A stretch of 64,000 nt of DNA from NCBI GenBank assembly GCA_002104905.1, contig MCFE01000134.1, positions 62,001 to 126,000 on the forward strand, written 5' to 3'. The translations under genes were made by a program, and so were the position numbers. The notes beneath the pieces were generated by a model. It saw only the letters and a program-made list of their open reading frames with translations. It made no database searches and was not told the DNA's origin. Source of the stretch: Basidiobolus meristosporus CBS 931.73. Taxonomy: Eukaryota > Basidiobolomycota > Basidiobolomycetes > Basidiobolales > Basidiobolaceae. This document shows, one piece after another, positions 1 through 64,000 of the stretch (within the stretch, counting starts at the first letter, position 1; each line of letters opens with the position of its first letter).

Positions 1-3000
1 AGCGCTAAGAAAAGGCACCCAGATGTTTCTCATGGCAGCATTACAGGAGGATTCCTCTACTCCAGTACCCCAGAAGGTCCAGACTCTTTTGAAGGAGTAT
101 TCAGATGTATTTCCAGGTACGTTTGTAAGCCTACCACCAGTCAGAGACATGGATCATGCCATTGAAACAGGAGATAGCCCTCCAGCAAGTAAGACACATC
201 ATAGAATGAGTCCATTGGCGTTGCAAGAGATGAAGAGACAAACAGATCAGCTACTGGAGCAAGGATATATCAGATCCAGCAGGTGACCTTGGGGAACACC
301 AGTACTTTTTGTGAAGAATGATGTAGCAATTAGGATGTGCATTGACTACAGAGCCCTCAACTCAGTTACCATGAAGAATAAGTACCCCATACATTGGATT
401 GATGAGCTTTTGGACCAACTCAAAGAAGCCACTATTTTCAGCAAGATTGACCTCATGTCAGGATACGACCATATCAGGATGAAGCTAGAAGACACCCCTG
501 AGACAGCATTCAGGACCAAATATGGACATTACAAGTTCTTAGTCATGAGTATTGGCCTTACAAATGCCCCTACAACATTCATAATCCTGATGCAGGCTGT
601 CTTCCAGGAGTACTTAGACAAGTTTATGATAATCTACCTAGATGATGTATATATACTGCAAGACAGAAGAAGATCACTTGGTGCACATTGAAAAGGTCTT
701 GAAGAAACTAAGAGAGAACAAGCTCTATGGCAAGCTACTCAGGTGTGAATTCTTCAAGGAACACATTAAACATATGGGACACATAGCAACTAGCACAGGA
801 GTAACCTTAGACCCTTAGAAGGTTGAAGTTATCAAGAATCTGAAGCAGCCCCATAGCATATCAGAGCTTAGATCATTCATTGCAATGGTTTCCTATTATT
901 GCAGATTTGTTAAGTCTTTTGCAAGTATTGCAGCCCCTTTAACTAATATCCTCAAGAAAGACAAAACCTACAAGTGGGACATAGCGTGTGAGACTGCCTT
1001 CCAGATGCTGAAGAATGAACTTGCTAAGCTGCCAAGCTTAGGCATACCTGACTTCAGAAAAAAGTTTACATTGTGCACAGATGCTTCCAATTATGCAATT
1101 GGTGGAGTGTTGAGCCAAGAACACAAGGGAAAGGACTACCCTGTTGCCTTTGAATCCAAGAAACTGAGCTCAGCAGAACAAAACTATCCAGTGCATGAGA
1201 AGGAGATGTTTGCTATTATACACTGTTTGAAGACATGGATATGCTATGGTTAAGGAGTCAAATCCACTGTGAAGACTGATCATGCCTCCCTCAAGTATAT
1301 ATTTACTCAGAAGGTACTCTCTAGAAGAATGACAAGATGGAGTGAATACATTCAGCAATTTGACCTGGAGATTGTCTACTGCCCAGGAAAAAGCAACACA
1401 GTTGCTGACACCTTATCAAGATTGGAACAAGTTGCACAACTCAACTTGGTGCCTGATTCAGATTGGCCTAGCCTATTACCAAAGTACTTGGACAACTAAG
1501 CCACTCCTAATGAGGTGGATGAAGATATCAAGAAGATAATCCAGGATGAAGCCAGCAAATTTGTAGTACAGGATGAAACACTCTACCAAGTTATTGATGG
1601 AAGCCCTATTGCCTATTGCCCTTATGTTGCTTGCCTGGATTTAATACATAAGCTACACAAGGGATGTGGACATCTTGGAATTGAAGGAACCTATAGACTT
1701 GTGAGAGCCAGAGCATGGTGGCCCAGAATGAACCATGACATTGAGAAGCTAGTGAAAACATGTCCAAATTGCCAAATCAACTAAGGCCAACCACAGAGAA
1801 ATGCTGATCTCTTTCCCTTGGAGCCTGTAAGACCATTTGGAAGATGGGGAATTGACTTTATTGGCAGACCGCCAACTATCAGGAAATTCAACCCTTGGAT
1901 CCTAGTAGCAATTGACCATGCCACTAAATGGCCAGTGGCTAAAGCTGTACCTATAGCCAGTGAACAAGATGTTGCAAGTTTCATCTACCATGAGATCCCT
2001 ATGAAGTTTAGGTGCCCTGTGGAGATTCCATCTGATAGAGGTGCAAACTTTATGGCAAAGACATTGGATACTTACCTGGAAATGCAGCCAATCAAACACA
2101 AGAAAATCTTGGCTTATCACCCTAGAACTAATGGAGTCACTGAACGGTTTAATGGATTATTTGCAGAAATGCTGACCAAGAATGCAAATGGAGTTGTCAG
2201 TTGATGGGATGAGTATATAGACCAAGCACTTGTTGCATGCAGAGGCAGAGTACACCACACTACACAATAATTGCCACTTTACCTAGTGTATGGATGTGAA
2301 CCAAGGATTCCAGGAGATCTCACACAACCAAAGCTTGCCAACACCTTAGAAGATGAGCTCAGTCAGCCAAGTAGACATCAGCAACTGGAACAAAGACGTC
2401 AAGAGGCACAGACCAAAGTATTTCAAAGTGCAGAAAAGATGAAGCAGAGATCTGATAAGACTATAGCACCAGAAGCATTGACAGTTGGGAACTTTGTGTT
2501 GCTAAGAAACAATACTTGGAAGAAGTTTGGGCCACAATGGACAGGACCATTCAAGATCATCAGAGAATGTCCATTTGTAACTTACCAACTAGTAGACAAA
2601 CAGGGCAATATCAGGGAAGACTTACTGCATAGGGACAGTATAAGTATATAGACCAAGCACTCTTTGCATGCAGAGTCAGAGTATACAACACTATCCAGCA
2701 ATCACCATTTTACTTAATGTACGGATGTGAACCAAGGATTCCAGGAGATCTCACACAACCCAAGCTTACAGATGCCTTAGAAGATGAACTTAGTCTGCCA
2801 AGTAGACACCAGCAACTGGAACAAAGATGTCAAGAGGCACAGACCAAAGTATCTCAAAGTGCAGAAAAGATGAAGCAGAGATTTGATAAGACTATAGCAC
2901 CAGAAGCGTTGACAGTTGGGAACTTTGTATTGCTAAGAAACAACACTTGGAAGAAGTTTGAGCCACAATGAACAGGACCATTCAAGATCATCAGAGAATG

Positions 3001-3137
3001 TCCATGTGCAACTTACCAACTGGTGGACAAACAAGGTAATATCTGGGAAGACTTAGAGCATAGGGACAGACTCAAGCTTGCAAGACTTACTGATAACACT
3101 GAACCATCAAGATATTGGTATCACAACAAAAGAGACT
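1..3137 (+). pseudogene. Degenerate gypsy pol (RT, RNase H, integrase)
   Basis: Conceptual translation gives RT with an intact YLDD box (near 640-650), then RNase H with TDAS and DHASLKY segments. An HHCC integrase zinc domain follows (about 1650-1780, ending CPNCQ). The integrase core has a first Asp in GIDFIG, a second in SDRGANF and the Glu in VTERFNG. The reading frame is broken by a TGA at about 284, a shift of one frame at about 650-660, and stops near 820, 1251, 1497, 1782, 2202 and 2268. Several stops fit single transitions of Trp, Arg or Gln codons. The first codons match the region after protease in copy 2 (about 22190), so gag and protease lie outside the window. It cannot encode a working polyprotein. 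Confidence 0.92.
2220..3081 (+). repeat. 431-bp direct tandem duplication of the integrase C-terminal region
   Basis: Two adjacent copies, about 2220-2650 and 2651-3081, both start with GACCAAGCACT and contain the same integrase C-terminal coding segment (YGCEPRIPGDLTQPKL, then a chromo-like GPFKIIRE region). Landmarks are offset by 431 bp, which is not a multiple of three, so copy 2 is in another frame. Copy 2 carries its own stop (WTGPF to a TGA near 2969). It runs on to the natural end of pol and the polypurine tract. This is a post-insertion rearrangement of a dead element. Confidence 0.88.
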
Positions 3138-3170
3138 AAGGAGAACCATCTCAACTTTAGTAGGGGAGAA

Positions 3171-3539
3171 TGTTATGATCTGCAGCTTGAGTGGTTAATT
3201 TAGATTAGCTTTTAGTGATACCAATTAGTTATATGTTTAGCTTATCAGTAGATCATTCTTATTTATCAAATCAGTAGCATTAGTCAGCAAATGAATCAGC
3301 AGATCCTTACCAGACAGAGATTGATATCCTAAGTAGGATCTTTTTGGGTGGTGATGATTCAATCAAATAAGTGATCAGCCACAGCCTACATTAGGTAATT
3401 CAATTAGTCAGCAATTGATCTGGCAAAATGTATATAAGGAGCTGCTGGAACCTCAATAAAGATAAGTTCAAGTTTTAGTGAATACAATACTAGCTAAACT
3501 CCTTATTCCTCCACAACTCTTATACCAAGACTTGTAACA
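3171..3539 (+). repeat. LTR of gypsy family A (3' LTR of copy 1)
   Basis: It begins TGTTATGATC, ends CTTGTAACA, and is 369 bp long. A TATA-like TATATAAGG lies at 3431-3439 and an AATAAA at 3455-3460, consistent with the U3/R arrangement of an LTR promoter and polyadenylation site. Copies of the same length occur at 11464, 12177, 20167 (inverted) and 23366 (inverted). Confidence 0.93.
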
Positions 3540-4120
3540 CTATAAGCCATTGGCCAGCATATGGAATTAATTAGAAACCAGAGATACTTAAAGTAGAAGG
3601 TAGTTGTTGGAGCCAAAACTCAACACCAAGAGCAATGAATTTACTTTTCAATAATATCCTTATACTGATGACCAAGTTGTACATGGGGCATTTCAAGCTA
3701 AGTGAGCCCTTTGAGATACAGGAGAAATCTGAAAGAATTGGCAAGTTATTGCAATGTATCTGCTACCATAAGTAGTTCTCACAGGCTCCAATCAACATCC
3801 ATACACATTTGTGACAATACCAGTGCATGGACTGGGTGAACCAGATATGTACTTATTGAAGTGGCCATCTGAAGCCATTTCTACCAACAGTACATTGTAA
3901 GCATTGGAAGTCATATGTGGCCATTGCACAGGGAGTTTGTGCCAGGATTTAAGTTGCTATACTACAAGCATAAAGCTGAGTGTGTAGATCTCTGCTATTA
4001 ATGTATCCATTCTCTACTCCATCTTGCACACTGTGTGGAGAATATTAGGCCTTGCTTCACCTCTTGTATGCATCTGGTACCCAACACTCACGGCACTATC
4101 TTGATCTACTGATACTATAT
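3540..4120 (+). pseudogene. Transposon X: C-terminal part of Tnp2-like transposase (fragment)
   Basis: Nucleotide sequence is collinear with the transposase of the larger X copy at about 27560-28160, including the stretch about animal-free motifs read there as KLYIGHFKL and the later CVENI region. Here every frame is interrupted by stops and small indels. The 5' part of the gene was displaced by the gypsy insertion that ends at 3539. Non-functional. Confidence 0.7.
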
Positions 4121-4197
4121 GACACTATTCTTGAATATTAGCACTGAAGCAGAACCTGCATAATGCATATGCAGTGCCAGACAGTACAGTTCCTTCA

Positions 4198-4575
4198 CTA
4201 ACACTTGGACCAATCTTCTTGTGCTGAAATACACCTGTTACTGGTCAATGCAAAACTGAGGCATCTGTTTCTGCCTACTTGTCCCTTGCTGATACTCTCC
4301 TGGCTTGATGATACTTTTTGCAGCTTGCTTTCAACTTTCAACCCTGATAGTAACAATCTCTTGAGGGAGCTGCTGGTTTTTAGCCATAGCACTCTTATTC
4401 TTCTACCTTTGATAGTCTCTGCTATGTTTGAGAGATATTTTTGGCATATCAGTGGTTGCCAAAAATTCATTACCTTGCTTAAATCCATGATGATAAGCTG
4501 GCTGCTTGGATAGTGCTCTGAATTGCCAACCAGTTGACAGTCCTGGAGCAATCTGGTACTTGTATGTTTACTCAA
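4198..4575 (-). pseudogene. Transposon X: second-ORF fragment
   Basis: On the minus strand this 126-codon open stretch reproduces, with substitutions and frame changes, the centre of the X second ORF (the segment with SRNYQ, a KNK patch and AMAKN in other copies, for example 41100-41200). It is a fragment with no start or domain context of its own. Its orientation relative to the neighbouring transposase fragment (3540-4120) differs from that in the better-preserved X copy, so the two fragments come from separate or rearranged copies. Confidence 0.6.
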
Positions 4576-5598
4576 TCATACTTTAACTGCCCAGAATAAT
4601 GCTCTTTGTACCTTACTCACTGCTCATAATACTCTATTCATACTTATTGCAGTAGATGTCTTCTATGAATTCACTGCGCATTAATAAATATCTTGACAAT
4701 TCTACATATTCTACTGCTTTCCCAATATAGGACATTCCTCTGTATCTATGTCTCAGCTTGCTATACCTCTATAGTTGTACAAATGCATGCTCCGCTCTCA
4801 TTCAGAATTGATGAGATATCCCATCTTACAGATTCTGCTTCCTGCTGAGCATACCATTCCTGGGCTTCCATTTACATGAAATAAATGCCTATATTGGACA
4901 AACCTCTCATTTATAAGCTAGGTATTCCATGCAATTCTCCCTGCTACTGAATTCGGAATGGTTCCACACTCAGTGTGTTTCAACATGCCTAATTACAGTT
5001 CCTGTGATGGTAGCAAAGCTAATCAAGGGATCTCCTTGAATAGATTGTATTAGATGCTCCACCAAACTTGAGTTGAATCTCCTCTACATGTCAAATAGAA
5101 GTCAAGAGGTAGTAATATGATCAGTAAGAGAAGACAATTCAAGTGAGTAAGTCATACTGAGACTGATGAGCGAGTATATCAGAATGAGTTGAATCAATTG
5201 TGATCAGTCTAATTATCTCTCAATGCATTACAATTTAATCCCTACTAACTTCCACATATCTCATCAGTCTGCTGTGAAATCATCCTGAAATATTGTCTTG
5301 GTGATATCTTTGATTAATCATTTACCAGCTGATAATAACATAAAAAATGCGCAAGTGATATGATCTGATCCATTTCAATACAGATCAGCATACAACAAGC
5401 AATTTATATTGAAATTTCAGCAATCACATTGGTTAACATACACTTTATATAAGGCCAGGTTGATGGCAACGTACCACTGTATGAGTATCCAAATGTGCCA
5501 CCATGGTCCTATAACTTACTATCAACTCACCTTTAGTAAAATCTAGAAAAAAATATCTGCAAGCTCAGTAGTGCTGTCCACATCAGAAAAGCTGATGT
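4576..5598. other. Unassigned AT-rich sequence, no gene seen
   Basis: No open frame of useful length and no recognisable protein match. A short segment near 4880 resembles one edge of the 300-bp repeat seen at 36630 and 47295. A TATA-like stretch (CTTTATATAAGG, about 5448) could be part of an old LTR, but no pair of ends was found. It is probably decayed transposon sequence. Confidence 0.4.
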
Positions 5599-5745
5599 TG
5601 TTGCAATTTAAGAAGTGATTTGGATATAAGGAACTTATCACGAAATAGTGATAATAGTTGAACTGTTGTTTATTCATAAAGAAGCTCAGTATTTATACCT
5701 TTGTAGAAGTAATACAGCTGCAACACTAAGTAGGGAGGGTTTCTC
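5599..5745 (-). repeat. Left part of a solo copia LTR split by a later copia insertion
   Basis: Begins TGTTGCAATTTAAG and matches the first 147 bp of the copia LTR read from its plus-strand left edge. Together with 10437-10658 it rebuilds exactly one 369-bp LTR. The outer flanks are GATGT on the left (5594-5598) and GATGT on the right (10659-10663), a 5-bp target duplication. It is therefore a complete solo LTR that was later hit by the full-length element. Confidence 0.93.
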
Positions 5746-6114
5746 TGTTGCAATTTAAGAAGTGATTTGGATATAAGGAACTTATCAAGAAATAGTGATA
5801 ATAGTTGAACTGTTGTTTATTCATAAAGAAGCTCAGTATTTATACCTTTGTAGAAGTAATACAGCTGCAACACTAAGTAGGGAGGGTTTCTCAATATTCA
5901 GGAGCATTCTGTAACAGTTTCAGGGTTAGTACATAATGTTTGGTAATAGTGCTAATTTGATCCTGACTATAGGGGAATAATCATAAGATCATATATCTGG
6001 AGAAAGTGGCAAAGTTAAGGTAGTAAATGAGTCCTACAGTGACTAAGACTAGCCTAGAATTGTTAAGTAAATTTTTAGCTGCTGAATGATACCAAATAGT
6101 CCAATATTTCAACA
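5746..6114 (-). repeat. 3' LTR of the intact copia element
   Basis: 369 bp, TGTTGCAATT to TTTCAACA on the plus strand. Read in element orientation it has a TATAAATA-type box (complement near 5837-5845) and an AATAAA-type signal (complement near 5816-5822). The last six bases of the gag-pol frame (stop included) lie inside this LTR. Confidence 0.94.
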
Positions 6115-9100
6115 CTCCCCCTCAACTAAATAATTTCTTAATCCCAATTTCTCTCTAAGGATCTCAAACTGTGGCCTAGCTAGTGGTTTTGTCAATATGT
6201 CTGCCACCATTTTGTCAGTTGGGCAGTAAACCAGCTCTACTAAGTTATTTTCTACAGCTTCCCTCACAAAGTGATGCTGTATATCAATGTGCTTAGTTCT
6301 GGCATGATTAGTAGGATTTCTAGCTAATGAAATACAACTTTGATTATCCTTGTAAATACATGTTGGTTCACCTGAATTAAAACCTAAGTCTTTGAATAAT
6401 TTTTGTAGCCATATAGCCTCCTTAGTTGCTTGACATGCAGCCATATATTCGGCTTCAGTTGTAGATAGTGCCACAGTTGGTTGTTTCTTGCAATTCCAAG
6501 TAATAGCTGCACCAGCATAAAGAAATACATAGCCTGTGGTAGAGCGTCTGTCAATCAAATCCCTACCCCAATCTGAATCACTATAACCATCAAATTTTTG
6601 CCTATTTGCTGCTCCAGAGTATTCCAGTACCATATTTATGGTACCTTGTAGATATCTGAAAATCCGCTTAACTGCTGCAATTTGATCTGATCCATAATTC
6701 TGCATGAATTGACTGACTATTCCAACTGCTACTGCAATATCTGGACGTGTAGACACCATCAAGTACATTAGGCTACCAACCATTGATTGATAGCAAAAGC
6801 TTTGGTCCATATTTGAGCCGTTTTCATCTATAACTGGCTGAGATTTGCTTAATTTCAGGTTATTGTCCATAGGGGTTGCTGCCGGTTTGCAATTTTCCAT
6901 TTTGAAGCGTCTAAGAATGTCCCTGATGTACTTAGACTGATTCAGCACAATTTTCTGCGTAGGTATGTCAAATTTGACCTCAATTCCAAGAAAATAGCTC
7001 AATTTTCCAAGATCTTTCATCTCAAACTTGCTGAAGAGATCTGATTTCGTCTGTTTAAGTGCCTCTTGATCACTTGTAGCTATAATTAGGTCGTCCACAT
7101 AAAGAACTAGGATGATCACACCCTTTTTGAGCTGTTTCACATATATACTGTGATCTGCAGTGCTACGAGAGAACCCAATTTCCTCTAGATATGTGTCAAT
7201 CTTGTTATACCATGCTCTGGGTGCCTGCTTAAGCCCATACAACGATTTTCTAAGTTTGCACACCTTATGGGGGCTTTTTGGATTGGTAAAACCTTCTGGT
7301 TGCTCCATATATATAGTTTCTTGCAAATCCCCATTTAGAAAGGCTGTTTTGACGTCCATTTGGTGTAGATCTAGACTGTGTACAGCTGCCAGGGCTAGAA
7401 CTGTCCTAATAGAGTTAAACTTGGCAACCGGAGCAAATGTTTCCTTAAAGTCTAGTCCCTGGATCTGGGAATAGCCTTTAGCTACCAATCTAGCCTTGTA
7501 CTTATCAACGGCACCATTTGAGGTTATCTTGATCTTGTAGACCCATCTACATCCTATTGGCTTTCTCCCATTTGGTAAATCTACCAGTTCCCACGTTTTT
7601 GCCTTGATCAGTGATTGGTACTCCTCCTGCATGGCTTGTTGCCACTTAGTAGCATCTGGACCTTGCATTGCCTGTTCCAGATTCTGAGGTTTGGCACATA
7701 AGGCAAGATAAGCTTCTTCATGATCATTGGATGTCTGCCACCAGGATCCAAGGGCATTTCTTATTCTGGTAGATCTCCTAACTGGGATAATCTGCTCTGA
7801 TCTGGAACTGGTAGAAGTATCTTCCATCTCTGGCTGGATTTGGTACGTATCTTCTTCATTTGTGTTGATTGCATCATCAGGCAGCTGGCCAATGATTTCT
7901 GTGGCTTTCTGATCTGAATTTTCCTCAAATACAACGTCCCTGCTCTTGATCAGCTTCTGTATTTTGCCATCATACACTCTATACCCTTTAGTATCTTCAC
8001 AATACCCAAGAAAGATCCCTTTTCTACTCTTTGGTTCCAACTTTGAGCGTTTTTTGTCAGGGATGTGATAAAAAACATCACTGCCAAAGATCCTGAGGTG
8101 CTGGAGATCTGGTTTTTTGCCTGTATATGCTTCAAAGGGTGTAGAATCACGTAGTGCTGTTGTTGGGCATCTGTTCTTGATGTATACAGCGGTAGCAACA
8201 GATTCAGCCCAAAACTTGTAGTCCATTCCCTTATCATGTAGCATAGATCTTCCCATCTCTACTATTGTTCTGTTTGCACGTTCTGCTACTCCATTTTGCT
8301 GCGGAGTATGAGAAACTGTGGTCTGTTGAAGTATACCAGTAGACAAGCAGTATTTTGCAAACTCCTTTGAGCAGTATTCTCCTCCATTGTCACTTCGTAG
8401 TACCTTCAATTTACACCCAGTTTGTGTTTCTGCCATGTTCTTGAAGTGCTTAAACGTCTCTAAAGCTTCATCCTTTGTTTTGAGGAAGTACACCCATGTA
8501 TATCTTGTCTTGTCATCAATAAACGTCATAAAGTATCTCTTGGCTCCAAAGGACAGTGTTCTCATGGGGCCACATATGTCTGAGTGTACAATAGCCAATA
8601 TTTCGGTGGTATTGATGCCTTCTGAGCTCTTGAAACGTTGCCTAGCTTGGTTGCCATATGAACATCCCTTACAAACATTCAATTTGATCGGAATTGAGTA
8701 TTTTAGGCCCAAAACAAGCTGATTTTTCACCAATTGGCTCATTTTCTGTTCCCCTATGTGTCCTAGCCTCCTATGCCACGTCTCCCAGTTGGTTTCATCA
8801 GTTTCAGCAATGTTGACATACTCAGGTACAATGATCTTGCATTGCAACTTGTATATATTGTGATCTCTGATTCCCGAAGCTAATTTTTGTCCATTTTCAC
8901 TCAATATTGAGCAGCTCAGCTTAGTAAAAACAAATTTCAGTCCCTGAGTAGTTGCTTTACTGACTGAGAGTAGGTTCTTAGCTATTCCAGGTACATAGAG
9001 TACGTCAGTCAGTTTTGCTGTTGTTGCCCCTGAGTTATCACTCATATTTAGTTGTATAGACCCACTGGTGGTAGCTTCCAATGCAGAGTTATCTCCCAGA

Positions 9101-10026
9101 TAAACCTTTCTTACGGGAATAGTCTTTAAGTTGCCGAACCAATCCTTTATACCACAAATATGCTGTGATGCTCCAGAGTCAATATACCATTCATTACTTT
9201 GGTTACTTGCACTCTCTTGTACAGTGACAAATAGCTGTTCATCAGTAGTTATATGGTTTGCCTGCTCTAGTTTCTGTTTTTCGTCTGCTTGTTTCTTCTT
9301 GCATTCTCTTGCCCAGTGTCCTGGCTTCTTACAGTAGTTACAGCAGCCAGGTTTTCTTCGGTTTTGTTGCTTTCCCTTCTTTTCTGTATGCCTTTCTGAG
9401 CTGAATAAAGCATTATCTTCAATTTTCTCTGCTTGATCATTACGTCTGAGTTCTTCATGGAGAAGTCTTCCTTTGACATAGTCTAAAGTCAAGTTGTCTT
9501 CTCTGCTTTCAAAAGAAAGTATGAGTGGCTCATACTCCTCTGGTAGGCTGCAAAGCAGACAGAGTATCTTTTCTTCATCATCTACACCAGCATTAATACT
9601 GTAAAGTTCTTCTGCAAGTGTCTCCATTCTGGTAATGAGTTGTAGCATGTCATCATCTGGCTTTTTTCTCATGTTGAAGAACTTTCGTTTCAAATAAAGC
9701 TTGCTTGATACTGACTTTGCTCTAATGATCTTCTCCAAGGATTCCCATGCTGCTTTGGCAGTATTTGAGGCATGGATTTGTCCAATGAAGGAGTCTTGCA
9801 CATTGATGCATATTGCATTGAAGGCCTTTCTCTCCTTCTCTTGAAATTTCTCCACATCTTCTGCTGTTCCTTTGGGCTCAACTTCCTTTCCTGTTACTAT
9901 GTTCCAAAGCTTTCTTTCTTCAAGGTGGATCTGCATCTTGATTCTCCAAAGTCTGTAGTTCTTCCCATCAAACCTCTCCTTTACAGGGAAGATGTTGGTA
10001 TTGCTTTGTTTGCTGGTAGAAGTCAT
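6109..10026 (-). CDS. Copia gag-pol polyprotein, 1305 aa
   Basis: One uninterrupted frame encodes the structural protein and the enzymes for copying RNA into DNA and integrating it. In order: a UBN2-type Gag region (about residues 20-200); a CCHC zinc knuckle, CNYCKKPGHWAREC (about 227-240); aspartic protease with DSGAS (about 280); a GAG-pre-integrase HHCC domain (WHRRLGH to CKGCSYG, about 415-455); the integrase core with Asp in HSDICGP, Asp in SDNGGEY and Glu in NGVAERAN (about 483-582); reverse transcriptase with MDVKTAFLNG and the catalytic YVDD (about 974); and RNase H with STTEAEYMA. The length suits a single-frame copia protein. The start is the first ATG 37 bases inside the 5' LTR edge. 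Gag, protease, integrase and RT would be released by self-cleavage in a virus-like particle. Unlike the degenerate copies nearby it keeps CpG sites and has no stops. Confidence 0.97.
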   Translation of the reverse strand: MTSTSKQSNTNIFPVKERFDGKNYRLWRIKMQIHLEERKLWNIVTGKEVEPKGTAEDVEKFQEKERKAFNAICINVQDSFIGQIHASNTAKAAWESLEKIIRAKSVSSKLYLKRKFFNMRKKPDDDMLQLITRMETLAEELYSINAGVDDEEKILCLLCSLPEEYEPLILSFESREDNLTLDYVKGRLLHEELRRNDQAEKIEDNALFSSERHTEKKGKQQNRRKPGCCNYCKKPGHWARECKKKQADEKQKLEQANHITTDEQLFVTVQESASNQSNEWYIDSGASQHICGIKDWFGNLKTIPVRKVYLGDNSALEATTSGSIQLNMSDNSGATTAKLTDVLYVPGIAKNLLSVSKATTQGLKFVFTKLSCSILSENGQKLASGIRDHNIYKLQCKIIVPEYVNIAETDETNWETWHRRLGHIGEQKMSQLVKNQLVLGLKYSIPIKLNVCKGCSYGNQARQRFKSSEGINTTEILAIVHSDICGPMRTLSFGAKRYFMTFIDDKTRYTWVYFLKTKDEALETFKHFKNMAETQTGCKLKVLRSDNGGEYCSKEFAKYCLSTGILQQTTVSHTPQQNGVAERANRTIVEMGRSMLHDKGMDYKFWAESVATAVYIKNRCPTTALRDSTPFEAYTGKKPDLQHLRIFGSDVFYHIPDKKRSKLEPKSRKGIFLGYCEDTKGYRVYDGKIQKLIKSRDVVFEENSDQKATEIIGQLPDDAINTNEEDTYQIQPEMEDTSTSSRSEQIIPVRRSTRIRNALGSWWQTSNDHEEAYLALCAKPQNLEQAMQGPDATKWQQAMQEEYQSLIKAKTWELVDLPNGRKPIGCRWVYKIKITSNGAVDKYKARLVAKGYSQIQGLDFKETFAPVAKFNSIRTVLALAAVHSLDLHQMDVKTAFLNGDLQETIYMEQPEGFTNPKSPHKVCKLRKSLYGLKQAPRAWYNKIDTYLEEIGFSRSTADHSIYVKQLKKGVIILVLYVDDLIIATSDQEALKQTKSDLFSKFEMKDLGKLSYFLGIEVKFDIPTQKIVLNQSKYIRDILRRFKMENCKPAATPMDNNLKLSKSQPVIDENGSNMDQSFCYQSMVGSLMYLMVSTRPDIAVAVGIVSQFMQNYGSDQIAAVKRIFRYLQGTINMVLEYSGAANRQKFDGYSDSDWGRDLIDRRSTTGYVFLYAGAAITWNCKKQPTVALSTTEAEYMAACQATKEAIWLQKLFKDLGFNSGEPTCIYKDNQSCISLARNPTNHARTKHIDIQHHFVREAVENNLVELVYCPTDKMVADILTKPLARPQFEILREKLGLRNYLVEGEC
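6115..6126 (-). promoter_or_regulatory. Polypurine tract of the copia element
   Basis: In element orientation it reads GTTGAGGGGGAG and lies directly before the 3' LTR, where plus-strand DNA synthesis is primed. It overlaps the last codons of gag-pol. The same motif precedes the forward copia LTR at 17328. Confidence 0.88.
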
Positions 10027-10050
10027 CTTTAGAATAGATTAAGGCAATCG

Positions 10051-10062
10051 GGGCTCATAACC
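10051..10062 (-). promoter_or_regulatory. Primer-binding site, complementary to the initiator tRNA-Met anticodon arm
   Basis: The 12 bases next to the 5' LTR read GGTTATGAGCCC in element orientation. The complement, GGGCTCATAACC, is the anticodon stem-loop of eukaryotic initiator tRNA-Met, with CAT as anticodon, rather than a tRNA 3' end. Drosophila copia and yeast Ty5 are known to prime from such an internally cleaved half-tRNA. The site is exactly conserved in the decayed copy (18989-19000). Confidence 0.85.
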
Positions 10063-10431
10063 TGTTGCAATTTAAGAAGTGATTTGGATATAAGGAACTT
10101 ATCAAGAAATAGTGATAATAGTTGAACTGTTGTTTATTCATAAAGAAGCTCAGTATTTATACCTTTGTAGAAGTAATACAGCTGCAACACTAAGTAGGGA
10201 GGGTTTCTCAATATTCAGGAGCATTCTGTAACAGTTTCAGGGTTAGTACATAATGTTTGGTAATAGTGCTAATTTGATCCTGACTATAGGGGAATAATCA
10301 TAAGATCATATATCTGGAGAAAGTGGTGAAGTTAAGGCAGTAAATGAGTCCTACAGTGACTAAGACTAGCCTAGAATTGTTAAGTAAATTTTTAGCTGCT
10401 GAATGATACCAAATAGTCCAATATTTCAACA
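10063..10431 (-). repeat. 5' LTR of the intact copia element
   Basis: 369 bp and identical to the 3' LTR except for three substitutions. It should carry the promoter for the genomic RNA. Confidence 0.94.
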
Positions 10432-10658
10432 TTCTCAATATTCAGGAGCATTCTGTAACTGTTTCAGGGTTAGTACATAATGTTTGGTAATAGTGCTAAT
10501 TTGATCCTGACTATAGGGGAATAATCATAAGATCATATATCTGGAGAAAGTGGCAAAGTTAAGGCAGTAAATGAGTCCTACAGTGACTAAGACTAGCCTA
10601 GAATTGTTAAGTAAATTTTTAGCTGCTGAATGATACCAAATAGTCCAATATTTCAACA
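10432..10658 (-). repeat. Right part of the solo copia LTR split by the full-length copy
   Basis: Starts with the duplicated TTCTC, continues as the remaining LTR sequence and ends TTTCAACA, followed by GATGT. See the left part at 5599-5745. Confidence 0.92.
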
Positions 10659-11463
10659 GATGTTTGAACCGTTTGAGCACATGGCAAATAGCTTTGGTAT
10701 ATCCCAAGTGTCTATAGCAAGCATTCATTCAAATATTTGAACATTAGTCAGTAATCTAGCAGAAATGGATACCTCAGTGAGCTGACAGTCATAGATAAAT
10801 TTGAGCAAGATGCTGTATACTGAGATTGCTATCAAAATGCCAGCAGATGTATGCAAGTAGCCATACAACACGGCAAGCACTCAATGCAAGAATCAACTGC
10901 AAGCAAGAGGGTTTGATGAGGAGGCTGTGTGCTAGCAATTTTGCATGCTATTTTCCCAATATAGACCAAACTACTCCCAATGTGCCTCAACTTGCAACCT
11001 GAGCTGATTTTGAGCAGGCTTCCCCTAAAAAGACTAAAATACTGCTCAATTTATGGTAGAGGTAAATGGCTTCCAAGAGCAACATACACAGGACTCACCA
11101 AGGCAACTTTTTGGGGTACCAATCAGAGGAAATGTCAATACATTGATGAATCAAAAAGTTAGCTTCAGCAGGAAGAATACAGACCACAGACAACTGCATT
11201 GAAACATTTGAGACAGAACCCTATCAACAAATGTACTACATTTTTACACGTTATCTGTGACACCAGTGCAACAATTCAATATTTCCTGTAGCTATACAAC
11301 TGGCTAAGTGCTAGCTGTGATACCTTGAGAAGCTGCTAGAAACAGGGATATACATGCTACATAGGCAAGATGGGATATTTGTAGGCAAATCTGATAGCTT
11401 GTGAGCTGGACAATAAGCCATTGTGAGGTCTCCCTATGCTGCCCACTGGTAGCTATGGTATTG
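10659..11463. other. Unassigned sequence, probably decayed retroelement
   Basis: No gene. A weak plus-strand open stretch at 10980-11162 and a following DTSA-like residue group near 11265 resemble a Gag/protease region of a gypsy element, but the match is too poor to name. It abuts the solo LTR at 11464 without a polypurine tract. Confidence 0.3.
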
Positions 11464-11832
11464 TGTTATGATATACCACTTGAATGTTTAAGTTAGATCA
11501 GTTTTTAGTCAAATCAATTAGTTGTAAATTTAGCTTACCGGCATATCAGTGTTATCTATCAAATCAGTAGCATTAGTCAGCAAATGAATTAGCAGATCCT
11601 TATCAGACAGAAATAGATGTACCAAGTAGGAACTTATTGGGTCATGATGACGCAATCAAATGAGTTATCAGTCACAGCTAACATTAGGGAATACATTTAG
11701 TCATCAATTGATCTGGCAAAATGTAAATATGAAGCTGCTAGAACCTCAAAAAAAATCAGTTCAAGTTTTAGTGAATACAATACTAGCTAAACTCCCTAAT
11801 CTTCTACAACTCCTATACCAAGACTTGTAACA
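11464..11832 (+). repeat. Solo LTR, gypsy family A
   Basis: Starts TGTTATGATA and ends CTTGTAACA; 369 bp. Flanking tetramers are ATTG and AGTG, agreeing at three of four positions, as expected for an old 4-bp duplication. No internal sequence adjoins either side. Confidence 0.9.
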
Positions 11833-11958
11833 AGTGTACAAAGTTGCTTGTAGCTACTGCTGATTGTGATGCATGCACTGGCACACTATATGGGACATGC
11901 TTAATGCTGATGGAACAGATTAAATATATTCTGCCTGGCATTGATTTCCTGATTGTCC

Positions 11959-12699
11959 TGTTGCAAATTGAGAAGTGATTTTGTCTAATGAGCTTATAAA
12001 GAAATAGTGAAAATAGTTGAACTGTTGTTCATTCATAAAGAAGCTCAGTATTTATACCTCTCTAGAAGTAATGCAACTGTAACACTAAGTAAGGAGAGCT
12101 TCCCAACACTCTGAAGCATACTGCAAAAGCTTCAGGCTTAGTACATAATGCCTGGTAACAGTGCTAATTTGATCCTTGTTATGATCTACCGCTTGAATGT
12201 TTAAGTTAGATCAGTTTTTAGCTGAATCAATTAGTTTTATGTTTAGCCTATCAGTACATCAGTGTTATCTATTAAATCAGTAGTATTAGTCAGCAGATGA
12301 ATTAGCAGATCCTTATCAGACAGAAATAGATGTACCAAGTAGGAACTTATTGGGTCATGATGATGCAATCAAATGAGTTATCAGGCACAGCCTACATTAA
12401 GAAATACAATTAGTCAGCAAATGATCTGGCAAAATGTATATAAGGAGCTACTGGAACCTCAATAAAAATCAGTTCAAGTTTTAGTGAATACAATACTAGC
12501 TAAACTCCCTATTCCTCTACAACTCTTATTCCAGGACTTGTAACATCCTGACCAAAGGAGAATAATGATAGGAACATAGATCTGATGAATTTGGCAAAAT
12601 CAAGGCAGTAGATCAGTCCCAAAGTAACAAGAACCAGTCCAGAATTTTAGAGTGAATTTTTAGCTACTAAATAATAACAAATAGCCCAACATTTCAACA
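11959..12699 (-). repeat. 3' LTR of the degenerate copia, interrupted
   Basis: Begins TGTTGCAAATTGAG and ends ATTTCAACA before a polypurine complement. After removal of 12177-12549 (solo gypsy LTR plus one TCCT copy) the remainder is about 368 bp and aligns with the intact copia LTR with many transitions. Confidence 0.87.
12177..12545 (+). repeat. Solo LTR, gypsy family A, inserted in a copia LTR
   Basis: TGTTATGATC to CTTGTAACA, 369 bp. Flanks are TCCT (12173-12176) and TCCT (12546-12549). The intact copia LTR has the uninterrupted site GATCCTGAC, which proves a 4-bp duplication. Confidence 0.95.
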
Positions 12700-14850
12700 C
12701 TCCCCCTGAGCTAAATAATTACTCAGTCCTATCCTGCTTCCAAGAATCTCAAATTGTGGCATAGTTAGGGGTTTTGTCAATATATCTTCCACTATTTTGT
12801 ATGTTGGGTAGTCAACAAACTCTACTAAGTTGTTCTCTACAGCTTGCCTCACAATGTAGAGTTGTATATCTGTGTGCTTAGCTCTAGCATGACTAGTAGG
12901 ATTTCTAGTGGATGAAATACAATTCTAATTATCCTTGTAAGTCCATGTTGGTTCATCTGAATTAAGCCTTAGTCTTGGAATAATTTTTGTAGCCATGTAT
13001 CCTCAATAGTTGCCTGACAAGTGGCCATATACTCAACTTCAGCTGTAAATAGGGCCACAGTAGGTTATATCTCTCAGGTAAGTAATGGCTGCACCAGCAT
13101 AAAGAAGTCCATGCCTGGTGGTAGAGCTCCTGTCAATCAGATCTCTACTCCAATGTAAATCACTATAACCATTGAAATATTGCCTTTTAGCTGCCCCAGA
13201 GTATTCCTGTTCCATATTTATGGTACTTTGTAGATATCTGAAAATTTGCTTGACTGCTATGGTTTAATCCAATCCAGAACTTTGTATGAATTGACTGACA
13301 ATTCCCACTGCCACTGCAATATCCAGAAAGGTAGACACCAACAAGTACATCAGGCTACCAGCCATTTATTGACAGGGGAAGTTTTGGTCCATATTTGAGC
13401 CATTTTTAGCTAAAACTGGCTGAGACTTGCCCAGTTTCAGGTTGTTGTCAATTGGGGTAGCTGTAGGCCTGTAATGCCTTATTTCAATGCATCCAAAAAT
13501 GCCCTTGGTGTACTTGCACTGAATCAGCACAATATTTGGTGTAGGTATGTCAAATATGACTTCTATTCAAAGAAAATTGCTCTTTTTTCAAGAACTTTCA
13601 TCTCAGACTTGCTGAAGAGATCTGTTTTTGTCTGCTTAAGTGACTCCTGGTCACTTGTAGCTGTTATTAAGTAGTTCACACAAAGAATCAGAATGATCAC
13701 ACCCTTTCAAGCCTTGTAACATGTAAACTGTGATCAGCAGTGCTACAAATAGAACAAATCTCCTCTGTATACGTGTCAAGCTTATAATACAATGCTCTAG
13801 GTATCTGCTTAAGTCTATACAACAATTTTTTGAGTCCACACACCTTATGGGGGCCTTTTAGATCTGTAAAGCCTTCCAGTTGCTCCACATATATAGTGGC
13901 TTACAGATTTCCATTTAGAAAGGGTGTTTTGACAGCCATTTGGTGTAGATCTAGACTGTGTACAACTGCCAGGGCTAGGACTGTCCCAAAGGAGCTAAAC
14001 TTGGCAACCAGACCATATATTTTGTGAAAATCTAGGTCCTGGATCAGGGATTAGCTTCTTATTAGCTTTCTCCCAGATGGTAAAACTGCTGGTTCCCATG
14101 TTTTTGCCCTGATTGGCAATTGATACCCCTCCTGCATGGCTTGTTGCCACATTGTAGCATCTGGACTTTGCATTGCTGGCTCCGGATTCTGAGGTTTGGC
14201 ACATAGGGCAAGAAAAGCTTCTTCAGGATAGTTGAATGTCTGCCACCAGGATCCAGGGGCATTTTCTTTTCTTGTAGGTCTTATTACCAGGATAACCTGC
14301 TCTGATCTGGAACAGGTGGATTTAACTTCTGTATCTGGCTGAATCAGGTACATTTCTTCTTCATTAGTAGCATTTTGCAAACTCCATTGAGCAGTATTTC
14401 CCTTCATTGACAGCTTGAAGTACCCCCAATTAGCACCCAGTTTGTATTTCTGCTATGTTCATGAAATGCACAAATATCTCTAAGGCCCCATCCTCTGTCC
14501 TGAAGAAGTAAATCTGAATATCTTGTCTTGTTATCAATTAATGTTATAAAGTATCTCTTGGCTCCAAAAGTCAGTGTACTCATGGGCCCACATATGTCTG
14601 AGTGCACAATAACCAAGATATTACTAGTGTTGATGCTCCTGAGCTCCTGAGAGTGCCTAGCCTGTTTGCCATTTGTACAATCCTTACAGTCACTCAATCT
14701 GATTGATATTGAGTAGTTTAGGCCCAAAATAAGTTAATTTTTTACTAATTGGCTCATTTTTTGCTCCCCAATGTATCCTGGCCTCCTGTGCCACAACTCC
14801 CTGTCAGTTTCATCAGTTTCAGCAATGTTGACATACTCAGGTATAACGAT
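12700..14850 (-). pseudogene. Degenerate copia pol, integrase to RNase H (minus-strand arm)
   Basis: Read on the minus strand, residues follow the intact copia protein from the pre-integrase domain (CKDCTNGKQA near 14660) through integrase (HSDICGPM near 14590), the RT thumb and palm (MEQLEGF, CGLKKLLYRLKQ near 13800-13890) to RNase H at 12750-13150. It is broken by many stops, frameshifts and a deletion within integrase near 14400. Not one CpG occurs in 13081-13680, although the homologous 540-600 bp of the intact copy has about seven. No product is expected. Confidence 0.88.
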
Positions 14851-17327
14851 TTACAACTCTCCACTGGCAGCTACTGCAAGTGGGTTCATACTACTGACTG
14901 TGAATGATATCTCAGATGCTACTGCAGCAATACTGACTGACATACTCCATATACCTGGAATAGCTAAGAACCTGCTCTAAGTTAGTGAAGCAAGTGCTGA
15001 GAGACTGAAATTTAGTTTTATTAAGCTGAGCTGTTTAATATTGAGTGTAAATGGGTAAGAATTAGCTTTGAGAATCAGAGATCACAATATGCACATGTTG
15101 CAATGCAATATCATAGTACCTGAGTATGTCAACATTGCTGAAACTATTGGAACTGACTGGAAGATGTGGCATAGGTGGCCATGACATATTGCAGAACAGA
15201 AAATGAGCCAATTGGTGAAAAATGAACTTGTTTTAGGCCTTAATTACACAATGCCAATCAAGTTGAGTGTCTGTAAGGGATGTTCATATGGTAAACAACC
15301 TAGACAACATTTCTGGAGCTCAGGAGGCATCAACACCACCAAAATATTGACTATTGTACACTCAGACAAATGTGGGCCCATGATCACACTGTCCTTTGAA
15401 GGCAAGAGATACTGCATGTCGTTTGTTGATCATAAGACAAGATATGCATAAGTATACTTCCTCAAAACAAAGGATGAGGCTTTTTGGATGCTTGAGCATC
15501 TCAAGAAGATGGCAGAGACCTAAGCAGGGTGTATACTGAAAATACCTTGAAATGACAATGCAGAGGAATTCTGCTCAAAGATTTTGCAAAATACTGCTCA
15601 TCAACTGGTATTCCTCAGACCACTGTTCCACAGACTGTAAACCACAATGGAGCAGCAAAATGTGCAAATAGAACAATATTAACAATGGGAATATCTATGC
15701 TACATGATAAGGGAATGGACTACAGGTTTTGTGCTGAACTGGCTGCAACCACAGTGTACATTGAGAATAATGCCCAATAACAGCTCTATATGATCCTACA
15801 CTCTTTGAAGCATATACATGCAAAAAACCAGACTTCTAGCACCTCAAGATCTTTGGCAACGGTGTCTTTTATCACATTGTTGACAAAAAATGCTCAAAGC
15901 TGGACGCAAAGAGTTGAATAAGGATCTTTATTGGGTATAATGATGATACTAAAGGGTACTGAGTGCATGATGGTGGAATTTAGAAGCTGTTCAAGAGCAG
16001 GGATGTTGTATTTGAGTAGAATTCAGATCAGAAAGCCACAGAAATCATTGGCTAGCTGCCTGATGATACAAACAATGCCAATGAGTAAAATAAATACCAA
16101 GTTCAGCTAGATACAGAAACTATTCTACTAGTTGCAGATCAGAGCAAATTATCCCAGTCAGGAGATGTACCAGAATAACAAATGCCCCCATATCCTGGTG
16201 GCAGACATCCAATGATCATGATAATGCTTGCCTTGCCTTATGTGTCTAACCTCAGAATCTGGAACAGGCAATACAAAGTCCAGATACTACTATGTGGCAA
16301 CAAGCCATGCAGGAGGTGTACCAATTACTGATCAAAGCAAAAATATTGGTACATGTAGACTTAACAAATGGGAGAAAGCCCATAGGATGTAGTTGAGTCT
16401 ACAAGATCATGATAACCTCAAATGGCACAGATGAATAGTACAAGGCAAGATTGATGGTCAAAGGCCAGGAGGCACCTAAACAGACAAAATCATCTCTCTT
16501 CAGCAAGTTTTAGATGAAAGTTCTTGGAAAATTCAGCTTTTTCTTGGAATTGAAGTAAATTTTGACATACCTATGCAGAAAATTATGCTAAATCACTTGT
16601 AGTCAGGGATATTCATAGATGCTGCAAAAGGATAATTGCAAGCCTGCAGCTCCCTCTATGGACAATAATCTAAAATTTGGCAAATCTCAGCCAGTTTTAG
16701 TTGAGAATGGCTCAAATATAGACAAAAACTTTCCCTTTCAATCAATAGTTGCTAGCCTGATATACCTGTTGGTGTCTACCTGTCTGGATATTGCAGTGGC
16801 AGTGGACACTGCCTGTCAATTCATGCAGAATTATGGATCAAATCAAATCAGTACAGTTAAGTAGATTTTCAGATATCTATAAGCTATCAAAACATGGTAC
16901 TGGAATACTCATGAGCAGCTATTAGGTGTGAACTTGATGGTTAGAATGATTCAGATTGTAGTAGAGATATGATTGACAGATGCTCTACCACTGGGTATGT
17001 ACTTCTTAATGCTGCAACAGCTATTACTTTGAATTGCAAGAAACAACCAACTGTGGCCCTGTCTGCAGCTGTAGCTGAGTATATGGCTGCTTACCAAGCA
17101 ATTAAGGAAGCTATATGGCTTCAGAAATTATTCAAAGACTTAGGCTTTAACTCAGATGAGCCAACATGAATTCCAAAGATAATCAAAATTGTATTTCATT
17201 AGCTAGGAACTCTACTAATCATTCCAGAACTAAGCACATAGATATATTGACAAAACCAGTAGTTAAACCACAATTTGAGAATCTCAGAGAGGAATCAAGA
17301 GAAAGAAATTCCTTAGTTGAGGGGGAG
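14851..17327 (+). pseudogene. Degenerate copia pol, plus-strand copy inside the minus-strand element
   Basis: From 14851 the plus strand encodes the copia protein starting just after the protease (LAATASG, HIPGIAKNLL), then pre-integrase (MSQLVKNELVLGLNY), integrase (VHSDKCGPM), part of RT and RNase H (CSTTGYVLLNA near 16980-17040), ending at a polypurine tract (17316-17327). The 5' LTR, gag and protease are absent, and an internal deletion near 16470 removes most of the RT palm. With 12700-14850 it forms a large, diverged inverted repeat with almost no spacer. Confidence 0.86.
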
Positions 17328-17696
17328 TGCTGAATTATCAGACTCTTTGGTATCTTTCAGCAGCTAAATATTTACCCAACAGTTCCATATTAGTCTTGGT
17401 CACTGTAGGCATATTTGCAGTCACAACTTCACCAGTCTCTTCACATCTATCATCCTTTGATTATTCCCCTATAATGAAGATCAAATTACCACTTTTTACC
17501 AAACATTATGTACTAACCCTGAAACTGCTACACAATGCTCCTGAATGTTACAAAACCCTCCTTACTTAGTGTTACTGCTGAATTACTTCTACAAAGGTAT
17601 AAATACTGATCCTTTTTATGAATAAACCTGAGTTTGACTATTATTACCATAACATGATAAGTTTTTTATATCCAAATCACTACTTAAGTTGCAATA
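17328..17696 (+). repeat. Copia LTR in plus orientation
   Basis: Starts TGCTGAATTATC directly after GGGGGAG and ends AAGTTGCAATA. At 369 bp it has the full family length, although both ends have mutated (TGTTG to TGCTG, AACA to AATA). It is the 3' LTR of the inserted plus-strand fragment. Confidence 0.88.
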
Positions 17697-18963
17697 TTAT
17701 GTTGCATGGTAACTTGAAAATATTATGATCTCTAATTCACAAAGCTACCTTTTGTCTATTTCCACTCATTATTGAGCAGTACAGCTTAGTAAAAGCAATT
17801 TCAGTCCTTGGGTGTTTACTTTACTGACTGAGAGTAGACTTGTAGCTATTCCAGAGACAAAGAGTATGCTGGTCAGTTTAGCTATTGTTAACCTCAATCT
17901 ATTACACATATTTAGCTGTATAGACCCACTGGCAGTAGCTTCCAATGCAGAATTGTCTCCCAGATAAACCTTTCTAGCCACAATAGTTTTCAAGTTGCTG
18001 GACCACTTCTTTATACCTCTAATATATTGTGATACACCAGATAAACCTTTCTTACAGGAATAGTCTTTAATTTGCTGAGCCACTCCATTATGCCACAAAT
18101 ATGCTGTGATGCTCCAGAGTCAATAGACTATTCACTACTTCAGTAACTTGCACTTTCTTGTAAAATTCCAAATCACTGTTCTTCAGTAGTTACATGGTTT
18201 GTGTGCTGCAGTTTCTGTCTTTTGTCTGCTTGTTTCTTCTTGCATTATCTGGCTTAGTATCCTGGCTGCTTGCAGTAGTTACATCAGCCAGGTTTTCTTT
18301 GCTTTTGTTACTTTCCCTTCTTTTCTGGGTATCTTTCCAAGGTAAATAAAGCATTATCTTCAATTATCTCTGCTTGATCATTACTTCTGAGTTCTTCATG
18401 GAGAAGTCTTCCTTTAACATAGTCAGAAGTCAGATTGTCTTCTCTGCTTCGAAAAAAAGTTATGAGTGGCTCATACTTGACTAGTAAGCTGCAAAGCAGA
18501 CAGATTATCTTTTCTTCATCATCTACACCAGCATTAATACTGTTAATAGCTTCTTCAAGTGGCTTCATTATGGTAATGAGTTGTAGTATGTCATCATCTG
18601 GCTTTTTCCTCATGTTGAAGAAGTTATGGATTGAATAAAGCTTACTTGATACTGACTTTGCTCTAAAGATCTTACCTAAGGATTCCCATGCTGCTCTGGC
18701 AATATTTGAAGCGTAAACTTGTCCTATGAAGGAATCTTGCACATTGCTACATAGGGCATTAAAGGCTTTTTTCCCTTCTGTTGAAACTTTGCCACTACTT
18801 CTGCTGTTCCTTTGGGCTCACTTCTTTTCCTGTAGCTATATTCCAAAGATTTCTTTCTTCAAGGTGTATCTGCATCTTCATTCTCCTAAGTCTGTAGTTC
18901 TTCCCATCAAGCCACTTATTTACAGGGAGAATGTTAGCTTTGTTCTGTTTGCTAGTAGATGTC
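17697..18963 (-). pseudogene. Degenerate copia gag and protease (minus strand)
   Basis: Minus-strand translation runs from the original ATG at 18963 (MTSTSKQ) through the Gag region (VQDSFIGQVYASNIARAAWE; FFNMRKKPDDD), a damaged zinc knuckle near 18250-18290 and a protease-to-linker region (CHNGVA-like, LGDNSALEATASG) to the junction at 17697. At least one frameshift separates the first 70 codons from the 145-codon open stretch at 18308-18742, and stops interrupt the rest. It completes the element whose pol lies at 12700-14850. Confidence 0.87.
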
Positions 18964-18988
18964 ATCTTCATATAGATTAAGGCAATTG

Positions 18989-19000
18989 GGGCTCATAACC
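18989..19000 (-). promoter_or_regulatory. Primer-binding site of the degenerate copia
   Basis: Plus strand GGGCTCATAACC, adjacent to the LTR at 19001. It is identical to the site of the intact copy and complementary to the anticodon arm of initiator tRNA-Met. Confidence 0.82.
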
Positions 19001-19213
19001 TGTTGCATTTCAAGAAGTGATTTGGATATAAGGAACCTATTGAGAAATAATGACAATAATTGGCTGTTGTATATTTGTAAAGAAGTTGAGTATTTATACC
19101 TTTGCAAAGGTAAGTTAGGGCTGTAGGTTAGTCCTACAGTGCCCCACACTAGTCCAGAATTATTATGAAATTTTTAGCTGCTGAATTATACCAAATAGTC
19201 CATTATATCAACA
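19001..19213 (-). repeat. Shortened 5' LTR of the degenerate copia
   Basis: Begins TGTTGCATTTCAAG and ends ATATCAACA, but is only 213 bp. The central part of the 369-bp LTR is missing, as an internal deletion between about 19113 and 19130. Confidence 0.82.
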
Positions 19214-20099
19214 AGTCTTTTATTATGCTGGCCTTAAGGTGGTGCTATTGTAGACTCCTTTCAGCCTCTCAAATACTACTCTGGTCTTTATTATTGCACT
19301 TATTGACTGCACAAATCTTTAATGTCTTTCAATATCTGGGCCTATGTACACAATCACAGTCTCTCCCACCTATTCTGTGATAGGTTTTTATTCAGGCTTT
19401 GTCTTTGGGCACAGTTGAGGTGTTTTAAGCACTTTACCAATGATCCCATCAAAAGTCCATCCCAAAACTTAAATCTAGCAACTAAGAGGTATGGCTGCCA
19501 TTAGAATACCACAAATAGACTGATGAAAAGCATAACAAACCATATTACCCTGCTGGTGGATGAGATGGAATCTGAAGGTGTACCAACTACTGATCAGAAT
19601 ATAGTAGTTACCTATGAACAGTTATTATGAGGATCACATCAAGAGGCCAACACAAGCTCAAAGTTCTGTCACTAAGAGGTATTGATGTCTTCAGGGTACT
19701 TTGCAAAGACCGTCAAAAAATAATAGCATCTCAGATTTGAAAAAAATTTATTCAAAATATTTCACCACAGCAATACCTAAGTGACTTTTGATTGGTTCTT
19801 GGCCAATCCTTTCACTCTTTGATCCTGGACACTCAATCACCTCTGATGTCTGTGTACATTGATTGGCTGTTTCTTCTGTTTTACACCCCTTACTTCCTGA
19901 CTCAAAATATGCTCTGAGTTCTCAGGTATACAAGTTGGTTAATTTCCATTCAATCTTCAGTTGTAACTCAATGTCAAATTGAACTGACCTATATAAGTCT
20001 CTATACCAAGCACCAATGCAAAGCCCAACCCCAAACTCAAAAAGTAACTACATCAAAACTCACCACTGCATAAGCATTTCTGCATATATGCCCTTTTTC
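19214..20099 (-). mobile_element. Transposon X fragments (second ORF and subterminal region)
   Basis: 19214-19440 matches the middle of the X second ORF in reverse (compare 25905-26110). About 19440-20099 matches the X subterminal and 3' region in reverse (compare 22785-22850 and 24030-24420), including the ACTAAGAGGTAT segment and the run of short repeats around CACTCAA. The X sequence resumes at 32709 after the gypsy element, so this copy was its target. Confidence 0.75.
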
Positions 20100-20782
20100 T
20101 ATTATGATCTAACACTCAGATATTCAAGTTAGATCAGTTTTTAGTCAATTTAATTAGTCTTATATTTGTTACAAGACTTGGTATAAGAGTTGTAGAGGAA
20201 TAGGGAGTTTAGCTAGTATTGTATTCACTAAAACTTGAACTGATCTTTATTGGGGTTCCAGCAGCTCCTTGTATACATTTTGCCAGATCAATTGCTGACT
20301 ATTTGTATTTCCTAATGTAGGTTGTGGCTGATAACTCATTCAATTGCATCATCATCACCCAATAAGATCCTACTCAATAAATCTATTTCTGTCTGATAAG
20401 GATCTGCTGATTCATTTGCTGACTAATTTTACTGATATGATAGATAATACTGATATACTGATAACCTAAACATATAACTAATTGATTTGACTAAAAACTG
20501 ATCTAACTTAAACATTTAAGCGGCAGATCATAACATATTTAGCCTATCAGAATATTATTGTTATAAATTAAATTGGTAGTGTTAGTCAGCTGATAAATCA
20601 GGAGATCCTTGTTGGACAGAAATAGATATATCAAGTAAAATATAACTGGGTAATGATGATGCAATCAAATGAGTCATCAGCTGCAGCCCATATTAAGAAA
20701 TACATTTGTTCCACCATTAGTCTGGCAAAATTTATGTAAGGAGTTGTTGGAACTTCAACAAAGATCAGTTCAAGTTTTAGAG
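20100..20782 (+). repeat. 5' LTR of gypsy copy 2, split by an inverted LTR of the same family
   Basis: 20100-20166 is the LTR start (TATTATGATCT for TGTTATGATCT), and 20536-20782 continues the same LTR (TAGCCTATC onward). The final part after AGTTTTAG at about 20780 is lost or diverged, and gag-like sequence follows. Confidence 0.85.
20167..20535 (-). repeat. Solo LTR, gypsy family A, inserted in the family's own LTR
   Basis: Plus strand TGTTACAAG to GATCATAACA, the reverse complement of the family LTR, 369 bp. Flanks are TATT (20163-20166) and TATT (20536-20539). The uninterrupted site can be seen in related LTRs as TTATGTTTAGCC. Confidence 0.95.
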
Positions 20783-22240
20783 GTTACTACACCTCCCTCT
20801 GGATGTAAGAAAATCAAGAATGGAAGAATACTCTGCAGCAAATTCTGGCCCAACAGCAACATTTGCTCCAGATCATTAGCCAGAAGCAACAAAGAATTGC
20901 AACTATAGCCCAGAACAAGCACAACCCTGTCAAGGGCAACTTTAGTGTGAAGGTTAACCAGTTTGATGGTAGAGTCAATGAAAAACTGGGAACTTGGCTC
21001 TTGCAGATTGAAGAAGATTTCAAGGCTAAGGGAATTGCTGTAGAACGCAAGTTGCATTATGCAGCTTCTTACTTGGCAGATGCAGCTTTACAGTAGTCTC
21101 ACAACAAGGTCAGGTCTGCCACCAAAATGGGATATTCTACAATCATTACCTGGGATGAGTTTGTGCTTGCAACTCAGAATGCTTTTGAACCCCCACTCCA
21201 GAAAACACTACTTAGAAGGAAGTTGAAAACACTCAAACACAAAGAAATGGTTATAGAATACATATATGAATATAGATGTCTACTTAAACAAGTTGAAAGA
21301 ATGTGCCCCATGGATCAAGTTGAATACTCTATTGATGGGTTGAAATCAAGATCCCGCAACAAATTACATTAGTGAAGACTTCAGACCACTGAAGAAGACT
21401 TCAGGATTACAATTGTCAATGCCTCAGCTATGTTTGAAGCGGAGAAGCCCATAATGCCTAGTTAGAGAGGCTATAATTACTATGAAAGAAGACAATCAGA
21501 AGCTTTGCCAAAAGAAATAGATGCTATGCTAAAGAATCCCACCTCAGAAGAATGCAAGAAGAAAGGACTCAACTTTGATTGCCACCAGCCCAGACATATT
21601 GCAAAGTATTACCCTCAGGAAAGAAATGGACAACAGTCAATAAGAACCTTCTACCATATTGAAGCCCTTGGGCATAGTAAAAGGTAGAATGGACTTGAGG
21701 AAGACTCAGAATTCACCTTCCATATGACAGAAGAGTACCTATTCCAAATATCCTCAAACTCAGGAAAGCTATCATAGGTGAATGGAGTAATCAATGGAGT
21801 ACCTACCAAGATTGTGCTTGACTCAAGAGCATAACATGAGTAAATGTCAAAGCAATTTGCTGTGAAAGCTGGAATCAACTTTGGGCCCACCAAATCAACT
21901 TCAGCCTCAACAGCTAATGCAAACTCTTACATAATCAACTGTATAGCCCAGCCAGTAAGAATGAGGATCAATGACTGTGAAGAATACCTACCGGTCTATA
22001 CATTTGGGAACTGCAAGTTAACCTTGTACTTAGGAAAACATGGCTATTCTGTTGTAATCCAGAGAACCCATGCTTCCCAGATTCAAGAAGACAATCAGAC
22101 TTATGAGCCCCTACCTGCCAGACTAGATTTCAGCTTGGTCAATTCCAGTGTGTGTAAAAGAAGTGAGCTTAGCAAGATCCAGCTCTTTAGAGCATTCAGA
22201 AAAGGTACCCAGATGCTTCTTGTAGTGGTTTCAAAGGAGG
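20783..22240 (+). pseudogene. Degenerate gypsy gag and protease
   Basis: A single original frame survives with scattered stops. It holds a Gag region (QIEEDFKAKGI, then WDEFVLATQNAFEPP, about 20860-21370), a damaged zinc knuckle (FDCHQPRHIAKYY, about 21576-21615, in which the last Cys has become Tyr), and a retropepsin-like segment (IVLDSRA, about 21815, where DSGA would be expected). A linker follows that ends with the residues found at the very start of this window (RKGTQM). At about 22235 it jumps straight to sequence that follows RT in copy 1, so the whole RT domain is deleted. Confidence 0.82.
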
Positions 22241-22587
22241 AAGTATTGCAGCCCCTTTAACTGATATCCTTAAGAAAAACAAAACCTTAAAGTGGGGCAT
22301 AGCCTGTGAGACTGCCTTTCATACACTCATGAATGAACTTGCTAAGCTGCCAAGCTTCAGAATACCTGAATTCAGAAAAGAGTTTACTCTGTGCACAGAT
22401 GCTTCAGATTATGCAATTAGTAGAGTACTGAGCCAAGAACATGAATGAAAGAACTACTGATTTGCTTTTGAATCCAAGAAACTGAACTCTGCAGAAAAAA
22501 AACTCTCCTGTGTATAAGAAGAAAATGGTAAATTGAAGGAGTCAATTACACTGTGAAGACTGATCATGCCTCATTCAAGTATATATT
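22241..22587 (+). pseudogene. Gypsy RNase H fragment, left of the X insertion
   Basis: Translates as IAAPLTDILKK and TLCTDASDYAI with stops, homologous to 930-1300 of copy 1. It ends at TATATT where transposon X begins. The sequence continues at 29363 (TATTTACCCAGAAGG), matching the uninterrupted copy 1 at about 1300. Confidence 0.88.
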
Positions 22588-22783
22588 GTGCTTGTTCTGT
22601 TGAATAGTGTCACATTGAGCCATGAGTGCCAAATAGTGGCATTGTGTGCCAGAGAGGGATAGTAGACCTAAACTTGGACACAGAGTGTGAAACACAGTTC
22701 TTCATCTTCATGCAAAGCAGCCCCTATGCTTAACCCATTGTACTGGGGAAAATCCATTTTTTGACCTTTTTTTTGGGATCAAT
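22588..22783 (+). repeat. Left terminal inverted repeat of transposon X
   Basis: Pairs with 29166-29362 in inverse orientation at roughly three quarters identity by eye. Related single ends are at 43722-43921 and 47640-47844. Confidence 0.85.
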
Positions 22784-22852
22784 TATTCTGATGATCCTAT
22801 CAAAAGGCTGTCACAATTTTAAATTTCTGTGACTAAGAGGCACTGATCCCAT

Positions 22853-24019
22853 TGTGGTAGGGTAAACATACCTCCCACAGACAAGTTTATCCATATAGTT
22901 AATATGATGCACTTATGCATACTTTATCTTATCAATATTATCCCATTCTGGTTTGCTCATATTATTAGTGTTTTACCATATGATATTACTCCTGATTAAT
23001 TATTAGGATTTGTTATCCCAGATGTTATTCACCTCTGCAATTGGTATATGTTAGGCAAGTACCTGCATCAGTACACATGACACACAGCCTAAGTCTGTGT
23101 TACCATTGCTACCATTTCAATACCATGTATGATATCTGCATGTTATACAGGCTTCAGACTACTGATTGCTGATTGGTTGAGTGTGCTGTGCCTTTTAGAA
23201 CCTTCCAGGACCTTTTTGGAGTATTTTTAGCTCATAGTGATGTCTTCAAGAATTCCACTGATGCATGAAATCTTCTAGGACCTTGTCATTAGTAATCCTT
23301 TGGCAATCTTGAAAAGTATTTAAGGGAAGTCAAACTGTCATTAATTAATCATCCCATCTATCAGTTGTTACAAGTCTTAGTATAAGAGTTGTAGAGGAAT
23401 AGGGAGTTTAGCTAGTATAATATTCACTAAAACTTGAACTGATCTTTATAGAGATTCCAGCAGCTCCTTATATACATTTTGCCAGATCAATTGCTGACTA
23501 ATTGTATTTCCTAATGTAGGCTGCAGCTGATGACTCATTTGATTACATCATCATCACCCAATAAGATCCTACCTAATATATCTATTTCTCTCTGATAAGG
23601 ATCTGCTGATCCATTTGCTGACTAAGGATACTGATTTCATAGATAATACTGATATACTAATAACCTAAACATAAATCTAATTGATTTGACTAAAAACTGG
23701 TCTGATTTAAACATTCAAGCAGCAGATCATCATACAGTAACACTTCTCTCTTATTGATTAGCAGTTGATCACTGCACCTGCCTTCAACAGTTACACCTCC
23801 AACCTGCCATCAAGGAGCTTTTCAGAGTGGTGTACAAGACACACATAGGCCTGTGGAGATACTTGGAGCACCTAGGAAGCTTGAGACACAGGAGCTTTTA
23901 CCATAGTGACATATTGACAAAGACGCCAGCAGTTTAGACCCTGAGGTTATTGCACCCATCAGATACCTCACACACCTTGAGTTGTGCAGCTTCTCCCAGA
24001 GTATTTCTACATCACCATA
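22853..24019 (+). repeat. LTR family C (short form), solo, inserted in transposon X
   Basis: Begins TGTGGTAGGG and ends ATCACCATA (family end CACCACCACA). It is flanked by CCAT on both sides (22849-22852, 24020-24023). Without the nested 23366-23738 insertion it is about 794 bp, close to the 803-bp copy at 30056-30858. It contains a TATA-like and a polyadenylation-like region just before the nested LTR. Confidence 0.9.
23366..23734 (-). repeat. Solo LTR, gypsy family A, inserted in LTR C
   Basis: Plus strand TGTTACAAGTC onward, 369 bp, inverted. Flanks CAGT and CAGT (23362-23365, 23735-23738). The empty site CTATCAGTAACAC is seen in the sister LTR (complement near 30340). This is the innermost layer of the nest. 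Confidence 0.94.
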
Positions 24020-24272
24020 CCATCAGGACACTGTGCAGAGACCATTAAAAAATAATTGCACCCCAGATTTCACAAAAAACTTTGTCAAAATTTCTCATCA
24101 CAACAATATATTAGAGGCTTCTGATTGGTTCCCTGCCAACTTGCTCACCTTCCAATTGCAGACACTCAATCACCTCCTACATTTTTGTACATTGATTGGC
24201 TATTGCCTTGTTTTCACACTCCTTATTTCCTGACTCAATTGTTTCTCTTACTTTTTATGCATATAAACTGAT

Positions 24273-26428
24273 TCATTTCTGTTGAAACTTCAGATGTACC
24301 TCAATTGCCAATTGTTTTGACCTATACAAGTTCCTATACTCTACACCAACATTAAGCCCCACCCTACACTCAACAAGTATCTCCATTGAAATCCACCACT
24401 CAATAAGTATTTCTACTGTAACACTCTGGTTCCACAACTTTGGCAGGAACCCAACCAATTTATGCCACTGTGTGTTCACTAATTCCCACACATCTTAGTC
24501 TTCAGCCAGCACTGCAAGGTGTAGCACCTTATCTGCCAGTCTTTGCAATAAATCCTTACTATATTCAAGTGCTTTTTCTTGTGCATTGCTCCTGAAGAAG
24601 TGCTGTAACCACTGGGTATGCCTATTAATGTTGCAAGAATCCACTGAAAGCAATGTGATAGTCTTTCAAGTTCTTGATATTGTAGCCTTGTCTGTCAGTG
24701 TGATTGTCACTCTGTCAGCAATGGAAGATGTGGAGGTTGTAGTAGACATATTGCCTTTCTCTGCAAACTCATCTACCTTGCTAAAGTTTAGCTCAACTGC
24801 CTGCACTTCCAACTCTTGTGAAAACAGCTGTCTTCTTGTTGTTAATTCTTTGTGGCTATGATGGGATTTAGTCTGTTCCAGGCTTTTGGCATTAATTGGC
24901 AAGAATTGCATATTTTTTGTATGTTTCCCTGTCTCAGGCTTGGGTAGACATTGTTCCCTTTGTTGTAAAAGTTTGTAATTCTACCCAAATATTCACCTAG
25001 CTTAGTAACTTAGATTGTTACCTTCAAATCATAGAGAATACTGACCAAATTCCTTGTCAGGATTTACTCAGAATATTTTCACCAGAATACCAGGTACCCA
25101 GAACATGAAAATTCCCAAAGTTGTCCAAACAGCCCCAAACTTTGCACACATGTTCTGGGACCTGTATTAACCAATTCTATGTGTTTGTTATGCCAAGACC
25201 ATGTAAAAGTATAAATACTACTTTGACATTCAATAAATCATCAAGTGAAAACCTCATAATCTACTTGTCCTCACAATCACTTCCAATATCTCCAAGACTC
25301 TCACAATACCCTTTACCTTTTTTATCACTGCCAAGTCTTTCACTGCTACTTTTACTCAGTGCTTCTTGTAATGAGCTACTATTTGTCTTTTGTAAATTCT
25401 GCCCTGATGCATCTGTTTTTACCTGCTTGTCCCTTGCAGGCACTCCTCTGGCAACTTAGCATTTCTTTGCCAATTGTTTTGAGCTCTAAGCCATAGTTGT
25501 GATGGGATCTTAAGAAAGCCACTGGTTCTTATCACTGCCAGTTCCTTCATTGCTACTTTGATTGAGAGCTTGTTTGGTAGTACTACTCTTTTTCTTTGAT
25601 AAAAGTGGAGCTGGTGCATCCATGTCCACCTCCTTGTCCCTTTTTGGCACTCTTCCAGCTAGCTGACGTCTTGTTGATGCTTGTTTGGAGCTTTTGGCCC
25701 AGCTTGTAATGGGCTCTTTAGGAAGCTGTTTGTTTTTAGCCATGGCACCCTTGTTCTTCTGCCTTTGATAGTTTCTGCTATACTTAGGATACTTTCTTAT
25801 CATTGAAATGCTGGCCCAAAATCTGCTTGCCTGTTGGAATCTGGGATGATGCTCACGGAACAAGTCAAGCACATTCTGATTGGCCTTGAGCTCCTAGTGG
25901 GCCCATGGTATGCTGGCCTTAAGGCAATGGAGTGGTAGACTTCTGATGGTGTCTTGAATATTAGCCCACTCCTCATTATTGCACTTGACTGCTTCATAGA
26001 TCTTCAATATCTTTTGATTTTTAGGCTTTGGTATAGACACCACATTGTCTCCCTCCTATGCTGTGATTGGTTTTTCTGTGCACTTTATTTTTGGGCACTG
26101 TTGTTGTGCTTCAAGATTTTACTGTGTCCCTCTGCTGTTACATTGGGAAATAGCTCAATTCTTGGATGTGACATTGAGATACTGAGTTCCTTCTTTGCAG
26201 CAAAAATACTGCTTTCTCTACATGGGATATTGATTGCTCTACACACATTATCCACTCATCCGGTTTCTGGACTGTTTCTTGATTTTGCTGGGCCATTGCA
26301 GCTACCCTATCAGTCACTGCACCTAATTGATTCATCAATGCTCTGGTAAGAGCTGTCAACACACTTGCTAATATGGGTGGTGGTGTTGTTATGATGGTCA
26401 CTTGCTGGTCTCCAGCGGAAGGTACCAC
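24273..26428 (-). pseudogene. Transposon X second ORF (unknown function), broken copy
   Basis: Minus-strand pieces follow each other in the order seen in the forward copy at 40321-43377. First is an N-terminal part with a predicted coiled-coil segment (QQNQETVQK, CVEQSISHVEKAV, near 26200-26400), then a central segment (MLDLFREHHP, KYSRNYQRQKNKGAMAK, near 25700-25870). A low-complexity region follows with repeated lysine/serine units (LSKKKSSTT, SSNEGTGSDK, near 25540-25640), and the end is a W-rich C-terminal part (NTQWHKLVGF, LIEWWISMEI, near 24380-24500). At least four frameshifts or stops separate them. I recognise no known domain. It lies divergent to the transposase and has moved with it in every good copy, so it is probably an element-encoded accessory protein. 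Confidence 0.7.
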
Positions 26429-26469
26429 ATTTGCTACACTCTCATCTGCCTGCCCATAATGGTCAGGTT

Positions 26470-28700
26470 GCAGAGTGATAGCTGGGCCAAAGAAGGCTCA
26501 CTAATGATTGTGAGCCTATCTCCCCTAACAAAAGTACCCTGCATGAGCCTGGTCAAATCCCAATATGCAATGAGACAGCACTAATTGAAACAAATGCCAA
26601 TGGTGTCAAGTATACACAGTAATCCATCTACAGGTGAATGATGTAATGTTGTGGCTAGAGAAGTGGTGTGTTTCCACTAATATCAGTAATGGGGGCTTTG
26701 AGGATTTACTATTACTTCTTGCAAAATCATGCTGGGATGCAACTTATCATAAACATGGTATAAGTGGACAACCATCATGCAGCTGGCAACATATGACCCA
26801 TGGACTGTCCTAATTCCTGCATGTGTTAACATTTGCATGGCATTCACATCCAAAAATGTCACCTTTGCAACATGTTCAAATTGTTGAGAATCTACCACCA
26901 TTGAGGGATAACATTGTTCACACCCTGGATATATTTTGGTAATACCCCATCTAAAAAAGCTCATGCAATCCAACCAGTAATGCAATGCTGCTAAATACTG
27001 CACTTAGAATTAATCAAGCTCAAACATATCATATATATTTGATGGCAAACATTAAAAACAGCTAAGAAGCAAGAGCTACTTTGAAGGAACATATGCCCAT
27101 GCCTTTGCTTTATCAATTGATGGATTCTCATTAAATCTGTGTTCTACCAGCAAATCCTGCTGGCCACTGAATCTCATCAATCTAAATCTGCTGCTTATCT
27201 TACAGTATCAAAGCAAAAATCTGATGGTAGCTCACAGGTATCTGAGCCTAAAGCACTGTGCAACCTGGATACCTGAATCCATTGCTGAATGAATTTTGTA
27301 TGCTTTCCATCAGGATAACAGTGAATGGCCATCATGTCAGAGTGCATATTATAGTTTACATTGGAGACACCCCAGCCATTGGCAAGAAAGGTGGCTTTTC
27401 TGGGCACAATGGATGGTATTGCTGTCAAATCTGTAAGATTCAGGAAATTTACCCCATAACTCACAAACATCATTATTACCAAGACACCAACTCTGAGAAC
27501 ATCATCTTCCCACAGAGAGAATATACAGAAGTCAGTATGCAATTGCAGCAAATTTGGCAGGATATAAGTCATTGGTCATAATATGGATTCAATTGGAAAC
27601 CAGTGATACCTAAGATAGAGGGTATCTGTTGGAGCAAAAGCTTTCCACTGGGAGCAATGTAGTTGCTTTTCAGCAATATCCCTATACTGATGACTAAGTT
27701 GTACATTGGGCATTTCAAGCTAAATGCACCCTTTGAGATACCAGAGAAATTTGAAAGAACTGGCAAGATATTACATAGTATACACTACCCTAAGTACTTC
27801 TCATGGGCTCCAATCAATATTCATACGCATATATGACAATACAAATGTAATGACAAGATGAGCTGGATATTTATTTAGTCAAGTGGCATCCTGAAGCCAT
27901 TCCTACCAAGAGTACCTTGGAAGTATTGGGAGTCATATGTGGATATTGTAGCAATGTTATCTATAAGTGGATCACCAATGCCAACTTGACACATCTACAG
28001 CTGTTGTGCAAGGAGTTTGTAATGGGATTTGAGCAGCTATACTACAAGCATAAAGCTAAACGCATTAATCTCTGCTACTGTTGTATCAATTCTATTATCC
28101 ATCTTACTTGGTGTGTGGAGAATATCAGGCCTGGCTTCATATTTTGGGAGTATCATATGGAGCAGATGTGTGGGGAGATAGGAAGGCTAGTCAAGTCTCA
28201 GGTACTACCATATCTCAATCTCCTTAAGAATATTACCTTAAGTCCATGATAGATGTGATGAGTTGGTGTATGGAGGACAGCCACAATGAATTGTAAGATA
28301 CTGAAGACAGATGTGCACATGGAGACACCAATGCCTATGGAATTATGAAGCTAAGCAGTCCTAATGCATGAGTAATCAGTTAAGTAATGCAAAGTTGGGT
28401 TGGGTACAACAAGTAACTAATATATATTAGGAAAGCTCTACCAAAGTATGCAAGAATTCTCCTGGTCACAAGCCATCTTCTTCACCATTCAATACAGAAT
28501 TCACACAAACAAGAGCCAGAGCACACCTATAGGGGCGACTAGAGTTCAGCAGGAAGAAGGAATATATTGGCTAAATACCAAAATGTTCTTTGCAGATATT
28601 CTGGAGGCACTCATGGCAGTAGTAGCAGCAACCAATCATATGTTTGCAAGATGTATATGTTACCAGCAGTACAAGGTAACTGGCAACTTCTCAAGTATCA
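26470..28700 (+). pseudogene. Tnp2-type transposase of transposon X, broken copy
   Basis: Plus-strand translation, across several frames, shows features of fungal Tnp2 transposases. An N-terminal segment (VNDVMLWLEKW, about 26630) is followed by a degraded cysteine region (CPNSC, about 26810). The core reads GDTPAIGKKGGFSGHNGW with a following CCQIC (27360-27435), then LYIGHFKL (about 27700). A C-terminal part has LQLLCKEFV, CVENIRPGF, FWEYHMEQMCGEIGR and KSQVLPYLNLL (27985-28240). The family catalyses cut-and-paste movement through DDE chemistry; the acidic triad cannot be assigned safely in this damaged copy. The zinc-finger N-terminus seen in the copies at 39900, 44640 and 48820 is missing here. 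Confidence 0.78.
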
Positions 28701-29165
28701 CACAATAAGCCACAAAGCTGAGGTGACAGCAGTAAGTCAACTGCAGCAGGTGTGTGCGTGTGTAGAGGCTAGTAAGCATGAGACCATCTTATTTTTTGAT
28801 TCATACCATATGTAGAATACCCAATGTAGTAGTAGGTCAGCAAATAAAGAAGGGTGATTCTACAGTGAATACATGAATAGCACAAGGGGAGGTAGAAAAA
28901 GGAAATAACATTTGGTCAATTGGTATGGTAGCATGATATTATGATGGTTTTCACATGGCACCCTGATAGCTGATCTGGATTGTATCCACCTGCAGGACCA
29001 AATTATTTTTCATGGGGTCATAGTGCCAGATGGTACTAGCGGACCAAGATAGTGCCATGCATTTTTGGGACTTGTTGCAACCTGCAGGAGCTATATTCAG
29101 AGCACTATGCAAATGGAGCACCAGATAAATATCTACAGTCCTTCTCTGCTCATGCACATCCTGCA
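28701..29165. other. Subterminal region of transposon X
   Basis: Lies between the transposase remnants and the right inverted repeat. A minus-strand open stretch at 28951-29166 is short and has no recognised homology. No gene is called. Confidence 0.4.
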
Positions 29166-29362
29166 CAATATTGATTCCAAAAAGAGGTTAAAAACTGATT
29201 TTCTCAAGCACAATGGGAGAAACACAGAAGCTGCTTTGCATGAAGTTGAAGAACAATGTTTTGCACTCTGTGGCCAAGTATAGGTCACTTGGCCTCCCTG
29301 GCACACTATAGCATCACTTGGCACTCATGGCCCAATCTGGCACAATCCAATGGAACAGGTCT
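29166..29362 (-). repeat. Right terminal inverted repeat of transposon X
   Basis: Inverse partner of 22588-22783. It ends GGAACAGGTCT and is followed by the duplicated ATT. Confidence 0.85.
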
Positions 29363-29674
29363 ATTTACCCAGAAGGTACTATCCCAAAGAATGTCAAGAT
29401 GGAGTTATACATTCAGCAATTTGTTTTGGAGATTGTCTAAAGACTAGAACAAGTTGCACAACTCAACTTTGTGCATGAATCACACTGACCTAGCTTAATA
29501 CAATAGTACTTGGAGTACCAAGTCATTCCTAATGAGGTGGATGAAGGGATCATGAAGTTAATCCAGGATGAAGCCAGCAAGTTTGTTGTACATGATGAAA
29601 CAATCTACAAATTGCTGATGAAAGACCTATTGCCTAGTGCACTTATGTGGCTTGCCCAGATTTAAAACATGAGC
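29363..29674 (+). pseudogene. Gypsy copy 2: RNase H end and start of the integrase zinc domain
   Basis: Matches 1300-1650 of copy 1 (FTQKVLSQRMSRW, then DEASKFV). Stops and an internal deletion are present. Interrupted at GAGC by LTR B. Confidence 0.85.
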
Positions 29675-31325
29675 TGTGGTGATGGAAAATATTCCATTAC
29701 TACAATATCTCAAAAGCAACATTGCGCTCATTCTTTATTTTGCTTTTTGCTATTCTAATACACAAGTGAAAGATCAAGAAATACCAACTTTGAAGAACAA
29801 ATACTCCAGACCCTAACATGTAATCAACCCAGGAATATTATGTCAAACAGAACATGCAGTAGCTAACACATGTTTTAAATTACAGCTCATTTGAAGCAGT
29901 ACTTAAGGAGTTATGACCAAAAGAGTCCAATACTGTATATACTAGGCCACTGTTGCTAGGATTACTATGGTGACTTTGATTGCATGAAGCTTTTGAACCA
30001 GCCAATCAGATCACATGAAACTTTCACAGGTGCTGCGCCTAAGTCCAATCTGTGTTGTGGTGGTGTAGAGGTACTCCTGGGAGAAGCTACACAACTCAAG
30101 GTGTCTGAGGTGTCTGAAGGGTGTAATAACCTCTGTGTCTAAACTGCTGGTGTCTTTGCCAATATGTCACTACGGTAAAAGCTCCTGCTTCTCTAGCTTC
30201 CTAGGTGCTCCAAGTGTCTCCAAAGGCCTCTGTGTGTCTTGTGCACTACCCTGAAAAGCTCCTTGATTGCAGGTCTGAGATGTACTGTTGAATGCAGGTA
30301 CAGTGATCAACTGCTAATCAATAAGGAAGGAGTGTTACTGATAGAAGGGATGATTTATTGGTGAGAGATTGCTTTCCCTTAAATACTGTTCCTGATTGCC
30401 AAGTGATCACTAATGACAAGGTTCTAGAAGATTCTAGGTATCAGTGGAATTCTTGATGACATCACTATGAGCTAAAAATATGCCAAGAATGTCCTGGAAG
30501 GTTCTAAAAGGCACAGCACATTCAACCAATCAGGAATCAGTAGTCTGAAACCTGTGCAACATAGAAATACCATATATGGTATTGAAATGGCAGGGATGGT
30601 AACACAAACCTAGGTCATGTGTCATGGGTACTGATGCAGGTACTTGCCTTATGTAGATACATATACTGATCACAAGACTGAATAACATCTGGGATAACTA
30701 ATGCTATAACTAATCAGGGTAAACATCATATGGGGATAATACTGATAATTTGGGCAAAAGAAGCATGGGATAATACTGATCAGATAAAATATGGATAAGT
30801 ATATCATAATGACTATATGAATAAACTTGTCTGTGGAAGGTATGCTTACCCTACCGCAGCATCACTGCAAAATTTTAGCTTTGCATCATGTGTATTACAT
30901 GTGCAATTGCCCAAAAACTTTGATCCTTCAGAAATTGCACTACAAGGTGTCCCTTTACTCTAAAGTCACCCCTTTAGAGACTTCTACAACACACCCCTTT
31001 AGGTTAAGGGGGAGCTCAGAATTTCCACATTAGGAAATATTCTCTCAGAAAGGAAAGTGACTTTCAAATAAGGAAAAGCTACTATAAAAGTAAATAAGCC
31101 CATTAGTTGACAGAAGGTCAGAACACTGCTGTAGAAGTGACAAACACTGCCTATGGTATATTTTGAGCCTAAGATTGAGGATATAAGTGAAAGTTATATC
31201 TTCTATTGGTATATCAATCTCCAAATAAACTATTTAAGTATTAGCATACTGAAAGTTGTTGTATATTGTTGATCAGTCTCTACATTGTAAAACAAGCCCC
31301 AAACTAATCATAACACAACACAACA
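29675..31325 (-). repeat. LTR family B, solo, interrupted, inserted in gypsy integrase
   Basis: Plus strand TGTGGTGATGG to ACACAACA, flanked by GAGC on both sides (29671-29674, 31326-31329), a 4-bp duplication. It is homologous in reverse to 41230-42325. Removing the family C LTR (30056-30858) leaves about 844 bp; the forward copy is longer because of a G-rich repeated stretch. Confidence 0.9.
30056..30858 (-). repeat. LTR family C (short form), solo, inserted in LTR B
   Basis: Plus strand TGTGGTGGTGTAG to CCCTACCGCA, 803 bp. Flanks are GTGT and GCAT. The empty site in the other LTR B copy is GCGC (complement near 41950), so both flanks can be derived from GCGC by two C-to-T or G-to-A changes each. 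Confidence 0.87.
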
Positions 31326-32320
31326 GAGCTACTTTGAGAAGCTATTGAAAACATGCCCAAATTGCCCAATCCATCAAGACCAACAACAGAGAACTGCTGA
31401 ACTCTTTCCCCTGAAGCCTATAGGACCATTTAGGAGATAGGGAATTGACCTTAATAGAAGACTGCCACCACCAGGAAATGCAACTGGTGAGTCCTAGTAG
31501 CAGTTTACCATTCCACTAAGTGGCTAGTGGCTAAAGCTGCACCTATAGCCAGTGAACAAGAAGTTGCAAGTTTCATCTATCATATGATCCCAATGAAGTC
31601 TTGATGCCCTGTAGAAAATCCATTTGATTGAGGAGCAAACTTCATGGCAAAGACTTTGGAAGCTTACCTGGGAGTGTAGTAGATCAAACACTTGAAACCT
31701 TGGCATATCAGGCTAGAACTGATGTAGTCACTCAGTGGTATAATGGATTATTTGGAAAAATACTGACCAAGTATGTAAATGAAGCTGTCAGCATATAGAT
31801 TGAATATATAGATCAATTGCTTTTTGACTGCAGAGTTAGAGTGCACTGTTGAAATGCACAACATTCCCCTAAAATTGCCATTTTATTTGCTGTATGGGTG
31901 TGAACCAACTAATTCCAGGAGATCTCACACACCCAAAGCTTACAGATGCCCTGCAAGATGAACTCAGTCAGCAAAATAGCCACCAGCAACTGGAATAAAT
32001 ACATCAAGAGGAGCAGGCCAAAGCATCCCAAAGTGAAGAAATGTTGAAGCAGAGATTGATATTACTATATCACCAGAAGCATTGACAGTTGTGAACTTGC
32101 ATTGCTGAGAAGCAATACTTGGAAGAAGTTTGAGCCACAATGGCTGGAATCACTTAAGATCATGAGTGAGTGTACAATTGCAACTTATGAACTGGTGGAC
32201 AAACAAGGGGATCTGGGAAGATTTAGCTCATAGAGACAGACTCAAGCTTGCAAGACTTGCTGACAACACTTCACCATCAAGATATTGGTATCACAAAGAA
32301 AGAGATTCAGGAGAACCCTC
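31326..32320 (+). pseudogene. Gypsy copy 2: integrase core and C-terminus
   Basis: Homologous to 1740-3137 of copy 1 but without its tandem duplication. It reads KTCPNCQ-like, PLEPVRPFGR-like, VPIASEQ, then IPGDLTHPKLTDAL and ARLADNT-like segments. It has numerous stops. The region before 31340 lacks about 85 bp of the zinc domain. Confidence 0.85.
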
Positions 32321-32340
32321 TCAGCTGTAGAAGGGGAGGA

Positions 32341-32704
32341 TGTTGTGATCTACCACTTGAATATTTAAGTAAGGTCAGTTTTTAGTAAAATGCCTAGTTT
32401 TATGGTTAGCCTGTTGGTATATCAGTGTTGTATATCTCAATAGTAGTATTAGTCAGCAGATGAGTTAGCAGATCTTTCCCAGACAGAAATGAATATAGCA
32501 AGTAAGATCTAATTGGGTGATGATAATGTAATCAAATGAGTCATCAGCCACAGTCTGCATATGCAATCAAATAGTTAGCAATTGATCTAGCAAATATTTA
32601 TTAGTAGTTGCTGAAATCTCAATGAAAATCAGTTCAAGTTTTGGTGAATATAATACTAGCAAACTCCCTATTCCTTTACAACTCTTATATCAAGACTTGT
32701 TGCA
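32341..32704 (+). repeat. 3' LTR of gypsy copy 2
   Basis: Begins TGTTGTGATC after a purine tract (AGAAGGGGAGGA) and ends CTTGTTGCA; 364 bp. Followed by the TTTC duplication. Confidence 0.9.
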
Positions 32705-32708
32705 TTTC

Positions 32709-33363
32709 CATGACTGTGGCAGGATCCAAATGGCTTTGTGCTATTGTTTATTCACTGGTTCCTGTATGTCTTGGTCTTTGGCTAGCATTGCAAGGTCTTG
32801 CACCTCACCTGCTAGCATTTGCAATAAATCCTTGCTACACTCAAGTGCATCCTCTTAAGCCCTGCTCTTGAAGAAGTGTTGCAACCTTTTGCTTTGCCTG
32901 TTAATACTCAGAATTCCACTTCTGGCATGACCATAGTCTTGTAAGCCCTTTGGCATTGTTTCCTTATCTTTCAGTGCAATATTCACTCTGTATATGATGA
33001 AGGACATAGAGGCTGTGGTAGGTATCTAGCCATTCTCTGAAAGCTCATTTACCTCACTGTAGGATAGCTCCACTGGCTGTGCTCCCAACTACCATGGAAT
33101 TACTTTTGTCTAGTTGGTAATTCTTCTTGGCTACAATGAGATTTAGCCTGTTCTGAGCTTAAGGCATTAATTGGGAAAAACTGCTGCTTTGCCTCATGCT
33201 TCCCTGTCTCTGGCTGGGGCAGACATTTCTCCTCTTATCTTTTCCTTTATCACTCTGAGGTTGTTCACTGCTACTTTGTCTGAGTACTCTTGTGTTGGCT
33301 CTACTTTCTTCTTGATTTATGCCGCACAAATGTATATGTTTCCACCTTGTTACTTACCAGCTC
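32709..33363 (-). pseudogene. Transposon X second ORF, C-terminal half (continuation of 19214-20099)
   Basis: In reverse it matches 24440-25350 and the forward copy 42660-43210, with the segments around AKDQDI and QQNLFK lost to stops. It is the part of the host X copy that lies beyond gypsy copy 2. It is cut again at 33363 by the family C element. Confidence 0.72.
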
Positions 33364-34434
33364 TGTAGTGGGGTGACAGTGACACCCACTGACAGATGTG
33401 CTCATTCCCTTATTTTCTACTTCCCTATATCCCTACTACACTCATTTTAGTTTTATCCCATTTGTCTTACCCTATCAGTACTATCCCATAAGCCGGTTGA
33501 CTATCACACCTGCTTACCTTATTGCATAAGTTACCCCTCACTTTATGTAAGATTACTAGTTACAAGTGCCTCTATATTAGGCAAGTACTAGCGCCAGTAC
33601 CCGTGACACATGATCAACCCGTGTCACCATCCCTACCATTTCCATACCATATAAGGTATCCCCATGTTACACAGGTTTCAGAATACTGATTCCTGATTGG
33701 TTGGATGTGCTGTGCCTCTTAGAACCTTCCGGCACCTACTTAGAACATTCTTAGGTCATTCTGATGTCATTAAGATTTCTATTGATATCCGGAACCTTCT
33801 GGAACACCATGATTAGTAATCACTTAGCCAGTAAGAAAAGTATATAAGGGAGGCTATCCCTCAACAATAAATCATCATCCCTTTTATCAATATACCAACT
33901 TGTTGATTAGTGTGATCACTGCTACCTGCTGCTACCTGAACTTCCAACCCTAGACCACAGGACACTCCCAGGAAACCACGCTGACAGCCAACTGACCTTG
34001 GAGGCACTACTTGTGAGGAATACTCAGAGTAGGTATCTTTTATTATATTTGATTCTTTCCCAAGTTTGTTCTTGTACAGGCAAAGATACTTTTCTGTCTT
34101 TGTAGCTATTGACCAAAGCTGCATTCTTATCAAGTCCCTGCTGGTGGAGTTTACAGTTGTTTTGACTTTGGAAGCTTTAGTACATTGTCATCTCAAAGGA
34201 CGCTGAACCCAGCACATACTTTTGTTAAGACGCCAACTAAGTTGGGGATTGTAGCTCAATAGTTTTCCCTTGACAAGCTTGTGGCTTTATTCCCCTTCAC
34301 ATTAGATTAGAGACAGAACCCAAGTATTCCTAGCAAGCTTTTGCCAGAGGTTATTGCACCCAGTGAACACCCCACACACAAAACACTTGAGAAGTGTTGG
34401 ACGTATCTCTCCCCTGGACTTATACACCACCACA
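33364..34434 (+). repeat. 5' LTR of the family C element (long form)
   Basis: TGTAGTGGGG to ACCACCACA, 1071 bp. A TATA-like AGTATATAAGGG lies near 33838 and AATAAATCA near 33866. The inverted solo copy at 38310-39376 is 1067 bp and closely similar. Confidence 0.92.
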
Positions 34435-34438
34435 TATT

Positions 34439-34455
34439 TGGCACCCAACGTGGGG
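34439..34455 (+). promoter_or_regulatory. Primer-binding site, tRNA-Lys type
   Basis: TGGCACCCAACGTGGGG, four bases after the LTR. It matches the well-known Lys1,2-type retroviral primer site except for one base, and so probably pairs with the 3' end of a fungal tRNA-Lys. It is not itself a tRNA gene. Confidence 0.8.
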
Positions 34456-34574
34456 GGTTCATACAAGCTCCCTAGGACCCAACAAGATTTACCTGAAGAT
34501 TTGAGCTGTTATCCACCTATTGAAAAGAGACTACTGATATTACAAAGATTACAACACCAACCTACCTGCCCAAC

Positions 34575-35837
34575 ATGAACTCTATGCCATTACCACTCTC
34601 ACATGGAGCCCCACAGTTTGATGGAAAGAATGTGGAAAGCTTCATATTCAAATGGGAGAAGCTCTGCAAGATGTGCAGTCTATCTGAACAAGAAATGGCT
34701 GAAGACTTCCCCTACTACTGCACCAATGATATTACCACTAAGCTTCTCAGACAAGGAGACATTCTCACTGACTGGGCCTTAATGAAGACCTACCTACAGA
34801 CCGAGTATGGTAGACCCCAGATATACTATGGAATTGAAGATCTCAGGCACTTTGGAAGAACTGGACTTTCCAAGCTACCACTTGAAGAGTTCATTCAACA
34901 GTATGAAGATATGGCCAAGCCACTCCTAGAGTCCCAGGCTATAACTGAGTTTACCATGACACTTTACCTTGCACAAGGGCTTCCCCAGGACTTGGCAAGG
35001 AAAGTTGACTTACATGCTGCCAAGGATGACAAGTCTGGCATTCCTTGCTTTGCAGAGATGAAACGTGTTCTCCTAGAAGCAAAGCAAACTTCTACCTTTA
35101 TGAGACTCCTGACATCTAATCTGCCAGACCAGTCAACCAAGGAGCCAAGGAGTGCTGCTTCTGACAATCAGACCTACACTACCGACAGAATTGACCAACT
35201 TGCTGAACAGTTACAAAAGCTAGCCTTCAAGATTAATGGCTCAGCTGAGGTTCCTACTGAAGGACAAAGACCTTTGCCCAGGCACTGCATCTGGTGTGAC
35301 TCTACTCAGCATGCCAGACAAGAATGCTCAGAGCTTAGTCAGCTACTCAGAGAAGGAGCAGTACAGTTTGATGCTGATGGAATGCTTGCTGACAAGGAAG
35401 GAAGAAGGATTCCCACTAATTTCCGAAGAGGAGGGATGAGAGCCTTTTTCCAGAAATCTGACTCAGCAACCAGAAAGATTACTGTTGATGCCCCTATTGG
35501 GACTCATAAAGTGAATCCAAGCAGCTCTGACAACAGACAATATGAAGTTGATGCCTTTGCTACCAAAAGACACCTCCCTGAAGAACCTGCCAAACCCATC
35601 CTTAGAAGACCACAATTTGAAGAACCTGAAGTTGTTATTGACAAGAGGCCTAGTATGCTGCCCACCCAAGATCCATTGCCTCACTTTCAGATGACCTCAA
35701 AGATAGCAAGCTACTCAAGCCCTCAACTGATTACTGAGAAGCTGCTGAAGCAGAACCTCACTTTGTCGGTTGGAGAAATCATGAGTGTATCCCCATCTGT
35801 TAGGAAGACCTTTGATGAGCAGCTTAGAACAAGATGA
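34575..35837 (+). CDS. Gag-like protein of the family C element, 420 aa
   Basis: Intact frame from the first ATG after the primer site. Residues about 15-170 read as a retrotransposon Gag capsid-type region (FDGKNVESFIFKWEKLC, then DWALMKTYLQTEYG and LPLEEFIQQYEDMA). A CCHC zinc knuckle, CIWCDSTQHARQEC, lies at about residues 238-251. The C-terminal 150 residues are polar and probably disordered. It would form the particle that packages element RNA. The frame ends with TGA at 35835-35837, and the following protease frame is in the same phase with no stop in between, as in elements that use stop-codon readthrough. Because the rest of the element is lost, expression would be only as a remnant. 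Confidence 0.85.
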   Translation: MNSMPLPLSHGAPQFDGKNVESFIFKWEKLCKMCSLSEQEMAEDFPYYCTNDITTKLLRQGDILTDWALMKTYLQTEYGRPQIYYGIEDLRHFGRTGLSKLPLEEFIQQYEDMAKPLLESQAITEFTMTLYLAQGLPQDLARKVDLHAAKDDKSGIPCFAEMKRVLLEAKQTSTFMRLLTSNLPDQSTKEPRSAASDNQTYTTDRIDQLAEQLQKLAFKINGSAEVPTEGQRPLPRHCIWCDSTQHARQECSELSQLLREGAVQFDADGMLADKEGRRIPTNFRRGGMRAFFQKSDSATRKITVDAPIGTHKVNPSSSDNRQYEVDAFATKRHLPEEPAKPILRRPQFEEPEVVIDKRPSMLPTQDPLPHFQMTSKIASYSSPQLITEKLLKQNLTLSVGEIMSVSPSVRKTFDEQLRTR

Positions 35838-35852
35838 CAAGCTGTTGAACAT

Positions 35853-36620
35853 ATGGACACCCATATAATTCACACAAACCATGAAGACCACCAAAAAGAT
35901 GACAACATTACTGAGTATAAGACCTTTTACTCAGTTGCAACTGCTGTGGTGAAAGGATATATATATGATGACCCTGTTGACTGCCATATTGACAGTGGCT
36001 CAGAGATTTGTGTTATGCCGCTAGACTTCTGGAAGACACTTAGAAGCAAGGAGCTACTGCCTGTCGATAGAGATATTGGATGGAACATGACTGATGCAAA
36101 CTCAGGATCTAGTCCACTCTACAGTGTAGTGCACAAGTTCCCTATTGAGGTACAAGGGATCAAGGTCTGGCTTCCCCTCTTCATCTGCCAGAAGGCAAAC
36201 TTTGACCTTCTGCTAGGTAGACCATGGGAAACCAGTACTAAGGCTACAACTACCAACTATTCCGATGGGTCAGTATGGTACACCATACAAGGATCCAATC
36301 CAGGACTACAATCAACCTTCTGTGGTGTAACACCCAACAATAAGAGGACACATACTGCTTGCCAGAAGACACATCTTGTTATGGAAGAAGATGAAGAGCC
36401 TGACAATATACACCCCAACATTTGGAGCTGCTCATTAGGTATACAGGAGCAAACAGCTATGGTTCAAACAAAATACAAGATAGTAGAACAGAAGATTAGA
36501 CCATCACTTACCCCACTGACTGATGGATCTCGACCTGCTGATTACATTAGACCACCAGAAGAAGCATCAGATGATATACGACTTCCTTTATCACTGCCAG
36601 GTCTTTCATTGCTACTTTAG
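35853..36620 (+). CDS. Retropepsin-like aspartic protease, truncated, fused to foreign sequence
   Basis: 255 codons from an ATG 15 bases after the gag stop, in the same frame. The active-site motif DCHIDSGSEICVMP (about residues 43-56) and a later LLLGRPWE (about residue 120) are typical of retroviral-type proteases of LTR elements, which cut the Gag-Pol polyprotein as a dimer. From about 36588 the frame runs into transposon X sequence in another orientation, so the last about 11 codons are not element-derived. RT should follow in an intact copy and is absent. Whether the natural start is this ATG or readthrough of the gag TGA cannot be decided from sequence. Confidence 0.8.
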   Translation: MDTHIIHTNHEDHQKDDNITEYKTFYSVATAVVKGYIYDDPVDCHIDSGSEICVMPLDFWKTLRSKELLPVDRDIGWNMTDANSGSSPLYSVVHKFPIEVQGIKVWLPLFICQKANFDLLLGRPWETSTKATTTNYSDGSVWYTIQGSNPGLQSTFCGVTPNNKRTHTACQKTHLVMEEDEEPDNIHPNIWSCSLGIQEQTAMVQTKYKIVEQKIRPSLTPLTDGSRPADYIRPPEEASDDIRLPLSLPGLSLLL

Positions 36621-36906
36621 GCTTGTTAGTTTGTACTGTGCCAGGGTGCAATCTGTAGTTTCTAGAATGATTTGGCATGATATTAAAGCTATCAGTAGGC
36701 AGGATTGCTCTTGGACAATTGTGCACCATTTGGGACAATCTTGCACACTATGACACAATCTGACATAATGAGGTTGACATAGATGATTGCACCAACTTGT
36801 GATGTTTGCATTACCTGTGCAATTGGATACTACTGTTATGGTAGGTAAAATCCGGTATTTGGATTTGTTGCTTTAATGTAAATGGAAATAAATGCCTATC
36901 ACACTA
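36588..36906 (-). repeat. Short X remnant and a 300-bp dispersed repeat (Y)
   Basis: 36588-36620 resembles the low-complexity unit of the X second ORF in reverse (TCACTGCCAGG, TTCATTGCTACTTT). About 36630-36906 is the reverse complement of about 47295-47560, sharing GGAAATAAATGCC, TATCCAATTG and GTGTGCAAGATTG. It has no coding capacity and is possibly a non-autonomous element. Confidence 0.65.
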
Positions 36907-37590
36907 CATACTACACTGATACTTTCCATTTTGGCTACTATCACTCCAATTGGATGGCATCTCAGTGGTTAATTGGTCCAAAAGTATCCTGAAGCTGTCA
37001 GCCCCCAATGGGCTCTTTGACTAATACACAAGCTACCTGATTTGCCATCAAATATCCCATTTTGCCCATTGAACAGGAAAATCCTAGATGCTAGTGATTG
37101 GAGAAGGTTTCATAGCTACCACACAACTAATCAAGTAGGTACAAAACAGATCAAATGGCTGCACTGGTGTAACAGATGATGTGTATATATGCAGGGTGTT
37201 CATTTTTTGGAGTTCTGTCTCAAATGTGAGACAACCTTGATATTGCCTATATGAAAAATTTAGTGATCACTGATTTGCAATGGGTTAATTTGGGTTGCAT
37301 AAAAGCAATGAGTTGTTTGGATCATGAAAATAATAGCAATTTATTGCAGTTTCATCACCTTCTCCTAAGTTTTTTTCTCACAAGGATTACTACTGAAGCA
37401 TTTGGTAGTGAATCACTTTACACACCTAAACTACTTCATTGTTGATTATCCTCTTGGCTACATGTGTATTTATAGTTGGTAATTTTGCCTCCTAGTTGAT
37501 GAGAGCAATATTGCAGCTTGGCCATACTTAATTGCGCTGGGTGATGCTACTGAGCTGGCCTGCAGTGCTACATGCTGACACATTCTTTTA
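36907..37590. other. Unassigned AT-rich sequence
   Basis: No convincing gene or repeat partner inside the window. It probably belongs to decayed transposon sequence left of X copy 3. Confidence 0.35.
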
Positions 37591-38309
37591 CTTTCAAAGG
37601 TGCTAGTGGTGGAAGCACTTCAATTGGGTCATCATCAGTCAGTTCACCAGAAGAAATTTGCTGGTGGCCTGGTGTAATGGCACATGCAGGTACAACTTGA
37701 TGTGCTGGCATGATCCTTGGCTAAGCTTGATGCAATGCTGCTTGTTGACGCAACTTGGCCTGCTCCAAGGGACTTGTGACTAAGTGAGCAGTTTGGCAAG
37801 TTCTGGTGGTTTTGCTCTGAAGCACACGTGTTGACTCAACACTTATTGACTCAGTGTGGGGTGCTCTTGTGAGGGGTGTTGGCGTAGTTAGATGGGTGGC
37901 AGATTCAGATTGATGAGAATCACTGGCCAGCAGGATTTGCTGGTAGAGTACTTGTTTAATGAGAATCCATCAAGTGCCAAAGCAAAGGCATGGTCATACA
38001 TACCTTCAAAGTAGCACTTGCTTCATAGCTGTTTGTAATGTTTGCCATCAAATATGTCAGATATGTTTGCGCTTGATTGATACTGAGTGCAGTACTGTAT
38101 AGCTTTGCAATTTTTGTTGGACTGCATCAGCTTCCTCAGAAAGGGTATGACTGGAATATATATGGACTGTGAACAATGTTTTTCCTCAATTGTGGTGGAT
38201 TCCTACAATTTGGACATGTTGCAATGGTAGCATTTTTAGATCTGAATGCCATGCAACTGCTAACACAAGCTGGAATCAGGACAGTCTCTGGATCATATGT
38301 TGCCAGCAG
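37591..38309 (-). pseudogene. Transposase of X copy 3, middle region
   Basis: In reverse, 37880-38309 matches 26780-27190, a cysteine-containing region in which each homologue keeps CPNC-type residues (ATCPNCRNPP here). 37591-37880 reads as a polar, proline-rich stretch with no partner in the 22588 copy. Interrupted by stops. Confidence 0.6.
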
Positions 38310-39376
38310 TGTGGTGGTGTATAGGTCCAAGGGAGAGATACATCCACCACTTCTCAAGTGTTTTGTGTGTGGGGTGTTTACTGGGTGCAATAACCTCTGG
38401 CAAAAGCTTGCTAGGAATACTTGGGTTCTGTCTCTAATCTAATGTGAAGGGGAATAAAGCCACAAGCTTGTCAAGGGAAAACTATTGAGCTACAATCCCC
38501 AACTTAGTTGGTGTCTTAACAAAAGTATGTGCTGGGCTCAGCCTCCTTTGAGATGACAATGTACCAAAGCTTCCAAAGTCAAAACTGTAAACTCCACCAG
38601 CAGGGACTTGATAAGAATGCAGCTGTGGTCAATAGTTACAAAGACAGAAAAGTATCTTTGCCTGTACAAGAACAAACTTGGGAAAGAATCAAATATAATA
38701 AAAGATACCTACTCTGAGTATTCCTCACAAGTAGTGCCTCCAAGGTCAGTTGGCTGTCAGCGCGGTTTCCTGGGAGTGTCCTGTGGTCTGGGGCTGGAAG
38801 TTCAGGTAGCAGCCGGTAGCAGTGATCACACTAATCAACAAGTTGGGATATTGATAAAAGGGATGATAATTTATTGTTGAGGGATAGCCTCCCTTTTATA
38901 CTTTTCTACTAGCTAAGTGATTATCAATCATGGTGTTCCAGAAGGTTCCAGATATCAATAAAAATCTTAATGACATCATGATGACCTAAGAATGCTCTAA
39001 GTATGTGCCTGAAGGTTTTAAGAGGCACAGCACATCCAAACAATCAGGAATCAGTATTCTGGAACCTGTGTAACATAGGGATACCATATATGGTATGAAA
39101 ATGGTAGGGAAGGTGACACAGGTTGACCATGTGTCATGGGTACTGGCGCAGGTACTTGCCTAATATAGAAGTACTTATAGCTAGTAATCTTACATAAAGT
39201 GAGGGGTAACTTATGCAATAAGGTAAGCAGGTGTGATAGCCAACCAGCTTATGGGATAGTACTGATCAGGTAAGACAAATGGAATAAAACTAAAATAAGT
39301 GTAGTAGAGATAAAGGGAAGTAGAAAATATGGGAATGAGTACATCTGTCAGTGGGTGTCACTGTCACCCCACTACA
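38310..39376 (-). repeat. Solo LTR, family C (long form), inserted in the X transposase
   Basis: Plus strand TGTGGTGGTG to CCCCACTACA, 1067 bp. Flanks GCAG (38306-38309) and GCAG (39377-39380). Joining the flanks restores the X reading seen at 44060-44100 (TTGCCAGC then GGTTGTCCA). Confidence 0.94.
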
Positions 39377-39990
39377 GCAGCATGATGGTTGTCCACTTGT
39401 ACCATGTACATGGTAAGTTGCATCCTGGTATGATTTTGGCAAGAGGTAGTAGTGAATCCTCAAAGCCCCCATTACCAATATTAGTAGAAATGTGCCACTT
39501 TTCTAGCCACAACATTACATCATTCACCAGTTGATGGATTACTGGGCTCATTTGGCTCCATAAAGTATCCTTGGTATTTGTTTCAACAGGTGTTGTCTCA
39601 TTGCATACAGGGATTTGACTGGGCTCATACATGGTACTGTTGTTAGGAGAGATAGGCTCAAAATTTATCAGTGAACCTTCTTTGTCAGAGCTATCACTCT
39701 GTGTGCCATATTCAGAAGGCTGAGGTGAGCCTAAAGGCATCACAAACTCACCTGACTCAGTTTGGGCAAGGTGACAAAGACAGCCAGGTGCCAATATAGA
39801 AGTATCAACTGGCCAGCAAGATAATGTTGGTACAGTAGTGACCAATGTATGGTTAAATATGACTTGGGTGGCAAAACACTAGCCATGATCCTTGTAATAC
39901 TTCCTATGCTGTCTGCATGCTTCATGACTGAGAGGCTTGCCACAATAGCCACATAGTCTTTTTTCTCTTCTCTTACAGTGTTAAGTCAAA
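39377..39990 (-). pseudogene. Transposase of X copy 3, N-terminal zinc region
   Basis: An open minus-strand stretch of 157 codons (39845-39372) carries the conserved DVMLWLEKWHIS and GNGGFEDSLLPLAK motifs. Upstream, in a neighbouring frame, lies CGYCGKPLSHEACRQHRKYY (about 39955-39895), a cysteine/histidine cluster also present at 44640 (CGYCNKSLSCNAHRLHRKYC) and 48830 (CRYCSKLLSHG). Such a cluster probably binds DNA at the transposon ends. One frameshift and a stop separate the two parts here. Confidence 0.7.
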
Positions 39991-40320
39991 GTAGTCTTGT
40001 CCATGGGGCAAAGAGCTTGACCTTCCACAATGTAACACTGTTATATCACTTTTTGGTCAATGCTCATGTGAACGTAAGACAGCCTTGTATTTGAGACATT
40101 GCACCTACATGAATGTAAGATTCAATGATGACCAACCATAGTAAGCATTATAAATAAAGTTGCGGCACTACATACACATGTATATGTAACACTACTTCCC
40201 CTTTGGTTTGACTCACTTCCATATATATGCCACAAAAAAACAAAGCAAAGTTGTCTGGTTCTCAACCAAACCCCCTGCTGATGGCAACAGAAGAATGGTT
40301 TGACAACAGCTTGCTTTGAC
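39991..40320. promoter_or_regulatory. Divergent spacer between the two genes of transposon X
   Basis: Conserved with 44670-44985 (shared AAGATTCAAT, CATTATAAATA, CTCACTTCCATATATATGCC). It contains TATA-like stretches facing both ways (about 40150 and 40212). It probably holds promoters for the transposase (minus) and second ORF (plus). Confidence 0.5.
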
Positions 40321-41229
40321 ATTCAGTGCAACAAGCAGGGCTACATCCAAAAAAGGCCCTGTGGACAGTGTGCCCATTGAAGGTAATAATGCAGACTCCT
40401 GAGGCTCTCAGTCAAGTAGGTGATTGAGAACCACTGCAGAGCCACAAGCTGACTGTTATACCCAGGCAGATGAGAATGCAGCAAACACAGTACCCTCAGT
40501 TGAAGATCAGCAAGTGGCCATGATAACATCACCACCACCCATATTATCAAGTATGTTGTCAGCTCATACCAGAGCACTAATGAAGCAATTAGGTGCAGTG
40601 GCTGATAGCATAGATGCAATGGCCCAGAGAAATCAGGATGTAGTCCAGAAGCAGGATGAGCAGATAATATGTGTAGAGCAATCAATATCCCAGGTAGAGA
40701 AAGCAGTACCTTTGCTGTAAAGAAGGAGCTCAAGAAGCTTAATGTTGCAGCCAAGAATTGAGCCATTTCCCGATGTAATAGCAGAGGAACACCGTACAGT
40801 TTTTGAAGCACAACATCAATGCCCAAAGATAAAGCCCACAGAAAAACCTATCATTGTGTGGGAGGGAGACAATGTGGTGTTTATACCAAAGCCTAAAAAT
40901 CAAAAGACATTGAATATCCATGAATCTGTTGAGTGCTATAATGAAGAGTGGGCCAATATACAAGGGGCCATCAGAAGTCTAGCACGCCATCACCTTAAGG
41001 CTGGCATACCATAAGATCATCAGGAACTCAAGGCCAAGCAGAATGTACTTGACTTGTTCCATGAGCATTATCCTGGATTCAAATGGGCAAACAGACTTGA
41101 GGCCAGTATTGCTATGCTAAGAAAGTATCTTACAAATAGCAGAAACTATCAAGGGCAGAAGAACAAGAGTGCCATGGCTAAAAACCAGCAGCTTCCTCAA
41201 GAGCCTGTTACAAGCAGGGCCAGAAGCTC

Positions 41230-42325
41230 TGTTGTGTTGTATTATGATTAGATTGGGGCTTGTTCTACAATGTAGAGGCTAATCAACAATATACAACAAC
41301 TTCCAGTATGCTAATACTGAAATAGTCTATTGGGAGTTTGATATACCAATAGAAGATATAACTTTCACTAATTTCCTCAATCTTAGGCTCAAAATATACT
41401 CTAGACAGTGTTTATCACTTCTACAGCAGTGTTCTGACCTTCTGTCAACTAATGGGCTTATTTAATATTATAATAACTTTTCCTTATTTGAAAGTCACTT
41501 TCCTTTTTGAGAAAATATTTTGTAATATTGAAATTCAGAACTCCCCTTTAACCTAAAGGGGGGTGTTGTAGAAGTCTCTAAAGGGGGCTTTAGACCTAAA
41601 GGGGTGTCTAAAGGGGTGTCTTTAGAGTAAAGGGGTTTCTTAGAGGGGACTTTTCCAACAGAAAAGTGGTAGCTTCTTGTAGAACTTAGATTGGATTCTT
41701 GTGAGCTTTGCAGTCTCTTTACTGATGTAGTACCAAACAAAGTCAGAATACTCAACAGTGCAAGTGATGCAAGGGAGGTCTTATAATCTTTAAGCTTGTA
41801 ATTGTAGTGTGGAGATTCTGGAAAGAGAGGCTCTCCCTTTATTTTTCAGCTGGGGAAGTCATATATAAGAAAATTTTGAAGGATAAAGGTTTTTGGGCTA
41901 TTGCCCAAGCAATACATGCAACACAATGCTAAAATCTTGCAGTGGCGCAGATCAAACATAGGAACAGCACCTGTGAAGATTTCACGTGATTTGATTGGCT
42001 AGTTCCAAAGTTACACACAATCAAAGTTACCATAGTAATCCTAGCAATAAGGCATAGTATATATAATAATTGGACTCTTTTGGTCATAACTCCTTAAGTA
42101 CTGCTTCAATTGAGCTGTAATTTAAAACATGTGTTGGCTACTACGTGTTCTGTATGACATAATATTCTTGGGTGGATTGCTTGTCAGGGTCAGGAGCATT
42201 TGTTCTTCAAAGTTGGAAATTCTTGATCTTTCACTTGGGTGTTACAACAGCAAAAGCAAAATAAAGAAATGAGTGCAATATTGGTTTAGAGATATTGTTG
42301 TAATGGAATACTTTCCATTACTACA
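41230..42325 (+). repeat. Solo LTR, family B, inserted in the X second ORF
   Basis: TGTTGTGTTG to CATTACTACA, 1096 bp. Flanks GCTC and GCTC (41226-41229, 42326-42329); other X copies show the empty site AGCTCCAAAC. It contains a G-rich array at 41558-41648. Confidence 0.93.
41558..41648 (+). repeat. G-tract array within LTR B
   Basis: Six runs of four to six G lie within 91 bp (41558, 41583, 41601, 41613, 41632, 41645), carried on a degenerate TAAAGGGGTGTCT unit. The array could form a G-quadruplex on the plus strand. It is much shorter in the other LTR B copy (complement near 30950-31010). Confidence 0.75.
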
Positions 42326-43377
42326 GCTCCAGACCAGTGTCAAAAAGATGTCAGGCAGCTGGATGAGTGCAAATTAGGGACAAGCAGGCAGACATGGATG
42401 CACCAGCACAACATTTATCAAAGAAAAAGCGTAGTACCACTCAAGAAGCACCCAGTCAAAGTAGCAGTGAAGGAGCTGGCAGTGATAAAAACCAGCCAGT
42501 TTTGCAGGAGCCTGTCACAACTATGGTTCAGAGCTCAAAACAAGCTGAAAAAAAACGTCAGGTTTCCAGAAGTGTGCCAGCAAGGGACAAGCTGGCCAGA
42601 ACAGATGCGTCTGAGCAGAATTTATCCAGGAGAAAATGTAGTGCTGTACAAGAAGCACTCAGAAAAAGTAGCAATGAAAGAACTGGAAGTAATAAAGGAA
42701 AAGGTTAAGGGAAAAATGTCTACCCAAGCCTGAGACAGGCAGGCATGCAAAAAAAACTGAAGTTCTTGCCAAATAACGCTGCAAGCCCAGAACAGACTGA
42801 ATCTCATCATAGCCAAGAAGAATTACCAACAAGAAAACAGCTTTTTTCACAAGAGTTGGAAGTGCAGCCAGTTGAGCTACAATCCAGCAAGGTAGATGAG
42901 TTTGCTGAAAAAGGCAACTTGTCTACCACAGCATCCATAGCCTCCATTGTTGACAGGGTGGAGATCCCACTGATAGACAAGGCTACAATGTCAAGAGCTC
43001 AAAAGACTATCACAATGCCTTCAGTGGAGTTTTGGAACATTAATAAGCACACAAAGAGGTTGCAGCACTTCTTCAAGAGCAGTGCTCAAGAAAACGCACT
43101 GGAATATTGCAAGGATTTATTGCAAAGACTGGCAGATGAGGAGCAAGACCTTGCAGTGCTGGTTGAAGACCAGGACATGTGGGAACCAGTGAATGAACAG
43201 TGGCATAAAGCTGTTGGGTTCCCACTAAAGTTGTGGAACCAGAGCATTACAGCAGAGATACTTATTGGGTGGTGGCTTTCAATGGAGTCACTCATTGAGT
43301 GTGAGGTTGGGCTTAATGTTGGTGTAGGGTATAGAGATTGTATAGGTCAATACAATTGGCAATTGAGGTACAATTGA

Positions 43378-43921
43378 AGTTTCAATGGAAATAAATAAAT
43401 TTGTATGCATGGAAAGTAAGAGAAACGGTTTAGTCAAGAAGTAAGGAGTGTGAAAAAGAGGCAATGGCCAATCAATTCACACAAACATAGGAGGCAATAG
43501 AGTGTCTGGGATCAGAAAGTGAGCTAATTGGCTGTGAACCAATCAAAAGCCACTTATACATTGTTGTGATGAAAAATTTTGTCAAAGTTTTTTGTGAAAT
43601 CTGGGGTGCAATTATTTTTCAACAATCTCTGGACAGTGTCCTGACAAGATCAGTACCTCTTAGTCATGGGACATTAACTTTGTGATGGCCTTTTGACAGG
43701 ATCATCTCAATATTTCTTCATAGGGATTGATCCCAAAAAGAAGGTCAAAAAATGGATTTTCTCCAGTACAATGGGTGAAACACAGGGGCTACTTTGACTC
43801 TGGATGTGGAGTTGTTTTTCACATTGTGTGGCAGAGTATAGGTCTACTATGCCTCTCTGGCACTTTAGGGCTAAATTTAGCACTCACAGCTCAACATGGC
43901 ACTATCTAATGGAATTAGTCT
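43378..43921 (+). repeat. Subterminal region and right terminal repeat of X copy 3
   Basis: 43378-43721 has no gene and matches 46960-47290 and, in reverse, 24030-24270. 43722-43921 is the terminal repeat (GATCCCAAAAAGAAGG, CACAGGGGCTACTT), ending TAGTCT. Confidence 0.75.
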
Positions 43922-44670
43922 TATATGCAGAGTGGGAACTATGTTTTCCTCCTATGGTGGAGCATTACTAACAAGTTGAACACCTTGCAGTGGTAGAATT
44001 CTCTGACATGAATGCTATGTAGCTTTTAACACATGGTGGTATCAGGATGGTCTCTGGATTATATGTTGCCAGCTGTATTAAGGTTGTCCATTTGTACTAT
44101 GTGCATGATAAGTTACATCCAGCAACAATTTTGGAAAGAAGTATTAGTATACCCTCAAAGCCCCCATTACTGAAATTTGTGGAAACAGGCCACTTCTCTA
44201 GCCCCAACAAAACATCATTCACCAGTATATGGATTACTGGGCATATAAGGTTCCAAAAAGTATCCATGACATTTTTTATAGGTGTTGTCTTATAGCAGAT
44301 TAGCATTTTGGTGGACTCATACAGGGTATTGTTGTTAGTGGAGATAGGCTCTCAATCCATCAGTTAGCCTTTGACTTTAGAGCAATCACTCTGCATGCCA
44401 TATTCAGAAGGCTGAGGTGAGCCTATAGGTATCACAAACTCACCTGACTTAGTTTTCACAAGGTCACAAGTACGGCTAGGTGCTGTGATAGAAGTATTAA
44501 GTTACCAGAAAGATATTGTTGAAAAAATAGTGACTGATTAATGGTAGAATATGAATTGTGTGGCAAAACACTTTCTGTGATTCTTGCAATACTTTCTATG
44601 CAGTCTGTGTGCATTACAACTGAGAGACTTGTTACAATAGCCACAAGGTCTTTTTCCACTTCTCTTATTG
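43922..44670 (-). pseudogene. Transposase N-terminal region, X copy 4
   Basis: From right to left: the cysteine/histidine cluster CGYCNKSLSCNAHRLHRKYC (about 44650-44590), a polar linker ending EPIS-like, the VNDVLLGLEKWPVSTNFSNG motif (about 44215-44160), then SYIAFMSENS and a cysteine pair (about 44020-43970). It ends at the junction with copy 3. Interrupted by stops. Confidence 0.68.
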
Positions 44671-44984
44671 CTTTGAATCAATGTAGCCTTCTCCATGCAA
44701 CAAACAGCTTGACACTCAACAATATAATGCTACTATTTCACTTTTTGTTAATACTTGTGTTTAACTTAAAACAGTCTTGTATTCATGACATTGCACCGGC
44801 ATGAATGTAAGATTCAATAGTAACCCACCATAGTAAGTATTATAAATAGTGTTGTGGCACCACATACACACATATAAGTAGCACTATTTCCCCTTTAGTT
44901 TGACTCACTTCCATATATATGCCACCAAAAAATACAGCAAAGCCATCTGGTTCCCACCCAAGCCCCACTGTTGACAGCAACAGA

Positions 44985-46970
44985 TGAACAGTTGGACAGC
45001 AGCTTGCTTTGACATTCAGTGCAACACACAGGGATACTTCAAAAAAAGGCCATGTTGCAAGTGTTTGCACTGAAGGTAATAGTGCAGACTCTCCAGGCTC
45101 TCAGTCAAGTAGGCAAATGAGCATCTCTGTGGAGATGCAAGCTGGCAGTAATGCTCAGACAGATGAGAATGCAGCAAACTTGGTGCCTTTGGCTGCAGAC
45201 CAGCAAGTGACCATCAATAAATTGTCACTGCCCATACTATCACTTATGTTGTTTACTCATACTGAATCACCAATGGCCAATAGGTTAGATGTAATTACCC
45301 AGAGAAATCAGGAAATAGTCCAGAAACAGGATGAGCAGTTAATACAAGTAGAGCAATCAATATCCCAGGTGAGAATGCAGTACCATTGCTGGAGGAAGGA
45401 ACTCAAGTAGCTCAATATCACAGTTGAGAATTGGGACATCTCCCAATGTTACAGCAGAGGAACACCATATAGTTGTTGAAGCATAACAATAGTGCCCAAA
45501 GATAAAGCCCATAGAAAAACCTATGACAGCATGGGAGTGAGAGACTGTTAAGTTTACGCATATGACTCAAAATCAAAAGACATTAAAGATATGTGACACC
45601 ATTGAGTGCAATGATAACAGAAGGGCTGATATTCAAGAGGCTGTTTGAAGTCTAGCACAGCATCATCTTAAGGCTGGCATACCATTGGACCATAAGGGAC
45701 TCAAGGCCAAGCAGAATGTGCTTGACCTGTTCCATCAGCATTATCCTGGATTCAAGCAAGCAAACAGATTTTGGTTCAGCATTGGAATGTCAAGAAAGTA
45801 TTTCAAGAATAGCAGAAATTATCAATGGCAGAAGAACAAGGGTGCCATGGCTAAATACTAGCATCCTCCTCAAGTGCTTGTCAGAAACAGGGTTGATAGC
45901 TCCAAACAAGTGGCAAAAAAAGCTTAGGTAGTCAGAAGAGTGCTAGTCAGGGACAGGCAGGAAGAAACTAGTGCATTAGCGCAGCATTCATCAAGGAGAA
46001 AACATGGTTCAAAATAAGAAGTACTCGGTCACAGTAGCAGTGAAGGACTTGAAAGTTATAAATACCCATGGCTTTCACAGGATCCTGCCACAAGCAGGGC
46101 TGGAAGTTCCAAACAAGCAGCAAAGATGCATTAGGTTGCCAGTAGAGAGCTGGCAAGGGACAGGCAGGCAAGAATCAATGCACCTGTGCAGCACTCATCA
46201 AGGAGAAAACAGAGTACTATACAAGAAGTACTCAGTCAAAGTAGCAGTGAAAGACTTGGCTGTGATAAAGTTCAAGATAGAGCAAAAAAGGTCTGCTCAA
46301 GCCAGATACAGGGAAGCATCTGAAAAAAGCTGCAGTTCTTATCAACTTATACCATTGGCCCAGATCAGGCTGAATCCCATCATAGCAAAGAAGAATTACC
46401 AACTAGAAAGCAACCACTTTCTTAAGAGGTGGACATGCAGCCAGTTGAGCTATACTCTTGTGAGGTAGATGAGTTTGTAGAGAAAAGCAACTTGTCTGCC
46501 ACTGCCCCCATGTTTACATTGTAGACAGAGTGGAGATCCCACTGACAGACAAATCAACAATGCCAAGAACTAAGACAACTGCAATGTGTACACTGGCATT
46601 TTGAAATATAAATAGGCACACCAAGAGGTTGCAGCACTTCTACAAGAGCAGTGCTCAGCAAAATGCACTTACATATTGCAAGGATTTATTGCAAAGACTG
46701 GCAGATAAGGTTCTAGACCTTGCAGGGCTGGCTGAAGACCAGGACTAATGGGAGCCAGTGAATGAACAGCGGCATAAAGCTGCAGGGTTCCTGCAGAAGT
46801 CATGGACAAAGGGTGTTACAGCAGAAGTACATATTGTACGGTGGATTTTAATGAAGTAGCATCTTGAGTGTTGGGTTGGGTTTAATGTAAGTGTTGGATA
46901 TAGGGACTTGTATAGGTCAATGCAATTGGCAATTGAGCTGCAACTGAAGCTTCAATGGAAATAAATCAAT
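44985..46970 (+). pseudogene. Second ORF of transposon X, copy 4
   Basis: An open N-terminal stretch, 45009-45410, includes SGSQSSRQMS and coiled-coil-like QRNQEIVQKQDEQ. The centre follows at 45590-45860 (HHLKAGIPLDHKGL, KNSRNYQWQKNKGAMAK), the lysine/serine units at 45950-46280, and the C-terminal part at 46480-46960 (NEQRHKAAGF). It is more damaged than copy 3, with about ten frame breaks. It preserves the same order and so supports the gene model. Confidence 0.7.
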
Positions 46971-47294
46971 TTGTTTGCATGAAAAGTACAAGAATTGGTA
47001 GAGTCAGGAAGTAAGGAATGTGAAAAAGAGGCAATAGCTAATCAGTGTATACAAATGTAGGAAGTGATTGATTGTCTGGGATCAGAAAGTGAGAGAATTG
47101 GCAGAGGACCAATCACAAGTCACATATGTATTGCTGTGGTGACAAATTTTGTCCAAGTTTTTTATGAAATCTATGGTGCAATTATTTCTCAATGGACTTT
47201 GCACAGTATCCTGAGAGGATTGATACCTCTTGGTCATGAGAATTTAGTTTTGTGACAGCCTTTTAATGGGATCATCCCAATTATATCTCACAGG

Positions 47295-47640
47295 GAGTGT
47301 GATTTGCATTTATTTCCATTCACACTCAAGAAACATATTCTAATACTTTATTTACCAACCATAATAGTGGTATCCAATTGTACACATGTTGCAAACATTG
47401 TAACTTGGCACAATCATCCATGCTAACCTCATTGTGTCAGTTTGTGCAGTAGTGTGCAAGATTGTCTCACATAATGCAAAATCTGACTACATTGATTCTA
47501 TCCACTGGTGGCTACAACATTATGCCCAATTGTTCTAAGCAACTGCAGATTGTGCCACATACACTGGAATGGTACAATGGAGCAAGTCTTTTGAGTACTA
47601 AATGCATGTCTTCTGTCTTTCTGTGCTTTCATTCAGCATA
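47295..47640 (+). repeat. Repeat Y inserted in the X subterminal region
   Basis: Copy 3 of X is continuous at the corresponding place (about 43720), while here about 340 bp intervene, starting AGTGTGATTTGCATTTATTTCC. The inverted partner is at about 36630-36906. No coding potential and no clear terminal repeat. Possibly a short non-autonomous element. Confidence 0.62.
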
Positions 47641-47844
47641 TGCAACATTGATCCCAAAGAAATGGTTAAAAAAAATGTGTTTTCTCCTGCATAATAGGTG
47701 AAATATAGAGGCTGCTTTGCATGAAGATGTAGAATATGATTTTGCATTGTGTAGCCAAATATAGGTCTGCTATGCCTCTTTGATACACTATAGTGCTATT
47801 TGGTACTTATAGCTTAATGTGTCACTTTACATTGGAACAGGTCT
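47640..47844 (+). repeat. Right terminal repeat of X copy 4
   Basis: GATCCCAAAG start, GCTTTGCATGAAGATG in the middle, ends GGAACAGGTCT, the same terminus as at 29362. Confidence 0.78.
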
Positions 47845-49370
47845 AATTTCAAACTTGGTAGAATTGCCCAAGTTTTAAATTAAAGGATCTTGCATGTCTT
47901 TGGATATTTGGGCTTTGGCATTTATTATGGAGTGTCTCCCTCCCATGCTTTGATAAATCTTTTAGTGGGCTTTATCTCTGGGCACTGTTGTTGTGGTTCA
48001 ATGGTAATTTGGTGTGCCTATGCTGCTAAATTGGGAGATGGCTCATTTCTGGTCTGTGCATTGCAATGCTTGAGCTCCTCCTATGCAGGAAAGATACTGC
48101 ATTCTCTACCTGGGATATTGATTGCACTACCTGCCTGATCCATGCATCCTGACTCCGGAATAATTCCTGGTTTCTGTGGGCTATTACTTCTGTGCATTTA
48201 GCCAACACACCTAATTGCCTCATCAATGCACTTATATCAGCTGAGCATAGACTTGACCACAGTGTAATGTTATTATGGTGGTCATGTGCTGTTCTTCCAC
48301 AAGAGATACTGTGCTTGCCACATTCTCATCTACCTGTGCATTGTGGGCAGTTTGCAATTCCAGCAAGGTTCTCAATTGCCTTCTTTTCTAAGAGCCTGAG
48401 GAGTTTATATTACTACCTTCAGTAGGCACATTGTCCAACATGATCTTTTTGGGATTTAACCCCACTTGTTGCACTCATTATTAAAGCAAGCTGTTTTCCT
48501 ACTGTTCTTCTGTAGCTGTCTGTAGCTAGACTTAGCTGGGTTACAGACATCTTTGATTTACCTATTGATGGTAGTTATGTGGAAGTGAATCAACTCAAGG
48601 GATATAATGTTAAATGTAAATGTATGTGATGCCACATCTTTATCTATATTGCTTAATGTAGTGGATAGCACTTAATCTTTCATTTGTGCAGGTGTAATGT
48701 CTCAAATATAACACTTTCCTAGACTCAGATGAATATTGACAAAAAGTGATACAATAGCATATGATGTACAATATCAAGCTGTTTGTCTTGTGGACAAGAG
48801 TGAATTGATTCTACACTGTAAGTGAAGAGAAAAAGACCATGTAGATATTGTAGCAAGCTTCTGAGCCATGGGGAACCCTGACAGCATAGGAGGTATTACA
48901 ACAATCATGGCCAGTGTTTTGCCACACAGATCATATTTGAGCATTGAACATTCACATCTGTACCTGCAATGTCTTACTGGCAACTTTATACTTCTGTAAC
49001 AGCACCTAGCCTCACTTGCCACCTTACTCTAACTGAGTCATGTGGGCTAGAGATGACTTTTTGCTTATCTCAGTCTTTGAAATTTAGCCTGTGTAGTGAT
49101 ATCTCTGACAATCAAGGCTCAATGATCAAATCAACCTTACCCTGTACATGATGCAAATGAGCAACTGTTATACAGCTAGCAACATATGACCCAGAGATTA
49201 CCCTGGTACCAGCATATGTTAATAGTTGCATGGCATTCATGTCAAAAACTGGCACCATTGCAAGGTGTCCAACTTGTCAGGAATCCTTTACCACAGGAGG
49301 AAACCATTGCTCACATTCTAGATAGACTCCAGTAATATTCCATCTAAGGAAGCTTGTTCAGTCTTGCCTT
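47845..49370. mobile_element. Transposon X, copy 5 (central part only)
   Basis: Second ORF N-terminal part on the minus strand (about 47880-48430, with AHRNQELFRSQ and VVQSISQVENAV), spacer (48431-48810), and transposase N-terminus on the plus strand (about 48815-49370: CRYCSKLLSHG, then RRYYNNHGQCFATQ, SYWQLYTSV, and CMAFMSKTGTIARCPTC near 49230-49290). Orientation is opposite to copies 3 and 4. No terminal repeat seen on the right. Confidence 0.72.
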
Positions 49371-49940
49371 GGATCCTGCCTTTCCTTCACAGTTTAGATC
49401 CAACCTCTGTCCTGCCATGCCTTTACTTGTATCCTGTATTGTATTTTAGTGGTACAAGCATTTTGTAAGCTTATTTTAGGTTGCCATAGCCCTCAATATT
49501 AGCACCTCTGAAGTATTAGCAAAATACCTCACTTTGCTCAGTAGGTATACTTCATCTATTGACCTGAGCTTTGGTGCCTCTTGTAGGTATACTTCCTTCT
49601 ATTATCCTAGTAACTTGGAAATGAAGGTTTAGAAATCTGTTTAAACTCACTGATCCCTGGTATATATTATTACTGTTATTATCCAGCTCTGCCTTTCCTT
49701 GCCCAGCTTGTTACCCATACATCATGGCTATTTAACTTCACAATAGCATAGGCATATCAAAGTTTTTATAAATCAGCACATGAGATTACAGGCTTTGTGC
49801 AGTCGCATTGGTTTTACTGGGATTGTGGATGACTGCCAATGCACAAGTCGATAGCAAAAATTAGATTGGTGGTGTGATTGCTTGTCTCATTCTCTATGGT
49901 TGCTATGTTGGATGAATACCACAGTCAGCAGCCCCTGCAC
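49371..49940. other. Unassigned AT-rich sequence at the edge of the transposon block
   Basis: No frame or repeat partner recognised. After about 49,940 CpG dinucleotides become common, so this marks the border between the transposon block and genic DNA. Confidence 0.5.
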
Positions 49941-52825
49941 ACTAGACAAAATACATCTTGGTATATACGAAAAAAAGGAGGTGTACCTTGAACGAAGTGA
50001 TCGATAATACGTTATGATTTCTGTCGTCGCCCTGACGAGTGACTGTTGCTATAATCCGTTGAGAGGTGACGATTTGGAATGCTTTGGACAGGAAACGATT
50101 GTGACTTGGTACCTCGCTATGCGACATGTCGCTTTTATACTAAATACACAATGGGCAAGCATGAAAAAAGAGCAAGGGCTAAAGGCATGCTTGAAGAACT
50201 GGGGCATAGTGGAAGGAGCATGCAGGAGTTTTCGACAGGCCGGGAAGATTTCAAGAAGAAGGGGAAGTTCAGAGTCCTTTCCACCTTACTCAGCCCAAGT
50301 AGATCCTGAATGACCTCTTAGGCCAATAGAAGGCTATCCCTGATCACTGCTTCTTTACTGCAATCTCCTTCGGTGGCAAGCAAGGAGACTACGACTGTTC
50401 CTCAGGGCTAGTCTCTCGATCTCTACTTTTTGTGGTTTAATCAACAATTATTGCACTGAGTTGCTGCAGACTGACTCTGGTACAACAACCGATTCTCCAC
50501 ACACAATGCAGAAGTAGCAGGAGAAGCGTGTTTCCGTTAAGATCAGCTTTCCATTGCCTTTGAAAGAGGTGAGGTCATTAGCCGGAGTATCTTATCGTAC
50601 GCCAGAGTAGCAGACCCAAAATGGGCCATGTTACTGAAAAGCTGTACAACAACCAGAATGCGCTAGGTGCCAAGTTTGTTGAGTTCGAAACCGACTGAGC
50701 TGCCTAGATGCCAGGCTTCGGTCCGGGAAAATCTTGTCACACACTCAGTCAACAAGATGTTGTCTTCAACCTCCTACCCCTTTGTACTCTTATGTCTCAT
50801 AACTCTCCACTCAGTATCTTCTGAGGAAAAATAATAAAACGCAATGGTATATTCTGTCCAACATTAGTACGGCAGCTCTAAGGCGTGCTTATATACCGCA
50901 CTACTACATGCTTTAAAGCCTATCGGTGTATGCAGTGGTTTGGAAAGGTGTAGTTAGCACATCACAACCATTTTGGCTTGTTCTCGGACAATGGCACATG
51001 CGCTTTCGGATCAAATGCACGATAATGAACAATCATAACTTTGAGACAAAAGCCCGCTCGTTCCTATCATATATCCTCGAGGGTTAGTCAAAGCTGGAGG
51101 CCTTCCAAAGCAGTTCAGCTGGTTACTTCGGAAGTATCTTTGCTCTTCCCGACACCATGATTCCTATCTTTTGTGCAGTGCATTGGTGTTTTTGTGAATC
51201 TTCCCGCTGAATCTTTCTTCGATATATCCCTGAACAGTGTAGCATTGTTTCACAAAGCTTAATGCATGTTTTTCATTTCACATGCAAGATAAAATCCCAA
51301 TAATGTTTTAGGTTCGTGTCGCCCTTCTCAACGTCATGAAGCTCTGTCGATGGCAACCACACATCAGCAACACTGGATAAATTCCTGGTGACGCTAAGCC
51401 TTACTTTTACCAACAGCCAGATAGAGGCTTGAACGCACAATTATCCGTGATGCTTCAGTAACTTGTTGCAGGTACATTTCGGGGGGGGAATACTGGAGTA
51501 GATCTTCGCAAGGATATAGCAGATTTTCACAAGTCGATTAGCTAAATCAAGGACAAATATTCCTGCAACACTTCTGGAATTCAAACCATTTTTACCAACC
51601 AATGCTGGACCCAAATTCGATCATGGGGACTTCAAGGATCGGAGAAATTTTATTCCACAAACATCGAAAGACTAGCCCATATCCTGAGGTGGTCCAACCA
51701 TGATGAAAAGCTGGCTATTGCACCCATAGACACGCAATTTATTTGCACCAGCGACTCTTGAAACAGGACAACTTTCAATGTGTTGCCAACGTTCCCTGGA
51801 GGAACACACCATTGTTTAAAAACAAAGGTGTACGTGGGATCTGCATGGTTGTATCTCTTCGATGTCACATGGATTTCTAACCTAGGGAGTCGGGAATTTT
51901 AGTGTGGTGATGAAAAATAAGCTACCAAGAATGTGCCAGCTTGCATATCTATGGAGCCACAACTTTACGCTTCCATAGTGATCATAATCTCGGACTCCTG
52001 CATGCTTTACCAACCGGTTTGCACGTTCGCAACCATACCTTACTCTTGTCCATTTTTGTGGAGATAGAGAGAGATGGACACGATGTTCAACGCACCAGTA
52101 CTCTTCTATCTCGGTTTCCCTCGAGCGCGACAGAGAGCGGTAGCATCCAGATGTCAGCGATGAGTTGCCTGCGAAACCAACATAGAAGATTCATTGCACT
52201 TACTTTCCTGACCTACCTGCTTGTAAGCCAACCCCAGATACGCATTGATGGTAGCATGCGTTTCTCAATGGAGGAATTTGTAGCAGTAGGAATGAGCAGC
52301 AGTGCAGATATTGTTACGACACTGGATATGCACCCAGCGCATCCACGAAAATTAGTTAGCCTATGAACACTAAGCTCCTTCATGCGCCAATTATCACACG
52401 CTTGATCTTTTACGCAAACAGTTTCATAACACAATGAACGCAGGTGTCATGACATATCACATCGCCTACATTCCGATTTACTGCTAGATAACAATGGCTA
52501 ATACCCCGAGGGACCACCTCGCTGTATTCCAAACCGAACCGAAAAATCGGGTATTTTAGTGGGCACATATAAAGCGAAGGGCTCAGGAGAAAGTATCGCT
52601 CGTCTTGCTTCGAATATCTCCTTTCTATTCGAGAAGATAATTGCACGGTGTTGCTACGGCTAGTTCTACGAGACAGATTCACTTCGCAAGAAAGATCGAC
52701 CAGCAGTTACCTCATTCGCCAGTACAGTTTAATGCTGTACCTGAAGAGATCACTATTGAATCACTCCTTCCTGTATAACGGTTTAAATCCCCTTCTCTCC
52801 TCGGAAGCCATTGTAGATTAAGTAT
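49941..52825. other. Intergenic region without a convincing gene
   Basis: Base composition is that of the genic side. Open stretches at 51941-52366 (no ATG for the first about 70 codons) and at 52410-52682 on the minus strand show no recognisable domain. CATATAAAG occurs at 52566-52574, the same core as in front of the receptor and sulfatase genes. A run of eight G lies at 51481-51488. A multi-exon gene cannot be excluded. Confidence 0.5.
50151..50309 (+). CDS. Possible 52-aa basic small protein
   Basis: From ATG at 50151 (MGKHEKRARAKGMLEELG) to a TGA ending at 50309. It is lysine/arginine-rich in its first half and unlike the transposon sequences. No family was recognised, and no TATA box or splice site was found that would decide it. 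A competing 99-codon frame (50014-50313) overlaps. It could also be one exon of a longer gene or chance. Confidence 0.22.
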   Translation: MGKHEKRARAKGMLEELGHSGRSMQEFSTGREDFKKKGKFRVLSTLLSPSRS

Positions 52826-52834
52826 CATATAAAG
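52826..52834 (+). promoter_or_regulatory. TATA box of the receptor gene
   Basis: CATATAAAG, 91 bp before the ATG at 52917. The identical nonamer precedes the sulfatase gene. Confidence 0.6.
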
Positions 52835-52916
52835 ACTCTCCTTCGGTGCTCTAACCCTTCTTCGCGCCGCTCTCTGAAGCTCCACTCTGGTTGTTTGGGA
52901 CCCTTCGTCATATCCG

Positions 52917-54254
52917 ATGAACACTGCACCCTTGCTAGAAATTCGGGAAGATCTCAATGTCACCACGGTGACCACAGTGATTCTTAATAGTCTCTCGGTA
53001 GTGTCCTCGATAGCCGTGGTCTTTACAATCCTGACTATATACACCTATCGCAAGAGTCTAGCTGATCGTGTGTCGTTTCGACTTGCACTATGGATTGCTC
53101 TCGTGAATGGATTATATAATGGAATCCAGCTGCTACTTCAGACGCCGCTAATCGAGTCCAACACCATTTGCTCCCTGTTTGTCTGGGGCTCTCTAACTAG
53201 CTCACTACTTTCGCTCTTATTCACCGTTGCCATCGCTGTGAATCTTCAGATCATCCTCGTGCACAATCAGCCCCTGACCAAGCCTTATGAAACATATTAC
53301 GCCATTCTGGCGACTATCCTGTCCTTATGCATCACCTCCCCTCCCTACTTGCTGGGATTGTACGGCCGTCAAGCTGATGGCTCATGTGGGTTTGCCGCGC
53401 AAAACTGGTGGCAGCTCACGGTTCTACCTTGGGTCGGTCACTTGTTCTGGATCCTGTTGGGCACGCTGTATTGTGTCGTGATCACCATCATCGTCTCAGC
53501 GTATCTCTTTGCCGAAGCAACCCAAGCTATTCCTGGCGCAACCAACTCCCGGTTGACTTCTAAAAAGGTCCAGCGTGCAGTTCGTCGCATCCTCCTGTAT
53601 CTTATTCTTCCTTCCTTGGGGCAATTTCTGGTGCTGATCTCCTGGATTATCCTACGCCTGGCCCATTCGAGCACGACATGGTCCATGGTTGGACAACTAC
53701 TCACCGTTATCGGGTCCGGGAGCCAAGGAATGCTGACTGCTACAGCCTTCGTGTTCGATCCGGTGTTGGAGGCAGCCACCTCGGCAATTAGTAAAGACAT
53801 TGTCGAGAGGGCTTTCCCCAATGCCATCTCGCCGCGAAACATAGGAAAGCCCATGCTATCCCCTAGTCTTGCCGCAAGCCGTCAGCCAGCCTGGTATACC
53901 CCAGCTCTACGATGGTTTGCTCGCAAGTTCCTCGTTTTTCCTGGAAGTCGTTTTGAAACACATATGTGCGAGACACTATTTGCCCAGAGTAGCAACTCCG
54001 ATATGGAGCACGAAGTGACCACTCCAGGGGGGGCTGATAGCCCCGGCTCCACCGGAGGGAGGGGTGAAATCGCCAGCCCACCGAAGTTGAAGATCCCCAA
54101 ACCTGGGCGCATTAGTCCTGGCGGGCTAAACAGTGGCAAGCCAGGGGTCTACATCACGACCAACTTCTTGACTGCCAGTTGGGCAGAGACTTCAGTGGAC
54201 TTGCCGAACACCCCCATGAGAGATCCGCTGACTCCAGTAGTCCCATGGATATAG
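52917..54254 (+). CDS. Seven-transmembrane receptor, cAMP-receptor-like GPCR, 445 aa
   Basis: A single-exon gene whose hydrophobic profile gives seven membrane segments at about residues 20-43, 54-76, 87-113, 126-149, 166-198, 224-248 and 256-281, with a short outside N-terminus (two NxT/S-type sites, NVTT near 14) and a 160-residue tail. Cys85 at the start of segment 3 and Cys157 in the second outer loop are placed for the usual GPCR disulfide. The arrangement, the first inner-loop YRKSLADRVSFRL and the length resemble Dicty_CAR-type fungal receptors, which couple to heterotrimeric G proteins at the plasma membrane. No DRY motif is seen after segment 3 (NLQIILVH instead). The tail is rich in Pro, Ser and Gly (GADSPGSTGGRGE, PKPGRISPGG), suitable for phosphorylation. 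The ligand is unknown. ATG at 52917 is the first in frame. Confidence 0.83.
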   Translation: MNTAPLLEIREDLNVTTVTTVILNSLSVVSSIAVVFTILTIYTYRKSLADRVSFRLALWIALVNGLYNGIQLLLQTPLIESNTICSLFVWGSLTSSLLSLLFTVAIAVNLQIILVHNQPLTKPYETYYAILATILSLCITSPPYLLGLYGRQADGSCGFAAQNWWQLTVLPWVGHLFWILLGTLYCVVITIIVSAYLFAEATQAIPGATNSRLTSKKVQRAVRRILLYLILPSLGQFLVLISWIILRLAHSSTTWSMVGQLLTVIGSGSQGMLTATAFVFDPVLEAATSAISKDIVERAFPNAISPRNIGKPMLSPSLAASRQPAWYTPALRWFARKFLVFPGSRFETHMCETLFAQSSNSDMEHEVTTPGGADSPGSTGGRGEIASPPKLKIPKPGRISPGGLNSGKPGVYITTNFLTASWAETSVDLPNTPMRDPLTPVVPWI

Positions 54255-54804
54255 ATACAAGACCTACGCCGAATGAACCCGATCTAAATTGTATTCCAGT
54301 TATTCCACATATACCCCGCTGGTAAATTGTTTAAGAAGTGAAGTAAGTTAAACGTCTAGTGTTCTGTTTAAGAAGCTTTCCTTAGAGACCCTTTCCCTGT
54401 CAAAATGGAAGAGCCGAAGGTGGTTCGAAATTTTGGAAATTGCATTATTGTTCATGTGTCTTCCATATTATGTACTCCTCAATTACCTAGTTGAGTGTGA
54501 TACCTCAACCTAATCCACTCTCCCCAACCCTTCCACAAGGCGGTGTAGAGTTTGCCACATTCGCCATCCATTAAAGAGCATACTTTCCTCAATAGAACCT
54601 GTATCTCTCTTGACTATGGTCGATAAAGAGCACTGGGCGCAGTAAGCCGTGGGCCTATAGCAGCGCCATCGCACAGATATAGGGAGATGGATCACCAAAA
54701 CCGAGATGTTGATGTATTCACAACAAGGGGCTGATTCGATATACCGGATACTCTGGTCTAAGCCCGTGAAATCGATACTTCGCCGAAATCAGATGACACC
54801 CGGT
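54255..54804. other. Intergenic region between the receptor and multi-pass protein genes
   Basis: No open frame longer than about 60 codons with a plausible start. Nothing else recognised. Confidence 0.6.
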
Positions 54805-54812
54805 TATAAAAA
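54805..54812 (+). promoter_or_regulatory. TATA box of the secreted multi-pass protein gene
   Basis: TATAAAAA in the context GGTTATAAAAACC, 109 bp before the ATG chosen at 54914. Confidence 0.6.
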
Positions 54813-54913
54813 CCAAGTGGCAGGGGCACTGGGCAGTGAAAAGCAGTTTACTCTTGGTAATTTTGGTCCCTACTGCTATACCCCAACTTGCCACCACCTC
54901 ATCTCTAACACAA

Positions 54914-57673
54914 ATGCTGATAAGGACGCTCGGTGTCCAAAGCCTGTTCTACGCCACCCTCGCCTCGATCTTAGTAGGCAGCGCACAATCCATTTACGAC
55001 GTTTCAAGCAGAATATCGAATGAATATACGGGGAGTTGTGCTGAGCTGGATGACCGGAGTATGGCGGTGGTTTTACCCTTCCAGCAGGTTGGCAATGTTT
55101 CCTATCACATGCGGTTGATCGATCCTACAGGAAGCTCGAAGCCAGCCTCCATCGATTATGGTGGGATCGAGCCAATCTTGGTTCCAATCAGAAAAGCCAC
55201 CCTGGTTGCTGTCTTACCTTCCAGCAGCCAGATCTCTTCGCAGCTGGTATCCATAGATTCTGTAATTATGAACAGAACAACCACGATCCATTCGGGTAGC
55301 TACGGTTTGATCACCGCCGCTGCCTTCAGGAATCTGTATGATGGATACGCGGTGTCTTGGACCTCCTCAGATAACCTGAGTCTTGCTATAGCGTGGTTGA
55401 GCAGTAATGGAGCCTTAGTAAACCAAACAACATATCGGCTCGACCTACCAGCCAGCCATATCGAGGCAACCACAACCTTTGATGGCAAAGTGCTCCTTGC
55501 CGTTCTACTATCGAACCAGAATCTAGTCAGACTTCAGGTTGTACAGATAGATCCTTTAGTGATGGGAACGCCCAAATTTTCGATAATCTATCAGAACAGG
55601 GTTGACCCACTGTCACCTCCGACGTATCAGACAGCAAAATGCGAGCCGATCCCGGATGGTAGTGGTCTGTCGTGCATTTATCTCTATCGAGAGCTGGTCA
55701 CAACAACGAGCTACAGGGTAACCGGAGTGGTGCAAGCATTCGCCTCCACTGGCAGCATACATCAGCCATTGGCGCGATACCAACTTGATATGAGCACTAC
55801 CCCCAATACACTGGACCTTGCCAGGAAAAAACCGCAGCTATCGGTGAACCCGGATGGAAGTTGGACTCATATTGAGCTCGGAGGTGCCACCGCGAGTTAT
55901 TACGATATTCTGCCAAACGGGACAACGCTGAACCTCTATAGCGTCAACGCATCCATCATATGTCCCAATCTTAATCATACTTGGTACGGGGTGCGTCCAT
56001 TGCCATCGCCTCGATATGGATGGGAAAGCGCGATCCTCTCCTTGAATTCGGCAGGGCGGCCAACGGTGAATTCCACGTATCCTTTTTCATATACCAACCC
56101 ATTGGTTGTGAGCACCAACCCGGAGGTCAATAGCGTTGTGGAGCCGCGCAGGTTGCAATTCGGCATAAAATACGGGATCTCTGGCCTATCACTCGGCGTG
56201 GGTTACATCCGAGTCTACTGTATGAGTGCAAATGGCCGGGTTCCTCGCGAGGTGATTAATGTGAATAGCCCAAGGGTGCAGTTCAGCAACGATACCATTC
56301 AACTAGACCTCCTGACGTCCAGTCTAAACTCGCCAAATGCGCAATACATCATCGAGATGGATGATGGGGCTGTGCGAAGCGGTAGCAACGAGCCTCTGCC
56401 AGGCATCAACGGCCCGCAGCAGATTTGGAGGGTGGTGACAGGTACATTCACACCGTAAGTAAATCTCTAGGTATTCAGACTAACCAGTGCAATGCGGCAA
56501 TAGGTTCGCGGAACGATACACAGGGCTCAGGTACTCCCGCATTCATTGTATTCATGAATTCGGCATCTTGTACTGATCATTGATTCAAGGGCTCACCACC
56601 ATTCTGGTCGAGCTAACTGTTAATGGCTCAATCGACCCCTTTGCGGACCTGGGACTGATATCTCGATTGATTCCCGTCGATATCAGCAGACTAGAATTTG
56701 TTCGCGTGGAGAACCAGCCAGCCCCGCAGCCAAGTAAGATGAGATTCAAGATCCATGATTCCTCGGAGCCGGATCAACTCGGAGCTTCCGACGCATTCCA
56801 AGATTTCCAGAATATCGTTCAGAACTCCAATGTGTTTCAACTGATTTCCTCTGCTCCATTCATCCACGTTGAAGCCTTGGGTAAGCTCGCAACAGACTCA
56901 TTCCAAAGCTGGCTGTATGCTGAGATGTTTTCCACAGATGACACGACGTATGCAGTGCGATGGGGTCTCATCAGTGCCGCCATTATACTGGTGGCCTTGA
57001 TTATCTTGTTTGTGATTCTCCGCCGGAAATACACCTCCAGCCAGAACGAGATCATATTCTCGATATCTTTCGGGCTTTTCGGGCTGGTCTTCGATCTGCT
57101 CTTCATCATCGTCCATGGAGGAGATATATCTCACCTGCGCGTGCTGCTAGGTATTTTCTTCATATGTCCGTACATTATCCACGCCCTTGCATCCAGCGCC
57201 ATCATCATTTTTGAGATCTCCCGCAACACGATGTTTTGGCTATGGTTCGGGCGGCGGCCTGTTCGTAACGGGATTCTGGCCACTCTGTCATTTACGAAGA
57301 TTGAGAATCTGAGGCTTCTTGACTCCCATTTCTGTCAGCTGGAGATCCTGAGCGCGCCATTCTCCGACTGGGCACTGAAATGGATAAGCATCATCGGTTT
57401 TACTAGCATATTTTTCCAGGATATCCCCAAGCTGGTTCTTCTGGTAGGTAGATTCCGCGTGCGCGTGCTCTCTGTCGCCTTCCCTGTGAGATTCACCATG
57501 TCTCTTCATATTAGATCATCTATCACTTGGACCTCCGCACCCCCAATATGATTCCTCTGTTGACCTTGGTTATTACCATACTGACGTTGACCTATGGTGC
57601 TATCTCCCGAATGACCTGCTTATGCGTTGCTGTTAAAGGGCACTTCAAGCACCAAGAATCGGCATATTACTGA
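54914..57673 (+). CDS. Secreted/surface five-TM protein, 865 aa, four exons
   Basis: Model: exons 54914-56454, 56504-56547, 56590-57443 and 57515-57673; the total is a multiple of three. Intron 1 is GTAAGT to TAG with a GACTAAC branch site, and intron 3 is GTAGGT to TAG; both are firm. Intron 2 (42 nt, GTATTC to AAG) is the choice that keeps the frame and is less sure. Residues 1-26 form a signal peptide (MLIRTLGVQSLFYATLASIL, cut near SAQS). A roughly 620-residue outer domain with many N-glycosylation sites follows, possibly beta-propeller-like. Five membrane segments lie at about 653-673, 683-703, 711-736, 791-815 and 825-846. FFQDIPKLVLL in segment 4 recalls a large family of uncharacterised proteins in Mortierella-type fungi; that link is from memory. 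A receptor or cell-surface role is inferred only. The open reading extends 26 codons upstream of the ATG, but without another ATG. Confidence 0.72.
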
Positions 57674-58302
57674 TTAACCTACCACCACGATCAGCGCAGC
57701 TCGTTTAATATTTGTAAGCCTTATTCAAGTCCCAGGACCAATGAAATTTTGAGACCCACTACGATTATAGAGAACCATCCAAATGTCTGTGTTGTCATTG
57801 GCAAGCATCGGCATGGCTTGTTTATGGCAACATTGATGGCAACATTGATGGCTGAATAAAGTCACGTTATCCCTTCAGGAGCCCACCGTTCGCCAGCATT
57901 GGATCCTCAAAATCTGACCACTAGTTTCCCGGTCTATGCATTGATCAAGTTGGCAAATTGGCAATTCTATTCGCAAATAGCGAATCATCCACATGGCCAC
58001 CATCCGAATCATCAGCTCATTTTTCGGCATGATCACGACTTCTTGCTGGATGAGCATCAGGTAGCACAGTAGCCAGCAGCCAGCCTGATTGATCCTCTAG
58101 CACTCACCATCTACAGTCATAGATACCAAGAGAATTGTGGGTCATGGTTTTAGCACAGGCAGCCCTAGCCAATGAGTGCCCGATTCACCCAACCAAACAT
58201 CGTCGACTTGCTCATGAGATGGTCTCTTGGTTGCTGAATGTTGCAAGAAATTGCGTGATACGAGAGTTGTTTACTCGTCAACCTTCGGCTGAAGATTTTT
58301 CG
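57674..58302. other. Intergenic region before the sulfatase gene
   Basis: No gene. AATAAA at 57855-57860 could serve the upstream gene. A 14-bp unit (ATGGCAACATTG) is repeated in tandem near 57824-57852. Confidence 0.6.
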
Positions 58303-58311
58303 CATATAAAG
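58303..58311 (+). promoter_or_regulatory. TATA box of the sulfatase gene
   Basis: CATATAAAG, 50 bp upstream of the ATG at 58353. Confidence 0.6.
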
Positions 58312-58352
58312 CGTTAGCATTCACGCTTGAGTGTCCGTTGTCAATTGCCACC

Positions 58353-60011
58353 ATGGTGAAAGCACTGAGTATTATGAGTTTGTTTGCCGCTACCCTAGCA
58401 TTAGGGCAAGCTACTGACGGCGAGAAAAAGCCCAATTTCTTGATCTTCCTGATGGATGATCAGGATTTGAAGATGGACTCTTTGAACTACATGCCACGAG
58501 TCCAAAAGTACATTGCCAGCCAGGGAACCACATTCAAACACCATTACATCTCCACAGCAGTCTGCTGCCCTTCCAGAGTGTCATTCTGGACCGGCCAATT
58601 CCCCCACAACCACAATGTTACCGATGAGAATCCGCCCCATGGCGGGTACCCGAAGTTTCTTTCGCGGCAATTGGACAGCAACTACTTGCCGTTTTGGCTT
58701 CAGCAGGCGAACTACACGAACTACTACGTTGGTAAATTCATCAACGGAGTGGATGCCAAGAACCCTGGCCCTCCCAAAGGATGGGCCCATTTCGAACCCC
58801 TCGTGGCACCCTGGATTTACCAGTATCTCAATCCCACCTTCTCGCTCAATGGTGCACCTTTCCAAGCCCACCAAGGTGAGTACCAAACCGACGTTATCCT
58901 CAACAAAACCCTGAACATCCTTGACGTTCTGAAATCTACCGATCAACCCTTCCTCTTCACCGTCTCCCCCGTAGCGCCCCACGACACAGTTGTCATGAGT
59001 TCAGAAAATGAATACCCCGAGTTCTATCCGCCCGTCCCAGCTGAGCGTCACAAGCTCCTATTTGACGATCTCAAAGTACCACGTAAGCCCAACTTCAACC
59101 CCGAAATCCAAGATAAGCCATCTTGGCTAAAGACGCTACCCCGGTTGAACCAGACTAGAGTGGACGACCTTGATGAACATTACAGACTCCGTATCCGATC
59201 ACTCCAGGCAGTTGACGAGTTGGTTGAGAAAGTTATCCTGAAGCTCGAGAAGAACGGCCAACTGGATAACACCTACATTATTTATACCACCGACAACGGC
59301 TACCATTTAGGACAGCATCGTCTCGGGGCAGGCAAAGGGACCCCTTACGAGGAGGATGTCAATATTCCATTCATTATACGTGGTCCTGGTATAGCCAAAG
59401 GAGAGATCAGTCAAGCGTTCACCACCCACACACATGTTCCTGCCACTATATTGAGCCTCGCCGGACTTGATGCTCCGGAGCATTTGGATGCCCCGCCAAT
59501 GCCAGTGCTGGAGGCACCAAGCCCTAGCAATGATCTCACTGAGGCCTTTAATGTGGAATTCTGGGCGGACGCATTCTTCGAAGACACTTGGGAGCGGTTT
59601 ACCAGCAACTCCTACAAGGCGGTCCGAATCATTGGCGAGGGCTACAACTACTATTTCTCCACCTGGTGTACCGGAGAGCACGAGTTGTACGACCTCTTGG
59701 AAGATCCTTATCAGCTTCGTAATGTCCACCCAGATGTGATAGAGAGGGACCCTGAGCTGATCAACCGATTGAACGCTCTTTTAAATGTACTAAGGGATTG
59801 CCTAGGAAACACCTGCCGTGATCCATGGAAGGTACTTCATCCAGATGGAGCCGTTCGCAATTTGAGACAGGCTCTCAGCAGGGTCTACGATTCGTACTAC
59901 GCGCAACTAGCCGTTTTCAAATTCGATACCTGCCAAGTATTTAACGATCGCACCAATGAGATTCTGGTCCGTGAGCAACATACCCCCGCATTGGTCATTC
60001 AAGCAGACTAG
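58353..60011 (+). CDS. Secreted arylsulfatase, 552 aa
   Basis: Hydrolyses sulfate esters, typically to scavenge sulfur. The ATG at 58353 sits in GCCACCATGG, a very good initiation context, and opens a signal peptide (MVKALSIMSLFAATLALGQA). The alkaline-phosphatase-like sulfatase fold is marked by Asp35-Asp36 in LMDDQD; CCPSR at 71-75, in which Cys71 would be oxidised to the catalytic formylglycine and Arg75 is conserved; Lys128 in YYVGK; His210 in VAPHD; Asp314-Asn315 in TTDNGYHLGQH; and Lys328 in GKGTPYEED. All expected calcium and active-site residues are present. The CCPSRVSFWTGQ and NPPHGGYPKF stretches are those of fungal arylsulfatases; N-acetylglucosamine-6-sulfatase is the nearest alternative. 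Length is normal and there are no introns. AATAAA follows at 60063-60068. Regulation by sulfur limitation is known for fungal homologues but not visible here. Confidence 0.93.
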   Translation: MVKALSIMSLFAATLALGQATDGEKKPNFLIFLMDDQDLKMDSLNYMPRVQKYIASQGTTFKHHYISTAVCCPSRVSFWTGQFPHNHNVTDENPPHGGYPKFLSRQLDSNYLPFWLQQANYTNYYVGKFINGVDAKNPGPPKGWAHFEPLVAPWIYQYLNPTFSLNGAPFQAHQGEYQTDVILNKTLNILDVLKSTDQPFLFTVSPVAPHDTVVMSSENEYPEFYPPVPAERHKLLFDDLKVPRKPNFNPEIQDKPSWLKTLPRLNQTRVDDLDEHYRLRIRSLQAVDELVEKVILKLEKNGQLDNTYIIYTTDNGYHLGQHRLGAGKGTPYEEDVNIPFIIRGPGIAKGEISQAFTTHTHVPATILSLAGLDAPEHLDAPPMPVLEAPSPSNDLTEAFNVEFWADAFFEDTWERFTSNSYKAVRIIGEGYNYYFSTWCTGEHELYDLLEDPYQLRNVHPDVIERDPELINRLNALLNVLRDCLGNTCRDPWKVLHPDGAVRNLRQALSRVYDSYYAQLAVFKFDTCQVFNDRTNEILVREQHTPALVIQAD

Positions 60012-60455
60012 ATCATGGTGAATATTGTCCACCTTATCCCAATTGAATGCGAATAGAAGCTCAATAAACAATACGTATCCCGAACATCCTTCCAACAGTT
60101 GACTACTCCTCTCCATTCTACCTCTGATCCACAGCCCCACTCGGCCTGGCTGCGATGAGTGCAGCAGCTGGTGGTGGCTTAGGGATGTGTGCGGTTCGCC
60201 CCTCCCCTCGTCATCCAAATGCTCTACTTCAAACCTCGATGGAATGGGATGAAAAATTTTATTCTTTGAATATGGAGTAACTCTAGAAACATGTGGGTCA
60301 GTTGAATCGGGATCGCGCGCACACCAAACGCTCCCCCTCCGACATCGGCCACGTTTCGATTCGAACATGAAACTTGGAAAAGCCCTACGGCAAAATTCAA
60401 AGGGGACATTATAAGAATTACAATAGTGCATAAATATATACTTTACATGGGTACA
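60012..60455. other. Intergenic region between convergent genes
   Basis: Contains AATAAA at 60063-60068 for the plus-strand gene and its complement, TTTATT, at 60258-60263, which may serve the minus-strand gene. No gene seen. Confidence 0.6.
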
Positions 60456-63400
60456 TTAAATAATGGTAATTCCATGCTTCGCGGGGTCATGGTTGTGGTT
60501 GTTCGGTGCTCTTCTAGACTTCCTCTTGCTTTTCTTGGATCGTTTGCGAGTCCGGGGCAGATCGTCGTCTGTGGAGAGGGTGGGCTCATCTAGGGTGTCG
60601 TTCAATGCAATGAGCTTCTCTAATGACAGTGGTTTTGCCGGTAGAATGAACCCTGCCTCCTCCTCTGGCATCAATCTCACCCCACGCTTTCTTCGGCGGT
60701 CGATGTCTTGGGGACTGCTCACCACGTTGAATGGCACCTGGGCATCCGAATCGCTTCCCAATTCGTTCAGACTCTGAAGTGCTTGCAGTGAGAGGAACTC
60801 GGTAGGCTCGTTGTCTGTGAAGCTTGTGAATCCATCATCACTTTTGGAATCCTGTGCAGAATGAGCAAAGTCACCAAGTGCTGGAGGATGGTAGTAGGGC
60901 TTCTCGTCCTCCTCCGACAAGTCTGGATTCTGGTTCCATTGGAGTAGTTGCTCCAGGGAGATGGACTTTGTCAGAATATCCTCAATGTCAGTCTCGGTGT
61001 CCACATCCTCATTATAGCTTGCAGAAGTGGTGGCCACCTCTTGGTCATCACTCTTCATACCGCTACTTCCTTCCGATTCCGAAGGGGTCTCCTCCGAATG
61101 TTGCTGATTAAGTTTAATCAGCATGTCCAGAGAAAGAAATTCGCGCGAGCTCTCCCCGGAACGGTTCCCATCATCCTCCGTCTCGGAGTCGGTAGGGATC
61201 AAAGGAACCAGACGGTCCGTATTCTCCGATTTGTTGAGTTTGATGAGATCCGCCAAGGAGACAAATTCCACGGGAATATCGTCATGCTCACTCTCAAAGT
61301 CTTCGTTGGATATCTGAGCCATCCATTCCGACGTAATATCCCCGTTGCTATTTATATCGGGGATCGAATCCTGTGTCCCCTTACGGATTTCCCGCCCTCC
61401 AGTAATGTTCACCATTGAGGAGACTTCGGGCTGGGAATCAGCTTTCAGCATAGCACCGGCTTCGGGCAGATGTCCCTTTGCTCCCTCGGTCGTCATCTGC
61501 AGTATCTCCGAAAGCAAAGATGTGCTGCCCTTGCTACGTTGTCTCGTACTTCCTCTCGAAGAAAGGTTTTCGATGCTCTCCATCGATTTCAGGACTCGGT
61601 CAGCCTTTTCCGAGATTGTCAGGCTCTCAAAGTTAGGTTCCTGGATCCGGATCAAGTCATTCAACGAAAGAGTTGCGGAGCTGGTTAATGGCTCTGGAGA
61701 GTGCTCATCATTGGTATGAGAAGAGATCGCTTCAGGTTCAGGTTGCACTATACTTTCGGGTGACGCGGTTCTTACATGATTCTTCACACGCTCGGGGAAG
61801 AAAATCTCAAAATCAGAGTTCTCCTCATTCGCGGAGTCATTCAGCCATATCAAGTCGTCAAGCGTGATAGAAGTCACTCGTGCATCATCATCCGATGTAG
61901 CAGACTCGTTTTCAACTGCTGGAGAATACTCCTCAGGATGGCGCTTGAGGTGGACCGCATCTGGGAAAGCCTCTTCCTTGGCCGCATCTGTCTCCATCGC
62001 CATTTTCACGTCACTGTCCGAAGCAAGATATTCTGGCTGAATCAATGGGTGATGCTCCTCTCCGTATTCTTCAATGAGTGGCTCGGCATCAGTAGCCTCG
62101 TCTTCAGAATCACTGATAAGATACATGTATGATTTACTATCATCTTTGGTCACAGGCGTATCGTGTGAAGAGCTGGGCTCCTTTTCCTCCACTTTCTCCT
62201 GCCCCTGGAGCTCCGACTTCTCGAGAGGAGCCAAAGTCTCTAGATTGTCAGCATTGCCAATGTCTTTCACCTCTGTGCTAGGAAGCATAGCCATTTGTGC
62301 TGATACATCGCTTCCCTCTAGCTGCTCTTGGATATTGTCACCGTTAGGGATGGGCGCTATGAGCTCACTGACATCGAGATTTTCGCTCAAATTGATTAGT
62401 ATCACTTCACTTTCAGCGGCTTGTTCCTCGATCGCTAGATCATCTTGCTGTTCAATAGTGCTCTCACTAGTTATCATGAAAGAGTCGTCGAATGGAGATA
62501 TCTTGGGCGGCTCATCAGCATCGATCATGTCGCACACCACTTCGTCTGCAATTTCTTGAGGCTGTTCGGTCTCTGCCTGCGAGGCGTCATTATCCACATG
62601 TAGAATTGGAGGCTTCTCAACATCGCAGATCACTCCATCGATCATCTCGGAATCTTCGTTGTCAGGAATGGATTTAAACGAGGCTTCCGAGTGATCATCC
62701 ATCTCAGGCTCACTATGCACCTGGCCTAGGGTTGAGGATATCTCTAAAAGCTCATCATCTATATTCGCGCGATGGTGGGGTGGCCAGGATTTACTTGTTG
62801 AGGGCATCTCGTCACTCTCACGAGAAATGTTGCGGTACAACAAGTTATTGAGCTCTATCAACCGTTCGAGCGGCGGTGTGGTTCCGAGAAGTGAGAAGAA
62901 GTCCTGGGTTACTTGCATGAATCGAGGATCGTTGTTCTGGATATCAAGATGGCCCTTCATCACCCCAAAATCATTCCTTAGGATTTCGGATAACAACTCT
63001 CCTTTAGGAGGTCGTTCGACCTTTTTGCTTAGCACCTCCTTTTTGTGTTCCAAGCGCTCAGGCATTGGCTCATGCTCACCAAAGGCTTCAAACACCTTGG
63101 GCTCCTCAAACTTCATGTCAAGCAGAGAGCTTAGGAATGAGTCCACATTCAATGGCGTCGATGTACCCTCAAGCCCTAGCAAGTCAGCCACTTGAGCAAC
63201 TTGAAGCTCGTTGGTATGGGCCACTGGGCTCATCGAGGTGTTTAATTCTTCCACAGCTTTATCTAAAGATGTAACCAAAGATAACTCTGATTTGGTTAAA
63301 GACACGCCGGATAGAAGCTCGTCGTTCGCCGCCTGATCTGATGCTATTGAGTCTGGGCCAAGCCCAAGCTCATCGGCCAAAGTCATTCCAGGGTATCCTG

Positions 63401-63986
63401 TGATTGCAGGATAGAAGTCCATTGATTGCTCTTCAGTAGAGCCCTTTTCGGAGCTCAAGTCAACTTCACTCTCCTTGGCGTCTGCAGAGGACGATTCCTC
63501 AACATCGCTGAAGCCGGTTTCTGTAGGGACACGGCCTTCGGTGGTAGCTTCGACTAATGGAGCAACTTGCTGATCAGTGGACTTCACCTGTTCATCCAGA
63601 ATGGCATACGAATCATTAAACGGATCCATGCTCGCAGCATCAGGCATTATGAATTCTATAAACTCTGTGATCTCCTTGCTATCGGGTGTTTCGAGACGGC
63701 CCGCGTTTACAGTATCCATTAAAGAGTCGGGGGATTCGGCTTGCTCAGCAATCAAGTCCACCACCGGGCTTTCGGTTTCGGCGAGATTCACCTCGTGTTC
63801 GGGGAGAATTTCTTCTGCGTCACGCATCGATACGAACTCCCCTCTGAATATGTCACCACCCATCATCAATTGGGCCACGATAGCCTCAGGAGAGACTTCA
63901 GGAAAAGAGTCGTCAGAGACTGATTTGAGTGAGGCAATCTCGGTGAACTGGTCAGGCTCTGACTGCTCCATCTCGGATTTGGACAT
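60456..63986 (-). CDS. Acidic, probably disordered repeat protein with basic tail, 1176 aa
   Basis: One uninterrupted frame of 1176 codons on the minus strand, very rich in Glu, Asp and Ser and without membrane segments or a signal peptide. The C-terminal half carries seven copies of a short motif, consensus (I/L/V)(S/T)LxxLIxLN, at about residues 707 (ITLDDLIWLND), 772 (LSLNDLIRIQE), 909 (VSLADLIKLNK), 950 (LSLDMLIKLNQ), 1008 (ISLEQLLQWNQ), 1066 (LSLQALQSLNE) and 1119 (LSLEKLIALND), spaced 41 to 137 residues apart by acidic, variable linkers. The last 40 residues are strongly basic (RKRSKKSKRKSRR), a likely nuclear signal or nucleic-acid contact. I recognise no family. The pattern suggests a scaffold presenting several copies of an amphipathic helix to one partner. 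The ATG at 63986 is 14 bp from the window end, so an upstream exon is possible. It converges with the sulfatase gene. Confidence 0.78.
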   Translation of the reverse strand: MSKSEMEQSEPDQFTEIASLKSVSDDSFPEVSPEAIVAQLMMGGDIFRGEFVSMRDAEEILPEHEVNLAETESPVVDLIAEQAESPDSLMDTVNAGRLETPDSKEITEFIEFIMPDAASMDPFNDSYAILDEQVKSTDQQVAPLVEATTEGRVPTETGFSDVEESSSADAKESEVDLSSEKGSTEEQSMDFYPAITGYPGMTLADELGLGPDSIASDQAANDELLSGVSLTKSELSLVTSLDKAVEELNTSMSPVAHTNELQVAQVADLLGLEGTSTPLNVDSFLSSLLDMKFEEPKVFEAFGEHEPMPERLEHKKEVLSKKVERPPKGELLSEILRNDFGVMKGHLDIQNNDPRFMQVTQDFFSLLGTTPPLERLIELNNLLYRNISRESDEMPSTSKSWPPHHRANIDDELLEISSTLGQVHSEPEMDDHSEASFKSIPDNEDSEMIDGVICDVEKPPILHVDNDASQAETEQPQEIADEVVCDMIDADEPPKISPFDDSFMITSESTIEQQDDLAIEEQAAESEVILINLSENLDVSELIAPIPNGDNIQEQLEGSDVSAQMAMLPSTEVKDIGNADNLETLAPLEKSELQGQEKVEEKEPSSSHDTPVTKDDSKSYMYLISDSEDEATDAEPLIEEYGEEHHPLIQPEYLASDSDVKMAMETDAAKEEAFPDAVHLKRHPEEYSPAVENESATSDDDARVTSITLDDLIWLNDSANEENSDFEIFFPERVKNHVRTASPESIVQPEPEAISSHTNDEHSPEPLTSSATLSLNDLIRIQEPNFESLTISEKADRVLKSMESIENLSSRGSTRQRSKGSTSLLSEILQMTTEGAKGHLPEAGAMLKADSQPEVSSMVNITGGREIRKGTQDSIPDINSNGDITSEWMAQISNEDFESEHDDIPVEFVSLADLIKLNKSENTDRLVPLIPTDSETEDDGNRSGESSREFLSLDMLIKLNQQHSEETPSESEGSSGMKSDDQEVATTSASYNEDVDTETDIEDILTKSISLEQLLQWNQNPDLSEEDEKPYYHPPALGDFAHSAQDSKSDDGFTSFTDNEPTEFLSLQALQSLNELGSDSDAQVPFNVVSSPQDIDRRRKRGVRLMPEEEAGFILPAKPLSLEKLIALNDTLDEPTLSTDDDLPRTRKRSKKSKRKSRRAPNNHNHDPAKHGITII

Positions 63987-64000
63987 GGCCTCGACATGAG

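What the first reader, a model, noticed from the sequence alone, without database searches (positions are those of the whole stretch)
37591..47844. Two-gene Tnp2 transposon with a divergent, unassigned second protein
At least five copies of family X are in this window. Wherever both parts survive, a Tnp2-like transposase with an N-terminal Cys/His cluster is paired head to head with a second ORF. That ORF has a coiled-coil-like N-terminal part, a conserved centre, a set of about 60-residue Lys/Ser repeats and a Trp-rich C-terminal part. I know no named family with this layout. Plant CACTA elements encode an accessory DNA-binding protein beside the transposase, so an analogous factor that evolved separately is a reasonable hypothesis. 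This is the best candidate for an undescribed system in the block.
Basis: partly seen in the sequence, partly recalled or inferred. Interest (0 to 1): 0.75.

Follow-up and report, generated by a model that had tools for sequence, protein, structure and literature searches.

The report
Two-gene fungal CACTA-like DNA transposon
A very abundant cut-and-paste DNA transposon, in what looks like a fungal genome, carries its transposase back to back with a second, selectively maintained protein that matched no known family in the searches made; it is most likely a helper for transposition, as in plant CACTA elements.

Summary
The window (in an unnamed 89 Mb genome) contains four head-to-head Tnp2/ORF2 copies plus fragments. 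Elsewhere in the genome, 27 of the 30 best-scoring ORF2 loci have the transposase N-terminus diverging from ORF2, 21 of them 222-224 nt start to start. Copies with both ends are 5.5-6.0 kb, have ~17-bp inverted repeats (CCCTATGAAAAATAATT) and 3-bp duplications in 2 of 3 independent insertions. The transposase is CMC/CACTA-type. ORF2 is at least 647 aa, with no meaningful Pfam, NCBIfam, PDB or protein-database match. It evolved under purifying selection: N/S 3.4 in private against 1.3 in shared variants, p=1e-8 with CpG-type sites excluded, other forward frames not significant; the transposase behaves likewise. Pairing persists in a subfamily whose ORF2 is 34% identical. So ORF2 is an old second gene of the element, not a chance neighbour. 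The concept is known: plant CACTA elements need a second DNA-binding protein, and Schistosoma TRC1 was proposed to have one. New here are the divergent arrangement and this unassigned protein. Its role in DNA binding, complex assembly or anti-silencing is inferred, not shown; extreme CpG loss in the TE block keeps anti-silencing alive as a rival.

The parts
39354..40004 (-). Copy A, transposase N-terminal part incl. Cys/His cluster region (query residues 1-217, 3 stops)
   Evidence: tblastn 85% identity
38346..39353 (.). Stretch interrupting the transposase of copy A, part of a region (38301-39377) inverted relative to 33363-34443
   Evidence: inverted repeats I5, I14, I17 at 92-97%; Tpase alignment breaks here
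37891..38345 (-). Copy A, transposase continuation (query residues 194-348); no further transposase match on this side
   Evidence: tblastn 60-88%
40005..40225 (.). Copy A, ~222-nt stretch between the divergent starts (candidate bidirectional promoter, inferred)
   Evidence: spacing; 222-224 nt start to start in 21 of 27 paired genomic loci
40226..41230 (+). Copy A, ORF2 residues 1-335 (N-terminal part, coil-like stretch, linker, conserved centre; 5 stops)
   Evidence: tblastn 82% from residue 4; conserved centre
41231..42324 (.). Copy A, insertion splitting ORF2 (41222-41586 is a 92% inverted copy of 30969-31333; 42069-42329 an 87% inverted copy of 29671-29931)
   Evidence: ORF2 alignment break; repeats I7, I23
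42325..43374 (+). Copy A, ORF2 residues 334 to near the C-terminus: Lys/Ser repeats, linker, Trp-rich C-terminal part
   Evidence: tblastn 86% to 43266, 2 stops; 222-aa open frame 42709-43374
43709..43725 (.). Copy A, right terminal inverted repeat (degenerate)
   Evidence: within 4 mismatches of CCCTATGAAAAATAATT; right-end alignment 92% to L070
43923..44696 (-). Copy B, transposase N-terminal part (59% to reference, 7 stops)
44919..46835 (+). Copy B, ORF2 (57-74% to reference), starts 223 nt from the divergent transposase start
47279..47295 (.). Copy B, right terminal inverted repeat (degenerate)
   Evidence: right-end alignment 78% over 330 nt
24402..26482 (-). Copy C, ORF2 (63-71% to reference; N-terminal 69 residues not matched)
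26506..28380 (+). Copy C, transposase (residues before 114 not matched; pieces 63-83% identical; broken by stops)
29001..29017 (.). Copy C, terminal inverted repeat on the transposase side
48032..48574 (-). Copy F, ORF2 N-terminal part of a distant subfamily (34% identical)
48825..49364 (+). Copy F, transposase (45-64% identical), head to head with its ORF2
32708..33287 (-). ORF2 C-terminal fragment with no transposase match beside it
3539..4495 (.). Scrambled fragments: transposase (+) 3539-4061, ORF2 (-) 4298-4495, convergent

Best explanation
Family X is a CMC (CACTA/EnSpm-like) cut-and-paste DNA transposon of about 5.5-6 kb with short CCC-starting TIRs and 3-bp target duplications. It encodes two proteins diverging from a ~222-bp spacer: a DDE Tnp2 transposase with an N-terminal Cys/His cluster, and ORF2, an accessory protein of roughly 690 residues. 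Shown: the anatomy, the pairing, the ends, the duplications and purifying selection on both genes. Inferred: the spacer is a shared promoter; ORF2 self-associates through its coil-like segment, enters the nucleus through its basic Lys/Ser repeats, binds the element ends through its aromatic, basic centre, and contacts the transposase, perhaps through the Trp-rich C-terminal part. It would thus work like TNPA with TNPD in Spm/En, without detectable relationship.
For: Pfam Transposase_21 in the transposase at 1.5e-17; D, D, C(2)C, H(3)H and E residues in the alignment with P0001. TIRs and 3-bp duplications AGG and ATA; the joined flanks of L069 restore the frame of an interrupted, related Tnp2 gene around the site, one residue differing from the reference there, when exactly 3 bases are dropped. 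Divergent pairing in 27 of 30 ORF2 loci, 21 at 222-224 nt. Same layout with 223 nt in subfamily B, and head to head in C and F, with ORF2 and Tpase diverging together. Selection on ORF2: N/S 3.41 (private) vs 1.33 (shared by 3 or more copies), p=1e-8, other forward frames p=0.087 and 0.23; Tpase N part 2.92 vs 1.17, p=0.0027; C part 2.82 vs 1.00, p=0.0069 (CpG and TpG/CpA transitions excluded). The centre (residues 236-315) is among the best conserved segments between subfamilies (67/80, 56/80, 61/80 identical) and residues 256-315 hold 3 W and 6 F/Y; the Lys/Ser part is 20% K+R. Precedents: TNPA/TNPD in plants and proposed SmTRC-PrA (passages).
Against: No domain, fold or homologue supports DNA binding: Pfam, NCBIfam, PDB and protein-database searches were empty or chance-level. 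The AlphaFold model of the C-terminal part is useless (mean pLDDT 39). Subterminal repeat arrays as in plants were not found: shared 8-9-mers between the ends reach only p=0.02-0.07. ORF2 residues 1-100 show no constraint (N/S 2.46 private, 2.90 shared). The selection test has soft spots: without excluding CpG-type sites the +1 frame also differs (p=0.017); with only transversions ORF2 is not significant (p=0.086); 17 shared ORF2 variants are stops, so some sharing arose after inactivation.
Confidence: 0.55

Rival explanations
1. ORF2 is an anti-silencing factor: it binds the element's own DNA and removes or blocks CpG methylation or heterochromatin, without being needed for cutting (as described for VANC of Arabidopsis VANDAL elements; compare TNPA on Spm and TET/JBP in fungal transposons).
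For: The TE block is extremely CpG-poor (observed/expected 0.04-0.13 in window 1-36000, 0.07 in the finding, against 0.80-0.82 in neighbouring non-TE genes). Over 59 ORF2 copies, C before G is T in at least 40% of copies in 35 of 40 columns, against 16 of 447 columns for C before other bases, as expected from strong CpG methylation. Fast divergence fits an arms race: ORF2 is 34% identical where Tpase is 45-64% in copy F.
Against: No dioxygenase, glycosylase or other recognisable domain. Heavy CpG decay shows that most copies were not protected in the long run. CpG decay does not separate this role from a general helper role; the two may coexist in one protein, as for TNPA (passage). No methylation data were available.
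Confidence: 0.22
2. ORF2 is a repressor or copy-number regulator of the transposase (self-limitation), acting on the spacer between the two genes.
For: Near-constant ~222-nt spacer between the two genes (21 of 27 paired loci); basic, possibly DNA-binding composition.
Against: The family gives thousands of first-look candidates (1145, 4134 and 2000), and selection on ORF2 is about as strong as on the transposase, which a purely self-limiting gene would not readily show.
Confidence: 0.12
3. ORF2 is a passively captured host gene or an adjacent unrelated repeat, without a function in the element.
For: No recognisable transposon domain.
Against: Lies between the TIRs in the four copies with both ends seen, L069, L070, L071 and L074; near-constant spacing and orientation across subfamilies; purifying selection.
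Confidence: 0.04

Closest known systems
SmTRC1 / TRC elements (CACTA superfamily of animals and fungi, PMC1636069)
   Same: Transposase_21 domain, TIRs beginning CCC, a second protein proposed to act like TNPA with no similarity elsewhere (passages read).
   Different: SmTRC1 makes its second proteins by alternative splicing, one as a tandem ORF on the same transcript, and shows 2-bp duplications; here ORF2 is a separate divergent gene and the duplication is 3 bp.
Plant En/Spm and other CACTA elements (TNPD + TNPA; passages of PMC2613891 and PMC1636069)
   Same: Two element proteins, Tnp2 transposase, 3-bp duplication (reported for soybean Tgmt), non-conserved accessory protein.
   Different: CACTA ends and subterminal repeats in plants; accessory made from the same transcription unit; ORF2 matched no Pfam family meaningfully.
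Fungal EnSpm, Plavaka and ESTA families with TET/JBP genes (PMC12730594, passages)
   Same: CMC-type transposase with C(2)C and H(3-4)H; an extra protein, possibly against silencing.
   Different: ORF2 has no TET/JBP or other known domain; ends are CCC..GGG rather than the CA..TG usual there; nothing like ORF2 is mentioned in the passages read.
Arabidopsis VANDAL/VANC (PMC10398659, PMC5735166; starts of abstracts in the search listing only)
   Same: A transposon-encoded second protein that counters silencing is the rival model.
   Different: VANDALs are Mutator-like (recalled); no sequence relationship was tested.

Membership tests
CMC / CACTA-EnSpm superfamily | Transposase_21 (Tnp2) domain | tested here: met
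   PF02992 E=1.5e-17 in L071, 3.3e-13 in L069; 150 scored genomic hits listed, over the cut-off
CMC / CACTA-EnSpm superfamily | DDE with C(2)C and H(3-4)H between second D and E | tested here: met
   read by eye in alignment A3: DG, GDTPA, CCQMC, HSLLH, FPME; motif definition from a passage of PMC12730594
CMC / CACTA-EnSpm superfamily | short (2-5 bp) target duplication | tested here: met
   AGG for L069/L070 (one event, shared flanks) and ATA for L071; not seen in L074: 2 of 3 independent insertions with both ends seen
CACTA proper | TIR beginning CACTA (or CA..TG ends) | tested here: not met
   ends are CCCTATGAAAAATAATT
TRC group (SmTRC1-like) | TIR core CCC | tested here: met
TRC group (SmTRC1-like) | 2-bp target duplication | tested here: not met
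   3 bp, fixed by the in-frame empty site of one insertion and by ATA/ATA in another
TRC group (SmTRC1-like) | transposase phylogenetically within the animal/fungal TRC clade | not tested
   no tree built; five protein-database relatives were found, best 51%
TNPA-type CACTA accessory protein | made from the same transcription unit as the transposase | tested here: not met
   opposite strands, starts ~222 nt apart; transcripts themselves not available
TNPA-type CACTA accessory protein | binding to repeated subterminal motifs | tested here: inconclusive
   only weak shared 8-9-mers (p 0.02-0.07); one TIR-like core ~110 nt inside the right end, present with one base changed in copies B and C; binding not testable
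TNPA-type CACTA accessory protein | sequence similarity to known accessory families | tested here: not met
   no Pfam or NCBIfam family at a meaningful E-value, best 0.38
Captured host gene | single-copy homologue elsewhere in the host, absent from most element copies | tested here: inconclusive
   present in most sampled copies; a single-copy host homologue could not be sought because only the 150 best candidates are scored

The most novel reading that the evidence does not exclude
ORF2 founds a previously undescribed family of transposon-encoded accessory proteins of independent origin, combining target-end recognition with protection of the element against CpG methylation in a fungus-like lineage, paired with its transposase through a conserved bidirectional promoter over a long divergence of subfamilies.
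Probability: 0.15. Interest if true: 0.6.

Novelty: new variant of a known kind. Interest (0 to 1): 0.42.

Why it matters
CMC transposons need more than a transposase in plants, yet outside plants the second protein is poorly known; for Schistosoma it was proposed. A high-copy element in an apparently fungal genome, with a clearly separate, selected second gene, gives a clean system for asking what the second protein does (end binding, complex assembly or anti-silencing) and whether such helpers arose more than once. It also shows a genome whose TE block has lost nearly all CpG.

Tried and rejected
Rejected: chance adjacency; host gene captured once and then inert; a TET/JBP gene or other known accessory domain. 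Weak matches taken as chance: PDB PRKR-interacting protein 1 E=0.064, AhpD E=0.022, GCN2 E=0.93; Pfam YecR 0.38 and SKA2 0.66.

Led nowhere: two protein-database searches with ORF2, single and profile, gave no hit. That search needs shared exact words and seems to hold few fungal proteins (the transposase control found five relatives), so the silence is weak evidence of absence. Viral-contig scans with P0001 and with the ORF2 profile found no relative. AlphaFold on the window's 222-residue C-terminal piece alone gave pLDDT 39 and was not used. Loci from the genome tools were not handed to the folding tool, because its rule names other sources. Tandem Repeats Finder listed one short 9-nt array in ORF2 and not the 207-nt repeats. 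Pairwise dN/dS (ORF2 0.44-0.87 except one short piece at 1.74; Tpase 0.44-0.89; self-comparisons left out) is confounded by neutral decay and transition bias, so the private/shared test replaced it. In that test, other frames sometimes approach or reach p<0.05 under weaker filters (ORF2 +1 frame 0.017 unfiltered; Tpase N part +2 frame 0.032 with transversions only, on 5 shared variants). The first non-CpG control was asymmetric (only columns with C in the majority) and was redone without that condition. A search with copy F's ORF2 piece gave no hit above 55% identity besides itself among 150 scored. The organism was not identified; an early-diverging fungus such as Basidiobolus was a guess from genome size and was not tested. 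Literature searches (open-licence PubMed Central only) gave listings, from which I read passages of eight papers; none seen describes a fungal CMC element with such a divergent second gene. Repbase could not be searched.
Full report
What is there. The window is G000:C352:62001-126000 of an unnamed 89.0 Mb genome in 1311 contigs. Natural genomic copies were used as tblastn queries: ORF2 from L072, transposase from L069 and L071. They find four Tpase/ORF2 pairs in the window, head to head: A (Tpase 37891-40004 minus, ORF2 40226-43374 plus), B (43923-44696 minus, 44919-46835 plus), C (ORF2 24402-26482 minus, Tpase 26506-28380 plus) and F (ORF2 48032-48574 minus, Tpase 48825-49364 plus). There are also fragments at 3539-4495, 19215-19432 and 32708-33287. 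The 3.5-4.5 kb fragments are convergent, the one adjacent pair that breaks the rule. All four pairs carry stops, and A is also interrupted twice by other sequence. The finding's span 37591-47844 covers copies A and B.

Genome-wide anatomy. First-look candidate numbers are 1145 (Tnp2 Pfam domain), 4134 (ORF2 C-terminal piece) and 2000 (ORF2 N-terminal piece); the best 150 of each are scored, so true copy numbers are not known. Of the 30 best ORF2 N-terminal loci (window copy A among them; a sample biased to well-preserved copies), 27 have at least 200 bp of transposase on the opposite strand upstream. In 21 of the 27 the two starts are 222-224 nt apart; the other six are at 230-345 nt or, once, 1081 nt. 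L062 has 189 bp at 223 nt, and L050 and L061 have none. Of 8 transposase loci, 6 have ORF2; the other two (L005, L008) lack the transposase N-terminus. Comparing copies gives element ends common to L069, L070, L071 and L074, with the TIR CCCTATGAAAAATAATT on the left and, in L070, CCCTATGAAAAATTATT on the right. L069, L070 and L071 are 5.5-6.0 kb; L074 carries an insertion. L069 and L070 are one insertion event (shared flanks) inside a related Tnp2 gene. Dropping exactly three bases (AGG) at the junction restores that gene's frame (TNISNRGFEDLLLL against TNISNGGFEDLLLL), so the duplication is 3 bp. L071 has ATA on both sides; L074 has no match.

Transposase. L071's 543-residue frame matches PF02992 at 1.5e-17 and DUF1258 at 2.7e-8. 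Its best database relative, P0001, is 51% identical over the full query; the one named hit is a Rhizoctonia solani tnp2 protein. The D, D, C(2)C, H(3)H and E positions are present by eye (motif definition from a passage of PMC12730594). The N-terminal Cys/His cluster (CxxC...H..C...H...C) is complete in L069, L070 and L072 and has lost a Cys in L071, L073 and L076.

ORF2. In L072 it is open for 647 residues from its ATG to the contig end; other copies end soon after that point, mostly at ...VQLKFQ(R/Q)K. L072 shows a Ser/Thr-rich start, coil-like stretches around residues 118-145 and 147-174 (crude heptad score of my own, which also scores stretches near 225 and 288), a centre rich in Trp/Phe/Tyr and basic residues, a Lys/Ser part with 20% Lys+Arg, and 4 Trp in the last 87 residues. 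The Lys/Ser part holds two ~69-residue repeats. Between subfamilies the centre keeps 67/80, 56/80 and 61/80 identities and the C-terminal part 65/85, 62/87 and 64/87. The Lys/Ser part keeps 83/145, 99/144 and 67/145 (L075, copies C and B). Pfam, NCBIfam, PDB profiles and two protein-database searches give nothing above chance.

Selection. 62 independent genomic stretches gave 59 usable ORF2 rows and 40 rows for each transposase half. Matches under 74% identity, rows of 60 codons or fewer and sites with fewer than 12 rows were left out; copies B, C and F were not entered. Variants seen once (mostly after insertion) were compared with variants in three or more copies (mostly from the active lineage). 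CpG and TpG/CpA transitions were excluded because CpG sites mutate recurrently. ORF2: private 992 N: 291 S, shared 112: 84 (3.41 vs 1.33, p=1e-8). The same sites read in the other two forward frames give p=0.087 and 0.23. Transposase N half: 2.92 vs 1.17 (p=0.0027); C half: 2.82 vs 1.00 (p=0.0069). Unfiltered, ORF2 gives p=5e-8 in frame, and 0.017 and 0.14 in the others; with transversions alone 4.55 vs 2.50, p=0.086. Variants seen twice lie between (ORF2 2.32). Stops occur among shared ORF2 variants too (17), so part of the sharing is later than inactivation, which dilutes the test. By region (shared meaning two or more copies), the fall is strongest in the C-terminal part (3.61 to 1.23) and the preceding linker (3.92 to 1.45), and absent in residues 1-100 (2.46 to 2.90). 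Fisher's test treats sites as independent. So ORF2 was maintained while the element was active, about as strongly as the transposase.

Age of the partnership. Copy B (ORF2 57-74%, Tpase 59% identical to the references) keeps a 223-nt spacing. Copy F (ORF2 34% over its main match, Tpase 45-64%) is still head to head. ORF2 therefore diverges faster than the transposase in F, but alongside it.

How it most likely works. A two-component system: the DDE enzyme cuts and joins, and ORF2 is the helper that recognises the ends and assembles the complex. In plant Spm/En both TNPD and TNPA are required, and TNPA recognises subterminal repeats (passage of PMC2613891). In Schistosoma SmTRC1, PrA was proposed to do the same and had no detectable relatives (passages of PMC1636069). 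Non-homologous helpers are thus expected in this superfamily. The steps from 'conserved second gene' to 'DNA-binding helper' are inference from composition and analogy. Against it, the ends show no subterminal repeat arrays (shared 9-mers p=0.02-0.06), although one TIR-like core lies about 110 nt inside the right end and recurs with one base changed in copies B and C.

Rival worth keeping. CpG observed/expected is 0.04-0.13 across window 1-36000 and 0.07 in the finding, against 0.80-0.82 in the non-TE genes at 52.9-64 kb. Over 59 ORF2 copies, C before G reads T in at least 40% of copies in 35 of 40 columns, against 16 of 447 columns for C before other bases. This points to long-term CpG methylation of these elements, so an anti-silencing role (as for VANC; starts of abstracts seen in the listing) is plausible and not exclusive of the helper role.

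Compared with the known. It is a member of the CMC superfamily by domain, catalytic motifs and target duplication. It is not a canonical CACTA element by its ends (CCC, not CACTA). It resembles the TRC group by CCC ends but not by the 2-bp duplication reported there. The divergent two-gene arrangement and the protein itself did not appear in the listings or passages I saw; Repbase could not be checked. I rate it a new variant of a known kind, of moderate interest.

Noticed in passing
window 1-36000 and 37591-47844 versus 52878-63998: CpG observed/expected 0.04-0.13 (0.07 in the finding) against 0.80-0.82 in non-TE genes, with raised TpG and CpA: CpG-specific decay as expected from cytosine methylation.
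   Followed up: partly
L069 1477-1767 and 7251-8900 (and the same flanks in L070): A family X element sits inside a related but divergent (about 73-77%) Tnp2 element, and L069 and L070 share flanks at about 95%, so the nest was duplicated as a block.
   Followed up: partly
window 3539-4495: A transposase fragment (+) followed by an ORF2 fragment (-), convergent rather than head to head; probably scrambled copies.
   Followed up: no
window 52878-63998: Long open frames without apparent introns: a sulfatase (58293-60008, PF00884 E=2.9e-53) and four others (two with likely membrane segments by eye, one of 1180 residues and acidic) without a Pfam match at E 0.01.
   Followed up: no
L070 6854-7183 against the right ends of copies B and C and of L075: The non-coding ~330 nt after ORF2 is 78-88% conserved between subfamilies over the parts that align (330, 249 and 154 nt), which suggests a functional 3' region.
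   Followed up: no
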